From: Paludisphaera rhizosphaerae
Lineage (GTDB): Bacteria > Planctomycetota > Planctomycetia > Isosphaerales > Isosphaeraceae
Direction: 5' to 3'
Assembly (NCBI RefSeq): GCF_011065895.1
Contig: NZ_JAALCR010000006.1
Span: forward strand, 248,001-312,000
DNA length: 64,000 nucleotides
The number at the start of each line of letters is the position of its first letter. The first letter of the stretch is position 1. The position numbers and the translations under genes are program-made. The notes beneath the pieces are model-generated. The model was not told the DNA's origin. It made no database searches and saw only the letters and a list, made by a program, of their open reading frames with translations. Below are positions 1-64,000 of this stretch, piece by piece.

Positions 1-468
1 TGCCGGGGAGAGGCCACGCGCGAAGGGGAGGAACTCGCCCAGGGGGTCTGGTTGAAATTGGTCCGAGAGCTGCCGACCTTCGATTACGACCCGTCGAGGT
101 CGTTCCGCGGCTTGCTGCGGACGATGTCCCGGAACGCGGCGGTCGACCACTTTCGACGACTGGGCCGTGCGCCGGCCGTCGAGCGGCTGGGGGATCGCGA
201 GCCGATCGCCCCCCGCGAGTTCACGACGACCCTTCGCGGCGGACGACGGCTCAGCCCCCAGGAGGCCGCGAGCCTTCAAGAGGCCGTGCGGAAGCAGGTG
301 AGGCCCGACGCCTGGGAGATCTTCCGCCGCTGCGCGATCGAGGGGGAGCGAATCTCCGACGTCGCCCGCGAACTGGGCAGGAACTACGCCGCCGTCTACA
401 TGGCCTGCGAGCGCGTCCGGTTCAAGGTCCGGAAGGAAGCGGATCGCCGGTTGGGCGGAGCGGCCTAG
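1..468 (+). CDS. ECF-type RNA polymerase sigma factor (5' truncated by window edge)
   Basis: The reading frame is open from base 1 and the start lies outside the window, so this is the C-terminal 155 residues or so of an ECF sigma factor. The visible part begins in the end of region 2: a VWLKLVRELPTFDYDP stretch is followed by SFRGLLRTMSRNAAVDHFRR, the typical sigma region 2.3-2.4 of planctomycete ECF factors. A C-terminal region 4 helix-turn-helix follows (ISDVARELGRNYAAVYMACERVR). It directs RNA polymerase core to specific promoters. A large Ser/Thr kinase starts 20 bases downstream in the same direction, a common planctomycete pairing that suggests the kinase controls this factor or its regulon. 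The family is clear; the regulon is unknown. Confidence 0.85.
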   Translation, partial: CRGEATREGEELAQGVWLKLVRELPTFDYDPSRSFRGLLRTMSRNAAVDHFRRLGRAPAVERLGDREPIAPREFTTTLRGGRRLSPQEAASLQEAVRKQVRPDAWEIFRRCAIEGERISDVARELGRNYAAVYMACERVRFKVRKEADRRLGGAA

Positions 469-488
469 CTCGTCAAGGGGACGCTGAC

Positions 489-3410
489 ATGAACGACGAC
501 TGCCCCCCGTTCTCGGCGATCCGCCGCCTCGGTGATCTGACCGGCGACGCCGAGCCCGACCCGAAGCTGGTCGCCCACCTGGAGAATTGCGCGGGCTGTC
601 GCGACCTCCTCGACCGCCTGATGATCGAGGGGACCGGGACCGGGCCGTCGACGATCGCCGCGACCGTCGAGGACTCCGAGGTCGATTCCGACGCCCCTCC
701 GGCGATCCCCGGGCTGGTCGACTTCCAGAAGATCGGCCACGGCGGGTCGGCGGTCGTCTACAAGGCGCGTCGCGAGGGGCTGGACGTCTGGGTCGCGGTG
801 AAGTTTCTGGACCCCGGCCCCCCCGGTTCGCGATCGCGTCGGGAGCGGGCCGTCCGAGAAGCCCAGGCCGCGGCGCGGGTGCGGCATCCCAACGTCGTTC
901 GGACGTTCGACGTCGGGCTGGCCGATGGTTCGCCCTACATCGTCATGGAGTACTTCGAGGCCGGCACTCTGGCCGACCGGCTGGGGAAATCGGGAGCGCT
1001 GCCGCCGAGCGACGCGGCTCGGCTGGTTCTGACGCTGGCTGAGGCTGTCCAGGCGATCCACGGTCGCGGCCTGATCCACCGCGACCTCAAGCCGTCCAAC
1101 GTGCTCCTGCACGGCAAGGCCGACGCCGACCTGGCGAACCTCCAGCCTGTCGTCGCCGACTTCGGTCTCGCTCGAGAGATCGACGCCGAGGGGCTGACCG
1201 ACACCCGTCACGGACCCGGCACCCCCGGCTACATGGCCCCGGAACAGGTCGAGGGCCGACCGGGGACCGTCACCGAGGCCGCCGACGTCTTCGCGCTGGG
1301 GGCGATCCTCTACCGCCTGCTGACCGGCCGACCGCCGTTCGCCGGTCAGTCTCGGATGGAGACCATGCAGTTGACTCTGGCGGCGAAGGCCCCGCCGATC
1401 TCGCGAGACGCTCCCGAAGTCCCCTGGGCGCTGGAGGCGATCGTCGCCAACTGCCTCCGCCGCCGACCGGCCGAACGTTATCCCTCGGCCGCGGCGCTCG
1501 CCGACGATCTCCAGCGCTTTCTGGAAGGCCGTCGACCGGCCAGACGGCCCCTGCGGATCACCTCGCGGGTCGGCGCGCTCCTGGCCTTGATCGCCGTGGC
1601 CACGGCCCTGGCTGTCCCCTTCTGGCAAACTCCGACCGACCTCCCAACGCCCGCCGCCCCCCCGGTCATCTCTGCCCCCGTCGCGCCGCCCCCGTCCCAG
1701 GCTCCGAGCGACGTCCAGGTGAAGGAGCGCGTCCACTCGGCGGCCCGACTGATCGAGAATCTGACCCGTACGTTCAGCACGATGAACGGCCGGGAGATCA
1801 CTGTCGTCGCCGAGGCCTGCGAAGGTGCCCTGATCGAAGCGCGCATGGCCTCGCCACGGCTTGTCGGCGATCCCGACTTTCGACGCGACCGCGCACAGCT
1901 GGCCGGAGGCATGGCCCGGCTCGAAGACCGTCGAGGCAACGGGGCCGTCGCCTGCCGACTGTTCGCCGAGGCCGCCGACCTCTGCGGCCCGATCGCCGAC
2001 GCGCCCTGGACCGACGAAGCCCGGCTCAGGAGGGCGGTCTTCCTTCTCGCCGTGGCTCGCGACCAGATCGCCATGCGACGCTACGACGAGGCGCTGGCCG
2101 CTCTGGCGGACGAACGGGAATTGCTCCGAACGATCCTCAACGTCGACGAGGCGGCGGACCTGGACCGCGAAGCCCGCTTCCTCACGGCCTCGATCCAGGT
2201 CGCCGAAGGGCCGACCACCGAGGGCTGGCGGACGATGGCCGTTCTGCGTGAGGAGATTCGCGCCGCACTCCGCGACCGACCGCGGTCGGTTCGGCTCTGG
2301 CACGTCCTGGGCGACGTCTACCAGAATGAGGGACGGTTGGAGGAAGCCCTTGAGACCTGTCGACGAAGGCTGGCGCTGCCGACGCCGGAAGGCGAGTTCG
2401 GCGAGTTGACGGTTTATGAACTGGCAGGCGCTCTGATCGAGTTGGCGCGCAGAACGCGCGATCCCTTGCGGCGCCAAACGGCCCTGGATGAGGCCGAGCC
2501 TCTGATCCGCGACGGCCTCGCCCGCATGGAGCGGATCCAGGCCAGCCGCGGCGACGAGTTCGCCGTCGTCGACGACGCCGGGTGGCTAAGAAACCTCGCC
2601 AGTTTCCTGAACGCAGAGCGCGAGCGCGACGGCGCGGCCGTGGTCGGCGACCGCTTCGCCGAGCGATTGGCCGCAGCCCTGGCCGCTGAGACTCGCGACG
2701 GCCGCGCCCCGGTCGACGGCGGTCGGCTGGCCGCGCTCCGCGACGAACTCGCCGCCGAGTACGCCTGGGTGACGCGCCCCGGCGCCTTTGATCCCCCCAC
2801 TCCCGACGCCCGCCGCGGCTACGAACCCGGAGTCGCCGCCAGGGACTTTGAACGCGGCCTAGGCTTGCTGGAGCGAGGCGAGGCCCCCCAGGCCCGGCTG
2901 CGGTTCGCCGCCGCCTTCGTGGACGTGGCCTCGGGCCGTCGCATCCAGGAGGGGGACTGGCGTCGCGCCGCCGAGCTTTGCGAGCAAGCCCGCGCGTTAG
3001 TCGAAGCTACCCCGTCCGCCGGCCCCCCCGCCGACCGCCTGTTCGTTCTCAGCGAGAGTTGGTCTCAAACGGTCAAGGCCCTCTGGGACCATGCCGAACG
3101 CCCCCGCACCCGCGAGGCCCTGCTCCACTCCCGCGACGCCGCGCGGGCCCTCTTCGAGGCTCGCTCCGACGATCTCGACCATCGAGCCTACGACAAGGCG
3201 ATTGCCCGACTCGCCAACTTCGAGCGCGAGGGGGGCGACTACGAGAAGGCCGCGGCCGTGATGGCCCAGCGCCGGCCGCTCTGGCCGGAGGGATCGACCA
3301 AGGCTGTTGAGATCGACGACGCTCTCATCGTGATCGAGGACGCGCGGAAGGCCCCCGCGACGCGGAGCATCGCAACCGGGCCGGGGCGGTCGCCTGCCGC
3401 GTCGCCTTGA
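489..3410 (+). CDS. Membrane Ser/Thr protein kinase with N-terminal zinc-finger-like motif and TPR-like C-terminus
   Basis: The 973-residue protein starts at an ATG 8 bases after AAGGGG. Residues about 30-45 hold HLENCAGC, the HxxxCxxC pattern of zinc-binding anti-sigma domains. The kinase domain spans about residues 75-345: glycine loop IGHGGSAVV, VAVKFL lysine, HRDLKPSN catalytic loop near 197, ADFGLA, and GTPGYMAPE. One membrane helix follows at about 361-380 (GALLALIAVATALAV), then roughly 580 alanine/arginine-rich residues that read as TPR-like helical pairs. The expected topology is a cytoplasmic kinase and a periplasmic or extracytoplasmic helical sensor. Because it sits directly behind an ECF sigma gene, the N-terminal motif may bind the sigma factor (inference). 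Confidence 0.88.
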   Translation: MNDDCPPFSAIRRLGDLTGDAEPDPKLVAHLENCAGCRDLLDRLMIEGTGTGPSTIAATVEDSEVDSDAPPAIPGLVDFQKIGHGGSAVVYKARREGLDVWVAVKFLDPGPPGSRSRRERAVREAQAAARVRHPNVVRTFDVGLADGSPYIVMEYFEAGTLADRLGKSGALPPSDAARLVLTLAEAVQAIHGRGLIHRDLKPSNVLLHGKADADLANLQPVVADFGLAREIDAEGLTDTRHGPGTPGYMAPEQVEGRPGTVTEAADVFALGAILYRLLTGRPPFAGQSRMETMQLTLAAKAPPISRDAPEVPWALEAIVANCLRRRPAERYPSAAALADDLQRFLEGRRPARRPLRITSRVGALLALIAVATALAVPFWQTPTDLPTPAAPPVISAPVAPPPSQAPSDVQVKERVHSAARLIENLTRTFSTMNGREITVVAEACEGALIEARMASPRLVGDPDFRRDRAQLAGGMARLEDRRGNGAVACRLFAEAADLCGPIADAPWTDEARLRRAVFLLAVARDQIAMRRYDEALAALADERELLRTILNVDEAADLDREARFLTASIQVAEGPTTEGWRTMAVLREEIRAALRDRPRSVRLWHVLGDVYQNEGRLEEALETCRRRLALPTPEGEFGELTVYELAGALIELARRTRDPLRRQTALDEAEPLIRDGLARMERIQASRGDEFAVVDDAGWLRNLASFLNAERERDGAAVVGDRFAERLAAALAAETRDGRAPVDGGRLAALRDELAAEYAWVTRPGAFDPPTPDARRGYEPGVAARDFERGLGLLERGEAPQARLRFAAAFVDVASGRRIQEGDWRRAAELCEQARALVEATPSAGPPADRLFVLSESWSQTVKALWDHAERPRTREALLHSRDAARALFEARSDDLDHRAYDKAIARLANFEREGGDYEKAAAVMAQRRPLWPEGSTKAVEIDDALIVIEDARKAPATRSIATGPGRSPAASP

Positions 3411-3426
3411 TGGCGTCGGGCTCGGG

Positions 3427-4446
3427 TCAGCCGGCGGCGCGGGCTTCGATGATGGAGAAGGGCGACCGCGTGGGGAGGACGCGGACGTCGGTGTAGCCGG
3501 CGGCCTCCAGCAGGGCGCGGAACTCGGCGGCGGAGCGTTCGCGGCCGCCGGTCATGACCATCATGTTCAGGTCGCCCAGCCGGCCGATTGAGGGCTCGTC
3601 GCCGTCAGGGAGGACCACCTCGACAATCATGATCCGCGAGCCCGGAGACGCCGACTTCCGGCAGTTGCCGAGGATCGCCGAGGCGCGGCGGTCGTCCCAG
3701 TCGTGCAGGATCCACTTCAAGACAGTCAGGTCGCCGCCGGGGACCTCCGCGAAGAAGTCGCCGGGGACGATCTCGCAGCGCCCGGAGACGCCCCGGGCTT
3801 TGATGAGGTCCTTCGCGCCGGCCAGCCCGGAGGGGGTGTCGAACAGCACGCCTTCCGACTTCGGCGCGGCGTTGAGGATCGCCGAGAGGAGCCCGCCGTT
3901 GCCGCCGCCGACGTCCACGATCCTGCCGAACGACGTGAAGTCCACGGCCGCCGTGACGGCCGCCTCGACCGCCGCGGAGCCCGCCGTCATGGCGTCGTTG
4001 AAGTCGGCCGAGACCTCGGGATGGCTGGCGTAGTAGTCGAAGACGGGCATGCCGAAGATACGGTCGAAGGCCGTCTCCCCCGTCTTGACGCTCTGGTCGA
4101 GCGAGGCCCAGGCGCGGCGGTGATCGTCGGCCATCACGCCCAGGAAGAACGACCGCATCGAGCCCGGGACGCCCGTCCGCAGCGTCTGGCCGAAGGGCGT
4201 CAGCCCGTATCGCCCCCCCTCGGCTCGCACCGCGCCGGCCGTCACCAGCGCGCGGAGCAATCGGAGCGTCGAGGGCTCGTGCGCACCCAGGGCCTTCGCC
4301 ACCTCCGCGGCCGTCCGCAGGTCGTCGCCGATCCGGTCGGCCACGCCCAGTTTCGCCGCCGCATAAAGCGTCTGCGAAGCCCAATAGCCCGCGACAGCCC
4401 TGAACGCCTGGTCCTGAGGCGACTTCTCGTCCATTCCCATTCCCAT
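3427..4446 (-). CDS. SAM-dependent O-methyltransferase (acetylserotonin/hydroxyindole O-methyltransferase-like)
   Basis: This 339-residue protein has the two-part layout of plant- and polyketide-type O-methyltransferases. An N-terminal winged-helix dimerisation domain (about residues 10-100, with TAAEVAKALGAHEPSTLRLLRAL) precedes a Rossmann SAM-binding domain. DVGGGNGG near residue 175 is the glycine-rich SAM motif I, and LHDWDD near 245 holds the conserved catalytic-base histidine region. The start is the first ATG of ATGGGAATGGGAATGGAC, preceded by GGGAGA at 5-base spacing. The substrate cannot be read from the sequence; these enzymes methylate hydroxyls of small aromatic or polyketide compounds. 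The gene is convergent with the upstream kinase gene and has no pathway neighbours. Confidence 0.85.
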   Translation of the reverse strand: MGMGMDEKSPQDQAFRAVAGYWASQTLYAAAKLGVADRIGDDLRTAAEVAKALGAHEPSTLRLLRALVTAGAVRAEGGRYGLTPFGQTLRTGVPGSMRSFFLGVMADDHRRAWASLDQSVKTGETAFDRIFGMPVFDYYASHPEVSADFNDAMTAGSAAVEAAVTAAVDFTSFGRIVDVGGGNGGLLSAILNAAPKSEGVLFDTPSGLAGAKDLIKARGVSGRCEIVPGDFFAEVPGGDLTVLKWILHDWDDRRASAILGNCRKSASPGSRIMIVEVVLPDGDEPSIGRLGDLNMMVMTGGRERSAAEFRALLEAAGYTDVRVLPTRSPFSIIEARAAG

Positions 4447-4854
4447 GCAAGTCTCCCTGACTCGAACCCCGAAACCGAGGCAAGAACGGCCACGACCGCC
4501 GAGTCTTACCTGCCGAGGCTCGCCTTCAGGAGACGAAAAAAGACCCGTCGAGCCGACGCGCGGGACGTAAGTCCAGGCGGATATGAGCTTGCGGCGTGAC
4601 GGGAATGCGGTTCGCCCTGGCGGAGTTCGGCCTCAGAGGATCGGGCTCTCCGCCGTCGAGCAGTCGGAAAACGAAGTCGAGATCCAGGGCCTCGTCGGCT
4701 TGAGAGAACGACTCGATGCCCGCCTCCGGCCCCATGACGACCGGCCTCGGCCGCTTGCGCCGTCATGACTGGAATTCGGGCGTGCCCCGCGTCTCGCCGC
4801 CCTCATCAGAGGGATTGGCGAGACGTCGGGAGCTTGCGCAGACGAACCAACGGC
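4447..4854. other. Intergenic stretch with one doubtful short ORF
   Basis: This 408-base gap lies between the O-methyltransferase and the FKBP isomerase. It shows no repeats, RNA structure or clear promoter. The only reading frame with protein-like composition is at 4526-4735 on the minus strand, listed separately. Confidence 0.5.
4526..4735 (-). CDS. Possible small hypothetical protein (69 aa)
   Basis: The frame starts at an ATG 9 bases after GAGG and encodes 69 residues, with a hydrophobic/acidic block (LDLDFVFRLLDGGEPDP) that looks more like real protein than the other frames here. It resembles no family I recognise. It could equally be a remnant or a chance ORF in GC-rich DNA; treat as tentative. 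Confidence 0.22.
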   Translation of the reverse strand: MGPEAGIESFSQADEALDLDFVFRLLDGGEPDPLRPNSARANRIPVTPQAHIRLDLRPARRLDGSFFVS

Positions 4855-5319
4855 TCAGCGGACGCCGAGCAGCTCGACCTCGAAGTAGAGGGTGGCGTTC
4901 GGGGGGATGACCCCGCCGGCACCGCGGGCGCCGTAGCCCAGCTTGGCCGGGATCAGCAACTCGCGCTTGCCGCCGACCTTCATGCCGGCGACGCCCTCGT
5001 CCCAGCCCTTGATGACCATGCCGGCGCCGAGCGGGAAATCGAACGGCTCGTCACGATCGAGCGAGCTGTCGAACTTCTTCCCCTTCTTGCCGTCTTCCCA
5101 GAGCCAGCCGGTGTAGTGCATCTTGCAGGTGTTGCCGGCCTTGGCGACCGCGCCGGTCCCTTCCTTGGCGTCGCGGTATTCGAGCCCGCTGTCGGTCTTC
5201 GTCATCGCCTTCTCCTTCTTGGCTTCCTGGGCCCGGGCGGGGATCGAGAGCCCCAGCGTCAACAAGGCGGCCAGAGCGGCGGTCAGCCAAACCCGCGTCG
5301 TCACGTCAGCGGTCTTCAA
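4855..5319 (-). CDS. Secreted FKBP-type peptidyl-prolyl cis-trans isomerase
   Basis: The protein is a single-domain FKBP with a signal peptide. The preferred start is a TTG at 5317-5319, 8 bases after AGGAAGGAG, which gives 154 residues. It begins with [20 protein letters not shown] and ends its signal at SIPARAQ. A longer frame upstream lacks a good ribosome site and would bury the signal peptide. The FKBP core shows [64 protein letters not shown], with the active-site pattern of proline isomerases intact. It should accelerate prolyl isomerisation during folding of exported proteins. It stands alone on the minus strand. Confidence 0.9.
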
Positions 5320-5462
5320 GTGTCTTGCTCCTTCCTGCCCACATTCTCCTTCCGCGTCCTCCCCCTTTTGGGTCGAGGATCGCGACGAACCGCCGACCCT
5401 ACCACATCTCCAACCCCGAAAACCACCACCCGCCGGCTCCTGAAAACCGTCGGAAAATCTCG

Positions 5463-5490
5463 TGGACAATGTCGTGAACGCCGATATACT
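5463..5490 (+). promoter_or_regulatory. Candidate sigma-70 promoter
   Basis: TGGACA (5463-5468) and TATACT (5485-5490) are each five-of-six matches to the -35 and -10 consensus, separated by 16 bases. It would drive the small frame at 5555 and/or the gene at 5917. Confidence 0.45.
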
Positions 5491-5554
5491 GCACGTCTGT
5501 CAACCGTTTTCGGATTCCCGAGGAATTCATGTCACATTCGGGAGGGCCGTCGCC

Positions 5555-5659
5555 ATGAAGATGACAGATGACTCGCGCAACATGCCGGTTGATTTCCATC
5601 GCTTCAATTTGCGACGGATTTCGACAAGGAAATCGACGGAGCGGCGAATATTCCCCTGA
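5555..5659 (+). CDS. Possible 34-residue peptide
   Basis: An ATG 8 bases after GGGAGGG opens a basic 34-residue frame beginning MKMTDDSRNMPVDFHRFNLR. It lies about 65 bases downstream of the candidate promoter at 5463-5490. The ribosome site is good, but no family is recognised and the length allows a chance ORF. Confidence 0.3.
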   Translation: MKMTDDSRNMPVDFHRFNLRRISTRKSTERRIFP

Positions 5660-5916
5660 ACTTTCGCGTCTCGAACGGCGTCTTCGTCAGAAATGCAGGG
5701 GTCGCCCGGAGTGGACGATCCGACGTTCATAACCTAGATCCAGTAAGGGACGACGTGCGACGGAGTTCGCGACGGCGTTGTAATTCCCAACCCCAAAGAG
5801 CCTGCGTCGCCACGGCGCATCTCTCCACGACTGAACACGGCAAAGACCGAATCGACCCGGATCGGCCGGCTCGAAAGACTCGCCGAGATCCGATCATTCA
5901 CTGCAAGGACGTCTCC

Positions 5917-6228
5917 ATGTTGACCCCGCTCCCGACCAAACGCTGGAAACGCTCGCCCGCCGAAGCGGCGCCGGCCGCCCTGCGCCCGGACGACGCGACC
6001 CAGGAGTTCGTCCCTGCCTCGGCCGACTCGGACCACATCGCCGAGCTTCTCCGCCACACCACGTTCCGCGCCCACGACGCCCTCAAGGCGGCTCAGACCA
6101 ACCCCCAGACCCTCCGCACCATCCGCGCTGAGGTCGTCGGACTGGAACGCGAGATCGAACGACTCGGCCTCCGCGCCCTCCGCCCGTTCCTCAATTCCCT
6201 CCGCCGCAAGCTCGAAGAATCGCTCTAA
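5917..6228 (+). CDS. Small hypothetical protein (103 aa)
   Basis: The frame starts at the ATG of MLTPLPTKRWKRSP, 8 bases after AAGGA. The longer in-frame upstream part is arginine-rich and lacks a ribosome site, so it was discarded. Residues about 20-45 are acidic and alanine-rich, and the C-terminal half is predicted helical (HIAELLRHTTFRAHDALKAA, then EREIERLGLRALRPFLNSLRRKLEESL), suggesting a coiled-coil or helical hairpin. No signal peptide or membrane segment is present. Function unknown. Confidence 0.6.
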   Translation: MLTPLPTKRWKRSPAEAAPAALRPDDATQEFVPASADSDHIAELLRHTTFRAHDALKAAQTNPQTLRTIRAEVVGLEREIERLGLRALRPFLNSLRRKLEESL

Positions 6229-6536
6229 CTCGTGGCGAAGGGCTTGTGCAATTGTTTTATTTTAGCTATTTTGACCGAACGTCCTGATTCCCCGCACCTC
6301 GCAGGGTGGGATCAGACAACGAGACAGCAAGACCGGACGGCGGCGTCCGCCGGGTGTTTCGGGAGGCAAGCGGTCCGGCCGATCTCGGCAAGGCCGACCG
6401 CTCCCAACGGATTCGACCGCGACCCCAAGCGCGGCCGGAGAACCGACACCCCAAGCGGCGCCGTCCCCGGTCTTTTTTATTGCGTCGACGCCTGAGCTTC
6501 GCCGCCGATCGAGATCGGCGGCGAAGAGGGCGACGA
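6229..6536. other. Intergenic region with AT-rich tract and hairpin
   Basis: Directly after the stop of the 103-aa gene is an unusually AT-rich tract (6244-6275) that also fits a plus-strand promoter (TTGTGC, 17 bases, TATTTT). It is equally likely to be the T-rich end of that transcript. The remainder holds the hairpin at 6498-6525 and no credible gene. Confidence 0.4.
6498..6525 (-). terminator. Perfect 13-bp inverted repeat, likely transcript end of the 84-aa gene
   Basis: TTCGCCGCCGATC is followed after two bases by its exact reverse complement. It begins 12 bases past the stop of the minus-strand gene at 6537-6791. There is no T-run directly behind it on the minus strand, so it may be a processing or Rho-type end and not a classic intrinsic terminator. 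Confidence 0.45.
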
Positions 6537-6791
6537 TCACTTGCCGCGTCGGCCGCCCCCTTGCTGACGGCCGGCCTGCTGGTTGCCGCGGCCGATTTCC
6601 ACCATATGGCTGCGGGCGGAAGCCTCGGCGTTCTTGGCCTGGGCGGATTCAAGGGCCTCGCGGGTCTGTTCCGCGGCGACGGCGCCCTTCTCCTTATCCT
6701 TTCCCTTGGCCGAGGCCGTGTCCTTCTTCGAGGCTCCCCCCGCACCCTTGCCGAGGGCGTCGCTGAGTCTGAACTTGCCGATGCCTGCCAT
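6537..6791 (-). CDS. Small alanine/glutamine-rich hypothetical protein (84 aa)
   Basis: The start is the ATG of MAGIGKFRLSDALGKGAGGA, 6 bases after GAAGGAGA. The protein is basic and low in complexity: a GASKKDTASAKGKDKEKG segment is followed by a helical alanine/glutamate-rich part and a tail of G, Q and R (QQAGRQQGGGRRGK). No signal peptide or membrane segment is present. Such lysine-rich, disordered small proteins often bind nucleic acid, but this is only inference. It stops 26 bases before the monooxygenase stop region begins on the other side, and a strong hairpin follows its stop. Confidence 0.65.
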   Translation of the reverse strand: MAGIGKFRLSDALGKGAGGASKKDTASAKGKDKEKGAVAAEQTREALESAQAKNAEASARSHMVEIGRGNQQAGRQQGGGRRGK

Positions 6792-6817
6792 GGTCGTCTC
6801 CTTCGGGACGTCGTGGG

Positions 6818-8536
6818 TCAAAGGAAGAGGCGTTTGCAGTATTCGCGAAAGGCCAGCGGTTCGAGCGGTCGAGCGCGGAAGCCGATGAATCCGTCGGGTC
6901 GGATCAGAAACAAACATGCACCCTGGGCGCCGAACCGACGGTGAAGCGCATCGGCCGGGTCGGCCAGCCGTTCTCCGCGCCAGCCGGCGGAGACCTCGAT
7001 GGGCTTGTGGGGCTCGACGAGGATGGGGCGGATGCGGTCGGCGAGGTGGGGCGGGATGAACTCCTCGGCCAGGAAGTCCACCCGATAGGCGCCGGATTCC
7101 GGCTGAGTCCCCTGGAAGACCAGCAGGACGTGCCCCGGCGGAGCGTGTTCGGGGAAGACCACGTCGGAGAGCCGCTGCGGCAGGCCGGTGGTCGGGTCGG
7201 ACTGGGTCAGCAACACGTCGGGCATTCGTTCGCCCGGTCGGGGGCCGCGCCGGAAGGCCTCGCTGGCGTTGAAGCCGGTGGCGCCCTCGCGCGCGGCGGC
7301 CATGACCCAGCCGGTCCGCGACTCGGCGACGATCGGGCTGTTCGGATAGGCGACCGTCAACTCGGCCACCTCGCGTGAGAGCTTCCGCCGGAACGCCTCG
7401 ATCCGGCCCGCGCCGGCGAGCGTCGCGTCGCGAAGGGCGCGGGCGATCGGGTTCCGCAGGCCGATCATCGACATCGCCCGGTCGGTCCCCCGCAGGACGC
7501 GTTCACCGACAGGCCGGCGCTCGGGGTCGTACGATTCCAGGATCGACTCCGGCGCCTCGCCGCGGAGGACCATCGCCAGCTTCCAGGCCAGGTTTGCGGC
7601 GTCCTGGACGCCGGTGTTCATCCCCTGCCCTCCCGCCGGGCTGTGGAGGTGAGCGGCGTCGCCGGCGACGAAGACCCGACCCGCTCGGTAGCGGTCGACG
7701 ACCCGGCGGTGGATGGTGAACGCGGAGGTCCAGACCGTCTCGCCCAGCACGCCCCCGAGGCCGGAGATCGGGCCGAGCAGCACGGCGAAACGCGCGGCGA
7801 TCTCCTCGGGCGTCTGGGCGTTGGATCGGCCGCCGGCGTCAATCAGCCGCCAGAGGCCCTTCTCCGGGAGCGGGAGCGCGACGAACACGCCCTCCGACGT
7901 GAGGGCGACGGTCCCCTCGTCGGTCGGCTGGTTCCAGGCGACCTCGGCATCAGCGAGCAGGTACCGCTCCGGATATTCGTCGCCTGCGAACGCCAGACCC
8001 AGGCCGTGCCGCACGGCGCTTCGGGCTCCGTCACAGCCGATCAGCCAGCGGGTGCGGACGAAGTTCGACCGGCCGTCGTCGGTTTTCAACTCGACGGTCG
8101 CGCCGTCGACGTCGGCCTTGAAGGAGGCCAGCCGGGTGTACCACTCGACCTCGCCCCCCAACTCCTCCAGCCGGTCGAGAACGATCCGTTCGGTCCGGCC
8201 TTGCGGGAGGACCAGGATGTACGGGAACCGGGTTTCGTCGGGAGAGAGCGTGAACCGGACGTCGACCAGCTTCTTCCCGCCACGATAGACGCCGACGCCG
8301 TGCGCCGGGAGCCCCTCGTCACGCATCTGGTCGGCGACGCCCATTCGTCGGAAAACGTCCATCGTCGCCGCCTGGATGCCCAGGGCTCGAGACTCGCGAA
8401 CGGGCGTCGTGTCGTGCTTCTCGTCGACGAGCAGGCAGTCGACGCCCCATCGTCGTAGCTCGCAGGCCAGGGTGAGGCCCGTCGGCCCGGCCCCTGAGAT
8501 CAGCACCTGCACCTCGCGATCGATCCATTCCGCCAT
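6818..8536 (-). CDS. FAD-dependent aromatic-ring monooxygenase (PheA/TfdB-like)
   Basis: The 572-residue protein starts at the ATG of MAEWIDREVQV, behind a G-rich ribosome site. The Rossmann FAD motif is near the N-terminus (VLISGAGPTGLTLACELRRWG). CDGARSAVR is the class A flavoprotein DG motif, and GRVFVAGDAAHLHSPAGGQG with GMNTGVQDAANLAWKLA is the GD motif. The last 150 residues or so resemble the thioredoxin-like C-terminal domain of phenol hydroxylase relatives, ending LFLIRPDGFIGFRARPLE. The enzyme should use NAD(P)H, FAD and oxygen to hydroxylate an aromatic or polyketide substrate, which the sequence does not reveal. It has no pathway neighbours. Confidence 0.88.
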   Translation of the reverse strand: MAEWIDREVQVLISGAGPTGLTLACELRRWGVDCLLVDEKHDTTPVRESRALGIQAATMDVFRRMGVADQMRDEGLPAHGVGVYRGGKKLVDVRFTLSPDETRFPYILVLPQGRTERIVLDRLEELGGEVEWYTRLASFKADVDGATVELKTDDGRSNFVRTRWLIGCDGARSAVRHGLGLAFAGDEYPERYLLADAEVAWNQPTDEGTVALTSEGVFVALPLPEKGLWRLIDAGGRSNAQTPEEIAARFAVLLGPISGLGGVLGETVWTSAFTIHRRVVDRYRAGRVFVAGDAAHLHSPAGGQGMNTGVQDAANLAWKLAMVLRGEAPESILESYDPERRPVGERVLRGTDRAMSMIGLRNPIARALRDATLAGAGRIEAFRRKLSREVAELTVAYPNSPIVAESRTGWVMAAAREGATGFNASEAFRRGPRPGERMPDVLLTQSDPTTGLPQRLSDVVFPEHAPPGHVLLVFQGTQPESGAYRVDFLAEEFIPPHLADRIRPILVEPHKPIEVSAGWRGERLADPADALHRRFGAQGACLFLIRPDGFIGFRARPLEPLAFREYCKRLFL

Positions 8537-8637
8537 CACCGAAATCCCCCCCCGCCGTCCAAGACCCCTCCAATGTGCCACACCCGCGGCCGCGCCGCCA
8601 CGACCCGGCGACAGGTGCTGAAATCACGCGGTCCGGA

Positions 8638-9282
8638 TCAATCGAACAGAATCCCTTTGAGGTCCAATACCAGGCCCGGCAACACGTCCTCGCCGGAGAG
8701 CGTGGCGGGCCTGCTCAGGGTCTCGGGCTCGCGGCCGGGACGGTGGATTTCGACGGTCTGCGAGATCGGATCGATGAGCCATCCCAGGCGGACGCCCTGG
8801 GCGATGTACTCGGCCATTTTGGCCTGCAGTTCCTTGAGGGTGTCGCTCGGCGAGCGGAGTTCGGCGACGAAGTCGGGGGCGATTCGGGCGAAGCCGGAAC
8901 GGCTCTCGGCGGGCAGGGCGTCCCAGCGCTGGTGGGCGATCCAGGAGGCGTCCGGGCTCAGGACGGCGCCGTTGGGCATGGTGAAGCCGGCGGACGAGTC
9001 ATACGCTCGGCCCAGACCGCTTGCTTTATTCCAGTTGCCGAGCTGGCGCCCCAACTCCTGGTTCTTCTCACCGCCCTCGCTCGACGCCGGCGCCATCACG
9101 GTCAAGCCTCCATCCGCGGATCGCTCAAGTCGCAGATCCCGATTGGCCGGGACGCGGCAAAGGCGCTCGAAATCCTCCGGTCCGACGATGATCCGGACTC
9201 CCTCGGGGATGATGAGAGTGGCGTCGGTCCGTTGGTCGGCCGTCGGCTTCGCGGCGACCTTTTCCAGGGTCGTCGTGCTCAT
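8638..9282 (-). CDS. Uma2 family (DUF820-like) putative endonuclease, copy 1
   Basis: The 214-residue protein starts at MSTTTLEKVAAKP, 11 bases after GGAGG. It has the Uma2 restriction-endonuclease-like fold: SPDASWIAHQRW followed by IAPDFVAELRSPSD, LQAKMAEYIAQGVRLGWLIDP and VEIHRPG. This pattern carries the D, E and K residues of a PD-(D/E)XK-type active site. Uma2 genes are abundant in planctomycetes and cyanobacteria and their cellular role is not established. It lies 17 bases after an almost identical paralogue, a recent tandem duplication. Confidence 0.85.
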   Translation of the reverse strand: MSTTTLEKVAAKPTADQRTDATLIIPEGVRIIVGPEDFERLCRVPANRDLRLERSADGGLTVMAPASSEGGEKNQELGRQLGNWNKASGLGRAYDSSAGFTMPNGAVLSPDASWIAHQRWDALPAESRSGFARIAPDFVAELRSPSDTLKELQAKMAEYIAQGVRLGWLIDPISQTVEIHRPGREPETLSRPATLSGEDVLPGLVLDLKGILFD

Positions 9283-9299
9283 GGCGATTGGTCCTCCGG

Positions 9300-9947
9300 T
9301 CAATCGAACAGAATCCCCTTGAGGTCCAATACCAGGCCGGGCAGGACGTCCTCGCCGGAGAGCGTGGCGGGCTTGGCCAGGATCTCGGGCTCGCGGCCGG
9401 GACGGTGGATTTCGACGGTCTGCGAGATCGGATCGATGAGCCATCCCAGGCGGACGCCCTGGGCGATGTACTCGGCCATTTTGGCCTGCAGGTCCTTGAG
9501 GGTGTCGCTCGGCGAGCGGAGTTCGGCGACGAAGTCGGGGGCGATGCGGGCGAAGCCGGAACGGCTCTCGGCGGGCAGGGCGTCCCAGCGCTGGTGGGCG
9601 ATCCAGGAGGCGTCCGGACTCAGGACGGCGCCGTTGGGCATGGTGAAGCCGGCGGACGAGTCATATGCTCGGCCCAGGCGATTCGCCTTGTTCCAATCGC
9701 GGAGTTGGCCGCCGAGTTCCAGATTCCTCTCACCGCCCTCGCTCGACGCCGGCGCCATCACGGTCAAGCCTCCATCCGCGGATCGCTCAAGTCGCAGATC
9801 CCGATTGGCCGGGACGTAGCACAGGCGCTCGAAATCCTCCGGGCCCACGATCAGCCGAACGCCCTCGGGGACGACCAGCATCGTCTCGGGTGGATGATCA
9901 TCGGTCGTCGATTCTGTTGCGGCTCGTTCCAGAGTCGTCGGGCTCAT
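9300..9947 (-). CDS. Uma2 family putative endonuclease, copy 2
   Basis: The 215-residue protein starts at MSPTTLERAATES, 9 bases after AGAGGA. From about residue 35 to the end it is nearly identical to the neighbouring copy, with the same PDFVAEL...K catalytic pattern. Differences concentrate in the N-terminal 30 residues and around ELGGQLRDWNKANRLG. The two genes run in the same direction with 17 bases between them and are probably co-transcribed. The high nucleotide identity points to recent duplication or gene conversion. Confidence 0.85.
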   Translation of the reverse strand: MSPTTLERAATESTTDDHPPETMLVVPEGVRLIVGPEDFERLCYVPANRDLRLERSADGGLTVMAPASSEGGERNLELGGQLRDWNKANRLGRAYDSSAGFTMPNGAVLSPDASWIAHQRWDALPAESRSGFARIAPDFVAELRSPSDTLKDLQAKMAEYIAQGVRLGWLIDPISQTVEIHRPGREPEILAKPATLSGEDVLPGLVLDLKGILFD

Positions 9948-10203
9948 CGCGTTCGATCCTCTCACCCAGCGAAAGCGTCCTCGACATTATACCCGGCCAC
10001 CTCCTCTGTACCGCTGGTCAGGCCGATTCGGCCGAGTCTCGTGATTGGCGCGGTTGTAAAGCGGGAGGTTGTGTCGAAAGCACGGATTAATGATGCGACT
10101 CCGAGAAATGGAGCTATCGTTGAGTGAAGTTGGACGCCTTCCCTGCCGACGGATCGCCCCGCTTCGCCTTCTTTGAATCCGCATCGACAGGGCTCTGAAT
10201 TCG

Positions 10204-13200
10204 ATGAAGAAATCGCGCGCCCGTCGACCACGAAGGTTTGCGCCCGGGGTGGCGGCTCTGGAAGAGCGTCGCCTTCTGAGCCTCTCGGCCGTCTATCTCG
10301 GTCAGGACGGGCATGACTACGTAGGGACGGAAGGGACGCTCGTTCAGCAGTCGCCCAACGATTATCAGGACGTCCACATTCGGCTCACGGGGATGTCGCA
10401 GCCGGCCTCGAGCGTCGTTTCCGTGCAGGTTCAGCGTTTCGGGGGCGGCGCCTGGAGTTGGAGCACTTCCGGCGGCAAGAACGCGATGTTCCTGCCCGAC
10501 TCGACGAATTCCCAGGTCGGCGACGTCTTCTTCGAGCCCTATTTCGCCGACCCCGCCGGCACGAACTACCAGGCGATCATCGTTCGGTACGCGAACGGCA
10601 GCACCGAGGCCACCCAGGTTTACTCCACCTCGGCCGTCGATCCCAACCTACGGATGCCCGGCACTCAGGTCACAGCGACCTTCCTCGGCCAGGACGGCCA
10701 GGACTGGACCGCCTCGACGATCGCCGTCGGCCCGGATGGTTATCAGGACGTCCACATCGCGCTGGCGCACCTCTCGTACGGGGCCTCCGCGACCGTCACC
10801 GTCACGGCGGCGACCAACCCGCCGCGGACCTGGCAGACCGGCGTCAATCCCAACGGCTCCTGGAACGCCGAACTGCTCAACCGGCCGGGGTCGAACGAGA
10901 CCCTCGGCACGACGGCCGACGTCTTCTTCTCGTCCGACGTGAACCTGCAGGGCGTTCCCCTGACCGTCACCGTCACCTACGATCACTGGAACCCGAACTA
11001 CCAGTCGTACACGAACCGCAGCGGCAAGACGGATACGGCCACGATCACCGCCGGCGCGACCAACCCGACGCTCGCCATGCCGGCCGCGCCGGTGTCGAAC
11101 TTCGCGACGGTCTCGGCCGCGAGCCTCCCCCAGAGCACTTCGTATCCGGGACTGTCGCACGCCGCCCTCACGGCGGCGAGCCTCGGCTCGCAGACCTTTG
11201 CGACGGTGCAATCCGCCGTCCTCTCCGACCAGAGCGGCAACGCCTGGGTCTATTACCGTTCCGGAGCCCCCGCGCCCTACAGCGGGGTCGCCTCGCCGCT
11301 GTCGATGACCTACCGAGCCGACGCCGGCGTGTTCGACTTCGTCCCGCTCCGCGACGAGTCCGACGCCACGTTGACGCTGCGGCTGACCTTCGACGACGGC
11401 TCGCAGGCGGTGGCGAAGTTCGCCGGGGCCGCCGCCGACCTCGGCCGGACGGCCGTCGACCCTCGCGTCGGCCAGTCCAGCGTGAACGTCTCGACGGCCG
11501 CCGATCTGGTCGCAGCCGTCGCCGCCGACTCCCCGGTCATCCACCTTGCGGCCGGGACGTACGTTCTGAACGGCCCACTGGTTCTGGACGCTCCCGTCTC
11601 GATCACCGCCGACGCCGGCGCGACGCTCGTCTTCGCTCTCTCCGACGCCGCCGGCTCCCCCTGGAAGTCGGCCACCGGCGCGATCATCGTGCAGTCCAGC
11701 CACGTCGCGCTCGACGGCTTCGCGATCCGGTTCTCCGGCACGACGGCCTCCTGGACGGCCCCCTCCCGCAACGTGATCCAGGCCGGTCTGGGGAGCGTCG
11801 ACGTCGACCTCTCGTTCACGAACCTGGACGTGGTCGCTCCTGCCGCCGCCGTCTCGACGGGGTATGAGGCGGCGACCCAGTTGATGAACTTCAACGACGG
11901 CGACACCGGCGTCATCGCCTACAACACCCTCACCGGCGGCATGATCCAGCTTGGGGCGGCTCCCTGGAAGGTCCTCGACAACGATTATCGCGGCGCGGTG
12001 GCGCACACGATCACCCCCACGTTCCTGAACGCCTATCGAAGCTTCGACCTGACCATCAAGGGCAACCACGCCCATCAGGTCGACCCGTTGGGGATCGCGC
12101 AGCGGTTCCTCGTGATGGGGAACTCCGACACGGGCCAGGGGATCGGCAACGTCATCTCGGGGAACGTGATCGACGGCGGCATCGGCACGCCGACCACCGG
12201 CGCACCGGCCGGATACACGAACAACCCGGAAATCATCCTGACGGAAACCTATCAGCCCCGGTTCGAGGGCATCCCGTCGGCCGTCTCGCCGGATGGATCG
12301 ATCGTTCAGATCCCCTACCTCCGGGGCCCGGTCGCCCACACCGGAGATATTGTCTCGATCCTGACCGGCCCCTACGCCGGCCAGTGGCGGATGATCGCCC
12401 AGGCCCTCAGCCCGACGCAGTACTTGCTGGATTCGCCGCTGCCCGCCGGCTCGTTCGCGATCTCGATCGGCCGGGGCTACGTCGACCAGAAGTACGACGA
12501 CAACACGATCGACCTCCGCGGCATGAGCGCGGACAACACGGCGATCGTGATCAGCGGCAACCACTGGGGGCAGTCGATCGACGGCAACACGTTCCTGGGC
12601 GGGCAGGCCCTGCGCCTGGGGGCCGGGTCGAACGAAGGGGCCTTTGAGAGCCAGTACCCCGCTCCCTGGGGATGGTCGCGGCTCCCCGTGCTGGGCCTTT
12701 CGATCCAGGGGAACGCGTTCATCGACGCCGGCGTGAACCTGAGCGTCGCGCACGACGCGACGTTCAACAAGTCGAGCGCCGGGCGGACCTACTTCGAGGG
12801 CGACTTCTCCGACAACTACTTCTCCTGGACCGACCCCGCCAAGGCCGTGGTCGTGATCGGCACGCCCGGCTACACGACGTCCGCTTACCCCTGGCTGACG
12901 CCGATGGAGATGGTGCTGACGGCGACCGGGAACTGGGGCCTGAACGCCTCGACGGGCCAGGCCGCGAGCCTTCAGGTGTACGCCGCTCAGATCAACGGCT
13001 CGGCGGCCTCCGGCACGTCTGTGATCTTGCCCACGTCCACGGGGCTCTCGGGCGTCTCGCTCGGCCAGGACGGCCACGACGTGGTTGGCTCCGGTCCCTG
13101 GTCGCCGGCCCCCAACGGCTACCAGGACGTCCACATCGTCATCCGAGGGCTGGCGGCCGACAAGGAGATCTCCGAGCTGCTCATCACCGCCGACAACGGC

Positions 13201-13878
13201 CACCGGTGGAGCTACTCCTCTCCCTTCGGGCCAGACCGCCTGGTCGTGATCCGCGCCGGGGCGACGGCCGACGTCTACATCCAGCCCTACCAGGACGAGA
13301 CGGATCGCACCATCACCATTTTCGTCCGGTACGCCGACGGCTCCACGGCGCAGACGGTGATCTACGGGCTCACCGCCACGGCCCGGCTCCACATGCCGAC
13401 GAACGCTGCGGGCTCGACTTCGACCTCGACTTCCACGACGACATCTCCCGCCATCGTCTCGGCCCGGGGCGACAACGCCGCCGCCGGCGAGGGGACGGTC
13501 CAGGCGTTCGACGGCGACCCGACGACCAAATGGCTCGACTTCGCGCCCACAAGCTGGCTTCAGTACCAGTTCGGCGGCGGCGGATCGGTGGTCGTCACGG
13601 GCTACACCATCACCAGCGCCAACGATACGGCTCTGTACCCCGGCCGGGCGCCCAACAGTTGGGCCCTGTTGGGCTCCAACGACGGCGTCAACTGGACGAC
13701 CCTGGACGTCCGCTCCAACGCCGCCGTGACGACTGACTACACGGCCACGACCTACACCTTCGCCAACTCGACGGCCTACCGCATTTACCGCCTCGCCTCG
13801 ATCGTCTCCAACGGCGACTCGATCATCCAGATCGCCGAGCTGGCCCTGCTGAACGCCCAGGGGCAGAAGGTCTCCTGA
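10204..13878 (+). CDS. Exported multidomain protein: LEPR-XLL-like N-terminus, repeated LGQDG domain, parallel beta-helix, discoidin-like C-terminus
   Basis: This 1224-residue protein has a basic N-terminus and ALEERRLLSLS at residues 18-28, matching the LEPR-XLL export-associated motif of planctomycete surface proteins. Three copies of a roughly 110-residue beta-rich unit begin near residues 29, 157 and 950. Each opens with LGQDG(H/Q)D and contains (N/D)(G/D)YQDVHI about 15-20 residues on, then a DVFF/DVYI strand and a (V/I)RYA(N/D)GS-type end. Between copies 2 and 3 is a right-handed beta-helix region (VIHLAAGTYVLNGPLVLDAP, repeated SGN/NVISGNVI turns). The C-terminal 140 residues look like an F5/8 discoidin carbohydrate-binding domain (AFDGDPTTKWLDF, LLGSNDGVNWTTLD). 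It likely acts on or binds extracellular polysaccharide. No catalytic residues could be assigned. Confidence 0.85.
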   Translation: MKKSRARRPRRFAPGVAALEERRLLSLSAVYLGQDGHDYVGTEGTLVQQSPNDYQDVHIRLTGMSQPASSVVSVQVQRFGGGAWSWSTSGGKNAMFLPDSTNSQVGDVFFEPYFADPAGTNYQAIIVRYANGSTEATQVYSTSAVDPNLRMPGTQVTATFLGQDGQDWTASTIAVGPDGYQDVHIALAHLSYGASATVTVTAATNPPRTWQTGVNPNGSWNAELLNRPGSNETLGTTADVFFSSDVNLQGVPLTVTVTYDHWNPNYQSYTNRSGKTDTATITAGATNPTLAMPAAPVSNFATVSAASLPQSTSYPGLSHAALTAASLGSQTFATVQSAVLSDQSGNAWVYYRSGAPAPYSGVASPLSMTYRADAGVFDFVPLRDESDATLTLRLTFDDGSQAVAKFAGAAADLGRTAVDPRVGQSSVNVSTAADLVAAVAADSPVIHLAAGTYVLNGPLVLDAPVSITADAGATLVFALSDAAGSPWKSATGAIIVQSSHVALDGFAIRFSGTTASWTAPSRNVIQAGLGSVDVDLSFTNLDVVAPAAAVSTGYEAATQLMNFNDGDTGVIAYNTLTGGMIQLGAAPWKVLDNDYRGAVAHTITPTFLNAYRSFDLTIKGNHAHQVDPLGIAQRFLVMGNSDTGQGIGNVISGNVIDGGIGTPTTGAPAGYTNNPEIILTETYQPRFEGIPSAVSPDGSIVQIPYLRGPVAHTGDIVSILTGPYAGQWRMIAQALSPTQYLLDSPLPAGSFAISIGRGYVDQKYDDNTIDLRGMSADNTAIVISGNHWGQSIDGNTFLGGQALRLGAGSNEGAFESQYPAPWGWSRLPVLGLSIQGNAFIDAGVNLSVAHDATFNKSSAGRTYFEGDFSDNYFSWTDPAKAVVVIGTPGYTTSAYPWLTPMEMVLTATGNWGLNASTGQAASLQVYAAQINGSAASGTSVILPTSTGLSGVSLGQDGHDVVGSGPWSPAPNGYQDVHIVIRGLAADKEISELLITADNGHRWSYSSPFGPDRLVVIRAGATADVYIQPYQDETDRTITIFVRYADGSTAQTVIYGLTATARLHMPTNAAGSTSTSTSTTTSPAIVSARGDNAAAGEGTVQAFDGDPTTKWLDFAPTSWLQYQFGGGGSVVVTGYTITSANDTALYPGRAPNSWALLGSNDGVNWTTLDVRSNAAVTTDYTATTYTFANSTAYRIYRLASIVSNGDSIIQIAELALLNAQGQKVS

Positions 13879-13925
13879 CGATCGGTCGATCTTGCGGCGT
13901 TCGGCCCTCCGCGGCTACGCTGAAC

Positions 13926-14115
13926 GGACCGACGGGTGCCCGCCCGAGGCCGCGCGCCGAGGGGGGAGAATAGGGAAGCCGGTGGAAATCCGGCGCGGGG
14001 CCGCCGCTGTAATCGGCCAGGCTTCGGACGCTGCGACCACTGCCGAACGATCGGCGGGAAGGTCGTCCGAAAGCCGTGACGAGCCGAGAGCCAGAAGACC
14101 TGCCCGTCGTCCGAC
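13926..14115 (+). promoter_or_regulatory. Cobalamin (AdoCbl) riboswitch
   Basis: All conserved cobalamin-aptamer blocks appear in order. GGGAA, GGTGGAAATCC and the GGCCGCCGCTGTAATCGG block lie at 13972-14017, GACCACTG at 14035-14042, GGCGGGAAGG at 14053-14062, and the B12 box AGCCAGAAGACCTGCC at 14089-14104. The closing P1 helix pairs 13926-13936 (GGAC, bulged C, GACGGG) with 14103-14112. A following stem-loop, GAGTCG/CGACTC around CGGCC/GGCCG (14119-14155), is a candidate expression platform before the ATG at 14197. It should sense adenosyl- or another cobalamin and control the downstream DUF1559 gene. Recognition is by motif only; a covariance model was not run. Confidence 0.92.
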
Positions 14116-14196
14116 GTCGAGTCGTTTCGGCCGCCTCCGGCCGGATCGCCGACTCATCAAGCCCGGACCCGGCTCGTTTCCAAAGGCCCGCCTTCC

Positions 14197-15162
14197 ATGA
14201 TTTCCGCCCGTACGTCCTCCGTCTCGCGTCGAGGGTTCACGCTGATCGAACTCCTCGTCGTCATCGCGATCATCGCCGTCCTGATCGCACTTTTGCTTCC
14301 CGCCGTGCAGGCCGCCCGCGAGGCCGCTCGCCGCGTTCAGTGCGTGAACAACCTGAAGCAGATCGGCCTGGGGCTGCACAACTACCTCAGCGTTTACAAC
14401 GTCCTCCCCAAGGGAGGCCCCGGCGGGTCGGTGGTCGCCAATCCGGCCGGCCACGCGATCCGGTTCCTGAGCTGGGGGGCCGCGACCCTCGGCCAGATGG
14501 AACAGGCCCCGATGTACAACGCGATCAACCAGAGTTTCTGGTACACCGACGCCGAGAACTACACCGTCAGCCAGGCCCGTATCGCCGTCTTCCTCTGCCC
14601 CTCCAATCCCACCAACACCGAGTCCAGGCCCAACGGCGACACCCCGGCCTCGACGGTCCTCTTCGCCCGCAACGATTACGGCGGCAACTGGGGCGAGCGC
14701 GCCCTGCGCTGCTATCCGGGAAGCTCCGCCTGCGCCAACAACTACGCCGCCAACGGCGAGGGCCGGGGCGTGATCATGCAGTCGTACGAGCCGACCATCC
14801 CGCTGACCGACATCACCGACGGCACGACCTACACGGCGGCGATCGGCGAGGGGCCCAACGCGATCCACGGCATCTGGATGGGCCACAAAAACTTCTTCGA
14901 CCAAAGCGCCCCGCTCAACGCCCGCTACAGCTCGTCGGCGACCGGGACCTTCGCCTCCTGCCAGGTTTTCCCCGGCGACGTCCGCGTGGGGAAGCTCGGC
15001 TGCGACTACGGCCAGGAGTTCGGCTCCTACCACCCCGGCGGCGCGAACTTCCTGATGGTCGACGGCTCCGTCCGATACCTCAAGGAAACCATGGACCTCC
15101 GCGTCTTCGCCGCCTACCTCTCCCGCAAAGGCGGCGAGATCATCAGCGCCGACACGGAGTGA
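14197..15162 (+). CDS. DUF1559 protein with pseudopilin-type N-terminus, under cobalamin riboswitch
   Basis: The 321-residue protein begins with a short basic leader and [16 protein letters not shown], the prepilin-peptidase recognition site and hydrophobic helix of type IV pilin/type II secretion pseudopilins. [32 protein letters not shown] is the DUF1559 signature. The C-terminus carries the family's H-x9-DG end motif ([17 protein letters not shown]). Planctomycete genomes hold many DUF1559 paralogues of unknown function, thought to be surface or secretion-related. What sets this copy apart is the cobalamin riboswitch 80 bases upstream, which predicts B12-responsive expression. The ribosome site is weak (AAAGG about 10 bases before the ATG), consistent with translational control. 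Confidence 0.9.
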
Positions 15163-15210
15163 GAGCGATCGGCGCGAAGAGACATGCACGACCTATCGTG
15201 ATCTGGACTT

Positions 15211-15245
15211 ATTCCTCCGACGGATTATTATTCCTTGGGAGGAAT
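15211..15245 (+). promoter_or_regulatory. Inverted repeat over the toxin-gene ribosome site, possible operator
   Basis: ATTCCTCC (15211-15218) and GGAGGAAT (15238-15245) form a perfect 8-bp inverted repeat around an AT-rich centre (TTATTATT). The right arm is the Shine-Dalgarno sequence of the toxin gene at 15248. It could be an operator for the antitoxin or an RNA hairpin hiding the ribosome site. Confidence 0.45.
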
Positions 15246-15247
15246 CC

Positions 15248-15586
15248 ATGTGGGACGTGATTCTCGACCCCGATTTCGAATCCTGGCTACTGCAACTTGA
15301 GGCAGGCGTTCGGGAGGAAATCGTCGCCTCGGCCAATGTGCTGAGGGAACGCGGGCCCAACCTCGGAAGGCCCTACGTCGATACGCTCAAGGGAACCAAC
15401 GTCTCAAACCTGAAGGAGTTGAGAGTTCAATATAGGGGCGACCCCTGGCGGATCCTGTTTGCCTTCGATCCGGCACGGCGTGCGATCCTACTGGTGGGCG
15501 GCTGCAAGGCGGGTGATAAGCGTTTCTACAAGTCGATGATCCCGATCGCCGAGGAACGATATCAGAGGCATCTCAGGGGGATGTGA
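15248..15586 (+). CDS. higB: HigB-like toxin of a type II toxin-antitoxin system (RelE/ParE, Gp49-like)
   Basis: The 112-residue protein matches the HigB/Gp49 branch of RelE-type mRNA interferases: an opening strand WDVILDPDFESWL, the central LRERGPNLGRPYVDTLKG, then LKELRVQYRGDPWRILFAFDPARRAILLVGGCKAGDKRFYKSMIPIAEERY. The LKELR...WRILFAFD and K-x-G-(D)KR(F)Y segments are the family's conserved core and RNA-cleaving face. The toxin gene precedes the antitoxin gene, the order typical of hig loci. It ends in a TGATG overlap with the antitoxin start. In this family the toxin cuts mRNA at the ribosome when not bound by its partner. Confidence 0.85.
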   Translation: MWDVILDPDFESWLLQLEAGVREEIVASANVLRERGPNLGRPYVDTLKGTNVSNLKELRVQYRGDPWRILFAFDPARRAILLVGGCKAGDKRFYKSMIPIAEERYQRHLRGM

Positions 15587-15897
15587 TGGCTAACAAGCTG
15601 GAAGACTTCATCGCCAAGCTGCCGGCAGAGGAGCAACGGCGGATCGCCCAGCGGACCACAGAACTACTCGCTGAGGAAGCGTCACTGCGTCAACTGCGCG
15701 AAGCCCGCCGTCAGTCTCAGGAGGAGTTGGCCGCGAAGCTGCACGTCCAGCAAGCGGCCGTCTCCAAGATCGAACGACGAACCGACGTCTACATCAGCAC
15801 GCTGAGGAAGTACGTCGAGGCGATGGGCGGCGTCCTGGAGATCACCGCCAAGTTTCCCGATCAACCGCCGGTGAAGTTGACGCAATTCAGCGAGTAA
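15586..15897 (+). CDS. higA: HigA-like XRE-family antitoxin
   Basis: The ATG at 15586 shares one base with the toxin stop (TGATG) and has AGGGGG 5 bases upstream, so translation is coupled to the toxin gene. An in-frame GTG lies one codon earlier. The 103-residue protein has an N-terminal helical part (LPAEEQRRIAQRTTELLAEE) followed by an XRE/Cro helix-turn-helix: LREARRQSQEELAAKLHVQQAAVSKIERRTDVYISTLRKYVEAMGG. The HTH should repress the operon and the protein should neutralise HigB. Confidence 0.87.
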   Translation: MANKLEDFIAKLPAEEQRRIAQRTTELLAEEASLRQLREARRQSQEELAAKLHVQQAAVSKIERRTDVYISTLRKYVEAMGGVLEITAKFPDQPPVKLTQFSE

Positions 15898-15919
15898 GCA
15901 AGTTCTGAGGAGAACGCCC

Positions 15920-17602
15920 TCACACCGCCTTCGTCGGCGCGACGTGCGGGTCTTCCTCGATCGGCGGGATCTCGGCGTATCGGCCGAGGATCAGCACGGC
16001 GGCGGCCATCGCCAGGTAGGCGCCGGACCAGTAATAGGGCGTCTGGTGGGCCGAGGCGCCGCCTCGGCCGATCGCCTTCAACTCGGCCGCCACCGCCCCG
16101 GGGGTCATCACGGCCCCCGAGGGGAGCGGCGAGTGGATCACGCCGAACCAGGCGAACACGGCCGCCAGCGCCAGCACGAAGGCCGTTTCGCGGGCGCGCC
16201 CGTCGATCAGGAGCGCCAGGCTTGAGCCCCACAACAGGCTCGTCACGATGAACCCGCCGGAGAGGCTCGTCACCGAGGCGATCCAGTGCTGGACGTTCGG
16301 CGCCAACTGGTCGAACGGCTTGCCGACCTCCGGCAGGACCTGATTCACTGCCAGCAGTCCCAGATACGCCAGCGCCGGGACGCACGCGAAGGCGACCGCC
16401 GGATAGTGACGGAACGGCGTCGCCTGGAACGACTGCGCCGTGATCTCCAGGCCGATGAAGACCAGGATCGGGAAGACGACCGCCTTCGGCAGCAGGAAGA
16501 AGATCCAGTCGAAGCAGCCGAGCACCCCGACCGCCCCGATGAACAGAGCCGTCGCCAGAGTGTATCCCGCGCGGGCGCCCATCGCCTTGTACGCCGGATG
16601 ACCGATGTAAGGCGTCGACTGGATCACGCCCCCCAGGCCGCCGCCGACCAGCGTGGCCAGGCCCTCGGCGGCGACGATCAGGCCGGTGGGGTACTCGTCG
16701 CCGACGGCCGCGGCGCTCTCGGTGCAGTCGACGCCGCCGATGATCGTCGCCAGCGCCAGGGGGATCGCCACCGGCAGGTAGCCGGCGGCCTCGCGCCAGT
16801 TGAGCTGGAACCAGGCCCACCAGTCGGCCATCGGGAACGGCAGCGAGAACCGCAGCAAGGTCTCCGGCCGTGCACCCTCGGGGCCTGGCCCCGTCCCGGT
16901 CAGGAACATCCCGTAATAGAGCACGCACCCCACGCCCACGGCCACCAGCATCCCCGGCGCGCGGTCGGGGAGCTTCCAGCGGGCGGAGAGCGTCGCCAGC
17001 ACGATCATCAGCGAGGCCAGCCCCGCCACCGGCTGCGCTGCGATGTCCAGCAGCGGCAGGAAGCTGATCAGCACCAGCGCGATCGCTGAAAGCGACCCCA
17101 GCAGCCCGGCCCTCGGCACGACCCGTCGGATCCAGCCGCAGAACGGGGCGCAGGCCAGCTTGAAGACGCCCGACGCCAGCAGCATGGCGATCCCCAGATA
17201 CCAGGCGTGTCGCGCCGCCCCGAGGTCGTCCAGCCCCCTCCCCTTCGCCGCGACGAACGCCGGGCCGAGGATCAGGAAGACCGAACCGAACGTGCTGGGG
17301 GTGTCCAGCCCCAGGGGCATCGCCGTGACGTTCCGGCCGACTCGCTTGGCCAGTCGGAACGCCATCACGGTGAAGATCAGGTCCCCCACCAGCACGCCGA
17401 CGGCCGTCCCCGGGATCATCCGGGTCAGCACGAAGTCGCGCGGGAAACCGAAGGCGGCGACGAGCAGGCTCGTCATCAGGATCATGTCGCCGATGTTGTC
17501 GATCATCAGCCCGAAGAAGGCGTTGACGTCGCCGGAGCCGGTCCATTGGTAACGGCGGTGGGCGTGAAGCTCGGGCGGTGCGGTCGCTTCGGCGGTGCTC
17601 AC
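15920..17602 (-). CDS. NCS2-like (xanthine/uracil/AzgA-type) membrane permease
   Basis: Start is a GTG at 17600-17602 (VSTAEATAPPELHAHRRYQW), 8 bases after GGGGA. The upstream extension lacks family features. The 560-residue protein holds about twelve hydrophobic segments. The segment GGVDCTESAAAVGDEYPTG, with a small-residue-rich loop followed by TPYIGHPAYKAMGARAGY, corresponds to the NCS2 region where substrate-contacting residues lie between half-helices. These carriers move purines, pyrimidines or related anions with cation symport. The substrate cannot be fixed, and an uncharacterised planctomycete permease branch is possible. It is divergent from the PQQ/TPR protein gene and converges with the toxin-antitoxin operon. 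Confidence 0.7.
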   Translation of the reverse strand: MSTAEATAPPELHAHRRYQWTGSGDVNAFFGLMIDNIGDMILMTSLLVAAFGFPRDFVLTRMIPGTAVGVLVGDLIFTVMAFRLAKRVGRNVTAMPLGLDTPSTFGSVFLILGPAFVAAKGRGLDDLGAARHAWYLGIAMLLASGVFKLACAPFCGWIRRVVPRAGLLGSLSAIALVLISFLPLLDIAAQPVAGLASLMIVLATLSARWKLPDRAPGMLVAVGVGCVLYYGMFLTGTGPGPEGARPETLLRFSLPFPMADWWAWFQLNWREAAGYLPVAIPLALATIIGGVDCTESAAAVGDEYPTGLIVAAEGLATLVGGGLGGVIQSTPYIGHPAYKAMGARAGYTLATALFIGAVGVLGCFDWIFFLLPKAVVFPILVFIGLEITAQSFQATPFRHYPAVAFACVPALAYLGLLAVNQVLPEVGKPFDQLAPNVQHWIASVTSLSGGFIVTSLLWGSSLALLIDGRARETAFVLALAAVFAWFGVIHSPLPSGAVMTPGAVAAELKAIGRGGASAHQTPYYWSGAYLAMAAAVLILGRYAEIPPIEEDPHVAPTKAV

Positions 17603-18188
17603 GGAGATTCCCCTGGGGGACGTGGACGGCTGGCCGAGCGCCGACCGGCGCAACCGACCGAACGAGACGAGGTTCGGCGGCGGAGAGAGGAATGCCGGGG
17701 CGTTCTCAAGATTAAAGGGATGCGACAGTCTACCGCGCCCGCCGTCCGCAAACGATCCGCGGTTCCCAGGTTCCCCTTTCAGCCGAGGTATTCGCTGAGA
17801 TAATAGCACGCAAGCATGTCAGGGGCCGTCCGGAGGCGTCCTCCCCGACCAGATTCCGAAGTCGAGGGACGGGGCTCAACCATCGCTGCACGACGAAGCA
17901 GCGAGCGAGCCTGCCCAAGGGCGCGGCAGCGGTGGGACGTCGGGAGGGGGTTTGACGCTTACAGTTAGGAGGATTCTTCGGTCGGTTCAACACGTGCGAT
18001 CGCAATCGTCCGAAAAACGGGAGCGGTGGTATCGGATTTGCCTTGGGGGGTTGTCAAACTCGTCCCAGGTGAACGTACAATGTCTTACATACGGAAGATC
18101 CGGCGAAGGCGAGGCCGAGCGGGCGACTGAACCGATCGAAGACGTCGAACCGAGACCGATCACGATGATCGGCGAGAGGGGAGCGAGG
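17603..18188. other. Divergent intergenic region between permease and PQQ protein genes
   Basis: This 586-base region must hold promoters for both flanking genes. On the minus strand TGCTATTAT (17808-17800) is an extended -10 element, about 200 bases from the permease start. No matching good -35 box was found, and no plus-strand promoter stood out. The region is open in the plus frame from 17952 but lacks a ribosome site until 18189. Confidence 0.4.
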
Positions 18189-21100
18189 ATGACCTGGTCC
18201 CGGCTCGACCGGCGCGACCGCGCCGCCGCCCCAACCCGAATGATCGGGGTCCTTCTGACCCTCCTGGCGTTGGCGACGAGCCCGTGCTGGGGGCAGTTCG
18301 GCGGGGGTGGGGGCTCCAAGTTCTACCCGGATTCCAGCGAGGCGGCGGAGTCGCTCTTGCGGAACGCCGCCAACCACGCGCGGTCGGGCCAGTGGGCCGA
18401 GGCCGTGGCCATCTATCAGCGGGTCATCGACCAGTACGGCGACAAGGTCGCCCGGCTCCCCCGCGAGGCCGCGGATCCGGCCGCTCCAGCCCCGGCCGCC
18501 GGACGTCGCGACGAGGCCTTCACGCTCTACGTCGATCTGCGGGCGTTCTGCCAGCGCACTCTGGCCGCCCTGCCCGCGGAAGCCCTGGCCGCCTACCGCG
18601 CACGCCGGGACCCCCAGGCCGAGGGCTGGTACACCGAGGGGAAGGAGCGTCGCGACCCGGTTCTGCTGCGGCGGGTCGTCGATGAGGCCTTCTGCTCGTC
18701 GTGGGGCGACGACGCGGTCGAGCTGCTCGGGGACCTGGCCTTCCAGGACGGCCGGTTCGGCGAGGCCGTCGCCATATACCGTCGGCTCGTCCCCGACGAC
18801 CCGAACACGCCGCAACTGCTGGCCCACCCGGACCCCTCGGTCGACCTGGCCCGCGTCGCCGCCAAGAAGACGCTGGCGATCGCCGCGATGGGAGACGCCG
18901 CCCGGGCCGCTCGGGAAGCCCAGGCGCTGGCGCAGGCCCACCCGGCCGCCGAGGGCTCGCTGGCGGGCCGTGCCAAGGGGCGGCTGGCCGACCTGGTGGC
19001 CTCGTCGTTGAAGTCGGACGCGCTGGCGCCGCCGGTCTCCAACGACGCCCGCTGGCCGACGTTCGCCGGCTCGCCGGCGCGTGACCGGGTCCTTCCCGAC
19101 GCCGTGGACGTCGGGTCGATCCAATGGCGCGCCTCCCTGGAGCGGATCACTCCGGCCGTGCGCGGCCCCTACCCGGCCTCTCGCGCCATGAACCCGGGGG
19201 CGAGCTATCCGGGCGACCGCCTGCTGGGCTATCACCCGATCGTGCTGGGGGATCAGGTGATCGTCTGCGACGCGAACAAGATTCTGGGGTACAACCTGAA
19301 CGAGCGGCCCGACTCCGTTGAGGACTCGGCCCCAACGATCGAGCCCGCCTGGACTTACGAATCCGAAGGAGGAGACGCCGGCCCCCAGGCTCGGTTGCCC
19401 TTCTGGACGGCCCCGCGGCACACGCTGACGGCCGTCGGCCGTCGGATCTACGCCCGGATGGGTCCATCCGCCCCCAGCTTCATCGTCCAGCCGTTCATCC
19501 GTCAGGGGGGGATCGGCGGCGACCGTGACAACGCCTCCGCCCGCAACGGCAGCATGATCCTGGCGCTCGACCTCGACAAGACGCCCGACCGCAAGCTCTG
19601 GTCGCGACGGTCGAGCGAGCTGACCCTCCCCGACCGCCCCGGCCAGCAGGGAAGCGCCACCGTGGCCTTTGAGGGAGCCCCCGTCGCCGACTCGCGGAGC
19701 GTCTACGTGGCGGTGACCGACCGCCGCGAGCAGACGGCGACCTACATCGCCAGCTTCGACGCGTCCGACGGTGCGCTGCGGTGGATCCGCTACCTGGGCG
19801 CTGCGGCGCCTGAGAACGACGCCATGATGGGGATGGGGATGGGCGTGGTGATGGGAGGCGGCGATCCCGGCAGCCGTCTGCTGTCGCTCGACGGGTCCTC
19901 GCTCTACTATCAGACGAATCTGGGAGCCGTCGCGGCTCTCGACGCCGAGACCGGCGGGATCCTCTGGGTGGCGACCTACCCTCGGCGCGAGGGGAACCGA
20001 GGGGCGGCGGCCTCCGAGCGCGACTTAAACCCCGCCGTCGTCCACGACGGCGCCGTGTTCGTCGCCCCCGGCGACGCCTCGGCGATCTTCGCGTTCGACG
20101 CCGAGACCGGCCGCCTGCGCTGGAAGACCGACGCGATCCCCGAGGACGTGAAGGTCGCCCACCTGCTGGGGGTTGCGGCCGGCCGCCTGGTGGCCACCGG
20201 CGACCGCGTCCTGCTGTTCGACGTTCGCGACGGCCGCCTGCTGCACGCCTGGCCCGACGCCGGCGGTCGCGAAGGCTTCGGCCGGGGGTTCCTCGCCGGC
20301 GGCCGGATCTACTGGCCGACCCGCAACGAGATCCACGTTCTCGACCAGGCGACGGCGAACCTTGCCGCGCCGCCGATCAAGCTGGCCGAGATGTATCAGA
20401 CCACCGGCGGCAACCTCGTCGCCGGCGACGGCTACCTCGTCGTCGCTCAAAACGACGGCCTGATCGTCTTCTGCCAGAACAGCCGGCTCATCGAACGCTA
20501 CCGCGAGCAGATCGCCCGCCGTCCTGAGGACGCGACCGCCCACTACCGCCTGGCGAGAGCCGCCGAGTCCTCCGGCGGCGCCGACCTGGCGCTGGCGTCG
20601 TACGAGTCGGCCGCGAAGCTGGCGAAGCCGGCCGAGGTCGTCGACGGGGCTTCGCTGGCCGACGCGGCCCGCGACCACCAGTTCCGGCTGCTGCTGAAGC
20701 TGGCCGGCGACCTGCGGAAAGCCAAGAAGTCCGAGGAGGCCGTGGCCCGTCTGGAACGAGCGTCGACCGTCGCCCGAGAGCCGTTCGACCGCCTTCGCGC
20801 TCGCCTGGCCCTGTCCGACGCCGTCCTGGAACTGTCGAGGCCCGCCGAGGCCGTCGAGGTCCTTCAGAACCTGCTAACCTACGACCGACTGGCCTCTCTG
20901 ACCGTCCCCGCCGAGGACGGCCGGCGCTCGGTTCGGGCCGACCTGTACGTCGCCGATCGGCTCACGGCCCTCGTCCGCGATCGCGGTCGTGACGCCTACG
21001 CAGCGTTCGACCGCCGCGCCCGGGACCTGTACGACCAGGGCCGGCGCGCCCGCGACCCGCGTCTGCTCGCCGAAGCCTCCCGCGCCTTCCCGGCCGCGGA

Positions 21101-22706
21101 GATCGTCCCCGACGCCCTGCTCGCCCTGGGAGCCCTGCAGGAGGCCGAGGCCCGTCCTCACGAGGCCGCCGCCGCCTACCGAAGGCTGCTGACTCTCTCC
21201 TCCCCCGACGACGAGGCCCGCGCCCGGGCTCTCTGGCGGCTCGCCCGGACCTATGAGGCTCAGGGGTTCCTCGGCCCGGCCCGCGACTCCCTGACGCGGC
21301 TCCAGGCCCGTTACGGCGAGGCTCGCCTGCCCGAAGCCGGCGGCGGCAAGGCCGGCGAGTTGGCCGCCGCCGAACTGGCGCGCGAGCCCCTGGCCCGCCT
21401 GACGGCCGACCACGCCCGTCCCGCGGCCCCCTCCCCCCTGATCCGCCGCTGGCGATGGCGGGGAGGCGACGGCGAAGGCCCCCGGCCGCTGACGGTCGCC
21501 GGCTCGCCCCCCTCGGCCGATTCGGCGCGTACCGTCCTGGCCGACGCCGTCTCGATCACCGCCCTGGAGCCGAACGGCGGCAGCGAATCGTGGACCGCCT
21601 CCATCGGCGCTCGGGCCGTCTGGGTAGGCTATCTGGCCGACAAGCTGGTTGCCGCAACCCCTTCTCGAATCGTGGCTTTGGACCCGCGCGATGGGGCCGT
21701 CCTCTGGCGGTTCGGCGGCGAGGCTGATGCTCCGGCCCGGACGGGCCCCGACCCCTTCGCCCGCGACGCCGGCCCCGCCGCTCCTCGGGCGGAGGCTGCC
21801 GCCCCGGTCGTTGGCGCGACGCTGCACGGCTTCCAGGCCGCCGCCGGTCGGCTCTTCGCGTTCCGAGGCGGCGACGAGCTGATCGCCCTCGACGGCGACA
21901 CCGGGCTGGTCGACTGGTCGTTCTCCGGCAAGGGGGGGGATCTGAATCCGCTGGCCTGGATCGGCCCCGATCGAATCGTCCTCCAGACGTGGCGGCCCTC
22001 GGAGGTCGTCGTCCTGGAGACCGAGACGGGCCGCGGGGTGTCGCGGAGGCCCCTCGCGGAAGGTGAGGCCCTGCAACGGGTTCCGGTTCCATTCGACGAG
22101 GACCACGTGATCCTGGTGGCCGACCGCCGGACGGTCAAGAAGCTCGACCTGACCACCGGCCGGTACGACTGGGACTACCGCGAGAGCGCGGAGCTTCCCG
22201 TCACCGGAGCCCCCCGGGCCGTCGTCGACGCCGACCGCCTGCTGGTGATCCACGACGGCCGGACGCTGATCCGCCTGGACCCCGCGACGGGTCGCCGCAA
22301 GTGGTCGGCCCCGCTTGGAGTTGAGGATCTTGGCGAGCGTCCCGTGGCCTCGGCCGTCGACGACCGACGCTTCTACTGGGCCGGCGGCCGCTTGCTGCGG
22401 GCGCTCTCACTGGAGGACGGGACGACGGCCTGGAGCCGCCCGCTGACGGGCCCCCAACTGGTCCGTTGGTCGATCGTCCTGAGCGACCGGGCCGTGCTAG
22501 CCTATCCGGAGGCCTCGGGCCTGTCCGACGACCCGGCCGAGCCCCTTCCCGTGGTGGTCCGCCGCCAGTCGGACGGAGCGCTTGTTCAGAGGTTCATGCT
22601 CCCGTCGCTCGTCGACGAGGTCGCCCTACACCTCGACCCGAGGGGGGCGGTCGTCGCGACGCCGCACGCCCTCTGGGCGCTGGGAGGACGACCGAACGGG
22701 CCGTAA
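18189..22706 (+). CDS. Large secreted protein with two PQQ-type beta-propellers and TPR segments
   Basis: The chosen ATG (MTWSRLDRRDRAAAPTRM) is 7 bases after GGGGAG and directly precedes a signal peptide (IGVLLTLLALATSPCWG), giving 1505 residues. Residues about 40-280 are TPR-like (ESLLRNAANHARSGQWAEAVAIYQRVID). A first propeller follows at about 290-760, with blade sequences such as LYYQTNLGAVAALDAETGGILW and IFAFDAETGRLRWKTD. A helical TPR-like region comes next (about 770-1090), then a second propeller to the end (VAATPSRIVALDPRDGAVLW, LIALDGDTGLVDW, LIRLDPATGRRKW). The blades are PQQ-like in form, but nothing shows cofactor binding or a dehydrogenase active site. Its role may be scaffolding or assembly in the cell envelope. 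The duplicated propeller-TPR layout is unusual. Confidence 0.85.
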   Translation: MTWSRLDRRDRAAAPTRMIGVLLTLLALATSPCWGQFGGGGGSKFYPDSSEAAESLLRNAANHARSGQWAEAVAIYQRVIDQYGDKVARLPREAADPAAPAPAAGRRDEAFTLYVDLRAFCQRTLAALPAEALAAYRARRDPQAEGWYTEGKERRDPVLLRRVVDEAFCSSWGDDAVELLGDLAFQDGRFGEAVAIYRRLVPDDPNTPQLLAHPDPSVDLARVAAKKTLAIAAMGDAARAAREAQALAQAHPAAEGSLAGRAKGRLADLVASSLKSDALAPPVSNDARWPTFAGSPARDRVLPDAVDVGSIQWRASLERITPAVRGPYPASRAMNPGASYPGDRLLGYHPIVLGDQVIVCDANKILGYNLNERPDSVEDSAPTIEPAWTYESEGGDAGPQARLPFWTAPRHTLTAVGRRIYARMGPSAPSFIVQPFIRQGGIGGDRDNASARNGSMILALDLDKTPDRKLWSRRSSELTLPDRPGQQGSATVAFEGAPVADSRSVYVAVTDRREQTATYIASFDASDGALRWIRYLGAAAPENDAMMGMGMGVVMGGGDPGSRLLSLDGSSLYYQTNLGAVAALDAETGGILWVATYPRREGNRGAAASERDLNPAVVHDGAVFVAPGDASAIFAFDAETGRLRWKTDAIPEDVKVAHLLGVAAGRLVATGDRVLLFDVRDGRLLHAWPDAGGREGFGRGFLAGGRIYWPTRNEIHVLDQATANLAAPPIKLAEMYQTTGGNLVAGDGYLVVAQNDGLIVFCQNSRLIERYREQIARRPEDATAHYRLARAAESSGGADLALASYESAAKLAKPAEVVDGASLADAARDHQFRLLLKLAGDLRKAKKSEEAVARLERASTVAREPFDRLRARLALSDAVLELSRPAEAVEVLQNLLTYDRLASLTVPAEDGRRSVRADLYVADRLTALVRDRGRDAYAAFDRRARDLYDQGRRARDPRLLAEASRAFPAAEIVPDALLALGALQEAEARPHEAAAAYRRLLTLSSPDDEARARALWRLARTYEAQGFLGPARDSLTRLQARYGEARLPEAGGGKAGELAAAELAREPLARLTADHARPAAPSPLIRRWRWRGGDGEGPRPLTVAGSPPSADSARTVLADAVSITALEPNGGSESWTASIGARAVWVGYLADKLVAATPSRIVALDPRDGAVLWRFGGEADAPARTGPDPFARDAGPAAPRAEAAAPVVGATLHGFQAAAGRLFAFRGGDELIALDGDTGLVDWSFSGKGGDLNPLAWIGPDRIVLQTWRPSEVVVLETETGRGVSRRPLAEGEALQRVPVPFDEDHVILVADRRTVKKLDLTTGRYDWDYRESAELPVTGAPRAVVDADRLLVIHDGRTLIRLDPATGRRKWSAPLGVEDLGERPVASAVDDRRFYWAGGRLLRALSLEDGTTAWSRPLTGPQLVRWSIVLSDRAVLAYPEASGLSDDPAEPLPVVVRRQSDGALVQRFMLPSLVDEVALHLDPRGAVVATPHALWALGGRPNGP

Positions 22707-22716
22707 CAGGCCCAAA

Positions 22717-22743
22717 TTGAACCCTTAAAACATATCCTAATTT
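22717..22743 (+). promoter_or_regulatory. Weak candidate promoter upstream of the moxR operon
   Basis: An unusually AT-rich leader follows the PQQ gene. It contains TTGAAC (22717-22722) and TAATTT (22738-22743) with a short 15-base spacer. It lies about 120 bases before the moxR start; the spacing is suboptimal. Confidence 0.3.
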
Positions 22744-22861
22744 ATCAAGAAAAACCAGAAGACGCCCCAGAACGACCAGAATAAAGCCATTTCGACGCCG
22801 GCCATGGCGGCTGGACCCCTCGAAATGGCAGAGAGAGCGAGCGAGAGAGGGAGGAACCCAC

Positions 22862-23965
22862 GTGAGCGACCAGCCCCACGACCCCCGCGAGCCCGAGCCC
22901 GAGGGGCTCCCCGCCGGTCAGGACGACCTCGCCGCCGTCGACCGTCTGAAGTCCGCCTACGAGACGCTTCGCGCCGAGATGGGCAAGGTGATCGTCGGCC
23001 AGAACAAGGTCGTCGAGGAGTTGCTCGTCTCGATCTTCGCCCGCGGCCACTGCCTTTTGATCGGCGTCCCCGGCCTGGCCAAGACGCTGATGATCCACAC
23101 TCTGTCCGACGCCCTGAACCTCACCTACAACCGGATCCAGTTCACCCCCGACCTGATGCCCTCGGACATCACGGGGACGGAGGTGATCCAGGAGGACAAG
23201 GCGACGGGCGTTCGTCAGTTCAAGTTTCTGCGCGGGCCGATTTTCGCCAACATCGTCCTCGCCGACGAGATCAACCGAACGCCTCCCAAAACCCAGGCCG
23301 CGCTCCTGGAAGCGATGCAGGAACGTCAGGTGACCGTCGGCGGCGAGCGGCACCGGCTGCCGGATCCGTTCTTCGTCCTGGCGACCCAGAACCCGATCGA
23401 GCAGGAAGGGACGTACCCTCTGCCCGAAGCCCAGCTCGACCGCTTCATGTTCAACGTGATGGTCGACTACCCGGACGAGGCCGAGGAGTTCGACATCGTC
23501 CGGATGACGACCAGCCCGACGCGGCCGACCGTCACCAAGGTTCTCTCGGCCAACGAGATCCTGGTCTTGCAGGAGATCGTCCGACGGGTCCCCGTCGCCG
23601 ACCACGTGGTGAAGTACGCCGTCCGGATGGTCAGGGCCACGCGTCGCGACCGCGAGGAGGCCCCGGCGTTCGTGCGTGACTACGTCAGTTGGGGGGCCGG
23701 CCCTCGAGCCAGCCAGTATCTGGTGCTGGCCGGCAAGGCTCGGGCCGTGCTCCACGGGCGGTTCCACGTCTCGATCGACGATATCAAGTCGGTCGCCGCC
23801 CCCGTGCTCCGGCACCGGATCATCACGAATTTCAACGCCGAGGCCGAAGGCATCCGCCCCGACGAAGTGGTGGAGCGGCTGATCAAGACGATCCCAGTCG
23901 ACGAACGCGAGGCCGAGCAGGGTGGAAAATTACCAAAGCTATTTAGATCCGCAAACGCTGGCTAG
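22862..23965 (+). CDS. moxR: MoxR family AAA+ ATPase
   Basis: The GTG start is 8 bases after GGGAGG. The 367-residue protein has Walker A GVPGLAKT, Walker B VLADEINR, the MoxR sensor segment [22 protein letters not shown] and the C-terminal lid ending [12 protein letters not shown]. MoxR ATPases act as chaperone-like remodellers working with VWA-domain proteins, which fits the downstream DUF58 and VWA genes. The last 44 bases overlap the DUF58 gene in another frame, so the two are translationally coupled. It opens the long plus-strand operon-like run that reaches at least to 39401. Confidence 0.93.
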
Positions 23966-24821
23966 CGTCCAGGGCCTGGACCTCCAGGCCCGGCTTCTCG
24001 TCGAGGGCTACGTCGCCGGCATGCACCCCAGCCCGTACCACGGCTTCTCGGTCGAGTTCGCCGAGCACCGCGAGTACGTCCCCGGCGATGACGTCCGCCA
24101 CGTCGACTGGAAGGTCTGGTCCAAGACCGACAAGCTCTACCTCAAGCAGTACGAGGAGGAGACCAACCTCCTCTTGTACCTGCTTCTGGATACGAGCGAG
24201 TCCATGTCGTACTCGGCCGAGGGCCGGGTGACGAAGTTCAAGTACGCGCAGTTCGTCGTCGCGGCGCTGGCGTACATGATCCTCCAGCAGCAGGACTCCG
24301 TCGGCCTGGCCCTGTTCGACGACGCCGTCCGCCGCTACCTCAAGCCGGCCGGCCAGCCTTCGCACCTGAAGGAGATCGTCCACCTGCTCGACGTCACCCC
24401 GGCTCGCGACAAATCCGACCTCGGCGCCGTGCTGCACGACCTGTCCGAGCGGTTCAAGAAGCGCGGGATCGTCGCGATCTTCTCGGACCTGCTCGACGAT
24501 CCGGCGAAGGTGATCGCCGGCCTGAAGCACTTCCGCCACCGTCGCCATGAGGTGATCGTCTTCCACGTCCTGGACCCGGACGAGGTGAATTTCCCCTTCC
24601 GCGACCCGATGCTGTTCCAGGGTATGGAGGATCTCGGCGAGATCGCCGCCGATCCCTCCGCCATCGCCGCCGCCTACCGCCGCGAGGTCTCCGCGTACCT
24701 CGACGAGCTGAAGAAAGGCTGCCGGATGATCGACATCGACTACGTCCCCCTCCGCACCGACCAGCCCCTCGACGTCGCCCTCTCCGCCTATCTGGCGGCG
24801 CGCGCGGCCAGGAAGAGGTGA
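23922..24821 (+). CDS. DUF58 domain protein (VWA-like)
   Basis: The GTG start lies inside the moxR end (44-base overlap). The 299-residue protein shows the DUF58 signature [44 protein letters not shown]-like fold with [11 protein letters not shown] (the DxSxS metal-site motif) follows, then [10 protein letters not shown] and [14 protein letters not shown]58 proteins are the usual partner of MoxR. It has no membrane segment and is probably a soluble substrate or adaptor of the ATPase. Downstream, the operon is interrupted by repeats and a nuclease gene. Confidence 0.92.
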
Positions 24822-24863
24822 GGACGATGACGATGAACTTACAGAGCGGCGTAAGCCGCGAAA

Positions 24864-24992
24864 CCTCCCTTCTCCCCTGGTGGGAGAAGGTGGCCGAAGG
24901 CCGGATGAGGGGGATCCCGACGTCCGCCGACGGTTGTGACCCCCCTCATCCGCCGCTTCGCGGCAGCTTCTCCCACCAGGGGAGAAGGGAGG
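24864..24992. repeat. Palindromic intergenic repeat, copy A1
   Basis: The 26-base left arm at 24864-24889 (CCTCCCTTCTCCCCTGGTGG...) is the exact reverse complement of the right arm at 24967-24992. Inside the arms are GGCCGAAGGCCGGATGAGGGGG and its counterpart CCCCCCTCATCCG. The centre (about 30 bases) differs between copies. It fits a small non-autonomous REP/MITE-like element; no flanking target duplication was established. Confidence 0.85.
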
Positions 24993-25026
24993 GATTTGGA
25001 TCTTGGCTCAGGCGTGGAGAAGTCTG

Positions 25027-25437
25027 ATGCCCGACGCGCCGCGAAACCCGACGCTGATCCCAGAGCAACCCCCTTGCTCTGGACCGCTCGACCGCGCGCG
25101 TCGACTCCGCCGCGATATGACGCCGGCCGAGCGTCTCCTCTGGGCCGCGCTTCGCGACCGCCGCAACATCGGCCTGAAGTTCCGCCGCCAGGTCCCGATG
25201 GGCCCGTTCATCCTCGACTTCTTCGACGCGGAGCATAAGCTCGCCTTGGAGGTCGACGGCCCCGTCCATGAGGACCGAGTGGAGTATGATTTTGCCCGGG
25301 ACAGCGAGTTACGACGGCGAGGGTTGACGATTCTGCGGTTCTCAAACGAAGAAGTTCTCGGGGACGTAGACGCCGTCGCACGAGGCGTCGCGGCTTACGT
25401 GCAAAGGCTCGAAGCCGAGCTAGGAGGGCGGCGATGA
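25027..25437 (+). CDS. DUF559 (Vsr-like) putative endonuclease, flanked by palindromic repeats
   Basis: The ATG is 7 bases after GGAGAAG. The 136-residue protein shows the DUF559 pattern: ARRLRRDMTPAERLLWAALRDR, IGLKFRRQVPMGPFILDFF, LALEVDGPVHEDR, LRRRGLTILRFSNEEVLGDV. The D(F), E-x-DG and H residues are those of the PD-(D/E)XK/very-short-patch-repair nuclease fold. It is alien to the MoxR-DUF58-BatA gene order it sits in, and lies between repeat copies A1 and A2, 35 and 25 bases away. This suggests a repeat-associated insertion. Its biological target is unknown. Confidence 0.85.
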   Translation: MPDAPRNPTLIPEQPPCSGPLDRARRLRRDMTPAERLLWAALRDRRNIGLKFRRQVPMGPFILDFFDAEHKLALEVDGPVHEDRVEYDFARDSELRRRGLTILRFSNEEVLGDVDAVARGVAAYVQRLEAELGGRR

Positions 25438-25461
25438 GACACATCGTGGGCAGTAGCGCTT

Positions 25462-25590
25462 CCTCCCTTCTCCCTTGGTGGGAGAAGGTGGCCGAAGGCC
25501 GGATGAGGCAGACCATAACGGCCAACGACGGTTGTGACCCCCCTCCTCCGCCCCTTCGGGGCACCTACTCCCACCAAGGGAGAAGGGTGG
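25462..25590. repeat. Palindromic intergenic repeat, copy A2
   Basis: Arms at 25462-25487 and 25565-25590 match as reverse complements with two mismatches. The interior has the same GGCCGAAGGCCGGATGAGG block as A1 and shares its GACGGTTGTGACCCCCCTC centre. Like A1 it is 129 bases long. Confidence 0.8.
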
Positions 25591-25637
25591 CAGACGCCTT
25601 CGGCGAATCCCACGCAAGTCGTGCCGTACAGCATTAT

Positions 25638-25740
25638 TGGGCCGAAGGCCGGATGAGGGGTAACCCGACCTCCGTCGCCGATGATGACCCCCCTCATCCG
25701 CCCCTCCGGGGCACCTTCTCCCACAAGGGGAGAAGGGAGG
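25638..25740. repeat. Palindromic intergenic repeat, copy A3 (left outer arm missing)
   Basis: The stretch from GGGCCGAAGGCCGGATGAGGGG to the right arm ending AGAAGGGAGG is present, but the left outer arm is absent. This is a truncated copy or the remains of a compound insertion with A2. It ends 37 bases before the BatA/VWA start. Confidence 0.75.
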
Positions 25741-25777
25741 TTTGCTTGAGCATTCGCCAACGCGACTGGGGGAAACC

Positions 25778-27982
25778 ATGACCATCACCCCCCTCTTCGC
25801 CCTCGGCTTCGCCAACTCAGCGCTCCTGTATGGGCTTGCGGCGGCGTCGATCCCGATCTTGATCCACCTGCTGAACCGGCGCAAGAAGCGGGAGATCCGC
25901 TGGGCGGCGATGCGGTTCCTCCAGGCGGCGCTGGCGAAGAACCAGCGGCGGATCCAGATTGAGCAATGGCTGCTGCTGGCGATCCGCTGCCTGCTGGTCG
26001 GGCTGGTCGTCGGGGCGATGGCCAAGCCGTTCCTGGAGTCGTTCGGCAACGTGATCCCGGGCCGACGGACGCATCGCGTGATCGTGCTGGACGGCTCGAT
26101 GAGCATGGCGGCGAAGGCCGGCGGCAAGTCGCGGTTCGACCAGGCCAAAGAGGTCGCCGCACAGCTCGTCAAGGACTCGCGCCGGGGGGACGCGATCAGC
26201 CTGGTCGTCATGGGCGACCCGCCGCGCGTCGTCGTCGGCGACCCCTCGCCCAACCTGGAAGAAGTCCGCAAGGAGATCGGCGAATTAACCCAGGGCCAGA
26301 GCGCCGTGGACCTGGAGGCCACCTTCGAGGCCGTCGAGCGGGTGTTCGAGGTCTCGTCGATCTCGCAGAAGGAGCTGGTGGTCCTCACCGACCTGCAGTC
26401 GACGAGTTGGCGGGCCCGTTCCGAGGACTCGGGCGGCGACGACGGGCTCAAGCGGACGATCGCCAAGATCGAGGCCCGCCGCCCGCGCTCGACCGTCGTC
26501 GACCTGGGGAAGGCGAACGCCGGGAACCGGGCCGTGGTGGGGCTCACGGCGTCCTCGCCGGTCATCACGCCGGGGACGACCGTCGCCATGACGGCCCTGA
26601 TCCGCAACTTCGGCCCAACCCCGGCGCAGGGCGTCCGGGTCCGACTGACGACTGATGGCCGCGTCGGTCCTGAACAGGTGGTCGACCTCCCGGTCGGCGA
26701 GGACGTCCCCGTCGTCTTCAACCAGCAGTTTCCGACCCCCGGCGACCACGTCGTGGAGGCGACGATCGACGAGGACGCGCTGCCGCCCGACGACCGTCGG
26801 CTGTTCGTCGCCAACGTCCGCGAGGCCGTTCGCACTCTGCTGGTGGACGGCGACTTCAAGTCGGAGGCGTTCCAGGCGGAGACCGATTATCTCGCCCAGG
26901 CGCTCGCCCCCGGCGAGAGCGCGGCCGACGAGCCCGACCCGATCCACGTGGACGTCGTCCCCGAGAGCCAGTTCGCCCGCCGCGACCTGGCGGCCTACGA
27001 CGTGATCGCCCTCTGCAACGTCGCCCAGTTCACGGCCGAGGAGGTGAAGGCCCTGGAGGACTTCCTCGAACAGGGGGGCGGCTTGATCGCCTTCGGCGGC
27101 GACCAGATCTCGGCCGAGAACTACAACCGGCTGCTGTACGCCGACGGCAAGGGGATCCTGCCGGCCGCGATCGGCGAGACGATCGGCGACCCCGCGAAGA
27201 AGGAATCGGCCTTCCGGTTCGACCCGTTGGGCTTCCGCCACCCAATCCTCGCCGGCTTCCGCAACCAGACCGACCCGGTCGTCGCCGGTTTGACCCAGGT
27301 CCGCGTCTGGGCCCGCCACCAGTTGACGCTACCGAAGGACTCCACAGCGCAGGTCGCGCTGGCGTTCGACGACGGCGGTCCGGCGGTTCTGGAGGCTCCC
27401 CGTCGGAAGGGGAAGGTCTTCCAGTTGGCCGTCCCGGCCGACGCCGGCTGGTCCAACTGGCCGCTCCACCCGAGCTATCCGGCCATCGCTCGCGACCTGG
27501 TGATGCTGGCGGCGTCGGGCCGTCAGGCGGATCGGACGATCCGCGTCGGCCGACCCTTCGACCAGTCGTTCCCCGGCTCGGCGGCGGGCGCCTCGGCGAC
27601 GATCACCCCCCCCAACGGCGGCGCGCCGGCGACCGTGAAGCTGAAAGCGGACGGCGGCCTGGCCCGGCTGGTGTTCGAGGGGACCGACGCCGCCGGCGCG
27701 TACCAGGTGAAAGTCGGCCCCCCCGTCGCGCTGGATCTGACCTTCGCCGCGAACCCCGACCCGATCGAGAGCGACCCGGCCAAGCTCGACCGTTCCGCCC
27801 TGGTCGAACGCGTCCCCGGCTGGAAGTTCGTGCTGCTGGACGACGTCCGCGGCCTGTCCGCCGACACTGCCTCCGTCGGCCGCCGCGGCGAACTCCACCG
27901 GCCCCTCCTGTTCGCCGTGCTCGGGCTCCTGATGCTGGAATCGTTCGTTGCCTGGAGGTTCGGGCGGGGAGGCTCGCGATGA
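25778..27982 (+). CDS. BatA-type membrane protein with VWA domain
   Basis: The ATG of MTITPLFALGFANSALLYG follows GGGGGAAACC. The 734-residue protein has the BatA N-terminal motif (two hydrophobic segments around IPILIHLLNRRKKREIRWAAMRFLQ). A VWA domain from about residue 100 (VIVLDGSMSMAAKAGG, metal-site D-x-S-x-S) runs through ELVVLTDLQS. Central beta-rich and GATase-like regions (ALEDFLEQGGGLIAFGG) precede a C-terminal membrane helix (LLFAVLGLLMLESFVAW). The protein is anchored at both ends with the VWA part between. It acts with MoxR and DUF58 in a Bat-type system. Its stop overlaps ATGA with a repeat-derived frame. Confidence 0.88.
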   Translation: MTITPLFALGFANSALLYGLAAASIPILIHLLNRRKKREIRWAAMRFLQAALAKNQRRIQIEQWLLLAIRCLLVGLVVGAMAKPFLESFGNVIPGRRTHRVIVLDGSMSMAAKAGGKSRFDQAKEVAAQLVKDSRRGDAISLVVMGDPPRVVVGDPSPNLEEVRKEIGELTQGQSAVDLEATFEAVERVFEVSSISQKELVVLTDLQSTSWRARSEDSGGDDGLKRTIAKIEARRPRSTVVDLGKANAGNRAVVGLTASSPVITPGTTVAMTALIRNFGPTPAQGVRVRLTTDGRVGPEQVVDLPVGEDVPVVFNQQFPTPGDHVVEATIDEDALPPDDRRLFVANVREAVRTLLVDGDFKSEAFQAETDYLAQALAPGESAADEPDPIHVDVVPESQFARRDLAAYDVIALCNVAQFTAEEVKALEDFLEQGGGLIAFGGDQISAENYNRLLYADGKGILPAAIGETIGDPAKKESAFRFDPLGFRHPILAGFRNQTDPVVAGLTQVRVWARHQLTLPKDSTAQVALAFDDGGPAVLEAPRRKGKVFQLAVPADAGWSNWPLHPSYPAIARDLVMLAASGRQADRTIRVGRPFDQSFPGSAAGASATITPPNGGAPATVKLKADGGLARLVFEGTDAAGAYQVKVGPPVALDLTFAANPDPIESDPAKLDRSALVERVPGWKFVLLDDVRGLSADTASVGRRGELHRPLLFAVLGLLMLESFVAWRFGRGGSR

Positions 27983-28054
27983 ATCTTCCCGAAGCGATGC
28001 GCGAGAAGGTCGCCGGAGTTCGGAGGCGAGCTGGGGTCGCGATCCGGACCATAA

Positions 28055-28336
28055 CGGCCTTCCCCCCTCGCGGGGGAAGGTGGCCCGAAGGGCCGGATGA
28101 GGGGGCGATCGGCGTCGCATCGAGAGCCAGCCGCCTGGGTGCCATGGCCACGCTTGCGTGGCCATGCGATCGGCGACGGTCGCGCGGTCGGCCCACGCCG
28201 GTTCATGGCCACGCAAGCGTGGCCATGGCACCCGGAACCGCTTTGAGTGCCGTGTTGCCGACACGCACCCGACGGCGGTCATCCCCCTCATCTGATCGCT
28301 GCGCGATCTGTCTTCCCCCGCGAGGGGGGAAGACCG
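28055..28336. repeat. Palindromic repeat, copy B1, with a nested inverted repeat
   Basis: Arms at 28055-28082 (CGGCCTTCCCCCCTCGCGGG...) and 28309-28336 are near-perfect reverse complements. GGCCCGAAGGGCCGGATGAGGGGG lies inside the left arm. The flank GCCGGAGTTCGGAGG and GTCCGGACC-like sequence upstream recur at copy B2. The centre carries an extra inverted repeat (28137-28233). Confidence 0.83.
28137..28233. repeat. Perfect 30-bp inverted repeat nested in copy B1
   Basis: Bases 28137-28166 (starting GGGTGCCATGGCCACGC) are the exact reverse complement of 28204-28233, with a 37-base centre. Each arm is also internally palindromic (CATGGCCACGC/GCGTGGCCATG). It is absent from copies B2 and B3, so it looks like a second small element inserted into the first. 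Confidence 0.85.
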
Positions 28337-28368
28337 TCATTCGTCATTGCTCGATCCGAAGCGCGACG

Positions 28369-28415
28369 ACCCTCACCCGCCGCTGCGCGGCACCCTCTCC
28401 CGGCGGGAGAGGGGA
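28369..28415. repeat. Half-element of a third repeat type
   Basis: GACCCTCACCC followed by CACCCTCTCCCG and GGGAGAGG recurs next to copy B2 (37380-37432), always just right of a B-type element. It reads as half of another palindromic family. Confidence 0.55.
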
Positions 28416-28474
28416 CGGTTCGCGCACCGGCGTCATGAAGACTAACAGCCTTATTCTCCCGCAGGACGCCTGAC

Positions 28475-30931
28475 TTGTTCGACTCGCTCCTCCAATACCT
28501 GGCCGACCGCATGGGCGTGGAGCCTCCGCGCGCGGGGGAGGCCGTGTCGCCGCACATTCGGTTCGAGCAACCGTGGCCCCAGTGGGCGCTCCTGGCCGTG
28601 ATCGTCGCCGGGTCAGCGTTCATCATCTGGCTGTATCGCCGCGAGTCCCGCGTCTCCACGCCGATGAAGACGCTGCTGGCCGGTCTCCGGATCACGCTGC
28701 TGCTCCTGACCGTCTTCCTCATCTCCGAGGCGGCCCTCTCCGTCGACCGCACGGGGCTTCCCTACCTCGCCGTGATGGTGGACGATTCGGCCTCGGAACA
28801 GGTCGCCGACCAGTACGAGAACCCTGAGACCCAGACCAAGGCCGCCGCCCTCGCCGCCGACGCCCTCCCCCCCGCGCCCGGCGTCGAGAAGAAGCCCGAG
28901 GCGCCGAAGCCCGCCGACGATGAGACCAGCCGGCTGGCCGTCGCCAAGGGGCTGCTGCTCAAGGACGACGCGGCGCTTCTGAAGTCGCTTCAGAAGCAGC
29001 ATCGCGTTCGGTTCTACCTGGTCTCGAACGCCACCCGGCTGCTCGCCGAGATCGACCGCCCGGAAGACGTCGCCCCGGCCGTGGAGAAGATCCGCGAAGT
29101 CAAGCCGACCGGCCCCCAGACCCGCCTGGGAGACGGCGTCCGCCAGGTCCTCACCGAGCTGCGCGGAGCGCCGCCGTCGGCCCTGATCCTGCTCTCGGAC
29201 GGCCAGACGACCGAGGGCGAGCCGCTCGCCCGCGCGGTCGAGGCGGCCTCGCGCAAAGGGGTGCCGATCTACACCCTCGGCCTCGGCAGCGCCGAGCCGG
29301 CCCGCGATTTGGAACTGTCCGATCTGCTGGTCGACGACGTCGTCTTCGTTGACGACGCGGTCCGCTTCCAGGCCAAACTCGCCGCCCGAGGTTTCGCCGG
29401 CCAGCGGGCGACCGTCCGACTCCGAGAGAAGACCCCCGGCGCCGACCCCAATGACCCCGGCCGGCTCATCAAGGAGGTCGATGTCGACGTTCCCCCCGAC
29501 GGCAAGCCGGCGCGGGTGGAGATCCTCCACGAGCCCAAGGAGGTCGGCGAGAAGACGTTCGTCCTCGACGTCGATCCCCGTCCTCGCGAGCTCCAGACCG
29601 ACAACAACCGGATCGAGCGCGTGGTCTCCGTCCGCAAGGAGAAGCTCAAGGTTCTCTACGCCGAGAGCGAACCGCGCTATGAGTTCCGTTATCTGAAAAA
29701 CTACCTGGAGCGTGAGGAGACCATCGACCTGTCCGTCGTCCTGCTCTCGTCCGACCCCGAGTACAGCGACCAGGACCGTTCGGCCATCCCCGTCTTCCCG
29801 GCCTCGAAGGAAGACCTGTTCAACTTCGACGTCGTCCTCTTCGGCGACGTCGACCCCGGCTACATCAGCCAGTCCCAGATGAAGAACCTGGCCGAGTTCG
29901 CCGAGGAGAAAGGGGGCGGCGTCCTGTTCATCGCCGGCGAGCTGTATAACCCCCTCTCCTACCGGGGCACTCCCCTGGAAGAGCTTTTGCCGATCGAGCT
30001 GGCCGACGCCCGCAACCCCTCGGCCGTGGGGGCTCCGGTGGAGCCCTTCCACCCCGAGCTGACGCTCGAAGGCCGCAGCAGTCCGATTTTCCGGTTCGGC
30101 GGCGACGAGGCCGAGAGCGCCCGGATCTGGCAGGACCTTCCCGAGTCGTACTGGTACATGGAGGCCCCCCGCAAGAAGCCCGGCGCCCTGGTGCTGGCGG
30201 ACCACGCCTCGGCGACGGGTTCCGACGGCAAGCTGCCGCTGATCCTGTACCAGTTCACCGGCGCCGGTCGGACGATGTTCCACGCGATCGACGACACCTG
30301 GCGCTGGCGGTTCCGGTCCGGCGACAAGTACTTCGGCCGGTTCTGGGTCCAGACGATCCGGTTCCTGGCCCGCTCCCGGCTGGCCGGCAAGCGCCAGGCC
30401 GAGGTGCAGACCGACCGCCGCTCCTACCAGCGCGGCGAGCCCATCCAGATCCGCGTCCGGTTCCCGAACCCCGGCCTGGCGCCGGTGGACGACTCGGCCT
30501 CGGTGCAGGTTGAGCGTCAGGGGGGCGTCGGCCGAACGCTCAAGCTGACGAAGCGGCCCGGCTCGCCGAACGTCTTCGAAGGGGTTCTTTCCCAGGCCGC
30601 CGAGGGCGAATACACCGTCCGTCTGCTGCCGCCGCCGGTCCTGGACGGCCCGATCCCGACGTCTCAGTTCCGCGTCGAAGCGCCGGCCGGCGAGTTCGAG
30701 AAGGTGCAGATGAACGAGCCCGAACTGCGCCGGGCCGCCGCGTCGACCTCCGGCGTGTATTACCCGGCCGTCGCCGCCGACGACCTGCTGAAGGATCTCC
30801 CCAAACCTTCGAAGGTCCCGCTCGACACCGACCCGCCGATCCCGCTCTGGAACTCCTGGCCGATCCTGGCGTTGTTCCTGACCTTGCTCACGACGGAATG
30901 GCTGCTCCGGAAACGGGCGAGGCTGGTATGA
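28475..30931 (+). CDS. Membrane protein with VWA/GATase-like regions
   Basis: The frame starts at a TTG at 28475 after GCAGGAC. The 818-residue protein has two N-terminal membrane helices (WALLAVIVAGSAFIIWLY, GLRITLLLLTVFLISEAAL). A degenerate VWA region follows (YLAVMVDDSASEQV, SALILLSDGQTTEGEPL), then Ig-like and glutamine-amidotransferase-like segments (LAEFAEEKGGGVLFIAGELYNPL). A C-terminal helix (WPILALFLTLLTTEWLL) closes it. In planctomycete MoxR operons such a protein typically follows the BatA gene. DDSAS keeps the metal-site serines in altered form. The start is less secure because repeats separate it from the preceding gene. Confidence 0.82.
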   Translation: MFDSLLQYLADRMGVEPPRAGEAVSPHIRFEQPWPQWALLAVIVAGSAFIIWLYRRESRVSTPMKTLLAGLRITLLLLTVFLISEAALSVDRTGLPYLAVMVDDSASEQVADQYENPETQTKAAALAADALPPAPGVEKKPEAPKPADDETSRLAVAKGLLLKDDAALLKSLQKQHRVRFYLVSNATRLLAEIDRPEDVAPAVEKIREVKPTGPQTRLGDGVRQVLTELRGAPPSALILLSDGQTTEGEPLARAVEAASRKGVPIYTLGLGSAEPARDLELSDLLVDDVVFVDDAVRFQAKLAARGFAGQRATVRLREKTPGADPNDPGRLIKEVDVDVPPDGKPARVEILHEPKEVGEKTFVLDVDPRPRELQTDNNRIERVVSVRKEKLKVLYAESEPRYEFRYLKNYLEREETIDLSVVLLSSDPEYSDQDRSAIPVFPASKEDLFNFDVVLFGDVDPGYISQSQMKNLAEFAEEKGGGVLFIAGELYNPLSYRGTPLEELLPIELADARNPSAVGAPVEPFHPELTLEGRSSPIFRFGGDEAESARIWQDLPESYWYMEAPRKKPGALVLADHASATGSDGKLPLILYQFTGAGRTMFHAIDDTWRWRFRSGDKYFGRFWVQTIRFLARSRLAGKRQAEVQTDRRSYQRGEPIQIRVRFPNPGLAPVDDSASVQVERQGGVGRTLKLTKRPGSPNVFEGVLSQAAEGEYTVRLLPPPVLDGPIPTSQFRVEAPAGEFEKVQMNEPELRRAAASTSGVYYPAVAADDLLKDLPKPSKVPLDTDPPIPLWNSWPILALFLTLLTTEWLLRKRARLV

Positions 30932-30989
30932 TGAATAGAACGCAAATCATGAGGGGCGACTCCGGTTTCGCTGTCAACGGAGGGTCTCG

Positions 30990-33900
30990 ATGAGCCGACC
31001 TCGGACGAAACTGGAGATGCGACTGGCCGCTTTGCGCGGTCAGGTGCGACGGCTGTTGCTGACTTACGGGTTCAGCCGGGTGCTGGCGGTCGTCGTGCCG
31101 CTGATCCTGGCGGCCGGGCTGGCGGACTGGGCGTTCCATCTCGACCCGGCGGTGCGTCTCGCTCTGCTGGCGACGGTCGTCGGCGCGGCGGCCTGGGCGG
31201 CCTGGCGCTGGGTGATCCGTCCGGCGTTGACGCCGTTCGAGGACCTGGACGTCGCCATGCGGATCGAGGAGCGCTGGCCGGGCCTGGAAGACCGCCTGGC
31301 GAGCACCGTGCAGTTCCTCCAACTGCCGGCAGACGACCCGACCTACGGCTCGCCGGCCCTGCGCGAGGCGACGATTCAGCGCGCGATGGCCGAGGTCGAG
31401 AAGCTCGACTTCCGCGAGGCCGTCGACCGCCGGCCGATCGTCCGCGCCGGGATGCTGGCGGCGGCGACGCTCCTGCTCGCCGGCTCGGCCGTGGTGCTCG
31501 ACCCGTCGTCGGCGGGGATCGCGGCGCGTCGGCTGTTCGCCCCGTTCGGCAAGGTCGCCTGGCCGCAGTTGACGCATCTGGCCCTCGATAAGGCCGGCAC
31601 CACCCTGAAGCTCGCCCGTGGCGACTCCTTCAGCCTGGTCGTCCGTACCGAAGCCGACTCGCGCGTTCCCGAATCGGCCAAGGTCGTCTACAAGTTCGCC
31701 GACGGCGAGGTCCGCACCGAGACGCTCTCGGTCGTCGAGGGGGGCGAGTTCCGCGGCCGGATCGATACGGTCGACCAGCCGTTCACCTTCAGCGTGACCG
31801 GCGGCGACGATGCAGGCTCGATTCGCGACGTCACCGTCCGCGTCGTCACCCCGCCGGCGCTCACTCGCACCGACCTCCGCATCGCCCCGCCCGAATACAC
31901 CGGCCTGCCGGCCGCGACGCTCGCCTCCGGCCTGACCACGTTCAAGGTGCTGGCCGGTACGCGGGTGGAGATCGACGCCTCGGCCGACAAGCCGCTCTCC
32001 AAGGCCCTCCTTCATCGTAGCGACGTCCCCGAGCCCCAGCCGGCCCCGCTCGACGCGACGGGGAGCCGGTTCCACGTCGTCCTCACCCCGGCGGCCGACC
32101 TGAACTTCTGGTTCGAGATCGCCGATTCGGAGGGCTTTGCCAGTCGCGAGGCCGTCCGCTACGACGTCCGGATGGTGAAGGATGAAGCGCCGAGGGTTGC
32201 GATCGTCGAGCCCAAGACCGACCGCGACGTCCCGCCCGACGCCCACATCCCGGTGGCGATCGACGTCGACGACGATTACGGGATCCAGTCGATCGGCATG
32301 AACTTCCAGATCGCCAGCGGCGACACCGAGCCCCACGACGTCGTCACGCTCCCCCTCTGGACGGCCCCCGCGCCGCAGGCTTCGGGCGTTGGGCCGGGCT
32401 CCGCCGGGACGGCGACGACGGCGGCCTCGGCGATGGTCAAGCACCAGTCGGTCAAGCACGACTGGGACCTCGCCCAGCTTCACGTCACCCCCGGCTCGAT
32501 CATCACCTTCCACGCCGACGCCCGCGACTTCCTGACGCCGAACGGCCCGAACCAGGGGAAGTCCCGCGAGCTTCGGCTGCGGATCGTCGCCAAGGAAGAG
32601 GCCGCCCGCCAGTTCGACGAGGCCCGCCGCGCTCTTCGCGAGGAGATCGCCCGGACTCTCGCCATGCAGAAGCAGGCGACCGTCCCCGTCGCCGACGCCC
32701 AGCGCGCTCTCGACCAGGCCGGCTCGCTCTCCAAGCCCCAGCGCGACGAGCTGGACAACGCGGGCCTCGTCCAGCGCCAGGTCGGCGGACGGCTCAACAA
32801 CCGCGACGACGGCCTGGAGAAGAACGTCCGCAGGCTGCTGGACGACCTCCAGAACTTCAAGCTGGACAACGCCCCCGCCAAGGACCAGATGGAGCGCATG
32901 CTCGCCCAGCTCGACCGCATGCGCGACCAGAACCTCGCCGCCGCCGAGCAGTCCCTCTCCCGCGCCCGCAAGTCCCTCGACGCCGCCGCCAAGGACCAGG
33001 CCGGCGGCGACCAGAACCAGGCCAAGGACCAGAACGCCCCCCAGGACGGCGCCCAGGCTGACCAGCAGGCCGGCGACCAAAACCAGGCCCAGTCCGGCGA
33101 GCAGTCCAAGTCGCAGTCGGGCCAGCAGTCCAAATCCCAGTCAGGTCAGCAGTCGAAGTCTCAGTCGGGCCAGCAATCCAGGTCCCAGTCGGGCGAACAG
33201 TCGAAGTCGCAATCCGGCGAACAATCGCAGGCCGGCGAGCAGTCGCAGGCCGGCGAGCAGTCGCAGGCCGGCGAACAATCGAAGTCGCAGTCGGGCCAGC
33301 AGTCCAGGTCGCAGCCTTCCCAGCCTCAGCAGCCGAATCGGTCGCGGGACGTGGCGAAGGAGGCGCTCGCTCAGGCGAAGCAGAACCAGAACGCGATCAG
33401 CAACGAGCTGCAGAAGATGCTCGACGAGCTGGGCGAGTTTGAGACCTATCGCGGGGTGGTGAAGGACATCCAGGAGCTGGTCAAGAAGCAGGAAGAGGCG
33501 ATCAAGCAGTCGACGGCCGCCGGCGAGAACAAGGACCTCGCGGGCAAGAAGCGGGACGACCTGGCGCCCGACCAGAAGGCCGACCTGGCCAATCAGGCTG
33601 AGCGTCAGAAGGAACTCGCCAAGACGCTGCAGGACGCCCAGCAGAAGATGGACGAGATGGCCGGCCGTCTGGACCAGTCCGACCCCCTGGCCGCCGCCGC
33701 TCTCCGCGAGGCTGCTCAGACGAGCCGGGACGCCAGGACCGCCGGCAAGATGGAGGACGCCGCCAAGGGCGTCGAGCAGAACCGGATGAGCGACGCCCGC
33801 AAGGCCCAGGAAGACGCCATGCAGGACCTCAAGGATCTGGCCGATCTGGTGCAGAACCGTCGCGAACGCGAGCTCGCCCGGCTGGTCAAGGAGTTGAAGA

Positions 33901-34916
33901 AGTCCGAGGAAGACCTGCGCAACCTCCGCGCCCGCCAGGCGAAGAACCTCAAGGCCACCCAGGACGCCAAGAAGATCGCCGACGCCGCCAAGCGCAAGGA
34001 AGAGCTGCAGAAGCTGGCCAAGGAGCAAGAGCAGATCCAGCAGGAGCTGAAGAAGCAGCTTCAGAAGCTCGCCAAGCTCAACGCTCAGTCGCCCTCCAAG
34101 TCGGGCTCGAAGGCCTCGGCTCGGATGTCCAAGGCCCAGCAGCAGATGGAAGAGGGAGACGAGAACGACGAGGCCGGCAACGAGGAGCGCGAAGCGCTCG
34201 CCGATCTCAACGACGCCCAGGACGATCTGGAGCAGGAACGCCGCGACGCCGAGGAGCGGCTGGCCAACGAGCAACTCGTCCGGATGGGCGACCAGCTTAA
34301 GGGCCTCTCCGAACGCCAGACCAAACTCGTCTCCGACGCCGAGGAGTTCGACAAACTCCGCCAGCAGGTCGGCGACCTCACCCGAGGCCAGCGCGTGGGG
34401 GTCCGCAACCTGGGACAGATCGAGACCGGCATCAAGGAAGAAACCGGCGAGTTGGTCAAGCGGCTCGACGGCGCCCCCGTCTTCGCGTTGACCCTCAAAC
34501 GCGCCTCCGACGACATGGACGCCGCCTCGGCGGGCCTCGCCGCACTCAAGACCGGCCCCGAGGCCCTCGACCCCGCCCGCGCCGCGTCTCGACGCTTCGC
34601 CCAGCTCATCGAGGCCCTCAAACGCGACGAGGGCAAGGGTGAGGGAGGCGGAGGTGGCGGCGGTGGCGGAGGCGGTGGAGGTGGTGGCGGGGGTGGAGGC
34701 GACGGCATCCCCCCCACGGCCCAGATCAAGATGATCAAGGCGCTTCAGGAAGAGATCAACGAACGCACCGAGTCCCTCGACGAGTTGAAGCGTCGGAAGA
34801 AGGAACTGACCCCCGATCAGCTCGCCGAGGTCGATCGGCTGGCGACCGACCAGGGCGCTCTGGCCGACATCGTCCGCGACATGTCCCGCCCCCGCCACGA
34901 CGACGGAGAGGAGTGA
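30990..34916 (+). CDS. DUF4175-like membrane protein with long coiled coil
   Basis: The ATG is 5 bases after GGAGGG. The 1308-residue protein has two N-terminal membrane helices, another near residue 160, and beta-rich domains to about residue 520. From there nearly 800 residues are Q/E/K/A-rich coiled coil. A glutamine-serine repeat (QSGQQSKS-type, about residues 690-785) and a run of about 20 glycines near residue 1225 interrupt it. It matches the DUF4175-type proteins that follow MoxR/VWA genes in planctomycetes. The long helix probably spans the periplasm or tethers the complex. Nothing enzymatic is seen. Confidence 0.82.
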   Translation: MSRPRTKLEMRLAALRGQVRRLLLTYGFSRVLAVVVPLILAAGLADWAFHLDPAVRLALLATVVGAAAWAAWRWVIRPALTPFEDLDVAMRIEERWPGLEDRLASTVQFLQLPADDPTYGSPALREATIQRAMAEVEKLDFREAVDRRPIVRAGMLAAATLLLAGSAVVLDPSSAGIAARRLFAPFGKVAWPQLTHLALDKAGTTLKLARGDSFSLVVRTEADSRVPESAKVVYKFADGEVRTETLSVVEGGEFRGRIDTVDQPFTFSVTGGDDAGSIRDVTVRVVTPPALTRTDLRIAPPEYTGLPAATLASGLTTFKVLAGTRVEIDASADKPLSKALLHRSDVPEPQPAPLDATGSRFHVVLTPAADLNFWFEIADSEGFASREAVRYDVRMVKDEAPRVAIVEPKTDRDVPPDAHIPVAIDVDDDYGIQSIGMNFQIASGDTEPHDVVTLPLWTAPAPQASGVGPGSAGTATTAASAMVKHQSVKHDWDLAQLHVTPGSIITFHADARDFLTPNGPNQGKSRELRLRIVAKEEAARQFDEARRALREEIARTLAMQKQATVPVADAQRALDQAGSLSKPQRDELDNAGLVQRQVGGRLNNRDDGLEKNVRRLLDDLQNFKLDNAPAKDQMERMLAQLDRMRDQNLAAAEQSLSRARKSLDAAAKDQAGGDQNQAKDQNAPQDGAQADQQAGDQNQAQSGEQSKSQSGQQSKSQSGQQSKSQSGQQSRSQSGEQSKSQSGEQSQAGEQSQAGEQSQAGEQSKSQSGQQSRSQPSQPQQPNRSRDVAKEALAQAKQNQNAISNELQKMLDELGEFETYRGVVKDIQELVKKQEEAIKQSTAAGENKDLAGKKRDDLAPDQKADLANQAERQKELAKTLQDAQQKMDEMAGRLDQSDPLAAAALREAAQTSRDARTAGKMEDAAKGVEQNRMSDARKAQEDAMQDLKDLADLVQNRRERELARLVKELKKSEEDLRNLRARQAKNLKATQDAKKIADAAKRKEELQKLAKEQEQIQQELKKQLQKLAKLNAQSPSKSGSKASARMSKAQQQMEEGDENDEAGNEEREALADLNDAQDDLEQERRDAEERLANEQLVRMGDQLKGLSERQTKLVSDAEEFDKLRQQVGDLTRGQRVGVRNLGQIETGIKEETGELVKRLDGAPVFALTLKRASDDMDAASAGLAALKTGPEALDPARAASRRFAQLIEALKRDEGKGEGGGGGGGGGGGGGGGGGGGDGIPPTAQIKMIKALQEEINERTESLDELKRRKKELTPDQLAEVDRLATDQGALADIVRDMSRPRHDDGEE
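33091..33320 (+). repeat. In-gene minisatellite coding for Q/S-rich octapeptides
   Basis: Tandem units of about 24 bases (CAGTCGGGCCAGCAGTCCAA-like) encode QSGQQSKS or QSGEQSKS. They pass into 15-base CAGGCCGGCGAGCAG units encoding QAGEQ. The copies differ at third positions. Length is likely to vary by slippage without breaking the frame. Confidence 0.8.
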
Positions 34917-34919
34917 TCC

Positions 34920-35912
34920 ATGCGCCGGAACATGAAGGTTCAATGGCTCGCCGCCGCGGCTTTGGCCGTTTTCGCTCCCACTTACGCCCGCGCCCAGGAC
35001 GGCTCGGACGCGGCCGTCGAAGCCCTCATCAAGGACCTCGACGCCGACAAGGAGAAGAAGGCGGACGCCAAGAAGCCCGACGCCCCGAAGCAGGACGATG
35101 CGAAGAAGCCTGAAGCCAAGCCGTCCGACAAGCCCAGGGGCCAGGCCCCGGCCGACAAGCCCAAGCCCAAGCCGGCCGAGCTGACCGGCAAGGACAAGGA
35201 GCTGGACGACCTGCTGCAATCCCTGGGCGAAACCAAGGACAAGCCCGACACCCAGGACGAGCGCAAGCGTCCCGGCGCTCCCGATATGGATCAGGACAAA
35301 GACAAGAACCAGGATGCCGGGCAGGGCGACAAGAATCAGGACCAGGACCAGAAGAACCAGGGCGGCCAGGGCCAGGGCCGGAATCGTCAGCCACGGCTCA
35401 CCGACAAGGACAAGGCCATCGACGAAGAGCTCGAGGAACTCGCCGGGCGTCCCCGCAAGAGGAACCGCGACGACGGCGACGGCCAGGCTTCCGGCCCCAT
35501 GGGCGAGATGATCAAGGAGATGCGCGAGGTCGAAAAGCGCCTGAGCGAGCCCGACACCGGCGAGGAAACCCGCGGCCGCCAGCAGCAACTCGTCAAGCAG
35601 ATGGAGAAGCTCATCGAGCAGATCCGCCAACAACAGCAGCAGGGCGGTCAGGGGATGGCCCAGGGCCAGCAGGGCGAGCAGCAAGGCGACCAGGAGGGGA
35701 ACAATCCCGGCGGCGCCCCCAACCAGCGGCTCAAGAACCCCACCGACAAGCATTCGCTGGCCAAGGGCAAGGACCAGTGGGGGCACCTCCCTCCGGAGCA
35801 GCGGCAGGAGATGGAGAACATCAACAAGGAGGAAGCCCTCCCCACTCTGGAAGGACTGATCCGTCGGTACTACGTCTCGGTTTCCCGCGGCAAACTCAAT
35901 CGTGGGGAGTGA
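34920..35912 (+). CDS. Secreted low-complexity coiled-coil protein
   Basis: The ATG (MRRNMKVQWLAAAAL) has GGAGAGGAG upstream and lies 3 bases after the preceding stop. A signal peptide ends at TYARAQ. The 330-residue mature protein is K/D/P/Q-rich (KADAKKPDAPKQDDAKK), then helical (ELDDLLQSLGE, MIKEMREVEKRLSE, LVKQMEKLIEQIRQQQQQ). It ends in the globular tail WGHLPPEQRQEMENINKEEALPTLEGLIRRYYVSVSRGK. The tail, around a conserved-looking LIRRYYVSVS, resembles similar planctomycete operon proteins. It is probably a periplasmic partner of the DUF4175-like protein. Confidence 0.78.
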   Translation: MRRNMKVQWLAAAALAVFAPTYARAQDGSDAAVEALIKDLDADKEKKADAKKPDAPKQDDAKKPEAKPSDKPRGQAPADKPKPKPAELTGKDKELDDLLQSLGETKDKPDTQDERKRPGAPDMDQDKDKNQDAGQGDKNQDQDQKNQGGQGQGRNRQPRLTDKDKAIDEELEELAGRPRKRNRDDGDGQASGPMGEMIKEMREVEKRLSEPDTGEETRGRQQQLVKQMEKLIEQIRQQQQQGGQGMAQGQQGEQQGDQEGNNPGGAPNQRLKNPTDKHSLAKGKDQWGHLPPEQRQEMENINKEEALPTLEGLIRRYYVSVSRGKLNRGE

Positions 35913-35916
35913 AGAC

Positions 35917-37056
35917 ATGATCCGACGACGCTCTGTTCACGCCCTGCTCCTGGCCGCCGCGTCCGCCTCGGCGCTCGCCGCCCAGGACGCCCCCAAGGCC
36001 GAGGCCCCCAAGCAGGAGGCCCCCGCTCAAAAGACCGATGACGACATGAAGGGCAAGAAGGCCCAATCCGTCGGCGTCTTCGGCGAGGCGATCCGCGGCG
36101 ACGTCCCTGACAATAATCGCGAGTTGGTCACCCCAGAGGCCGACCGCGCGATCCAGAACGGCCTGGCCTGGCTCGCCCGCCAGCAGCAGGCCGACGGCTC
36201 GTTCGGCAGCGGGACGTATCGCGGCAACATCGCCGTGACCAGCCTCTCGGGGCTGGCCTTCATGGCGGCCGGCTCATCGCCGGGCCGCGGCCCCTACGGC
36301 GCGCAGGTGGACAAGGCCCTGTCGTACGTGATGGCGAACACGTCGCCCGCCGGCTTCATCGCCGTCGCCGCGGCGTCGACCCACGGGCCGATGTACTCCC
36401 ACGGCTTCGGCGCTTTGTTCCTGGCCGAGGCCTACGGCATGACCCGCCGACCCGAGATCCGCGAGAAGCTCCAGAAGGCCATCCGGCTGATCATCGACAC
36501 CCAGAACCCTGAAGGGGGCTGGCGATACCAGCCGGTCCGGGCCGACGCCGACATCTCGGTGACGATCTGCGAGATCAACGCCCTTCGAGCCGCAAGAAAC
36601 GCCGGCCTGTTCATCCCCAAGGAGACGGTCGACGCCTGCATCAAGTACGTGAAGCAGGCCCAGAACCCAGACGGCGGCTTTCGGTACATGCTCCAGGGGG
36701 GGGCCAGCGCCTTCCCCCGATCGGCCGCAGGCGTCGTGGCGTTGCAAAGCGCCGGCGTCTACGACGACAAGGAGGTTGCTGAAGGGATCACCTATCTCAA
36801 GCAGTTCATGCGCGAGATCAAGCAGGGGAGCCGCTACAGCCACTTCTTCTACGGCCATTACTACGCCGCCCAGGCCATGTGGATCCGCGGCGGCGACGAA
36901 TGGAACGAGTGGTTCCCCGCCATCCGCAACGAGTTGATCCACCGCCAGTCCGCCGCCGGCTACTGGACTGACAGCATCTGCAACGAATACGGCACCGCCA
37001 TGGCGCTCATCATTCTGCAGATGCCCAACAACTTCCTCCCCATCTTCCAGCGCTGA
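35917..37056 (+). CDS. Secreted prenyltransferase/squalene-cyclase-type repeat protein
   Basis: The ATG of MIRRRSVHALLLAAASASALA lies 4 bases after the preceding stop and 7 bases after GGGGAG. The signal peptide ends near LAAQ. The mature part of about 350 residues has QW-like alpha/alpha-barrel repeats: ALAWLARQQQADGSFGSG, IIDTQNPEGGWRYQP, YVKQAQNPDGGFRYML, CNEYGTAMALIILQMP. No DxDD cyclase motif is visible, so an enzymatic role in terpenoid chemistry is unlikely; a binding or inhibitor-type barrel fits better. It belongs to the MoxR run, and its stop overlaps the start region of the NPCBM gene. Confidence 0.85.
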   Translation: MIRRRSVHALLLAAASASALAAQDAPKAEAPKQEAPAQKTDDDMKGKKAQSVGVFGEAIRGDVPDNNRELVTPEADRAIQNGLAWLARQQQADGSFGSGTYRGNIAVTSLSGLAFMAAGSSPGRGPYGAQVDKALSYVMANTSPAGFIAVAAASTHGPMYSHGFGALFLAEAYGMTRRPEIREKLQKAIRLIIDTQNPEGGWRYQPVRADADISVTICEINALRAARNAGLFIPKETVDACIKYVKQAQNPDGGFRYMLQGGASAFPRSAAGVVALQSAGVYDDKEVAEGITYLKQFMREIKQGSRYSHFFYGHYYAAQAMWIRGGDEWNEWFPAIRNELIHRQSAAGYWTDSICNEYGTAMALIILQMPNNFLPIFQR

Positions 37057-37059
37057 GTG

Positions 37060-38658
37060 ATGACGGATCGAACCATGATGCGCAGCGAATGTGACGGACA
37101 GGCGGCGAGCCGGGGCCGCGAGGTCAAAACTCTCGTCTCCGGGCCGGGTAAGAGCCGCCGGAGTTCGGAGGGCGTCCGGACCATAACGGCCTCCCCCCCT
37201 CGCGGGGGAAGGTGGCCTGAAGGGCCGGATGAGGGGGGATCGGCTTCGCGTGAAGAGCGATCGACCGGATGCGCGTCCGACGGCGGTCGTCCCCCTCATC
37301 TGATCGCTTCGCGATCTGTCTTCCCCCGCGAGGGGGGAAGACCGTCTTCGGTTTCCGCATCGCTCGATTCGAAGCGTGAAGACCCTCACCCGGCCCTTCG
37401 AGCCACCCTCTCCCGGGGGGGGAGGGGACTTCGATTCCGGCGCACCGCCTGGGCCCTCGTCGCCTTCCTTGCGGCCGCGGCGCCGGCCTGGTCTCAGAAC
37501 GCCTCGCGTCCGGGGAGCGGGCCGATCTTTGACGTGCTGACGACGACCGGCCCCGGTTCTTCGGGGACGATCGTCGCGCTGAGCCCGGACGGGATCACGG
37601 TCGCGCCGGCGGAGGGGCCGGCGAAGGAGTTCGCGGCGACCGATCTGATCCGGCTTCGTCGCGAGTCCGAGGTCGTCGTCGGCGAGGGTTCCTACGTCGT
37701 CTTGCCGGGGGGTGATCGGCTGGCCCGGGCTCGCGTCGGCTCGGCGACGGATACGGCCGTCGAGGTGGAGGCGGAGGCGATCGGCAAGGCCAACGTCCCT
37801 CTCGACGCCCTTCTCGGCCTGATCCTGACGCCTCCCTCCGATCCAGACGCCTTCGACGCTCTGCTCCGCAAGATCCGCACGGAGCCTCGGACCAGCGAGG
37901 TCGCCTGGCTGGCCAACGGCGACCGTGTCGTCGGCTCGTTTCTGGGGATGGACGACCGCGTGGTCAAGCTCCAGTCTCAGGACGCCGCCGCTCCCCGCGA
38001 ACTGGCCCGGGAAGGCGTCGTCGCCGTCGGCTTCGACCCTGCGCTGATCGCCTACCCGAAGCCCGAGGGGCCTTATCTGGAGATGGGTCTGATCGACGGT
38101 TCCCGACTCGGCGTGGTCGGGGCTAAGCTGGAGCGGGGACGGGTGTCTGGGGTTTCGCGGTTCGCGGCGAAGGTGGACGTCCCGATCGACTCCGTGATCC
38201 AGGCGACGCCTCGGACGGAGGCCGTCCAGTATCTCTCCGAGCGTCCGGTCGACGGCAAGATCTACGTACCGTTCTTCGACATCGTCCGTCCGTTCCAGGT
38301 CGACGCCTCGGTTGAGGGCCGGCCGCTGCTGCTCAACGGATTGACGTATGATCGGGGCTTCGGCGCGTCGAGCCGGACGCTGCTGGCCTTCAAGCTCAAG
38401 CCGGGCGACCGGCGATTCCAGGCCCTCGTGGGGGTCGACGGTCGCGCCGGACCGTCGGGGAGCGTCGTCTTCCGCGTTCTGACCGACGGCAAGGCTCGCT
38501 TCACGAGCGATCCGCTCACGTACCGCGATGCGCCCATCGCCGTCGACGTGGACCTGGAAGGCGCCAAGCTCCTGATCCTGGCCACCGAATTCGGCGAGCG
38601 CGGCGACGCCCGCGACCTGGCCGATTGGGTCGAGGCCCGCATCGTCCGCAATCCCTGA
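37060..38658 (+). CDS. NPCBM-domain exported protein with repeat-derived N-terminal extension
   Basis: The only starts in frame are at the 5' end (GTG 37057, ATG 37060, ATG 37075), coupled to the preceding stop. No ATG, GTG or TTG in frame follows before the secretion signal FRRTAWALVAFLAAAAPAWSQ near residue 130. The first 125 residues or so are mostly translated palindromic repeat (SPPRGGRWPEGPDEG). The mature part is beta-rich. It ends in an NPCBM/NEW2-type domain: LLLNGLTYDRGFGASSRTLLAFKL, FQALVGVDGRAGPSGSVVFRVLTDG, DWVEARI. NPCBM domains bind sugars. Either the signal now works internally or an unusual start is used. Confidence 0.75.
   Translation: MTDRTMMRSECDGQAASRGREVKTLVSGPGKSRRSSEGVRTITASPPRGGRWPEGPDEGGSASREERSTGCASDGGRPPHLIASRSVFPREGGRPSSVSASLDSKREDPHPALRATLSRGGRGLRFRRTAWALVAFLAAAAPAWSQNASRPGSGPIFDVLTTTGPGSSGTIVALSPDGITVAPAEGPAKEFAATDLIRLRRESEVVVGEGSYVVLPGGDRLARARVGSATDTAVEVEAEAIGKANVPLDALLGLILTPPSDPDAFDALLRKIRTEPRTSEVAWLANGDRVVGSFLGMDDRVVKLQSQDAAAPRELAREGVVAVGFDPALIAYPKPEGPYLEMGLIDGSRLGVVGAKLERGRVSGVSRFAAKVDVPIDSVIQATPRTEAVQYLSERPVDGKIYVPFFDIVRPFQVDASVEGRPLLLNGLTYDRGFGASSRTLLAFKLKPGDRRFQALVGVDGRAGPSGSVVFRVLTDGKARFTSDPLTYRDAPIAVDVDLEGAKLLILATEFGERGDARDLADWVEARIVRNP
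37187..37344. repeat. Palindromic repeat, copy B2, inside a coding frame
   Basis: Arms at 37187-37214 and 37317-37344 are near reverse complements. The upstream flank GCCGGAGTTCGGAGG and the downstream half-element (37380-37432) match those of copy B1. The whole copy is open in the frame of the NPCBM gene. Confidence 0.84.
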
Positions 38659-38684
38659 TTCACCCTCGCCGAGCCCGACCCGCC

Positions 38685-39401
38685 ATGATCGAAACTCCCC
38701 AGGGCCCGACGACGAAAGCCGCCCTCCCCGAGGTCCGGCCGGACGTGCTGGGTCACGTGGCTTCGGCCGTCGTCCACAGCGTCATCAACCGCTTCAGTGC
38801 GATCGTCAGCCAGGCGGAGATGCTCAAGGCCCGGCGGCCCACTCCCGCCGAGGCGGCCCGCCAGGCCGACGCCATCATCGCCGCCGCGCTCGAAGGTTCG
38901 ACCCTCGCCCGCCGACTGGCCGAGTACGCCCGCAGCTCGACCGTCTCCGCGATGACGTCCGTCGATCTTGACGCTCTGATCACGTCCCGCCTGGCCGTCC
39001 GCCGCAACGACGCTCCCGACGGCGTCGCCCTGGTCGGCGACCTCGCCGCGCGCGCCGTCTTCCCCGGCGATGCTCCGAGGCTGTCGATCATGCTCGATTG
39101 CCTGATCGACAACGCCTTCGAGGCTCTCGAATCGGTCGGGAGAGGCGGCCTGGTCACCGTCGCCACCCGGACCGACCCCCAGGGCTGGCTGGAACTGGAC
39201 GTCCGCGACGACGGACCCGGCATGGCCCCGGACGTTCTGGAACTGGCCCTGGAGCCCTTCTTCAGCACCAAGGCGGAGCACTCCGGCCTGGGCCTCCCCC
39301 TGGCCCGCAGCCTCTGGCGCCGCCACCGGGGCGCCTTCTCCATCGACGCCCCCCTCGGCCGAGGAGCGCTGGTCAGGCTCACCCGGCCCCTTTCGGATTG
39401 A
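38685..39401 (+). CDS. Small soluble sensor-histidine-kinase-like protein
   Basis: The 238-residue protein starts at MIETPQGPTTKAALPEV, 26 bases after the NPCBM stop. The H-box region is VVHSVINRFSAIVSQAE. The HATPase domain follows with N-box MLDCLIDNAFEAL, G1 VRDDGPGM, F-box EPFFSTK and G2 SGLGLPLARSLWRRH. There is no membrane segment, sensor domain or neighbouring response regulator. It is therefore a compact cytoplasmic kinase whose signal comes from a partner protein. The histidine is followed by S and not the usual E/D, so phosphorylation at this site should be verified. It is the last gene of the plus-strand run. Confidence 0.8.
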   Translation: MIETPQGPTTKAALPEVRPDVLGHVASAVVHSVINRFSAIVSQAEMLKARRPTPAEAARQADAIIAAALEGSTLARRLAEYARSSTVSAMTSVDLDALITSRLAVRRNDAPDGVALVGDLAARAVFPGDAPRLSIMLDCLIDNAFEALESVGRGGLVTVATRTDPQGWLELDVRDDGPGMAPDVLELALEPFFSTKAEHSGLGLPLARSLWRRHRGAFSIDAPLGRGALVRLTRPLSD

Positions 39402-39552
39402 GGCTCGGCCCGGCGGCGGTTGGCGTTCTCAGGTCGTCACGGACCCTCGCAGGCGGTCGCCGCCTTCGCACGTGTCAAACCGACCTTGCATCGCGGCCCG
39501 ACCTCACCGAGGATGTGGCGCTTCACAACCCAGTCCGGGAGACGACTGCGCG

Positions 39553-42108
39553 ATGTTCCCACAGGATCAGCCCACCCTCGGCACGGATGCTCGCCGCCGG
39601 TTCCTACCCGTGCTGCTTCTTCTCTTCGTCGGCAGCGGCTGCGCAGCGATGATCTATGAGGTCGTCTGGCTGCAGCTTCTCCAACTCGTGATCGGCTCGA
39701 CGGCCGTCTCGTTGGGCGTGGTGCTGGCGTCGTTCATGGGAGGCATGGGGGCGGGGAGTCTGCTCCTTCCCCGGCTGGTTTCGGCCCGGCGAAACCCCTT
39801 GCGGGTCTACGCCCTGCTCGAACTGGCCATCGGTCTGATGGGGTTGATGCTGCTGTACGGCATGCCCTACGTTGAACACGTCTACGTGCTTTACGCCGGT
39901 CGCGGTGCGCTGGACGTGTTCTTTCGAGGCGTCGTCGCCGGGGTTTGCCTGTTGCCCCCCACGCTCCTGATGGGAGCGACCCTCCCGGCGATCGCCCGGC
40001 GGGTCGAGACCGATCCGGAAGGGGTCTCGTGGTTGGGGTTCTTCTACGGCGGCAACCTCGCCGGAGCCGTGCTCGGCTGCCTGGCGGCAGGCTTCTACCT
40101 TCTTCGCGTCTACGACATGGCGACGGCGACCTACGCGGCCGTCGCTCTGAATGTGGCCGTCGCCGCGATCGCGCTGGCCCTCTCGGTGGTGCCTGGGGGC
40201 TCGGAGGCTCCGTCCGAGCCGGGACCCTTTGAGATCTCTTCACGGGGCGACCGAGCCGTCTATCTGGCGATCGGTCTCTCAGGCATGTCGGCCCTGGGCG
40301 CGGAGGTTGTCTGGACGCGTCTGCTCTCGCTGATGCTCGGCGGTACGGTGTACACGTTCTCCCTGATCCTGGCCGTCTTCCTGACGGGACTGGGGATCGG
40401 CGGCAGCGTCGGGGCGCTGGTGGCTCGGCGGGCCGAATCGGCCCGAGCGGGACTGGTCGCCTGCCAGTGGCTGCTCACCCTGGCGATCGCCTGGACTGCG
40501 CTGATGATTTCGCAGTCCCTCCCCTACTGGCCGATCCTGCCGGAGGTTTCCTCCAGCCCCTGGTACACATTCCAGCTCGACCTGGCGCGCTGCCTCTGGG
40601 CGGTCCTGCCGCCGGCCTGCCTCTGGGGAGCGAGTTTTCCGCTGGCCCTGGCGGCGGTCGCCTCGCCGGGTCAGGATCCGGGGCGGCTCGTCGGCCGGGT
40701 CTACGCGTCGAACACAGTCGGTGCGTTGCTCGGGGCGCTCGTGTTCAGCCTGCTGCTGGTCCCGGCGGTTGGCACGGCTCATGCGGAACGCGTGCTGATC
40801 GGCCTGGCCGCGGCGGCCGCGCTGGCGGCGTCGATTCCCCTGCTCCGTTCATCGTCGAGGGGGCCGATCCGTCCCAGCCTCGTGCTCGGGTCGGCGGCGG
40901 CGACGGTCGTGGCCGGTCTGCTGGCCTGGTACCTGGCGCCTTTGCCGTGGCAGGTCGTCGCATTCGGACGACAGACTGCGAGCGCCCTGCCTCAGGCCGT
41001 GCCCGGCATCCATCAAGAGAAGCCGGCCGACCTGGGCGAGGCCGACTTCTTCTGCCGGTACGTCGGCGAGGGAGCGAACGTTTCTGTGGCCGTCACCGAG
41101 TCCTCGGACGGCTATCGCAGCTTCCACGGCGCGGGCAAGGTCCAGGCGTCGACCCGCCCCGTCGATATGCGGCTCCAGCGGATGCTCGGGCATATCCCGG
41201 CTCTGGTTCATCCCAAGCCGGAGTCCGTGCTGGTCGTGGCCTGCGGCGCGGGGGTTACCGCCGGCTCCTTCATTCCGCACCCCGAAGTCCGCCGCATCAC
41301 CATCTGCGACATCGAGCCCCTGGTGCCCCAGGTCGTCACGCCGATGTTCGGTGAGGCGAACTACCACGTCGTGGATGGGATCGCCCGCGAGAACCCGCAT
41401 AACGTCGACGGCAAGCAGGTCGAGGTGATCTACGACGACGGCCGCCACTTCCTCCGCACCACCCGCGAGAAGTTCGACGTCATCACCTCCGACCCGATCG
41501 ACCCCTGGGTCAAGGGATGCGCTGCGCTGAACACGGTTGAATATTATCAGATGTGCAAAGAGCATCTGAAGCCGGGCGGGATCGTCGCCCTCTGGATCCC
41601 CCTCTACGAATGCAACGAGGAGACGGCCAAGAGCATCATCGCCACGTTTTTCGAGGCCTTCCCCAACGGCATCCTCTGGAGCAACGACCGCGAGGGGATC
41701 ATCTACGACGCCGTTCTCTTCGGCCAGGTGGAGCCCACGGTGATCGACGTCGACGCCCTCCAGGCCCGGCTCGACCGACCCGATCACAAGGTGGTAAAGC
41801 AGTCGCTCCGCGAGGTCGGATTCGGACCGGCTCGCGAGGACGGCCTGGAAGAGGGCGTGGACCTGCTCAACACTTACGCCGGTCAGGCGTCCATGCTGAA
41901 GGAATGGACGCGAGGCGCCCAGATCAACACCGACCGCAACCTTCGGCTCCAGTATCTGGCCGGCATGTGGCTGAACTCCAGCCTGGACGAGCGCATCCTC
42001 CGCGGCATCCGCTCCGAGTATCGTTTCCCCGAGCAGACCTTCGTCGGCTCTCCGGAGCGTATCGCCGTTTTGAAGAAGCTCCGGCACCGACCGACCCGGT
42101 GGGAGTGA
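39553..42108 (+). CDS. Membrane-anchored spermidine-synthase-like protein
   Basis: The ATG of MFPQDQPTLGTDARRR has GGGAG 11 bases upstream. The 851-residue protein has about 12-14 hydrophobic helices in the first 500 residues (VLLLLFVGSGCAAMIYEVVWLQ, FLTGLGIGGSVGALVA, LWGASFPLALAAV). A soluble Rossmann domain follows: VLVVACGAGVTAGSF as the nucleotide-binding loop, ITICDIEPLVPQV, VEVIYDDGRHFLRTT, DVITSDPIDPWVKG and YYQMCKEHLKPGGIVALWIPL. This is the fused MFS/spermidine-synthase-like family common in planctomycetes. GAGV replaces the usual GGGxG and the aminopropyltransferase residues are only partly kept, so the true reaction is uncertain. Confidence 0.8.
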   Translation: MFPQDQPTLGTDARRRFLPVLLLLFVGSGCAAMIYEVVWLQLLQLVIGSTAVSLGVVLASFMGGMGAGSLLLPRLVSARRNPLRVYALLELAIGLMGLMLLYGMPYVEHVYVLYAGRGALDVFFRGVVAGVCLLPPTLLMGATLPAIARRVETDPEGVSWLGFFYGGNLAGAVLGCLAAGFYLLRVYDMATATYAAVALNVAVAAIALALSVVPGGSEAPSEPGPFEISSRGDRAVYLAIGLSGMSALGAEVVWTRLLSLMLGGTVYTFSLILAVFLTGLGIGGSVGALVARRAESARAGLVACQWLLTLAIAWTALMISQSLPYWPILPEVSSSPWYTFQLDLARCLWAVLPPACLWGASFPLALAAVASPGQDPGRLVGRVYASNTVGALLGALVFSLLLVPAVGTAHAERVLIGLAAAAALAASIPLLRSSSRGPIRPSLVLGSAAATVVAGLLAWYLAPLPWQVVAFGRQTASALPQAVPGIHQEKPADLGEADFFCRYVGEGANVSVAVTESSDGYRSFHGAGKVQASTRPVDMRLQRMLGHIPALVHPKPESVLVVACGAGVTAGSFIPHPEVRRITICDIEPLVPQVVTPMFGEANYHVVDGIARENPHNVDGKQVEVIYDDGRHFLRTTREKFDVITSDPIDPWVKGCAALNTVEYYQMCKEHLKPGGIVALWIPLYECNEETAKSIIATFFEAFPNGILWSNDREGIIYDAVLFGQVEPTVIDVDALQARLDRPDHKVVKQSLREVGFGPAREDGLEEGVDLLNTYAGQASMLKEWTRGAQINTDRNLRLQYLAGMWLNSSLDERILRGIRSEYRFPEQTFVGSPERIAVLKKLRHRPTRWE

Positions 42109-42123
42109 GGCCCGACGGGACCC

Positions 42124-43032
42124 TCAGCCCTCGCCTCGATACCCGCGCAGCTCCGGCGGCGTCGGGGGTGAGACCCCGGGCGGCGGCCCGTGGCGAAAGC
42201 TCGGGTCGGGAGTCCCGCGCCATAGGCGGGGGATGAAGGGAAATTCGTCCGTCAGCACATAATAATACGTGCCGTCCGGAAATTCGGGAGTCGGGCCGGT
42301 GCGGCCGTTGCATTCGTCGAGGTCGCCTCGGCCCGGGTCGTACTCGAAATCCTCGACGAACCGCCCGTCGAATCGCCCGCCGGGGCCGTCGCTGCGACGA
42401 CCGCCGCGCAGGCGGTAGCTGGAGCGCAGCCGTCGAGTCCGACTCTTCACGTCGACCGGGTCGCCCGGGCATTCGGGCCCGTAGATCGGGAAGCCGTCGG
42501 CCGCGAAGCCCAGCAGGTGCATGGGGCGCCCTGGATCGGCGACGGAGCGGTTCCAGAGCAAGCCTGTGGGGAGTCCGTGGTAATGGTAGGCTCCCCTCCC
42601 CTGGGTATGGGCATGGTTGCCGTCGATCCCCAGCGCCCGGGCGTTCGCGGGGTGGAGCACCTCGAACTGCCAGCCGCTGCGGCCGTCGGCGTTCCAGAAC
42701 GGCCCCGAGGGGTCGAACGGCACCCCGTTTACCGCCACGCCGAACAACCACATGGCGATCGGCGAAGGATGCTCCGCCGCGACCGGCGCCGTCGGGGTCT
42801 CCAGCACATACCTTTGCGGCCGGAGCGATACCGGGTCGTGGGGGTTGGGAAAGTCTCCGGCGGGGTGGTCGGGAATCCCGTTCGACGTGATCCTCCGCCG
42901 GCCGTCCGCCGCGACGATCAAGACCTCCGCCGGGTTGTCTCCCCCCGAGCCCGCTAGCAGCCGGACGCCGCCGGCCGCGACGACCGGCGCGGCGAATCCT
43001 CCGACGATCAGCTTGCGACGATCCAGCTTCAT
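42124..43032 (-). CDS. YHYH-domain exported protein
   Basis: The ATG (MKLDRRKLIVGGFAAPVVAAGG) follows a GGGGGGG ribosome site. RRK-LIVGGFAAPVVAAGG is a possible Tat-type signal. The 302-residue protein carries the family hallmark GAYHYHGLPTGLL, with HAHTQG upstream and GFPIYGPE, ECNGRTGPTPEFPDGTYYYVLTDEFPFIPR downstream. The histidine cluster suggests metal binding. Function is unknown. It is divergent from rarA. Confidence 0.85.
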   Translation of the reverse strand: MKLDRRKLIVGGFAAPVVAAGGVRLLAGSGGDNPAEVLIVAADGRRRITSNGIPDHPAGDFPNPHDPVSLRPQRYVLETPTAPVAAEHPSPIAMWLFGVAVNGVPFDPSGPFWNADGRSGWQFEVLHPANARALGIDGNHAHTQGRGAYHYHGLPTGLLWNRSVADPGRPMHLLGFAADGFPIYGPECPGDPVDVKSRTRRLRSSYRLRGGRRSDGPGGRFDGRFVEDFEYDPGRGDLDECNGRTGPTPEFPDGTYYYVLTDEFPFIPRLWRGTPDPSFRHGPPPGVSPPTPPELRGYRGEG

Positions 43033-43104
43033 CGGTCCCCCCCTTCAACGATCAGGTTACTCGGCCCACTCGCCGACTTCGACCATAATCGCTCGAGCGT
43101 CGGG

Positions 43105-43110
43105 TATAAT
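43105..43110 (+). promoter_or_regulatory. Candidate -10 element of rarA
   Basis: An exact TATAAT lies 45 bases before the rarA start. No convincing -35 box is present at 16-18 bases. CTCGAG and CGCTCGAGCG form a short palindrome just upstream. Confidence 0.4.
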
Positions 43111-43154
43111 GGACGCGTGGACACAGTGGGAGTCGTTCGGGAGGGAGCAGGCTG

Positions 43155-44462
43155 ATGGCTCGGGAATCGACGGGCTCGCTGTTCGGCAGGTCGGACGAGC
43201 CGGCGTGGGCGGAGGAATCGGCGGCGCCGGTCGTATCGGCCGACGCCCCGTTGGCCGAGCGCATGCGTCCTCGGTCGCTCGACGAGTATGTGGGGCAGCA
43301 GCATCTCGTCGGTCCGGGGCGATTGGTCCGCAGGCTGGTTGAGGGGGGCGGGCCGATGCCCTCGTTGATCTTCTGGGGAGGCCCGGGCGCAGGCAAGACG
43401 ACGCTCGCCCGCCTCGTCGCCGGCCCCAGCGGGGCGCGGTTCGTGCAGCTTTCGGCGGTGCTCTCGGGCGTGAAGGAGCTTCGCGAGGCCATCGCCGAAG
43501 CCCGCACCCGGCGCAACCGAGGCGTGCGGACCGTCCTCTTCATCGACGAGATCCACCGCTACAACAAGGCCCAGCAAGACGCCTTGCTCCAGGCGGTTGA
43601 GGAGGGCGTCGTCAGCCTGATCGGCGCGACGACGGAGAACCCGTCGTTCGAGGTGAACTCAGCGTTACTCTCGAGGTCGCGAGTCTTGACGCTGGAACCG
43701 TTGACGCCCGACGACGTCGCCATGATCCTCCGCCGCGCGTTGACCGACGCCGACCGCGGACTTGGCACGCTCAATCCCCAGGTCGCCGAAGTCGAGCTAG
43801 CCCGCCTGGCGAAAGCCGCCGGCGGCGACGCCAGAGTCGCGCTCACGGCCCTGGAAACCGCCGTCCTCGCCACGCCCCCCGCCGAGGACGGCTCGCGGAC
43901 GGTCGAGCCCGAGACCCTCGTCGAGGCCCTCGGCCGCGCCCGATACGCCTATGACAAGGGGGGCGAGGAGCACTACAACCTGGCCAGCGCTCTGATCAAG
44001 AGCCTGCGCAACTCCGACGCCAACGCCGCGCTCTACTGGCTGGCCCGCTTGATCGAGGGAGGGGCGGATCCGATCTTCATCGCCCGCCGGCTCTGCATCC
44101 TGGCGTCTGAAGACGTCGGCCTGGCCGATCCCCAGGCGATCGTCCAGGCCGCAAGCGCCGCTCAGATCGTCCAGCTCATCGGCCTCCCCGAGGGTCTCTA
44201 CCCCCTCGCCCAGGCGACGATCTACCTGGCGAACGCCCCCAAATCCAATGCCATCAAACGAGCCTACTTCGCCGCCGCCGAAGACGCCGCCGCCACCGCC
44301 CGCGAACCCGTCCCCCTGCACCTCCGTAACGCCGTGACCTCACTGATGAAGGCGAACGGCTACGGCCAGGGCTATCGCTACGCCCACGACGACCCCGCTG
44401 CGAAGGACGAGATGCCTTGCCTCCCTTCGGCTCTGCGAGGAAAGACCTACTTTCGTCCATAA
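43155..44462 (+). CDS. rarA: Replication-associated recombination protein A (RarA/MgsA)
   Basis: The ATG has GGGAGGGAG upstream. The 435-residue AAA+ protein begins with a SLF-type peptide (GSLFG) and [21 protein letters not shown]. Walker A is [13 protein letters not shown] near residue 78, Walker [25 protein letters not shown], sensor 1 [12 protein letters not shown] and arginine finger SALLSRSR. The C-terminal MgsA tetramerisation domain is also clear ([52 protein letters not shown]). RarA acts at stalled replication forks. Confidence 0.95.
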
Positions 44463-45037
44463 CCGTACCGCGACGACCTGGCCGCGGGACTGGCGTCCCA
44501 TCCCGAATCGAGGACCTTTTGCACCTCTTGTCAGGCTATAAAAGGCTTGATCGAGGTGTTCGTTTTTTGAATGGCGTTCTGCCGACGGTGGTACACCTTC
44601 GGCGTTGGTCTTGCATCAAGACATACGATGCCTCGACGATGCAGGGAGCCCTGGCCCCAAGCGGCAACCTCGGCCGGGCTCCAAAGCCGCGATCTGGGAC
44701 GATAACGTCGGATGTGCGTCGCAGACGCTCGTAAATCCTTTCACTCTCGGCGTTTTGCTCGACCGACGACTGGTCCGGGTGTGTCCGGAGGAGTACTCAT
44801 GGAGGGGCGTCTCTGGTCTCTTCGTTGGAATTCCCATAGCTCCCATCGACGTCCCCCTCTGTGTCCGATTTCCCAACTCCTCCTGTAACGCCTACCTAAC
44901 CTTTGAGGCGGCGGGAATTTTCCGATGGACGGCGTCGATTAGGTCGATTTATCTTGTTCGTCGACGCCTCTCACCCCGGCGGCCGATTCGATCGGCCCGT
45001 CCTCACCGTTTCTACCGGATTGCGAAGGACCCGCCCG
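44463..45037. other. Intergenic region, no gene supported
   Basis: This 575-base gap is less GC-rich than the flanks. TATAAA at about 44536 and a T6 run near 44560 stand out, but no -35 partner or hairpin was found. Short frames on both strands have non-protein-like composition. The DUF362 ribosome site is at its right end. Confidence 0.45.
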
Positions 45038-46273
45038 ATGAGCGACCGTTACCCGTGCGGCACGTTGAAGCGTCGAGCCTTCCTGGGAGCCGCCGCGGCG
45101 GCGGCTGGTGCGCCCTGGATCGCCCGCGGGCCCGTTCGGGCCGGCGCGATCGACGATCCGGCCGGAGCGACGGCTCACGGGCCGAAGGTTGAAAAAAGCA
45201 AGTTCGACCTCCCCGGCCTGTATCCCGGTCGCGTGGTCGAGGTTCGGAACGCGGCCATGATCCGCGACATGAAGAAGGATCGCGCCGCCATCAAGACGAG
45301 CCTCGACAAGGGGCTGACCTCGCTCACCGGTGCGGACGACGCGGTCTCCGCTTGGCGGACCTTCTTCGAGCCCGGCGACGTTGTCGGCATCAAGGTCGTT
45401 CCGAACGGGTATCCTCACTCCTTCTCTTCGTACGAGCTGGTGCTGGAGACGATCGAGGGACTCAAGGCGTGCGGCGTCAAGCCGACCGACATCTTCGTCT
45501 ATGAGCGGTTCCGCTCCGAGATGCAGTCCGCCGGCTACGATAAGATCCTCCCCGACGGCGTCCGCTGGGGCGGTCTCACCGCGACGGGCGGCCCGCAGAT
45601 CCAGATGGAATTCGACGGCTTCAAGGACGACCCGATCGCCGGCTACGACCGCGACGTTTACATCCAGATGGACCTCGTTCACTACGGCGAGGACCCCAAG
45701 GACGACCGCCAGTATCGCTCGCACGTCGGCAAGCTGCTGACGAAGCACGTCAACAAGGTCGTGGCGATTCCCTGCCTGAAGGACCATCGCTCCGCCGGCG
45801 TGACCGGGGCCCTGAAGAACATCAGCCATGGTTCGGTGAACAACGTGGCGCGGTCGCACGCCAACAACTTCACCAACACCTGCAACCAGTTCATCCCCCA
45901 GGTGGTCAGCCACCCGCTGCTCCGCTCGAAGTTCGTCCTCCAGATCATGGACGGTATTCGCGGCATCTACAACGGCGGGCCGCAGGGGACGAAGGACGGC
46001 CGTTGGAGCTGGGACGAGAACGCCCTCTTCCTCGCCACCGACCCCGTCGCCATGGACCGCATCGAATGGGCGCGGATCGACGAGCGGCGGAAGATCCAGA
46101 ATCTTCCGCCCGTGGCCGCCACCGGCAAGACGGCGCTCGATCCTCTCAGCATGGAAGGCTTTGACGTCCGTCAGCCGCAGCACATCGCGCTGGCCGGGAC
46201 GCTTGGCCTGGGGACCTACCTGTTCGAGGGGAAGAAGGGCCCGTTCATCCGCCACGACGTAATCACGGTTTGA
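45038..46273 (+). CDS. DUF362 exported protein
   Basis: The ATG at 45038 (MSDRYPCGTLKRRAFLGAAAAAAG) follows GAAGGA at 9 bases. KRRAFLGAAAAAAGAPWIA is a Tat-type signal. The 411-residue protein matches the DUF362 family: FEPGDVVGIKVVPNGYPHSFSSYELVLETIEGLKACGVKPTDIFVYERF, VVAIPCLKDHRSAGVTGALKNISHGSVNN, LQIMDGIRGIYNGGPQG, LFLATDPVAMDRIEW. The cysteine of PCLKDH is present but no ferredoxin-type [4Fe-4S] motif is seen. Function is unknown. Its last 11 bases overlap the stop of the convergent VWA gene. Confidence 0.85.
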   Translation: MSDRYPCGTLKRRAFLGAAAAAAGAPWIARGPVRAGAIDDPAGATAHGPKVEKSKFDLPGLYPGRVVEVRNAAMIRDMKKDRAAIKTSLDKGLTSLTGADDAVSAWRTFFEPGDVVGIKVVPNGYPHSFSSYELVLETIEGLKACGVKPTDIFVYERFRSEMQSAGYDKILPDGVRWGGLTATGGPQIQMEFDGFKDDPIAGYDRDVYIQMDLVHYGEDPKDDRQYRSHVGKLLTKHVNKVVAIPCLKDHRSAGVTGALKNISHGSVNNVARSHANNFTNTCNQFIPQVVSHPLLRSKFVLQIMDGIRGIYNGGPQGTKDGRWSWDENALFLATDPVAMDRIEWARIDERRKIQNLPPVAATGKTALDPLSMEGFDVRQPQHIALAGTLGLGTYLFEGKKGPFIRHDVITV

Positions 46274-47498
46274 CGACCTCGGCCGCCCGCCTCGTCAGCG
46301 ACGGCAAGAACGCCAGCGCGGCGAGGCCGGCGGCCAGGATCAGGAACAAGGGCGACCAACCGGCGGCCGGAACGACCATCCCCGGGATGAACACGGCCGT
46401 CTCGCCCACCTTGCGGCTCCCCCGGTGGATCACCTGCACCGGGCGGAGCGTGCCGTCGGGGATGCGACGGTCGCTCTGGTAGGTCAGCGAATAGCCGGCG
46501 CCCAGGCGTTCGGCGATCGCCTCGTAGACCTTCCGCAACTCCTCCGCTCGACGCGCCGGGTAGTACTCTCCACGAGTCCCCGCGGCGAGCTGCTTCAGGC
46601 CGTTGACGTCGATCTCGCGCTCATTGCCGAAGCCCAGGGTGTAAATCGGCAGGCCGAGCTGTTGGCCGCTCGCGACGTCGTCCTCCAACGGGGTCGAGCT
46701 TGAGGTGTCCAACCCGTCGGTCAGGGCGACGATCACGCGCCGGCCGGTCTGGTCTTCGAGCAGCTTCAGCGCCATGGCGACGGCGTCGTAGAACCGCGTT
46801 GGTCCGTCGGCGAACAACTCGTCGACGGCCTTGCCGACCTTCACGCGGTCGGTGGTGAACGGCCGGATCAACTCAACCTGCGAGCTGAAGGCGATCACGG
46901 CGATCTTGGAGCCCTGGGGAATCTTCTCCAGGAACCGGGCCACCGCGCCCTTCAGCGAGGCGAGTTTCGCCTCCTCGTTCATGCTGCCGCTGCGGTCGAC
47001 GACCAGGACGATCGTGGTCGGGACGTTCTCCTTGGTGAGCGGGGCCTGGAAATCCAGGATCGGCCGCTCCTGGCCCTCCTCAGTGACGCGAAACTCGTCC
47101 TTCGTCGCATCGCGGACGAACGTCCCGTCCGGCTTTCGCAGCTCGAACTGCACGCCGATTTTGGGGAAGTCGTCCTGGCTCGCACCGGTGACGACGACGG
47201 AGAGGTCGTCGGAGGCGGGGGGAGCAGGAGCGTCTTGCGCGCGGACGGATGTTGCTGCGACGAGGAAGAGAACCAGGAACAGGATGCCTCCGATCGGGAA
47301 CCCGACGGCCTTCCCCCCTCGCGGGGGAAGGTGGCCGCGCAGCGGTCGGATGAGGGGGGATAGGCGCGGCTTCGAAGTTAATGTGCCGGATGCGCGAGCG
47401 ACGCCGGTCGCCCCCTCATCCGGCCCTTCGGGCCACCTTCCCCCGCAAGGGGGGAAGGCCGGTTGGGACTGAATCGAACTCGTTCTTCGGTCGTTCAT
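46263..47498 (-). CDS. VWA-domain membrane protein with repeat-derived N-terminus
   Basis: The start (MNDRRTSSIQ) is well fixed: ATGA overlap with the upstream FHA gene stop and a GGGGGGG ribosome site. The next 50 residues or so are palindromic repeat B3 translated (PPCGGRWPEGPDEG). Only then comes the signal or membrane helix PIGGILFLVLFLVAATSVRAQ (about 67-85). The VWA domain follows (VQFELRKPDGTFVRDATKDEF, VLVVDRSGSMNEE, VIVALTDGLDT, IYTLGFGNE), metal site intact. A C-terminal helix is present (WSPLFLILAAGLAALAFL). No in-frame start exists between repeat and signal. It is the last gene of the Hsp70/FHA cluster. Confidence 0.85.
   Translation of the reverse strand: MNDRRTSSIQSQPAFPPCGGRWPEGPDEGATGVARASGTLTSKPRLSPLIRPLRGHLPPRGGKAVGFPIGGILFLVLFLVAATSVRAQDAPAPPASDDLSVVVTGASQDDFPKIGVQFELRKPDGTFVRDATKDEFRVTEEGQERPILDFQAPLTKENVPTTIVLVVDRSGSMNEEAKLASLKGAVARFLEKIPQGSKIAVIAFSSQVELIRPFTTDRVKVGKAVDELFADGPTRFYDAVAMALKLLEDQTGRRVIVALTDGLDTSSSTPLEDDVASGQQLGLPIYTLGFGNEREIDVNGLKQLAAGTRGEYYPARRAEELRKVYEAIAERLGAGYSLTYQSDRRIPDGTLRPVQVIHRGSRKVGETAVFIPGMVVPAAGWSPLFLILAAGLAALAFLPSLTRRAAEVVKP
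47306..47461. repeat. Palindromic repeat, copy B3, inside a coding frame
   Basis: Arms at 47306-47333 and 47434-47461 match as reverse complements with one mismatch in 28. On the minus strand it is read in frame within the VWA gene. Length is 156 bases, an exact multiple of three. Confidence 0.85.
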
Positions 47499-48997
47499 AC
47501 GGTCCCCCCCTTCCCCGGCGGGAACGCCAGGCACGAGGCCGTCGCCAACGCCAGACCGAGCGCCGCGGCCGAGAGTGCCGGCGATCCGAAGAGGCTCTCG
47601 AAACTCCGCATCGCGGCGAAGACGACCGAGGCCGCCAGCACGCCGACGACGGCGCCGGCGAACGTGGAGGCGATCGAATCGCGGACGCCTCCGCTCATGC
47701 CGACGGCCCAGCCAAGGACCGCACCGACCAGCGCGGGGAACGCCGCTGCGCCCGTGAGGCGGGTTTCGCCCCCGCTTGCCAGGAACGGCAGCCGGTTTCC
47801 CAGGGCTGCCAGGCCGCGGAGGGCCAGGACGACCACCGGGAACATCCAGAGCCGATTGGCGACCGAGATCCCTCCCAGTCGATCGCCAAGAGGACGCATC
47901 GGCGACCACCCGGGGCCGACCGGCTCGGGCGAGTCTGGGATCGTCTCCACGCGAGGCCGCTCGACGCGGACTCCGACTCGGCGCGAGACCCCCCCGGCGG
48001 TGATGACCACCGCACCGAGCGTGGCGTCGAAGGCGCCTTCGGGCGGTTCAATCTCGACGACGATCTCGGCTTCGTCGACGATCGCCCGTGCCTTGTCCTT
48101 CGATCCGGGCGCAACGCGGATGGCGTCCGGCGATCCGACGGCAGCTTCGACGGTGATCGTCGGCCGCAGGATGCGATAGCCGACGTTGGCGATCCGGATC
48201 GACTTCCGAACCACGCCGCCGACCGTGTTCGACGGAACGCGCAATTCATCGGGATGGACGTCCAACTCGGGAGCCGCCGGCTTCGTCGTCGGCAGTCGGC
48301 CGAGCCAGTCGTCGAGCACGTCGTCAGGCGACCAACCCGGCTCCCGGCGCGGGAGGAGATCGGTCCTTCCCACGCGCTTGAGGTGCTCGCCGATCCTTCC
48401 CGTCGCCAGCTCGTCGCGGACCGTCGTCCACTTCTGTGCGGAGAGCGTCAGGAAGTCGTCCCAGGTCCGGCACGCCGAACCGTCCTGGAAGGCGTAGGGG
48501 ATTGAAAGCGGGCCGGTTCTGACCGGTGGCGGCGTGGGTTGTGGTGGCGATGGAGGCGGCGGCGAGGGTTTCGGTTTCTCGGCCGCCGGGGCGGGGCGGG
48601 CCGCGCCGTTCGTGGGGGCCGAGGCAGGTTGGGGCTCGGGCTTCTTCGCGGCCTCGGAGCGGACGACGAGTTGGATCGCGCCGATCTGCACGACGTCGCC
48701 GGGGGCGAGCGCTCGCTCCTGCTTCGTGAACAACCGCTGTCGGTTGACGAACGTGCCGCCGGGGCTCTCAAGGTCACGGATCGAGAGAATCTCGCCGGCC
48801 AGCGTCAGCACGGCCTGTCTCGGCGCCATCTTGCGCGGGGTGTCGCCTTCCTGGTCGGCCAGGCTGATGAATGAGGGAGCCCAGGGGCCGTTGCCGAGGA
48901 TCGTCTCGCCGCCGTCCAGCGAGTATCGGCGGCCGGGCTCGCGGCCCTTGGCGATCTCCAGGATCCATCGCGTCTTGGTCGTGGTGGTCGCGGCCAT
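47495..48997 (-). CDS. FHA-domain protein with C-terminal membrane segments
   Basis: The 500-residue protein starts at MAATTTTKTRWILEI, 6 bases after the stop of the preceding gene. The N-terminal FHA domain (about 10-112) has GREPGRRYSLDGGETILGNG, ILSIRDLESPGGTFVNRQRL and LAPGDVVQIGAIQLVV. The usual RxxxN phosphothreonine-contact pattern is altered. A proline-rich linker (about 115-160), a soluble middle and an Ig-like part (about 245-355) follow. About four membrane helices end it (FPALVGAVLGWAVGMSGG). FHA domains bind phosphothreonine peptides, so a kinase input is likely (inference). Confidence 0.82.
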   Translation of the reverse strand: MAATTTTKTRWILEIAKGREPGRRYSLDGGETILGNGPWAPSFISLADQEGDTPRKMAPRQAVLTLAGEILSIRDLESPGGTFVNRQRLFTKQERALAPGDVVQIGAIQLVVRSEAAKKPEPQPASAPTNGAARPAPAAEKPKPSPPPPSPPQPTPPPVRTGPLSIPYAFQDGSACRTWDDFLTLSAQKWTTVRDELATGRIGEHLKRVGRTDLLPRREPGWSPDDVLDDWLGRLPTTKPAAPELDVHPDELRVPSNTVGGVVRKSIRIANVGYRILRPTITVEAAVGSPDAIRVAPGSKDKARAIVDEAEIVVEIEPPEGAFDATLGAVVITAGGVSRRVGVRVERPRVETIPDSPEPVGPGWSPMRPLGDRLGGISVANRLWMFPVVVLALRGLAALGNRLPFLASGGETRLTGAAAFPALVGAVLGWAVGMSGGVRDSIASTFAGAVVGVLAASVVFAAMRSFESLFGSPALSAAALGLALATASCLAFPPGKGGTV

Positions 48998-49003
48998 GAG
49001 GTC

Positions 49004-49915
49004 CTACCGTCGTCGAAAGATCATGGAGGTCTTCCCCAGCTCGATCCGGTCGCCGTCGCCGAGCTTGCGTTCGCTGGGGCAAGGCGAGCCGTTGACGCGG
49101 GTCGCGCCGGAGCGGGAGAGGTTGCGCAGGACGTAGCCGTCTCCGGAGCGGACGATCTCCGCGTGAGAACGCTCCACGGCCGAATCGCCGAAGACGCCCA
49201 CGTCGGCCTGTTCGTCCAGTCCCAGCCGATTCACCGACCGCGCCAGCAAATAAATCCGTCCTTCCTGGCGACCGCTGGCGATCTGGATCCAGGCCCGTCG
49301 CAGGGCTTGCTCCACCAGGGCCAGAAACAGTCCCAGGCCCGCGCCCAGGATCACGATCCCGAGCGACTGGCTGACGCTGTATCGATTCCCGAGCGCGATC
49401 CGCAGCGCCTCGAAGCAGAGCCCGCCGATGAACCCACCGATCCCGCCGCCGATGAGGCCGAAGACGAGTCGTTGGAACGACCGATCGGCGATCCCCTGCC
49501 CCAGCCCGATGCCCAGCCCGAGCACCGCCCATGAGAGGGCCCGGCCCATCAGACCGCCCTGGAAGACGCCGATGACGACCTCGCCCAGCAACAGCCCGAT
49601 CGCGCCGCCGATCGCGGAGGCCGGCGTGGCTCTCGCCACGGCGCGGGCCGTCTTCCGCCAGGAGCCGTCGCGCAGCGGTCCCCAGGCGTTGAGGAAGAAG
49701 CCGATCGCCCCGCCGATGATCGCCCCGGCCCAGGCGTCGCGGACGTAGACGGATTTGGCGTCGACCGTCTCGACATAGAGGTAGAGGCCGAACAGAGCCC
49801 CCAGCGCGCCGGCCAGCGCCAGGTCATAAGCCTGACGGACGCTCGGCCAGAAGCGGCCGGGCTGGAGGGCCTGGGCCATGATGTAGGGATTCGGGTTGGC
49901 TGCTGCTGTGGTCAT
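49004..49915 (-). CDS. Glycine-zipper-rich membrane protein with C-terminal FHA domain
   Basis: The start ATG overlaps the Hsp70-VWA stop (ATGA). The 303-residue protein has five or six membrane helices, glycine-rich (GAIIGGAIGFFLNAW, LIGGGIGGFIGGLCFEAL). A cytoplasmic FHA domain from about residue 225 follows: VGVFGDSAVERSHAEIVRSGDGYVLRNLSRSGATRVNG, with the conserved S-H pair and N intact. It would sit at the membrane and recruit phosphorylated partners. Confidence 0.85.
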   Translation of the reverse strand: MTTAAANPNPYIMAQALQPGRFWPSVRQAYDLALAGALGALFGLYLYVETVDAKSVYVRDAWAGAIIGGAIGFFLNAWGPLRDGSWRKTARAVARATPASAIGGAIGLLLGEVVIGVFQGGLMGRALSWAVLGLGIGLGQGIADRSFQRLVFGLIGGGIGGFIGGLCFEALRIALGNRYSVSQSLGIVILGAGLGLFLALVEQALRRAWIQIASGRQEGRIYLLARSVNRLGLDEQADVGVFGDSAVERSHAEIVRSGDGYVLRNLSRSGATRVNGSPCPSERKLGDGDRIELGKTSMIFRRR

Positions 49916-52002
49916 CGGCTCATGATCCGCAACGAGCGGCCCCCTTCGGCGATTACGCGGGCGATGTGGCCGAACGTCCGGACCAGTTCGCCGCCGCCCT
50001 GGACGAAGATCGATGCGGCCTCGCTGGAGGCCAGGCTGTCGAGATAGTCGCGATCCGCGTCGCCCATGCCAATGGCGACGATCTCGATCCCCTGTCCCTT
50101 GGCCGCCTCGGCCTGCTCCAGGGCGCTCTTGGCGGCGTCTGGGTAGCCGTCGGTCAGGACGACGATGTAACGGCGGGCGTCGTCGGCGACCATCTCGCCT
50201 CGGGCCAACTCCAGGGCGTCGGAGAGATTTGTCGACCCTTCGGCGTCGAGCCGGTGGATCGCCGCGTGCAGCCGGCGGACGTTGTTGGTGGCCGGGGCCA
50301 TCAGCGCGACGTTCGTGGCGAACGAGATCAGGCCGACCTCCATCGACGTGAAATCGCAGCGCTCCAGAAACTCGCGGGCGGCCTGCTGGGCTTCGGCCAG
50401 CGGTTCGCCCATCATGCTCGAGGACCCGTCGATCAGGAGCATGACGCGGACCTTCTCGCCCGTCGATCCCTCGGCGGCCGTCCGAGGCGGCCCGGCGAGC
50501 CAGGAGAGGTCGTCGGGGACGGGCTCAACGCTCATTTCCAGCCGGTGTCCGGTGTCGCGCTGGGAGGCGTGGACCTGCACCACACCGTCGGCGTCGTACG
50601 AGAGCCCCACGTCGACGGCGACCTCGGCGTCGGTCGCGGCGATGCCGTGGAAGGCGTACTTGCCCAGGATCGTGCAATCGAGCGGCGCGGCGCTCTCGCC
50701 CTGGGTCAGATAGACCTCCAGCTTCGTGTTCATGCCGCCGTGGGTCTCGTGCATGTAAGTGCGGACGGCCTCGGCGGGGATGGGGACGTTGCGGCGGACG
50801 ACCACGTCATTGACGTACTCCGAACCATCAGCCGAGACGGCGACGACCCCCAGGCTGTGCGACATCACGTCGATGACCTTCCGGGCCGGCGGCGGGGCGG
50901 CCGTCATGCCCAGAGTGAATTTCGGCAGCGCGTCGCCGATGGTCTCGCCGGCCTCGGTCGCCGCCTGCACGGCCGCGCCGAGGGCGACGACCTCGTCGAC
51001 GTTCACGCCGGTCCGGGGCGGCTTGCCGGCCATGTGGGCGACGTAGGAGCGGACCATCGGCATGCGGGTCGAGCCGCCGACGAGCAGGACGCCGTCAAGC
51101 CGGAGCCAGTCGAGCCCGGCCTCGCCGAGGGCTTCTTCAGTGAGCCTTCGGGTGCGGTCCATCAGTGGGGCGGTCATGCCCTCGAACTCGTCGCGGGTGA
51201 TCTCGAAAGTCCGGCGCTCGGAGCCGAGTTGCAGGGTGACGCGGGCGGTGGTGCGTTCGGAGAGGGTCCACTTGGCCTGCTCGCTGCGGACGAGGACTTC
51301 ATTCAGGGCGACGGGGTCGTCGAGCGGGTCGAAGCCGGTCTCCTCGGCGAACTTCTCGGCGAAGTAGGTGGCGATCCGATCGTCCCAGTTCTTGCCGCCG
51401 AGGTCGTGGTCGCCGGCCGTCGCCAGCACGGCGACGTCCTCCGGCGTGATCCGAGCCACGGTGACGTCGAACGTGCCGCCGCCGAGGTCGTAGATGAGCA
51501 CGGTCTCGTCGACGTCGGCCGAGCGGTTCAGGCCGTAGGCGAGGCTGGCGGCGGTGGGCTCGTTGATGATCCGCATGACGCGGAGCCCGGCGGCCTCGCC
51601 GGCGGCGATCGTCGCCTTGCGCTGGGCGTCGCCGAAGTACGCCGGGACGGTGATGACGGCGCGGTCGACCTCCTCCCCCATCGCGGCCTCGGCGTCCTCC
51701 TTGAGCCGCCTGAGGACGATGGCGGAGAGGTCGGCGGCCGAGTACGACTGCCCCTTGAACTCCAACTGATAGAGCGGGCTCCCCATGTGGGGCTTGAAGA
51801 AGCTGGCGATCTCCGAGTCGCCCAGCCGCGCCCACTCCTTCGCCTCCTGTCCGACCGCCGGCGGGTCGACGCCGAAGTAGATCACCGACGGCGTGATGTT
51901 CGCCCCCTCGCGATTCGCGATCACCTCCGGCCGCCCGTACGCGTTCCGCCGCGCCACCACGGAATTCGTCGTCCCCAGGTCGATCCCCACGAACGCGGCC
52001 AT
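49912..52002 (-). CDS. Hsp70-VWA fusion protein
   Basis: The ATG of MAAFVGIDLGTTNS is about 9 bases after AAGGAGGG; a longer upstream frame is rejected. The 696-residue protein has a full Hsp70 ATPase domain: phosphate loops GIDLGTTNSVVA and LIYDLGGGTFDVTV, and the adenosine motif LLVGGSTRMPMV near 315. A beta-type substrate-binding segment follows (about 385-510, DVMSHSLGVVAVSADGSEYVN). Instead of the helical lid there is a VWA domain (about 533-680) with VMLLIDGSSSMMGEP as metal site, VGLISFATNVALM and YIVVLTDGYPDAA. The fusion suggests ATP-driven binding of a partner through the VWA site. It lies 4 bases after the Uma2 gene and is coupled to the FHA membrane gene. Confidence 0.9.
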   Translation of the reverse strand: MAAFVGIDLGTTNSVVARRNAYGRPEVIANREGANITPSVIYFGVDPPAVGQEAKEWARLGDSEIASFFKPHMGSPLYQLEFKGQSYSAADLSAIVLRRLKEDAEAAMGEEVDRAVITVPAYFGDAQRKATIAAGEAAGLRVMRIINEPTAASLAYGLNRSADVDETVLIYDLGGGTFDVTVARITPEDVAVLATAGDHDLGGKNWDDRIATYFAEKFAEETGFDPLDDPVALNEVLVRSEQAKWTLSERTTARVTLQLGSERRTFEITRDEFEGMTAPLMDRTRRLTEEALGEAGLDWLRLDGVLLVGGSTRMPMVRSYVAHMAGKPPRTGVNVDEVVALGAAVQAATEAGETIGDALPKFTLGMTAAPPPARKVIDVMSHSLGVVAVSADGSEYVNDVVVRRNVPIPAEAVRTYMHETHGGMNTKLEVYLTQGESAAPLDCTILGKYAFHGIAATDAEVAVDVGLSYDADGVVQVHASQRDTGHRLEMSVEPVPDDLSWLAGPPRTAAEGSTGEKVRVMLLIDGSSSMMGEPLAEAQQAAREFLERCDFTSMEVGLISFATNVALMAPATNNVRRLHAAIHRLDAEGSTNLSDALELARGEMVADDARRYIVVLTDGYPDAAKSALEQAEAAKGQGIEIVAIGMGDADRDYLDSLASSEAASIFVQGGGELVRTFGHIARVIAEGGRSLRIMSR

Positions 52003-52006
52003 CGGT

Positions 52007-52657
52007 TCAGCCCTCCTTGCCCGGTGCGACGATTTCGCGGACCCAGCGGCGAAACTCCTTGATCCACGCTCGGTCGGTTCCTGAGCGGTAATCGCGAACG
52101 AATGCCGCGAGTTGCTCTGTCGGGACGATCGGGAAGCTAGGACTCTGCTTTGACGTCGAGTAAAGCTCATCCCGCAGGATGTAGACGACGATCGACGATC
52201 CGTCGAACCGCCATACCTCTGGGACCTTCAGCGCGGCGTATATTCCGAGGCGTTTTCGGGAATCACTCGTCACGTCGATCTCGACGGCCAGATCCGGCGG
52301 CGGGTCGGTCGCTGGATCGTACTCGCGCCAATCATCGACACGGGAGGCGCTGGCGATCAAAAAGCAAGCGTCGGGTTCTAACCCTTGTTCGAGGGCCTGA
52401 CTGGCGAACGTCGTGGATCCGAGCGCGAAATAGTCGACCTCCAACTCGTCGGCAATGGTCTCGATCATGCGAGTGAACAGCGACTTGTATCTCTCGTGGA
52501 TCGGGAGCGGCGTCATGAGTTCGAGCATCCCTCGATCATAAGTCAGGCGCAGGGAGCGATCCTTGAACAGGTCAAGAAGGGTTTCGTATTGCGACCACGG
52601 GACGCCGTGGAGCACCAATCGGCGGCCCTCGGTATCGGTATGCTCGGCGATGGACAT
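52007..52657 (-). CDS. Uma2 family putative endonuclease in the Hsp70/FHA cluster
   Basis: The ATG has AGGAG 6 bases upstream. The 216-residue protein shows LTYDRGMLELMTPLPIHERYKSLFTRMIETIADEL, EPDACFLIAS, PPDLAVEIDVTSDSRKRLGIYAALKVPEVWRFDG: the D, E-x-D and K pattern of Uma2. Sequence similarity to the 8638-9947 pair is low, so it is a separate lineage. It lies between the broken membrane gene and the Hsp70-VWA gene with very short gaps, so it is probably co-transcribed. Role unknown. Confidence 0.85.
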   Translation of the reverse strand: MSIAEHTDTEGRRLVLHGVPWSQYETLLDLFKDRSLRLTYDRGMLELMTPLPIHERYKSLFTRMIETIADELEVDYFALGSTTFASQALEQGLEPDACFLIASASRVDDWREYDPATDPPPDLAVEIDVTSDSRKRLGIYAALKVPEVWRFDGSSIVVYILRDELYSTSKQSPSFPIVPTEQLAAFVRDYRSGTDRAWIKEFRRWVREIVAPGKEG

Positions 52658-52676
52658 AGCGGCTCCTGACGCGGCT

Positions 52677-53276
52677 TTACCGATCCGGCTTCGATTCGAC
52701 AGTGGCCGGAGCTTGCAGCGTCTCGAAATACTTCCACATCATATCGAGGACGGCTGGAAACTCGCCGTAGCAGGAATAATAGATCTTGATCCAACGGTCA
52801 TCGTGACGGGCGGCCAGCGTCGATCTGAGATAGCCATGGCGACTGATCGCGTTGGTTTGACGGCGATCACTTCCTATGTAGAACGAGGAATCAGGGGCTT
52901 GATACTTAGTCGTGAGTCAAGCGGATCGACCCAAGAAAGAGATCTCGTGGCCGACGGCCTCTCTCTCCGGCTCCTTCAAGGACCACTCTCCGGACAGAAA
53001 AGGGCTGTTCCTCGTCTGAATCCAGAAGGTGAAGTCGCCGTGAGAGACGTCAGGATTCTCTGACAGCTTCACCTCCCATCCAGAGGGCCGGACCATTAAC
53101 CACGCGCTTGGAAGGTAGACACGGTACGACTCGTCGGGTGGGGATGTCGGGACGACCGGCGTCGAATACGGGAGCTGAAGAATGGGAGGAATGAGAAAGC
53201 AGATTAGTAGCCCGAGCACTGAGGCGACCACTAGCATTTCGCCCAGGCGGGATCTCAATCGGCGTTCCTCGGCCAT
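52677..53276 (-). pseudogene. Small membrane protein gene with in-frame TGA (interrupted)
   Basis: From the ATG at 53276 (six bases after GGAGAG) the frame encodes 119 residues with a membrane helix (MLVVASVLGLLICFLIPPILQL). It is interrupted at the TGA at 52917-52919. In the same frame it continues open for 79 more codons to the TAA at 52677, with clearly protein-like sequence (KYQAPDSSFYIGSDRRQTN, YLRSTLAARHDDRWIKIYYS, FPAVLDMMWKYFETLQ). No new start or ribosome site explains the second half. A nonsense mutation, sequencing error or readthrough is likely. No family is recognised. Confidence 0.7.
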
Positions 53277-53294
53277 GCCATTCTCTCCGGGACC

Positions 53295-54980
53295 TCACGA
53301 CACCGTCAGCAGCCGGAGCGCCGTGGAGCGTTCCTCGACGGCCTCGGAGTCGCTGACGGCCTCGGTCTGGAAGTCGACCTCGATGGCGCCGCCGGCGGTC
53401 AGGTCCAGGGCGGTGACGTTGAGGCGGCCGTCTCTCGTGATGGCGAACTTGACGCGGATCGGGCTGTGGGCGGGGAGGCGTTCGGGGAGGTTCAGCGTCG
53501 CCACGCCGACTTCCTGGCAGTCGGTCGGCTCGGGGCTGTCGCGCTCGCCCGACATAACCTTGATGTCCACGGCCATCTGATTGTCGGCGTCGGTGCCGAA
53601 GTCGGTCGAGCGTTCGAAGGGGACCTCGGTGTTCCTCGGCAGGAGATAGACGACGACCTCTTGCCGTTTGTCGTTCAGGGCCACCACGCCCAGGCTCTTG
53701 GACAGGACGTTGACGATCTTCGTTCCGACCAACTCGCGGACCGGGCCCGTCAGTGTGAAGCCGAGCTGCTTCTCCAGGCGGTCGAGGGCCTCGGCCACCT
53801 CTTCCTCGGGGACGTCGCTCAGCTCGATGGGAGCCCGGTCGGCGTCGGCCGACGCCTCACCCGCTTCGGCGGCCTCGGCGGCGAGGATCTCCTGCACGCC
53901 CTGCTGGAGCGACTCCTTCAGGCCGTAGAGCGCCGCGCCCTTGGCGACGGCCTCGTCCGGGTCGTAGCTCTCGGGCTCGACGTTGAACTCGGCGATGATC
54001 CGGTCGCGGACCTGGGGCATTCGCGTGGCGCCGCCGACGAGGATGATCTTGTCGAAGGTCTGGCAGCCCTTGGCGCGGGCGTCGTCGAGCATCTCGCGGG
54101 TCAGCTCGATCGTGCGGTCGAGGAGGTGCTTCGTGACCTCCTCGAACTTCGCCCGGTCCAGTTCGACGCGGGCCTGCTTGCCGGCGTGGGTCACGCGGAA
54201 CGGGGCCTTGTCGCGCTGGGAGAGCGTCTTCTTGCCGCGCTCGGCCTGGAGCGTCAGATCGTTGAGGACCTCAGGGTCGTCGAGCGGGTCGGACTCCTCG
54301 CCGGTCTGCTCGCGGAATTGTTCGGCGAGGTACATCACGACGGCCTCGTCCCAGAGCACGCCGCCGAGCCGGTGGTCGCCGCCGGTGCAGACCACGCGGA
54401 TGAGCCGGTCCTTGATTTCGATCATCGTGACGTCGAAGGTGCCGCCGCCGAGGTCGTAGACGAGGACCGTCTGGTCGGCCCCCTGCTCCAGCCCATAAGC
54501 GACGGCCGCGGCGGTGGGCTCGTTGAGGATCGCCCGGACGTTCAGCCCGGCGAGCCGGCCGGCGTTCGCGGTGGCCTCGCGCTCGGGCGTCCCGAAGTAG
54601 GCCGGGCAGGTGATGACGACGTCGGTCACCGATTCGCCGAGCGCGACCTCGGCGTCGCCGACGATCTTGCGGAGGATGAACGAGGAGACGTCCTCTGCGT
54701 TGTACGTCTTCCCCTCGTTCTCGAAGACGAAGTTGGGGTCGCCCATGTGCTGCTTGACCCGCGAGACGACCCGGTGCGGCTCCACCTTGGCCGACTCCTT
54801 GGCCGTGTCGCCCACGATCACGGCGTCGCCGTCGAACAGGACGACCGAGGGGGTGATCCGCTCGCTCTCCTGGTTCGGCACCACCACCGCCTTGCCGTGC
54901 TCGTCGACGTACGAGATCACGGAGTACGTCGTCCCCAGGTCGATCCCGTAGACGCGCTTCAAACCCTCGGGCTGAGACAT
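53295..54980 (-). CDS. Hsp70 family protein (DnaK-like, short C-terminus)
   Basis: The ATG of MSQPEGLKRVYGIDLGTTYS follows GGGAG at about 8-10 bases. An upstream in-frame extension is not supported. The 561-residue protein has an intact ATPase domain: GIDLGTTYSVISYVD, LVYDLGGGTFDVTMIEI and IILVGGATRMPQV. A beta substrate-binding part follows (about residues 445-555), with LSKSLGVVALNDKRQEV and LLPRNTEVPFERS. An acidic insert (about 400-420) is present and the helical lid is absent. It is not the housekeeping DnaK by size and neighbours (no grpE or dnaJ here). It is the first gene of the Hsp70/FHA/VWA cluster. Confidence 0.9.
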   Translation of the reverse strand: MSQPEGLKRVYGIDLGTTYSVISYVDEHGKAVVVPNQESERITPSVVLFDGDAVIVGDTAKESAKVEPHRVVSRVKQHMGDPNFVFENEGKTYNAEDVSSFILRKIVGDAEVALGESVTDVVITCPAYFGTPEREATANAGRLAGLNVRAILNEPTAAAVAYGLEQGADQTVLVYDLGGGTFDVTMIEIKDRLIRVVCTGGDHRLGGVLWDEAVVMYLAEQFREQTGEESDPLDDPEVLNDLTLQAERGKKTLSQRDKAPFRVTHAGKQARVELDRAKFEEVTKHLLDRTIELTREMLDDARAKGCQTFDKIILVGGATRMPQVRDRIIAEFNVEPESYDPDEAVAKGAALYGLKESLQQGVQEILAAEAAEAGEASADADRAPIELSDVPEEEVAEALDRLEKQLGFTLTGPVRELVGTKIVNVLSKSLGVVALNDKRQEVVVYLLPRNTEVPFERSTDFGTDADNQMAVDIKVMSGERDSPEPTDCQEVGVATLNLPERLPAHSPIRVKFAITRDGRLNVTALDLTAGGAIEVDFQTEAVSDSEAVEERSTALRLLTVS

Positions 54981-55460
54981 GTGGGGCGCTCCCGCTGGGT
55001 GCTGGATCAGGGCCGGCGATCGAGAAGGTGCGACGGCCTTCGTCGTGAACTGGACATGGACGCCTGGGTCGAGGGGCTCGATCGGTCGTGGCTGCGGCGA
55101 CGGCCCTTCGGAGTGTTCGCCGTCCGCCTCCGTTTCTTCAACCGACTTCCCTATATTATTCGGATCGCCGGCGACTGATGGAAGCGCGCAGGCTCTTTGG
55201 AATCTCGGATCGGCGGTCGCCACGAGCGCCGGCCTCTCCCGTCGCGTCGGTCGACCGCCGATCGGCTCTGGACGGAGGAGCCTGGAATCCCTACGCTATA
55301 GATTGACCGGGAGCCGTGGGCGGCTCAGGCGTCCTCTCTCCTTCCCAACTGGTTTCCCGAGGCGGCGAACGGAATGCGCTAAATCAAGCGTGATTTCGGC
55401 GCGGCGATCGGTCGGGGCGGGCCACGGAACAGTCATCGGGACGACTCGGCGGTTCGTCTT
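54981..55460. other. Divergent intergenic region between Hsp70 and ptsI
   Basis: This region carries the promoters of two diverging units. An AT-rich patch (CTATATTATT, 55151-55160) could hold a -10 for the minus-strand cluster, and CTATAGA at about 55296 a weak one for ptsI. Neither has a clear -35. GAGCCG/CGGCTC at about 55311 forms a short hairpin. Confidence 0.35.
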
Positions 55461-57236
55461 ATGCTCAAAGGCATCGGTGTCAGTCCTGGCGTGGTGGTGG
55501 GCGTCGCCTACCGGGTGGAGTCGGTGCTCGGCGCTGGGGAGCCTCAGTCGCTCGAGAGCGCGGCCATGGTCCCCGGCGAGATCGCCCGGTTCGACCGCGC
55601 GGTCGAGGAGACCACGGTCGAGCTGGAGACGTTCGTCCAGCGGATCGCCCTGGAACTGGGGACGCCCGCGGCCGACATCTTCAAGACCCACCTCCAGATG
55701 GTCAACGACCCGGAGATGACCGCGCGGGTCCATGCGGCGATTGAGAAGAAGCGGCTGACGGCGCTCTCGGCCTTGCAGTCGGTGATGAACGCCTACGCGG
55801 CGCAGTTCGCCCGGATCGATCAGGACTACTTCCGCGAGCGCGTCACCGACGTTCGCGACGTGATGACCCGGATCGGCTCACACCTGACGCGCAAGCCCGG
55901 CCCGGCCGAAAACGGCAACGGCGCAACCGAGTCGCATGCCGGCGAGGAGCCGGTGATCCTGGTGGCTCATGAGATCCTCCCCAGCCAGGCGATGAGCCTG
56001 GGGAACCTGGCGATCGCCGGGATCGTCACCGAGACCGGCGGCTCGACGAGCCACGCCGCGATCCTCGCCCGCAGCCGAGGCATCCCCGCCGTCTCAGGCG
56101 TCGACGGGATCATGAACGACGTCGTCGCCGGTGACCTCATGGTCGTCGACGGTCGCGAGGGCCACGTGATCGTTCGCCCCGACCGCGAGGCCACTTCCGC
56201 CTACCGCAAGGTCCAGCGCGAGTTCTTCCTGCTGAAGGATCGGCTGGTCGCCAATCGCGATCAGCCCGCCGTGAGTTGCGACGGCACCCACGTCGAAGTC
56301 CTGGCCAACATCAACAACCTCGCCGACGCGCAGGCCGCCGATTCCGTCGGCGCCGCCGGCGTGGGCCTCTTTCGGACCGAGTATCTCTTCCTCACTCACC
56401 ACGACGTTCCCGGTGAGGAAGAACAGTACGAGTACTACCGTCAGATCGTCCTCAGCTCCCCCAACAAGACGACCACGATCCGCACCCTCGACCTCGGCGG
56501 CGACAAGACGGTCCCCTACCTGGGACGCCGCAACGAGCCGAACCCGTTCATGGGCTGGCGCTCGGTCCGGATCTTCTTCGAGAACCCCAAGCTCCTGGTG
56601 ACCCAGATCCGCGCCATCCTCCGCGCAGGAAGGCACGGCAAGGTCTCCATGCTCTTTCCGATGATCACGACCGTGGAGGAGCTGCGTCGGCTCAACACGA
56701 TGGTCAAGGAGGCCAAGAGCAACCTCAGGCGCGAGGGGGTCCCGTTCGCCGACGACGTCAAGACGGGCGTCATGGTCGAGGTCCCCGCAGCCGCCGTCTG
56801 CATCGACGCGCTCCTGCGCGAGACCGACTTCATCTCGATCGGCTCCAACGACCTCATCCAGTACCTGGTCGCCGCCGATCGCGACAATCCCAAGGTCGCC
56901 CACCTCTGCGAGCCCCTCAGCCCGTCGATCTTCCGGATTATCAACATGGTCCTGGAGGCCTGCCAGCGCACGGGGACGCCGGTCACGGTCTGCGGCGAGA
57001 TGGCCGGCCAGCCCAGGGCGGCGCTGGTCCTCTTCGGCATGGGCCTGCGGCGGTTCAGCATGAGCCCCGCCTTCGTCCCCCAGATCAAGGCGCTGATCGC
57101 CTCCGTGACGACCGCTCAGGCCGAACGGTTCGCCCACCACGTCCTTCAGCTCTCCACGAGCGACGAGATCCGGGCCTACCTCTCCGAGCGGCTGCACGAG
57201 GTTTCCGCCGAGCTGGAAGCCATCGACTTCGCCTGA
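55461..57236 (+). CDS. ptsI: Phosphoenolpyruvate-protein phosphotransferase (PTS enzyme I)
   Basis: The 591-residue protein is full length for enzyme I. The N-terminal domain begins GIGVSPGVVVGVAYR. The phosphorylated histidine is His198 in GGSTSHAAILARSRGIPAV. LFRTEYLFL, TIRTLDLGGDK and IGSNDLIQYLVAADRDN line the PEP site. Cys511 in VTVCGEMAG is the catalytic cysteine. It transfers phosphate from PEP to HPr. No HPr or sugar EII gene is near, so it may serve a regulatory PTS. The start codon has only a weak ribosome site (CGGGACGACTCGGCGG). Confidence 0.94.
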   Translation: MLKGIGVSPGVVVGVAYRVESVLGAGEPQSLESAAMVPGEIARFDRAVEETTVELETFVQRIALELGTPAADIFKTHLQMVNDPEMTARVHAAIEKKRLTALSALQSVMNAYAAQFARIDQDYFRERVTDVRDVMTRIGSHLTRKPGPAENGNGATESHAGEEPVILVAHEILPSQAMSLGNLAIAGIVTETGGSTSHAAILARSRGIPAVSGVDGIMNDVVAGDLMVVDGREGHVIVRPDREATSAYRKVQREFFLLKDRLVANRDQPAVSCDGTHVEVLANINNLADAQAADSVGAAGVGLFRTEYLFLTHHDVPGEEEQYEYYRQIVLSSPNKTTTIRTLDLGGDKTVPYLGRRNEPNPFMGWRSVRIFFENPKLLVTQIRAILRAGRHGKVSMLFPMITTVEELRRLNTMVKEAKSNLRREGVPFADDVKTGVMVEVPAAAVCIDALLRETDFISIGSNDLIQYLVAADRDNPKVAHLCEPLSPSIFRIINMVLEACQRTGTPVTVCGEMAGQPRAALVLFGMGLRRFSMSPAFVPQIKALIASVTTAQAERFAHHVLQLSTSDEIRAYLSERLHEVSAELEAIDFA

Positions 57237-57239
57237 CCC

Positions 57240-57596
57240 TCACGCCCGCTGGAAGAGCCGGGCGACGGCGAAACAAACCAGCGGCGCCAGGTTGACCAGG
57301 GCGATGAACGGGAACCCGCGATACCCGATCGTCGCGAAAAACACCGCCGTCGCCGCGACGGTCGCGAACGCGCCGGGCCACGCCCAAACCGTCGTCGCGG
57401 CGAGCGCCAGCAGCATTCCGAAGTGGAGCGCCTGCACCCACCAGACCCAGAGCAGCGGCCAGGCCGTGCCGCTGGCGAGGAACCATTCTCCCAGGTGCTC
57501 GACGAAGAAAGCGCCCCAGAACAGGAAGAGCAGCAAGGCGAATCCACGCCCCGCCCACTCGAATGCATCGGCGAACCAATTTGATGTCTGTTGCAT
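57240..57596 (-). CDS. Small integral membrane protein (118 aa)
   Basis: The ATG of MQQTSNWFADAFEW follows GGGAGA at 8 bases. Four hydrophobic helices fill the protein (GFALLLFLFWGAFFVEHLGEWF, LLWVWWVQALHFGMLLALAATT, AFATVAATAVFFATIGY, FPFIALVNLAPLVCFAVARLF). No family is recognised. It ends 4 bases from the convergent ptsI stop. Confidence 0.75.
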   Translation of the reverse strand: MQQTSNWFADAFEWAGRGFALLLFLFWGAFFVEHLGEWFLASGTAWPLLWVWWVQALHFGMLLALAATTVWAWPGAFATVAATAVFFATIGYRGFPFIALVNLAPLVCFAVARLFQRA

Positions 57597-57815
57597 GGTG
57601 AATCTCCCGGGGGCGATGATTCTCCCCGAATGATTCATGCTCAAAGGTCGACCGACTGTGCCGTCGGGCGGATGAATCCGCGAGCGTCGTGGGTCGTCCT
57701 CCTTGACCCAGTCTGCCCGTTGTGAAGCGCAGGCGGCAAGAAGACCGCGCCAGCCGTGAAATCCACGGTTGTCCGGGCGTTAAGGCCGATTCTACAATGA
57801 TCGGTAGCGGCGAGA

Positions 57816-59246
57816 ATGACCGTGCGCTCCCTGGGCGAAAGCGAGGCTGCCGTGGGTCGCGGAATGCTGGGGCTGGGCGTCGGTCTGTCGCTCGCACTCT
57901 CGGCTGCCGTCGCCGCGACGCGGGCCGATCTGATCGCGCTGAAAGGGGGCGGTCAGGTGCAGGGGAAGGTGGTCCCAGACCCTGACGACAAAAAGGGCGA
58001 GCGCATTTTCGTGGTTCTCCCCCGTGGGAAGACCCCCCTGACGCTCCGGAAGGACCAGATCCTCGACGTGCTGGCCCAACCCTCGCCGCTCGACGGGTAC
58101 GCGGAGCGACGGGCGAAACTCGCCCCCTCGGCTCAGGCCGATTACGACCTCGGTGTTTGGTGCCAATCGCACGAACTCCCGGATCTGGCCGAGGTCCATT
58201 TCGAGGCCGCACTGAAACGCGACCCTGACTTCGCCGACGCCCACCGCAAGCTCGGACACGTCGAGCATGACGGCAAATGGCTGACGGCCGACGAACAGCG
58301 GCGGGCGGCGGGGATGGTCCTGCACAAGGGGAAGTGGGTCCTCGCTGAAGAGAAGGCGAAGGACGACGAGCAGGCCCAGAACTCGGCCGGATTCGCCTCC
58401 TGGGTGCGTCGGATCAAGGTGCTCGTGCAGGGGACTCAGTCCGAGTCGCCCGACCGCCGCCGCGACAGCATCGACCAACTGATGCAGCTCAGGGATCCGG
58501 AGGCCGTCGGCCCGCTGGTCAAGGTTCTGGGCGAGCAGGACCAGGACCTCCGAACCATGTTGGCGCAGGTTCTTGGCGAGATCCCAGGCGACGCCGCCGC
58601 CAGGTCCCTTGTGGACATGATCCTGCGCGATCCTGACGACGCCGTCCGCAACGTGGTCGTCGATCGGCTCCGGAAGCGGGAGGAAGCCATCGTTCCCTCG
58701 CGGCTGGTCAAGGCGCTCAAGTCGTCGGACGTCTCGGTCATCAACCGTGCGGCCTGGGCGCTGGGGCGTCTGGACGTCTTCTCCTCCGTGCCGAGGCTGC
58801 TGGAGGTCCTCGTCACGACGGAGGAGCGGGTCGTTCTGATCCCATCCAGTCGACCGGCCTATCCCGGGTACGGCCAGCCTCCCCTGATCGCCTACAACGG
58901 TAGTTCGGCGGCTTACATGACGGGCCCGGTGGTCGGACCGGGAGCCGTGGCGTATGGGGCGTTCGTCGTTCCCAACGTGATCGGTTTCGACCCACTGAAC
59001 GGCGGGGCGCCGATCAGCGTCGGCGATGGCATGACCTCTGGTGGGGTGTTTGGCGCCGGGGTGGGCGCCGATCGCGGCCCACAGCCGGGAATCGTGTACA
59101 TTACCTCGCAGAACGTGGAGGTCCGCACCGCGTTGAACAAGCTCACGGGTCAGGACTTCGAATACGACGTCGCCGCGTGGCGGGCGTGGATCTCTCGGTT
59201 CTTCAACCCTCGTCCCGACCCCATCCGTCGCGCCCCTCAGCCTTGA
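57816..59246 (+). CDS. Exported HEAT/TPR-repeat protein
   Basis: The 476-residue protein has a signal-like helix (GLGVGLSLALSAAVAATRA). It then has a small beta domain (LIALKGGGQVQGKVVPDPDD), a TPR (ADYDLGVWCQSHELPDLAEVHFEAALKRDPDFADAHRKLGHV) and HEAT repeats (about 210-340: RDPEAVGPLVKVLGEQDQDLR, AARSLVDMILRDPDDAVRNVVVDRL). The C-terminus is glycine- and proline-rich, with no repeat. The ribosome site is weak (GGCGAG 3-5 bases before the ATG). A periplasmic scaffold is the likely role. Confidence 0.75.
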   Translation: MTVRSLGESEAAVGRGMLGLGVGLSLALSAAVAATRADLIALKGGGQVQGKVVPDPDDKKGERIFVVLPRGKTPLTLRKDQILDVLAQPSPLDGYAERRAKLAPSAQADYDLGVWCQSHELPDLAEVHFEAALKRDPDFADAHRKLGHVEHDGKWLTADEQRRAAGMVLHKGKWVLAEEKAKDDEQAQNSAGFASWVRRIKVLVQGTQSESPDRRRDSIDQLMQLRDPEAVGPLVKVLGEQDQDLRTMLAQVLGEIPGDAAARSLVDMILRDPDDAVRNVVVDRLRKREEAIVPSRLVKALKSSDVSVINRAAWALGRLDVFSSVPRLLEVLVTTEERVVLIPSSRPAYPGYGQPPLIAYNGSSAAYMTGPVVGPGAVAYGAFVVPNVIGFDPLNGGAPISVGDGMTSGGVFGAGVGADRGPQPGIVYITSQNVEVRTALNKLTGQDFEYDVAAWRAWISRFFNPRPDPIRRAPQP

Positions 59247-59314
59247 CTTGATCCCGCGACGGCCTCGACGTACCATTCGGGCTCGGGACCGGGGGCCCTG
59301 GGGGAGAGGCTGAC

Positions 59315-60235
59315 ATGGAGGTCGAGATCGACGACGAACGCGACATCGAGCGGATCCGGCTGATCCGCGAGGTTCGCCAACGCCTCGAATCATTGGCAAG
59401 GGCCGGGGTCTCCACGCTGCCGAAGTCCCCGGAACGTCCGCCCGTTCCGCGTTCGGCCGTCGTTGAGCCCCCGCGCGAGGCCCCCCCCGTCATCTCCGCC
59501 CCTGCCTCTCCACCGGTGGTCGAGCAGCCCAAACCGGCGGCGGCCCCTCCGCCGCCGCCGAGGCCCGCCCCGCCGCCCAAGCAGAGACCGGTCGAAGCCC
59601 CGGGCTCCCTTTTCGGCGCCGTCGAATTCAAGGCTCCCTTCATCGAGCCGGCGGATCGTTCGGCGGCCCTGGCGGTGATCGCACAGGAAGTCGCCGCCTG
59701 CGTCCGCTGCCCGGTCCTGGTGCAGAACCGAACGCAGACCGTCTTCGCCGATGGATCGCCCACGGCCCGGCTCATGTTCATCGGCGAAGCGCCCGGAGCC
59801 GACGAAGATCGCCGCGGCGTCCCGTTCGTCGGCAAGGCGGGCCAACTCCTGACGGACATGATCACCAAGGGGATGGGCCTGCGCCGGGAGGACGTCTACA
59901 TCGCCAACATCCTCAAATGCCGTCCCCCTGAGAACCGCGACCCCACGCCCGAGGAATCGTCGAACTGCTTCGGGTATCTCGAACGACAGATCGAGATCGT
60001 CCGCCCCGAATATCTCTGCTTGTTGGGGAGGATTTCGGCGACGACCCTTCTCAACACGGCTCTGAGCATGAGCCGGCTTCGAGGGCGCTGGCACCGCGTC
60101 TTCGGCGTCCCGACGATCGCCACGTACCACCCCGCCTACCTCCTCCGCAACCCTGCGGCGAAGAAGGACTCGTGGGAGGACCTGCAAATGCTCATGAGGG
60201 CGATGGGGCTGGTCGTGCCGAAGAAGAAGGGTTGA
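59315..60235 (+). CDS. Family 4 uracil-DNA glycosylase with 4Fe-4S cluster
   Basis: The ATG has GGGGAGAGG 6 bases upstream. The 306-residue protein has about 110 residues of acidic then proline-rich linker before the catalytic domain. The domain carries the iron-sulfur cysteines CVRC (about residue 129), KCRPP and NC with 15 residues between the last two. Motif A is IGEAPGADEDRRGVPFVGKAGQLL, and TYHPAYLLRNPAAK is the motif B histidine segment. It removes uracil from DNA. The long N-terminal tail is atypical and might be an interaction arm. Confidence 0.9.
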   Translation: MEVEIDDERDIERIRLIREVRQRLESLARAGVSTLPKSPERPPVPRSAVVEPPREAPPVISAPASPPVVEQPKPAAAPPPPPRPAPPPKQRPVEAPGSLFGAVEFKAPFIEPADRSAALAVIAQEVAACVRCPVLVQNRTQTVFADGSPTARLMFIGEAPGADEDRRGVPFVGKAGQLLTDMITKGMGLRREDVYIANILKCRPPENRDPTPEESSNCFGYLERQIEIVRPEYLCLLGRISATTLLNTALSMSRLRGRWHRVFGVPTIATYHPAYLLRNPAAKKDSWEDLQMLMRAMGLVVPKKKG

Positions 60236-60300
60236 TCGACCGCGTCCGCGGCTGTCTCGCCTGGATGATTCGTTACGTCCGTAAATCCGTTTTTCACTTC

Positions 60301-60328
60301 GGAAACTTGCGGCGGGGCCTGCTAAGAT
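60301..60328 (+). promoter_or_regulatory. Candidate promoter of the kinase gene
   Basis: GGAAAC (60301-60306), the classic ECF -35 core, is followed after 16 bases by TAAGAT (60323-60328), about 75 bases before the kinase start. Match to a specific sigma factor is unproven. Confidence 0.3.
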
Positions 60329-60402
60329 CATCCCATCCGACGCTCTGAGGGCTCTCAGCCCGCGGCTGGACCTCGACGGCTCGGCGTGGGAGGTCCTGGA
60401 AG

Positions 60403-63400
60403 ATGAGCGAGCGATCACCCGAGGAGACCCACGGGCCTTCGCCCTCCGAGGTCCAGCGCATGGCCGAGGCCTGCGCGCGCTTTGAAGAGGCATGGCGGCG
60501 AGGCGATCGGCCCGATTTGGAAGAGAGCCTGGCGGACGCGGGGCCGCAAGCGGACCAACTGCTGGAACGGCTGCTGTCGCTGGAGTTGACCTTTCGCGCC
60601 GATGCCGGCGAGGAGCCGAAGCCGGAAGAATACATCTCTCGATTCCCGGCTTCTCGCGGCCTCGTGGAAGCGGCCTTCGCCGAGCTTTCGACGGCGGGCG
60701 GGGCGAGTCGCAAGGCCCCTCTGAGGGGTGTGAATTCCCGCAACCTGCTGGTCGGTATTCTTGCGCTTCAGAACGGGTTCATCGACCACGCGTCTCTCAT
60801 CGCGGCGATCCAGGCGTGGGCGGTGGACAAGTCGCGGCGGCTCGGCGAGATCCTCCTGCGCGCCGGCAAACTGGACGCCAGGCAACTCGAACTGCTGGAG
60901 GCTCTAGCCGAGGAGCATCGCCGGCGGTTTGGCGACGACGTCCACAAGAGCCTCGCCGCCTTCGGCTCGCTCGCCCCGGTGATTCGAGCCGTCGAGGGGA
61001 TGGGCGACCCCGACGTCGAGGCGAGTCTCACCACGCCGCCGACGACCGGCGACACAGATGCCACCACGGCCCACGATGCACCCGATGCCGAGGCCGGCGA
61101 GAATCCAGCCGGAGGCGGTGGAGCACGCGGCAGATCCTGGTCGTCCTCGCGGTTCCGAATTCTCCGCTTCCACGACGCCGGGATGCTCGGTCGGATTTTC
61201 ATCGCTCTGGACCAGGAGTTGAACCGCAACGTCGCCCTGAAGGAGATCCAGGAAAAGCACGCTTACCATCCAGTCAGCCGAGACCAGTTCGTGCTAGAGG
61301 GGATGGTCACCGGCGCCCTGGAGCACCCGGGCATCGTGCCGGTCTACAGCCTCGGTACGCATGAGGACGGCACCCCGTTCTACGCGATGCGGTTCATCCA
61401 GGGGCCCAGTCTGCGCGAAAAGCTGAAGCAACTCCACGGCGCGACCGACGCTGCACCGCCGCCGCCCGGTGAGCCGCCCGTCACGCTCCCCAGGCTGCTC
61501 CGGCATTTCGTGAGCGCCTGCCAGGCGATGGCCTACGCTCACAGTCGGGGGGTGCTGCATCGCGACCTGAAGCCGGACCACATCCTCCTGGGTCCGTTCG
61601 GCGAGACCCTCGTCGTTGACTGGGGGCTGGCCATGCCGATCCCCCGGAAGGAGGGCGAATCGGCCGTCGTCGGCGACTCGATTCATCTGCCGCCAGGCGG
61701 ATACGACTCGACCCTGGCGCAGGATGGCGTCGTCGTCGGAACGGTCGCCTACATGAGCCCGGAACAGGCGGGCGGCTTCATCAGTCGGATGGATCAGACC
61801 AGCGACGTCTACGCGCTGGGGGCCATTCTCTACGCGATCCTGACAGGGAAGGCTCCGTTCACCGGCGGAGACTTCGCCACCATGCTCGGCCGCGTCCGAA
61901 GGGGCGACTTCGCCCGGCCTCGCGAGATCAACCGCGACGTCCCTACCGCGCTGGAAGCCGTCTGCCTGAAGGCCATGGGCCATAATCCCGGAGATCGTTA
62001 CCCCACGGCCGCCGACCTGGCGCAGGACGTCGAGCGATGGCTCGACGACGAGCCCACGATGGCGTTTCTCGAACCGCTTCCGATACGCGCCGGCCGCTGG
62101 CTCCGCCGGCATCAAACCACGGCTGCGGCGGCGGCCGTTGCGCTGATTTCCACGCTCGTCGGGCTCGCCGCGTTGAACGTCCAGACGGCTCGGGCCAATG
62201 CGGCGATCCGCAGCGAACGCGATCTGGCCGCCGTCGCGCGAGACCAAGCTGTGGCGGCTCGACGAGAAGTGGAGGAGAACTACGCGAAATCGCTGGATCT
62301 GACCGAACGCTTCCTCGAACGGATTGCGGCCGAGGATCTCCTCCTCATCCCGGCAGCGATCCCCCTGCGCGAGGACACGGCTGGGATGGCGGCCGGTTTT
62401 CTGGATTCGATCTCGAAGTGGAAACCGGCTGACCCAGAGGTCCGCTTCCAGACCGCGAGAAACTATCGAGAACTGGCCAATATCCGGAGGATTCAGGGGA
62501 AGCTGGACGAACAATCTTACGACCGGGCCGTTGCACTCCTCCGCGAAGCAGCGGTGATCCGGCCCGACGTTCCGAGGTACCGTGACTTCCTGGCGGAGAC
62601 TCTGCTGGATCTGGGTGGGGCCCACCGCATCCGGAACGACCCCGATCGGGCCGCTCCGTTTCTCGCCGAGGCCGCGAAACTGAGCGAGGCGCTCCGCTTG
62701 GAATACCCCAAGGAGCCCAGGTACCAACGGACCGAGGCGAGGGTCTCCAACTCGTTGGCGAACAATCACCTCGGCGTCGGGAGCTTCAAGGAGGCTGCGG
62801 AAGCGGCCGAGCACGCTGTCGGTCTCATGAAACCACTGGCCGATTCCGAGAATCCGGGGAGGACCGACAGGCTTGAGGTGGTCTTGTTTCAGGATACCCT
62901 GGGCGAAGCGCTCCTGGAGTTGCGGGAATTCGCTCGGGCCGCCGCTGAACTCGGCGAGGTCGTCCGTCGGGCCGACGACGAAGTGCAGAAGAACCCGACC
63001 GACAAGCTCAAAACCGTCTTCCGGCAGCAACGTTCGAACGCGCGGACGAAGCTCGCGCGTTCGCTCGCCGGGGCGGGCGGGCAGGCCGAGCAGGCGAAGA
63101 AGGCCGTTGATGGGGCGGTCGGCGAACTGAGTGAGCTGTCGCGAATCAGCCCCAAGAACACGAACTACCGCAGGGCCCTCATCGAGGCCTTGCTCGCCCG
63201 CGCCGAATTGCAGGCCGCTGCGGGGGCCCTGCCGGAAGCTCGCAGCGACCTTACGCGCGCCGACGAGGAGGCTCAGGAGTTGATCAAGGCCGACGCGAAG
63301 AATTCGGCCTTCTCCGCGTTGAAAGGGCGGGCCCTCGGCAAGCTCGCTCTTCTGGACGTTCGCCAGTCGAACGTGAAGGCGGCGCGGCCCCGGCTGGAGG

Positions 63401-63516
63401 AGGCCCTCGTTCATCTCCGCTCAGCCCGAGATGTGAATCCCCGTAACGCGCGGACGCAGAGAAGCCTCGAAGAATTCGAGGTCGCATTGAGCGGCCTGCC
63501 GGCGGCCGGCGACTGA
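60403..63516 (+). CDS. Large Ser/Thr protein kinase with TPR-like C-terminus
   Basis: The ATG is 9 bases after GGAGG. The 1037-residue protein has a helical N-terminal part (about 1-250), then a kinase domain (about 250-545). The lysine is VALKEI, the catalytic loop HRDLKPDH, metal motif DWGLA in place of DFG, activation end GTVAYMSPEQAGG, and SDVYALGAILYAILTGKAPF follows. The glycine loop is degenerate (FHDAGMLGRIF). A membrane helix (AAAVALISTLVGLAALNV, about 580) and TPR-like repeats (about 630-1030, LDLGGAHRIRNDPDRAAPFLAEAAKL) follow. DWG kinases are common in planctomycetes and often active. Confidence 0.88.
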   Translation: MSERSPEETHGPSPSEVQRMAEACARFEEAWRRGDRPDLEESLADAGPQADQLLERLLSLELTFRADAGEEPKPEEYISRFPASRGLVEAAFAELSTAGGASRKAPLRGVNSRNLLVGILALQNGFIDHASLIAAIQAWAVDKSRRLGEILLRAGKLDARQLELLEALAEEHRRRFGDDVHKSLAAFGSLAPVIRAVEGMGDPDVEASLTTPPTTGDTDATTAHDAPDAEAGENPAGGGGARGRSWSSSRFRILRFHDAGMLGRIFIALDQELNRNVALKEIQEKHAYHPVSRDQFVLEGMVTGALEHPGIVPVYSLGTHEDGTPFYAMRFIQGPSLREKLKQLHGATDAAPPPPGEPPVTLPRLLRHFVSACQAMAYAHSRGVLHRDLKPDHILLGPFGETLVVDWGLAMPIPRKEGESAVVGDSIHLPPGGYDSTLAQDGVVVGTVAYMSPEQAGGFISRMDQTSDVYALGAILYAILTGKAPFTGGDFATMLGRVRRGDFARPREINRDVPTALEAVCLKAMGHNPGDRYPTAADLAQDVERWLDDEPTMAFLEPLPIRAGRWLRRHQTTAAAAAVALISTLVGLAALNVQTARANAAIRSERDLAAVARDQAVAARREVEENYAKSLDLTERFLERIAAEDLLLIPAAIPLREDTAGMAAGFLDSISKWKPADPEVRFQTARNYRELANIRRIQGKLDEQSYDRAVALLREAAVIRPDVPRYRDFLAETLLDLGGAHRIRNDPDRAAPFLAEAAKLSEALRLEYPKEPRYQRTEARVSNSLANNHLGVGSFKEAAEAAEHAVGLMKPLADSENPGRTDRLEVVLFQDTLGEALLELREFARAAAELGEVVRRADDEVQKNPTDKLKTVFRQQRSNARTKLARSLAGAGGQAEQAKKAVDGAVGELSELSRISPKNTNYRRALIEALLARAELQAAAGALPEARSDLTRADEEAQELIKADAKNSAFSALKGRALGKLALLDVRQSNVKAARPRLEEALVHLRSARDVNPRNARTQRSLEEFEVALSGLPAAGD

Positions 63517-63542
63517 GAGCCTAGGTCTCTCCACTTGTTCTG

Positions 63543-63977
63543 TCAGGTATTCACGAGGACGTCATCGTCGGGAAGCTCGGGCGACTCGTTCTCCTCGGTG
63601 CTGGGATCTTCATCCGTCGCGACGATGTCGATGTCGACCGGATCGCTGCCGTTGGGCGGCTCATTCGTCAGGGTGATGTCTACCGAGGCTTGATCTTCCT
63701 TGACGTCGCCGTCCGCCTGCCCCTTCGTCGCCTTCTGCTCGATCAAAACGTATGGGTCTTTTTCGTATTTGAACCCCACGACAAGCAGAATGTACGTGGT
63801 CTTCTTGCCGAGCGACTGCTGACGAACGAGCAAACGTGTGATCTTATGTTTGCCATCGCCAAGTTGGACGTAGGGGATGGTGCCCTCTTTAATCGAGAGA
63901 TCTCCTATGCCCTTCGCGAAGTGGAGAGCGACGCCTCGCCGGGACTTTTTGAAGATCTTGACGTGAGAGTCGGCCAT
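63543..63977 (-). CDS. Small acidic-tailed hypothetical protein (144 aa)
   Basis: The ATG of MADSHVKIFKKSRRGVALHF follows GGGAGG at 8 bases. The first 80 residues or so are beta-rich (IPYVQLGDGKHKITRLLVRQQ, TYILLVVGFKYEKDPYVLIEQ). The tail is very acidic (ATDEDPSTEENESPELPDDD), probably disordered. GC is lower than in its neighbours, so horizontal transfer is possible. No family recognised. Confidence 0.65.
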   Translation of the reverse strand: MADSHVKIFKKSRRGVALHFAKGIGDLSIKEGTIPYVQLGDGKHKITRLLVRQQSLGKKTTYILLVVGFKYEKDPYVLIEQKATKGQADGDVKEDQASVDITLTNEPPNGSDPVDIDIVATDEDPSTEENESPELPDDDVLVNT

Positions 63978-64000
63978 GAAAGCGACCTCCCGATGTGGAG

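Follow-up and report, generated by a model that had tools for sequence, protein, structure and literature searches.

Does a palindromic repeat lying between the start codon of a gene and its secretion signal become part of the protein? The question is raised by the window, i.e., the whole stretch of 64,000 nucleotides from Paludisphaera rhizosphaerae analysed here. An initial annotation had reported three copies of one repeat, B1 (28055), B2 (37187) and B3 (47306), each just after a start coupled to an upstream stop and all read in one frame. In an NPCBM and a VWA gene the hydrophobic core was said to come only after the repeat. The copies are present at these positions, as are ATGA at 27979 and 47498 and TGAGTGATG at 37054-37062. 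This genome (G000) was compared with its congeners G001-G005, of which G001 served as replicate genome.

The repeat is an arm of an inverted dimer

The repeat unit is not a product of chance. The window holds six matches with at most three mismatches versus a mean of 0.65 after shuffling; the genome (8.05 Mb) holds 173, and the reversed pattern has none. Each B copy forms one of the two arms in an inverted dimer and is not a whole element; the dimers of this genome measure about 150-175 bp. In an alignment of 51 dimers forms of CATAACGGC-CTTCC.. and ..GGAAG-GCCGTTATGG recur at the termini as judged by eye. An Rfam search of window positions 27000-48500 gave no match. The repeats are non-autonomous palindromic elements which, like MITEs and BIMEs, carry terminal inverted repeats and lie near gene ends.

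Placement and reading frames across the genome

The G000 clusters are a sample: they derive from those of the 173 matches that were listed and from copies met in fetched stretches, and all G000 counts below hold among the matches listed. Clusters of G001 come from stretches fetched around its 75 listed matches. Gene context was set by a greedy gene caller. In G000 it left out 11 of 123 clusters, those with flanks below 450 bp, and in G001 none of 59; an earlier context count had excluded 8 of 113.

Most clusters are intergenic (75 of 112 in G000, 36 of 59 in G001). Elements overlap a facing stop codon or lie within 40 nt of it in 53 of 96 cases in G000 (median 28 nt) and in 41 of 54 in G001 (median 20 nt), a count which left out the five internal clusters. 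Positions between two gene starts are rare (11/107 and 5/59). A start codon follows the repeat in 14 of 112 G000 and 18 of 59 G001 clusters; these 'N-terminal' copies are probably upstream of the gene. One G000 copy with no start at all, C2:153861, was counted as a separate class. Copies in frame inside proteins make up 5 of the 112 clusters in G000 and none of the 59 in G001, where a single N-terminal case lacks a later start; the replicate genome backs the pattern weakly. The 105 clusters examined for broken genes included 31 same-strand flanking pairs, and among the ten most suspicious, read by eye, no gene was clearly broken by the element; about eight are plainly stop, element, next start.

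Inside genes the first unit is read in three frames, FPPRGGRW.., SPLAGEDR.. or LPPSRGKVAAKRPDEG.., which gives no indication that a single peptide has been selected. The single frame proposed earlier describes the three window ORFs, which read FPPxGGRWPEGPDEG (SPPRGG.. in B2), and does not extend to the genome; the random frame use that had been named as refutation is, for the peptide, in part what was found. When a two-unit intergenic element is read in a random frame, no stop is encountered in 75 of 240 cases (31%) in G000 and in 57 of 138 (41%) in G001. Copies are weakly associated with a hydrophobic core (5/6 versus a baseline of 39%, 209/534; P 0.037).

The three copies of the window

The features around B1 are:

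About 28050-28345, plus strand: B1 palindromic dimer, intergenic, its loop containing a second palindrome (28137-28233)
27979-28473, plus strand: ORF over B1, not a gene; no Pfam family, absent in G001-G005
28475-30931, plus strand: VWA gene after B1, TTG start; genus orthologues align from residue 2-3

The ORF over B1 ends before the next gene, it has no Pfam family, and the matching spacer is short in G001-G005, without such a gene. Thus B1 is intergenic and drops out of both the proposed coupled starts and the proposed N-terminal placement.

A different picture emerges at B3:

About 47299-47470, minus strand: B3 palindromic dimer, within the VWA gene, codons about 12-66
46263-47498, minus strand: VWA-domain secreted/membrane protein gene (Pfam PF13519/PF00092; orthologues)
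47495-48997, minus strand: upstream gene, FHA domain and a weaker Yop-YscD_cpl match

The TGA stop of the FHA gene overlaps the ATG start of the VWA gene (ATGA). B3 is an insertion between this start codon and the signal-peptide core at residues about 69-85, and no ATG, GTG or TTG lies between. In a structure model residues 6-67 have a pLDDT below 50 and residues 69-85 form a helix. The RNA of B3 folds with -129.9 kcal/mol (z -11.5). We read 21 named orthologous loci, eight of which are fused to the upstream gene. Of the 13 unfused loci 12 start with ATGA or GTGA, L227 being the one without an overlapping start, and in 10 of these 12 the upstream frame is open for at least 454 codons. The distance from the start to the matching region is 22-42 aa in nine loci without a large repeat. 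It is 83, 87 and 144 aa in BP9.bin90, Paludisphaera soli and 71-10, respectively, which carry different palindromes at the insertion place, all in frame. The overlapping start, the part of the claimed coupling which stands, is kept with and without inserts. The chance of a stop-free insert, multiplied by 1/3 for its length, comes to about 0.12 for each insertion. For the three orthologues identified purely by homology this gives about 0.002, provided that their repeats behave like the intergenic two-unit elements of G000 and G001.

B2 resides in the NPCBM gene:

37183-37350, plus strand: palindromic dimer B2, lying within the NPCBM n-region
37381-37428, plus strand: following B2, one more half unit, from a related palindrome, likewise within the open frame
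37057-38658, plus strand: NPCBM gene (Pfam PF08305; orthologues without insert)

Here the candidate starts are GTG 37057, which abuts the upstream stop without overlap, and the ATGs at 37060, 37075 and 37078; the claimed coupling is reduced to adjacency. B2 is inserted between the start codon and the signal-peptide core at about residue 130, again with no ATG, GTG or TTG between, as had been noted for both genes. The fold energy is -108 kcal/mol (z -6.8). By inspection, the first ATG followed by a signal peptide lies some tens of nucleotides further on in relatives. Comparison with orthologues lacking the repeat, suggested earlier as a check, identifies the repeats of VWA and NPCBM as insertions. 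Judged from these sequences, the repeats in both genes would be translated.

Further copies in genes

Placement ahead of a secretion signal extends to additional candidates. C51:9841, a hydrolase of G000, has palindromes after a coupled start in G000 and G001 and none in G005; in G004 the palindrome lies upstream and the start follows it. C3:91972 of G000 has orthologues in G001, G004 and G005 with ATGA and a plain signal peptide, and a sulfatase of G001 is another candidate. An ATG lies inside the C3 element, and ATG or GTG is found at or after the element end in C8:255603 (G000; no orthologue among the congeners) and in C1:437686, C2:1347645 and C2:4881896 (G001), so translation could begin there.

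The likeness to Rickettsia palindromic elements persisting in genes is supported by the internal in-frame copies. A protoporphyrinogen oxidase carries an in-frame insert of roughly 60 aa in G000. Four congeners, 77-80% identical, have the empty site, which is too diverged to define a target-site duplication. Because congeners possess a second oxidase gene, the interrupted gene may be dispensable.

Relation to known repeats

Rickettsia is the best-known source of protein-coding palindromes, and PMC3733652 lists intragenic REPs for other species. As summarised in PMC10969869 and PMC3733652, Rickettsia elements share with ours a length of about 150 bp, palindromy, multiple copies and in-frame residence in unrelated protein genes including N-termini. 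Their conserved peptide (PMC10969869) has no counterpart in the three first-unit frames seen here. Compared by description and not by sequence, the present elements differ in being GC-rich inverted dimers of Isosphaeraceae with several reading frames, and in recurring after an overlapping start but ahead of the signal-peptide core. REP dimers of the GTAG and CGTC superfamilies, as described in PMC3733652, likewise have units mostly paired oppositely, close behind stops, and some intragenic copies. By eye, no consistent GTAG or CGTC end is seen: ends read ACGGC, ACGGT, ACGTC and the like, with CGTC in part of the copies. The same survey reports many intragenic REPs in the verrucomicrobium O. 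terrae and mentions Planctomycetes in its discussion; five planctomycete genus names looked for are absent from its text. A Y1 tyrosine transposase (RAYT) was considered as mobiliser and rejected: the genome has one PF01797 gene, and its 3.3 kb locus contains no element core.

A DUF559 gene of the window is bracketed by palindromes of a related kind:

25027-25437, plus strand: DUF559 gene, nuclease-like (PF04480, E 2e-32), bracketed by related palindromic dimers
24864-24992, no strand assigned: palindromic dimer of related kind, upstream
25459-25593, no strand assigned: palindromic dimer downstream, 87% identical to the upstream dimer over 126 nt
25640-25743, no strand assigned: third, partial copy downstream

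Shared repeats, mostly palindromic, bracket DUF559 genes in 10 of the 17 loci, which come from several phyla, versus 2 of 92 controls; one of 16 plasmid loci fetched (Pseudanabaena) was left out because the DUF559 domain there belongs to a large protein. Tentatively, such cross-phylum dimers might be mobilised, or kept in duplicate, by the nuclease they bracket and insert just past stops; the signal-peptide n-regions of overlapping gene pairs would then shelter translated selfish DNA, removed later by signal peptidase. We offer this as a speculation.

Alternative explanations

Translation might begin downstream of the repeat, with CTG, ATC or ATT as a non-standard start codon, leaving the repeat as an untranslated leader with a hairpin for post-transcriptional control. 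The strong hairpins at B3 and B2 and the clusters in which a start follows the element fit such a leader, and PMC3733652 argues the same for many N-terminal REP copies of other species. Nevertheless, we consider it rather unlikely: between the repeat and the end of the core no ATG, GTG or TTG occurs in NPCBM or in the VWA genes of G000, G005 and G029, the VWA gene of G004 offers just one GTG in mid-core, and the overlapping VWA start and the frame persist across four species whose inserts differ.

Still less probable is that the genes are decaying: the insertion would have broken their start region, and the frame would be open by chance, stops being scarce in the repeats. The 31% and 41% of open random frames fit this, yet the VWA and NPCBM bodies are intact (66-78% and 53-72% identity to congeners), the insert halves of VWA in G004 and G005 have by eye diverged with the frame still open, and the VWA gene presents four in-frame cases with different repeats. 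That all three copies are intergenic repeats in spurious ORFs holds for B1 and agrees with the intergenic majority; for the set as a whole it is highly improbable, given a VWA start anchored by orthologues with and without repeat and the existence of internal in-frame copies.

Proposed explanation and meaning

We favour, with a probability of about 0.68, stop-proximal selfish palindromes which are translated as n-region in overlapping gene pairs. Under this proposal the preference for sites close behind stop codons would, wherever the next start overlaps the stop, put the element between start codon and signal-peptide core, as seen in VWA, C51 and C3. A ribosome re-initiating at the coupled start would read through any insert that lacks stops and whose length is divisible by three. 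The hydrophobic core would then be preceded by a long, disordered n-region, presumably removed with the signal peptide, so that the mature protein would be unchanged. At the sequence level elements persist in frame inside mature proteins as well. Since several frames are used, they are probably tolerated selfish DNA and not a selected peptide. As a counterpoint, a hairpin of -130 kcal/mol in the VWA coding region could hinder translation.

No special targeting rule is needed for the N-terminal cases, which a position behind the stop codon explains. Whether the extensions are made and removed is now testable, as is, with DUF559 as a lead, what moves palindromic repeats that have no transposase. 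Behaviour like that of the Rickettsia elements is met here in a planctomycete genus whose congeners provide the empty sites, and genes with an overlapping start followed by a cleaved signal are the predicted carriers of translated mobile DNA.

The palindromic element

The 8.05 Mb genome of Paludisphaera rhizosphaerae carries a repeat unit consisting of the core CTTCCCCCCTCGCGGGGGAAGGTGGCC, followed by a small hairpin and then by GGCCGGATGAGGGGG. The whole genome holds 173 occurrences at up to 3 mismatches; the reversed-pattern control gave 0. Fetched stretches of this genome contain 174 cores in 113 clusters, of which 55 are simple inverted pairs, mostly spaced by 125-133 nt. By eye, similar inverted termini recur among 51 aligned pairs, often in the forms CATAACGGC / GCCGTTATGG. 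The window has three inverted dimers for which the initial annotation had proposed translation in one frame behind coupled starts, in the NPCBM and VWA genes ahead of a secretion signal:

about 28050, B1
about 37183-37350, B2, at the NPCBM gene
about 47299-47470, B3, at the VWA gene

As RNA, B3 folds into a single long hairpin (-129.9 kcal/mol, z -11.5); B2 reaches -108 kcal/mol (z -6.8). Read in all six frames, the consensus unit is on inspection stop-free in five. Taken over their full length, intergenic pairs are open in a randomly chosen frame in 75/240 cases, and in 57/138 in the congener G001.

Other repeats of the window are a 300-nt direct repeat (8638-8937 and 9300-9599, 97% identical, 662 nt apart) and tandem repeats with a period of 24 nt (33017-33324).

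Repeats bracketing DUF559 genes

The DUF559 gene of the window (25027-25437, region 24864-25743) lies between dimers that are 87% identical over 126 nt. Around the other DUF559 gene in the fetched stretches (contig C42, L156), a stretch which entered the sample through its units, the bracketing units are identical across 51 nt. From 42 matched plasmid records 15 loci were tested for a repeat that the 350 nt on each side have in common and that scores 34 bits or more, a threshold fixed only after the first ten loci were seen; in unannotated records the DUF559 match, not the gene, defined the flank edges. Eight of the 15, from other phyla, share a flanking repeat, which to the eye is palindromic in most (Azospirillum lipoferum, A. 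argentinense, Novosphingobium, three Deinococcus loci, Picosynechococcus, Sinorhizobium meliloti). Seven have none: Azospirillum TSH58, A. brasilense (twice), Sphingomonas parapaucimobilis, Sinorhizobium K101, Synechocystis B12 and Photobacterium GJ3. With both own-genome loci 10/17 are bracketed, compared with 1/41 control positions in the plasmid loci and 1/51 in the window (Fisher P 2.6e-8), the controls being arbitrary 400-nt blocks and loci from one genus being non-independent. Excluding both own-genome loci as well as the weakest case leaves 7/14 versus 1/41 (P 1.2e-4). Among titles and abstract starts of open-licence papers we found none linking DUF559 to repeats or palindromes. The S. 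parapaucimobilis gene (L392:1495-1905) sits between sufB and sufC; those of Deinococcus L394, L396 and L397 are placed likewise in hpa and paa gene clusters.

Elements within genes

Of 123 clusters, 112 were classified by a gene caller using the codon usage of 201 training ORFs. Most are intergenic (75); in 10 a gene ends inside, 5 are internal and in frame, 2 are open at a C-terminus, and one is without any start. At N-termini, 14 have a start after the element and 5 have no later start. In G001, chosen as replicate before its matches were viewed, 36 of 59 clusters are intergenic, a gene ends inside 3, none is internal and 1 is C-terminal. In 18 a start follows the element; 1/59, a sulfatase, is N-terminal without a later start. 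Given these counts, G001 supports the N-terminal pattern weakly and the internal pattern not at all.

Five genes have internal copies; they encode a PUFA-synthase-like protein, a CusA-type efflux pump, protoporphyrinogen oxidase, a serine/threonine kinase and a PMT-type membrane protein. The pump's copy is part of a longer stretch missing from CusA (query 683-973 versus chain 645-649). The kinase gene contains two tandem palindromic dimers (L159:2900-3240, contig C47), some 115 codons in frame. The oxidase bears out the persistence of elements inside genes: it has 537 residues versus 473-491 in four congeners. In those four the insert, located between GWRL and ARAV, is absent, and the rest aligns throughout. 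Its halves match residues 6-270 and 277-461 of PDB 3i6d. A second, more distant oxidase copy is present in congeners.

The single reading frame did not survive the genome-wide check. First units inside genes are translated as FPPRGGRW/FPPGGGRQ, SPLAGEDR or LPPSRGKVAAKRPDEG. The loop variants GGCCCGAAGGGCC and GGCCGCGAAGCGGCC, on inspection, change the frame in a way that allows reading to bypass the TGA of GGATGAGG.

Proposed N-terminal copies in the window

The NPCBM orthologues of the congeners G001-G005 lack the repeat and combine an ATG start with a plain signal peptide. In the own gene about 110-130 residues, open throughout, precede the hydrophobic core, and after 37078 no start codon occurs until beyond the signal, as initially proposed.

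Judged by sequence, B3 is inside the VWA gene, whose start codon overlaps the stop of the upstream FHA gene. This coupled start, also correctly annotated, is kept in relatives with and without inserts: as ATGA in the own genome, G001-G004 and the relative BP9.bin90, with 471-502 open codons upstream, and as GTGA in 71-10 (L224). Among 21 named loci read, VWA is fused to the preceding gene in 8, and 12 of the 13 unfused loci have an overlapping-type start (absent in L227). From this start to the domain match are 22-42 residues in 9/12 (ATGA in L226, L229, L232, L233, L235, L237, L239 and L244, GTGA in L242) and 83, 87 and 144 in BP9.bin90, P. soli and 71-10, respectively, where different palindromic repeats, all in frame, occupy the gap. 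In L226 and L233, both close to a contig end, the upstream frame is open for just 71 and 34 codons. At the insert position G001 and G003 have short hairpins, G002 none. Between the repeat and the end of the hydrophobic core no ATG, GTG or TTG occurs in the own genome, 71-10 or BP9.bin90, again as proposed; P. soli has one GTG in mid-core, after the repeat. The window protein, modelled with 10 sequences, has pLDDT <50 at residues 6-67, then a helix (69-85), the VWA fold and, at the C-terminus, another helix. In L038, L039, L042, L051, L053 and L056 the VWA domain shares one open frame with a preceding prenyltransferase/squalene-cyclase-like gene; the two are apparently fused in several Isosphaeraceae.

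B1 is, by comparison with the congeners, intergenic, and its translation behind a coupled start is not upheld. The ORF across it (27979-28473) has no Pfam family and terminates ahead of the next gene; in G001-G005 the BatA-type gene upstream and the VWA gene after it are only a short spacer apart, and no such gene lies there. G002 also has ATGA at the equivalent position, then a short ORF hitting a stop. The B1 loop holds a different perfect palindrome (28137-28233) with 30-nt arms, GGGTGCCATGGCCACGCTTGCGTGGCCATG.

Placement near stops and hydrophobic cores

Titles and abstract starts of open-licence papers yielded no report of palindromes that are translated ahead of signal peptides, or of translated palindromes among Isosphaeraceae. 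A hydrophobic core comes next in 5/6 N-terminal cases without a later start (five own, one from G001), all but a cytosine methyltransferase (C25). Among the six, the C3 element contains an ATG, and the sulfatase is a candidate from its own sequence. With a baseline of 209/534 genes (P 0.037) this association is suggestive only.

Elements lie within 40 nt of a facing stop, or overlap it, in 53/96 cases (median 28 nt) and in 41/54 in G001 (median 20 nt). Start-to-start spacers hold few (11/107 and 5/59). Passages of a REP survey agree with placement near stops, doubt many N-terminal copies, and state that R. conorii proteins bearing N-terminal RPE-1 are expressed (PMC3733652). In overlapping-start cases (B3, the hydrolase on C51, C3, and C1:437686 and C2:4881896 of G001) 33-57 nt separate the start from the first repeat peptide, the same order as the stop-to-element spacing. 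N-terminal placement would then follow from the position of the element behind a stop together with gene overlap.
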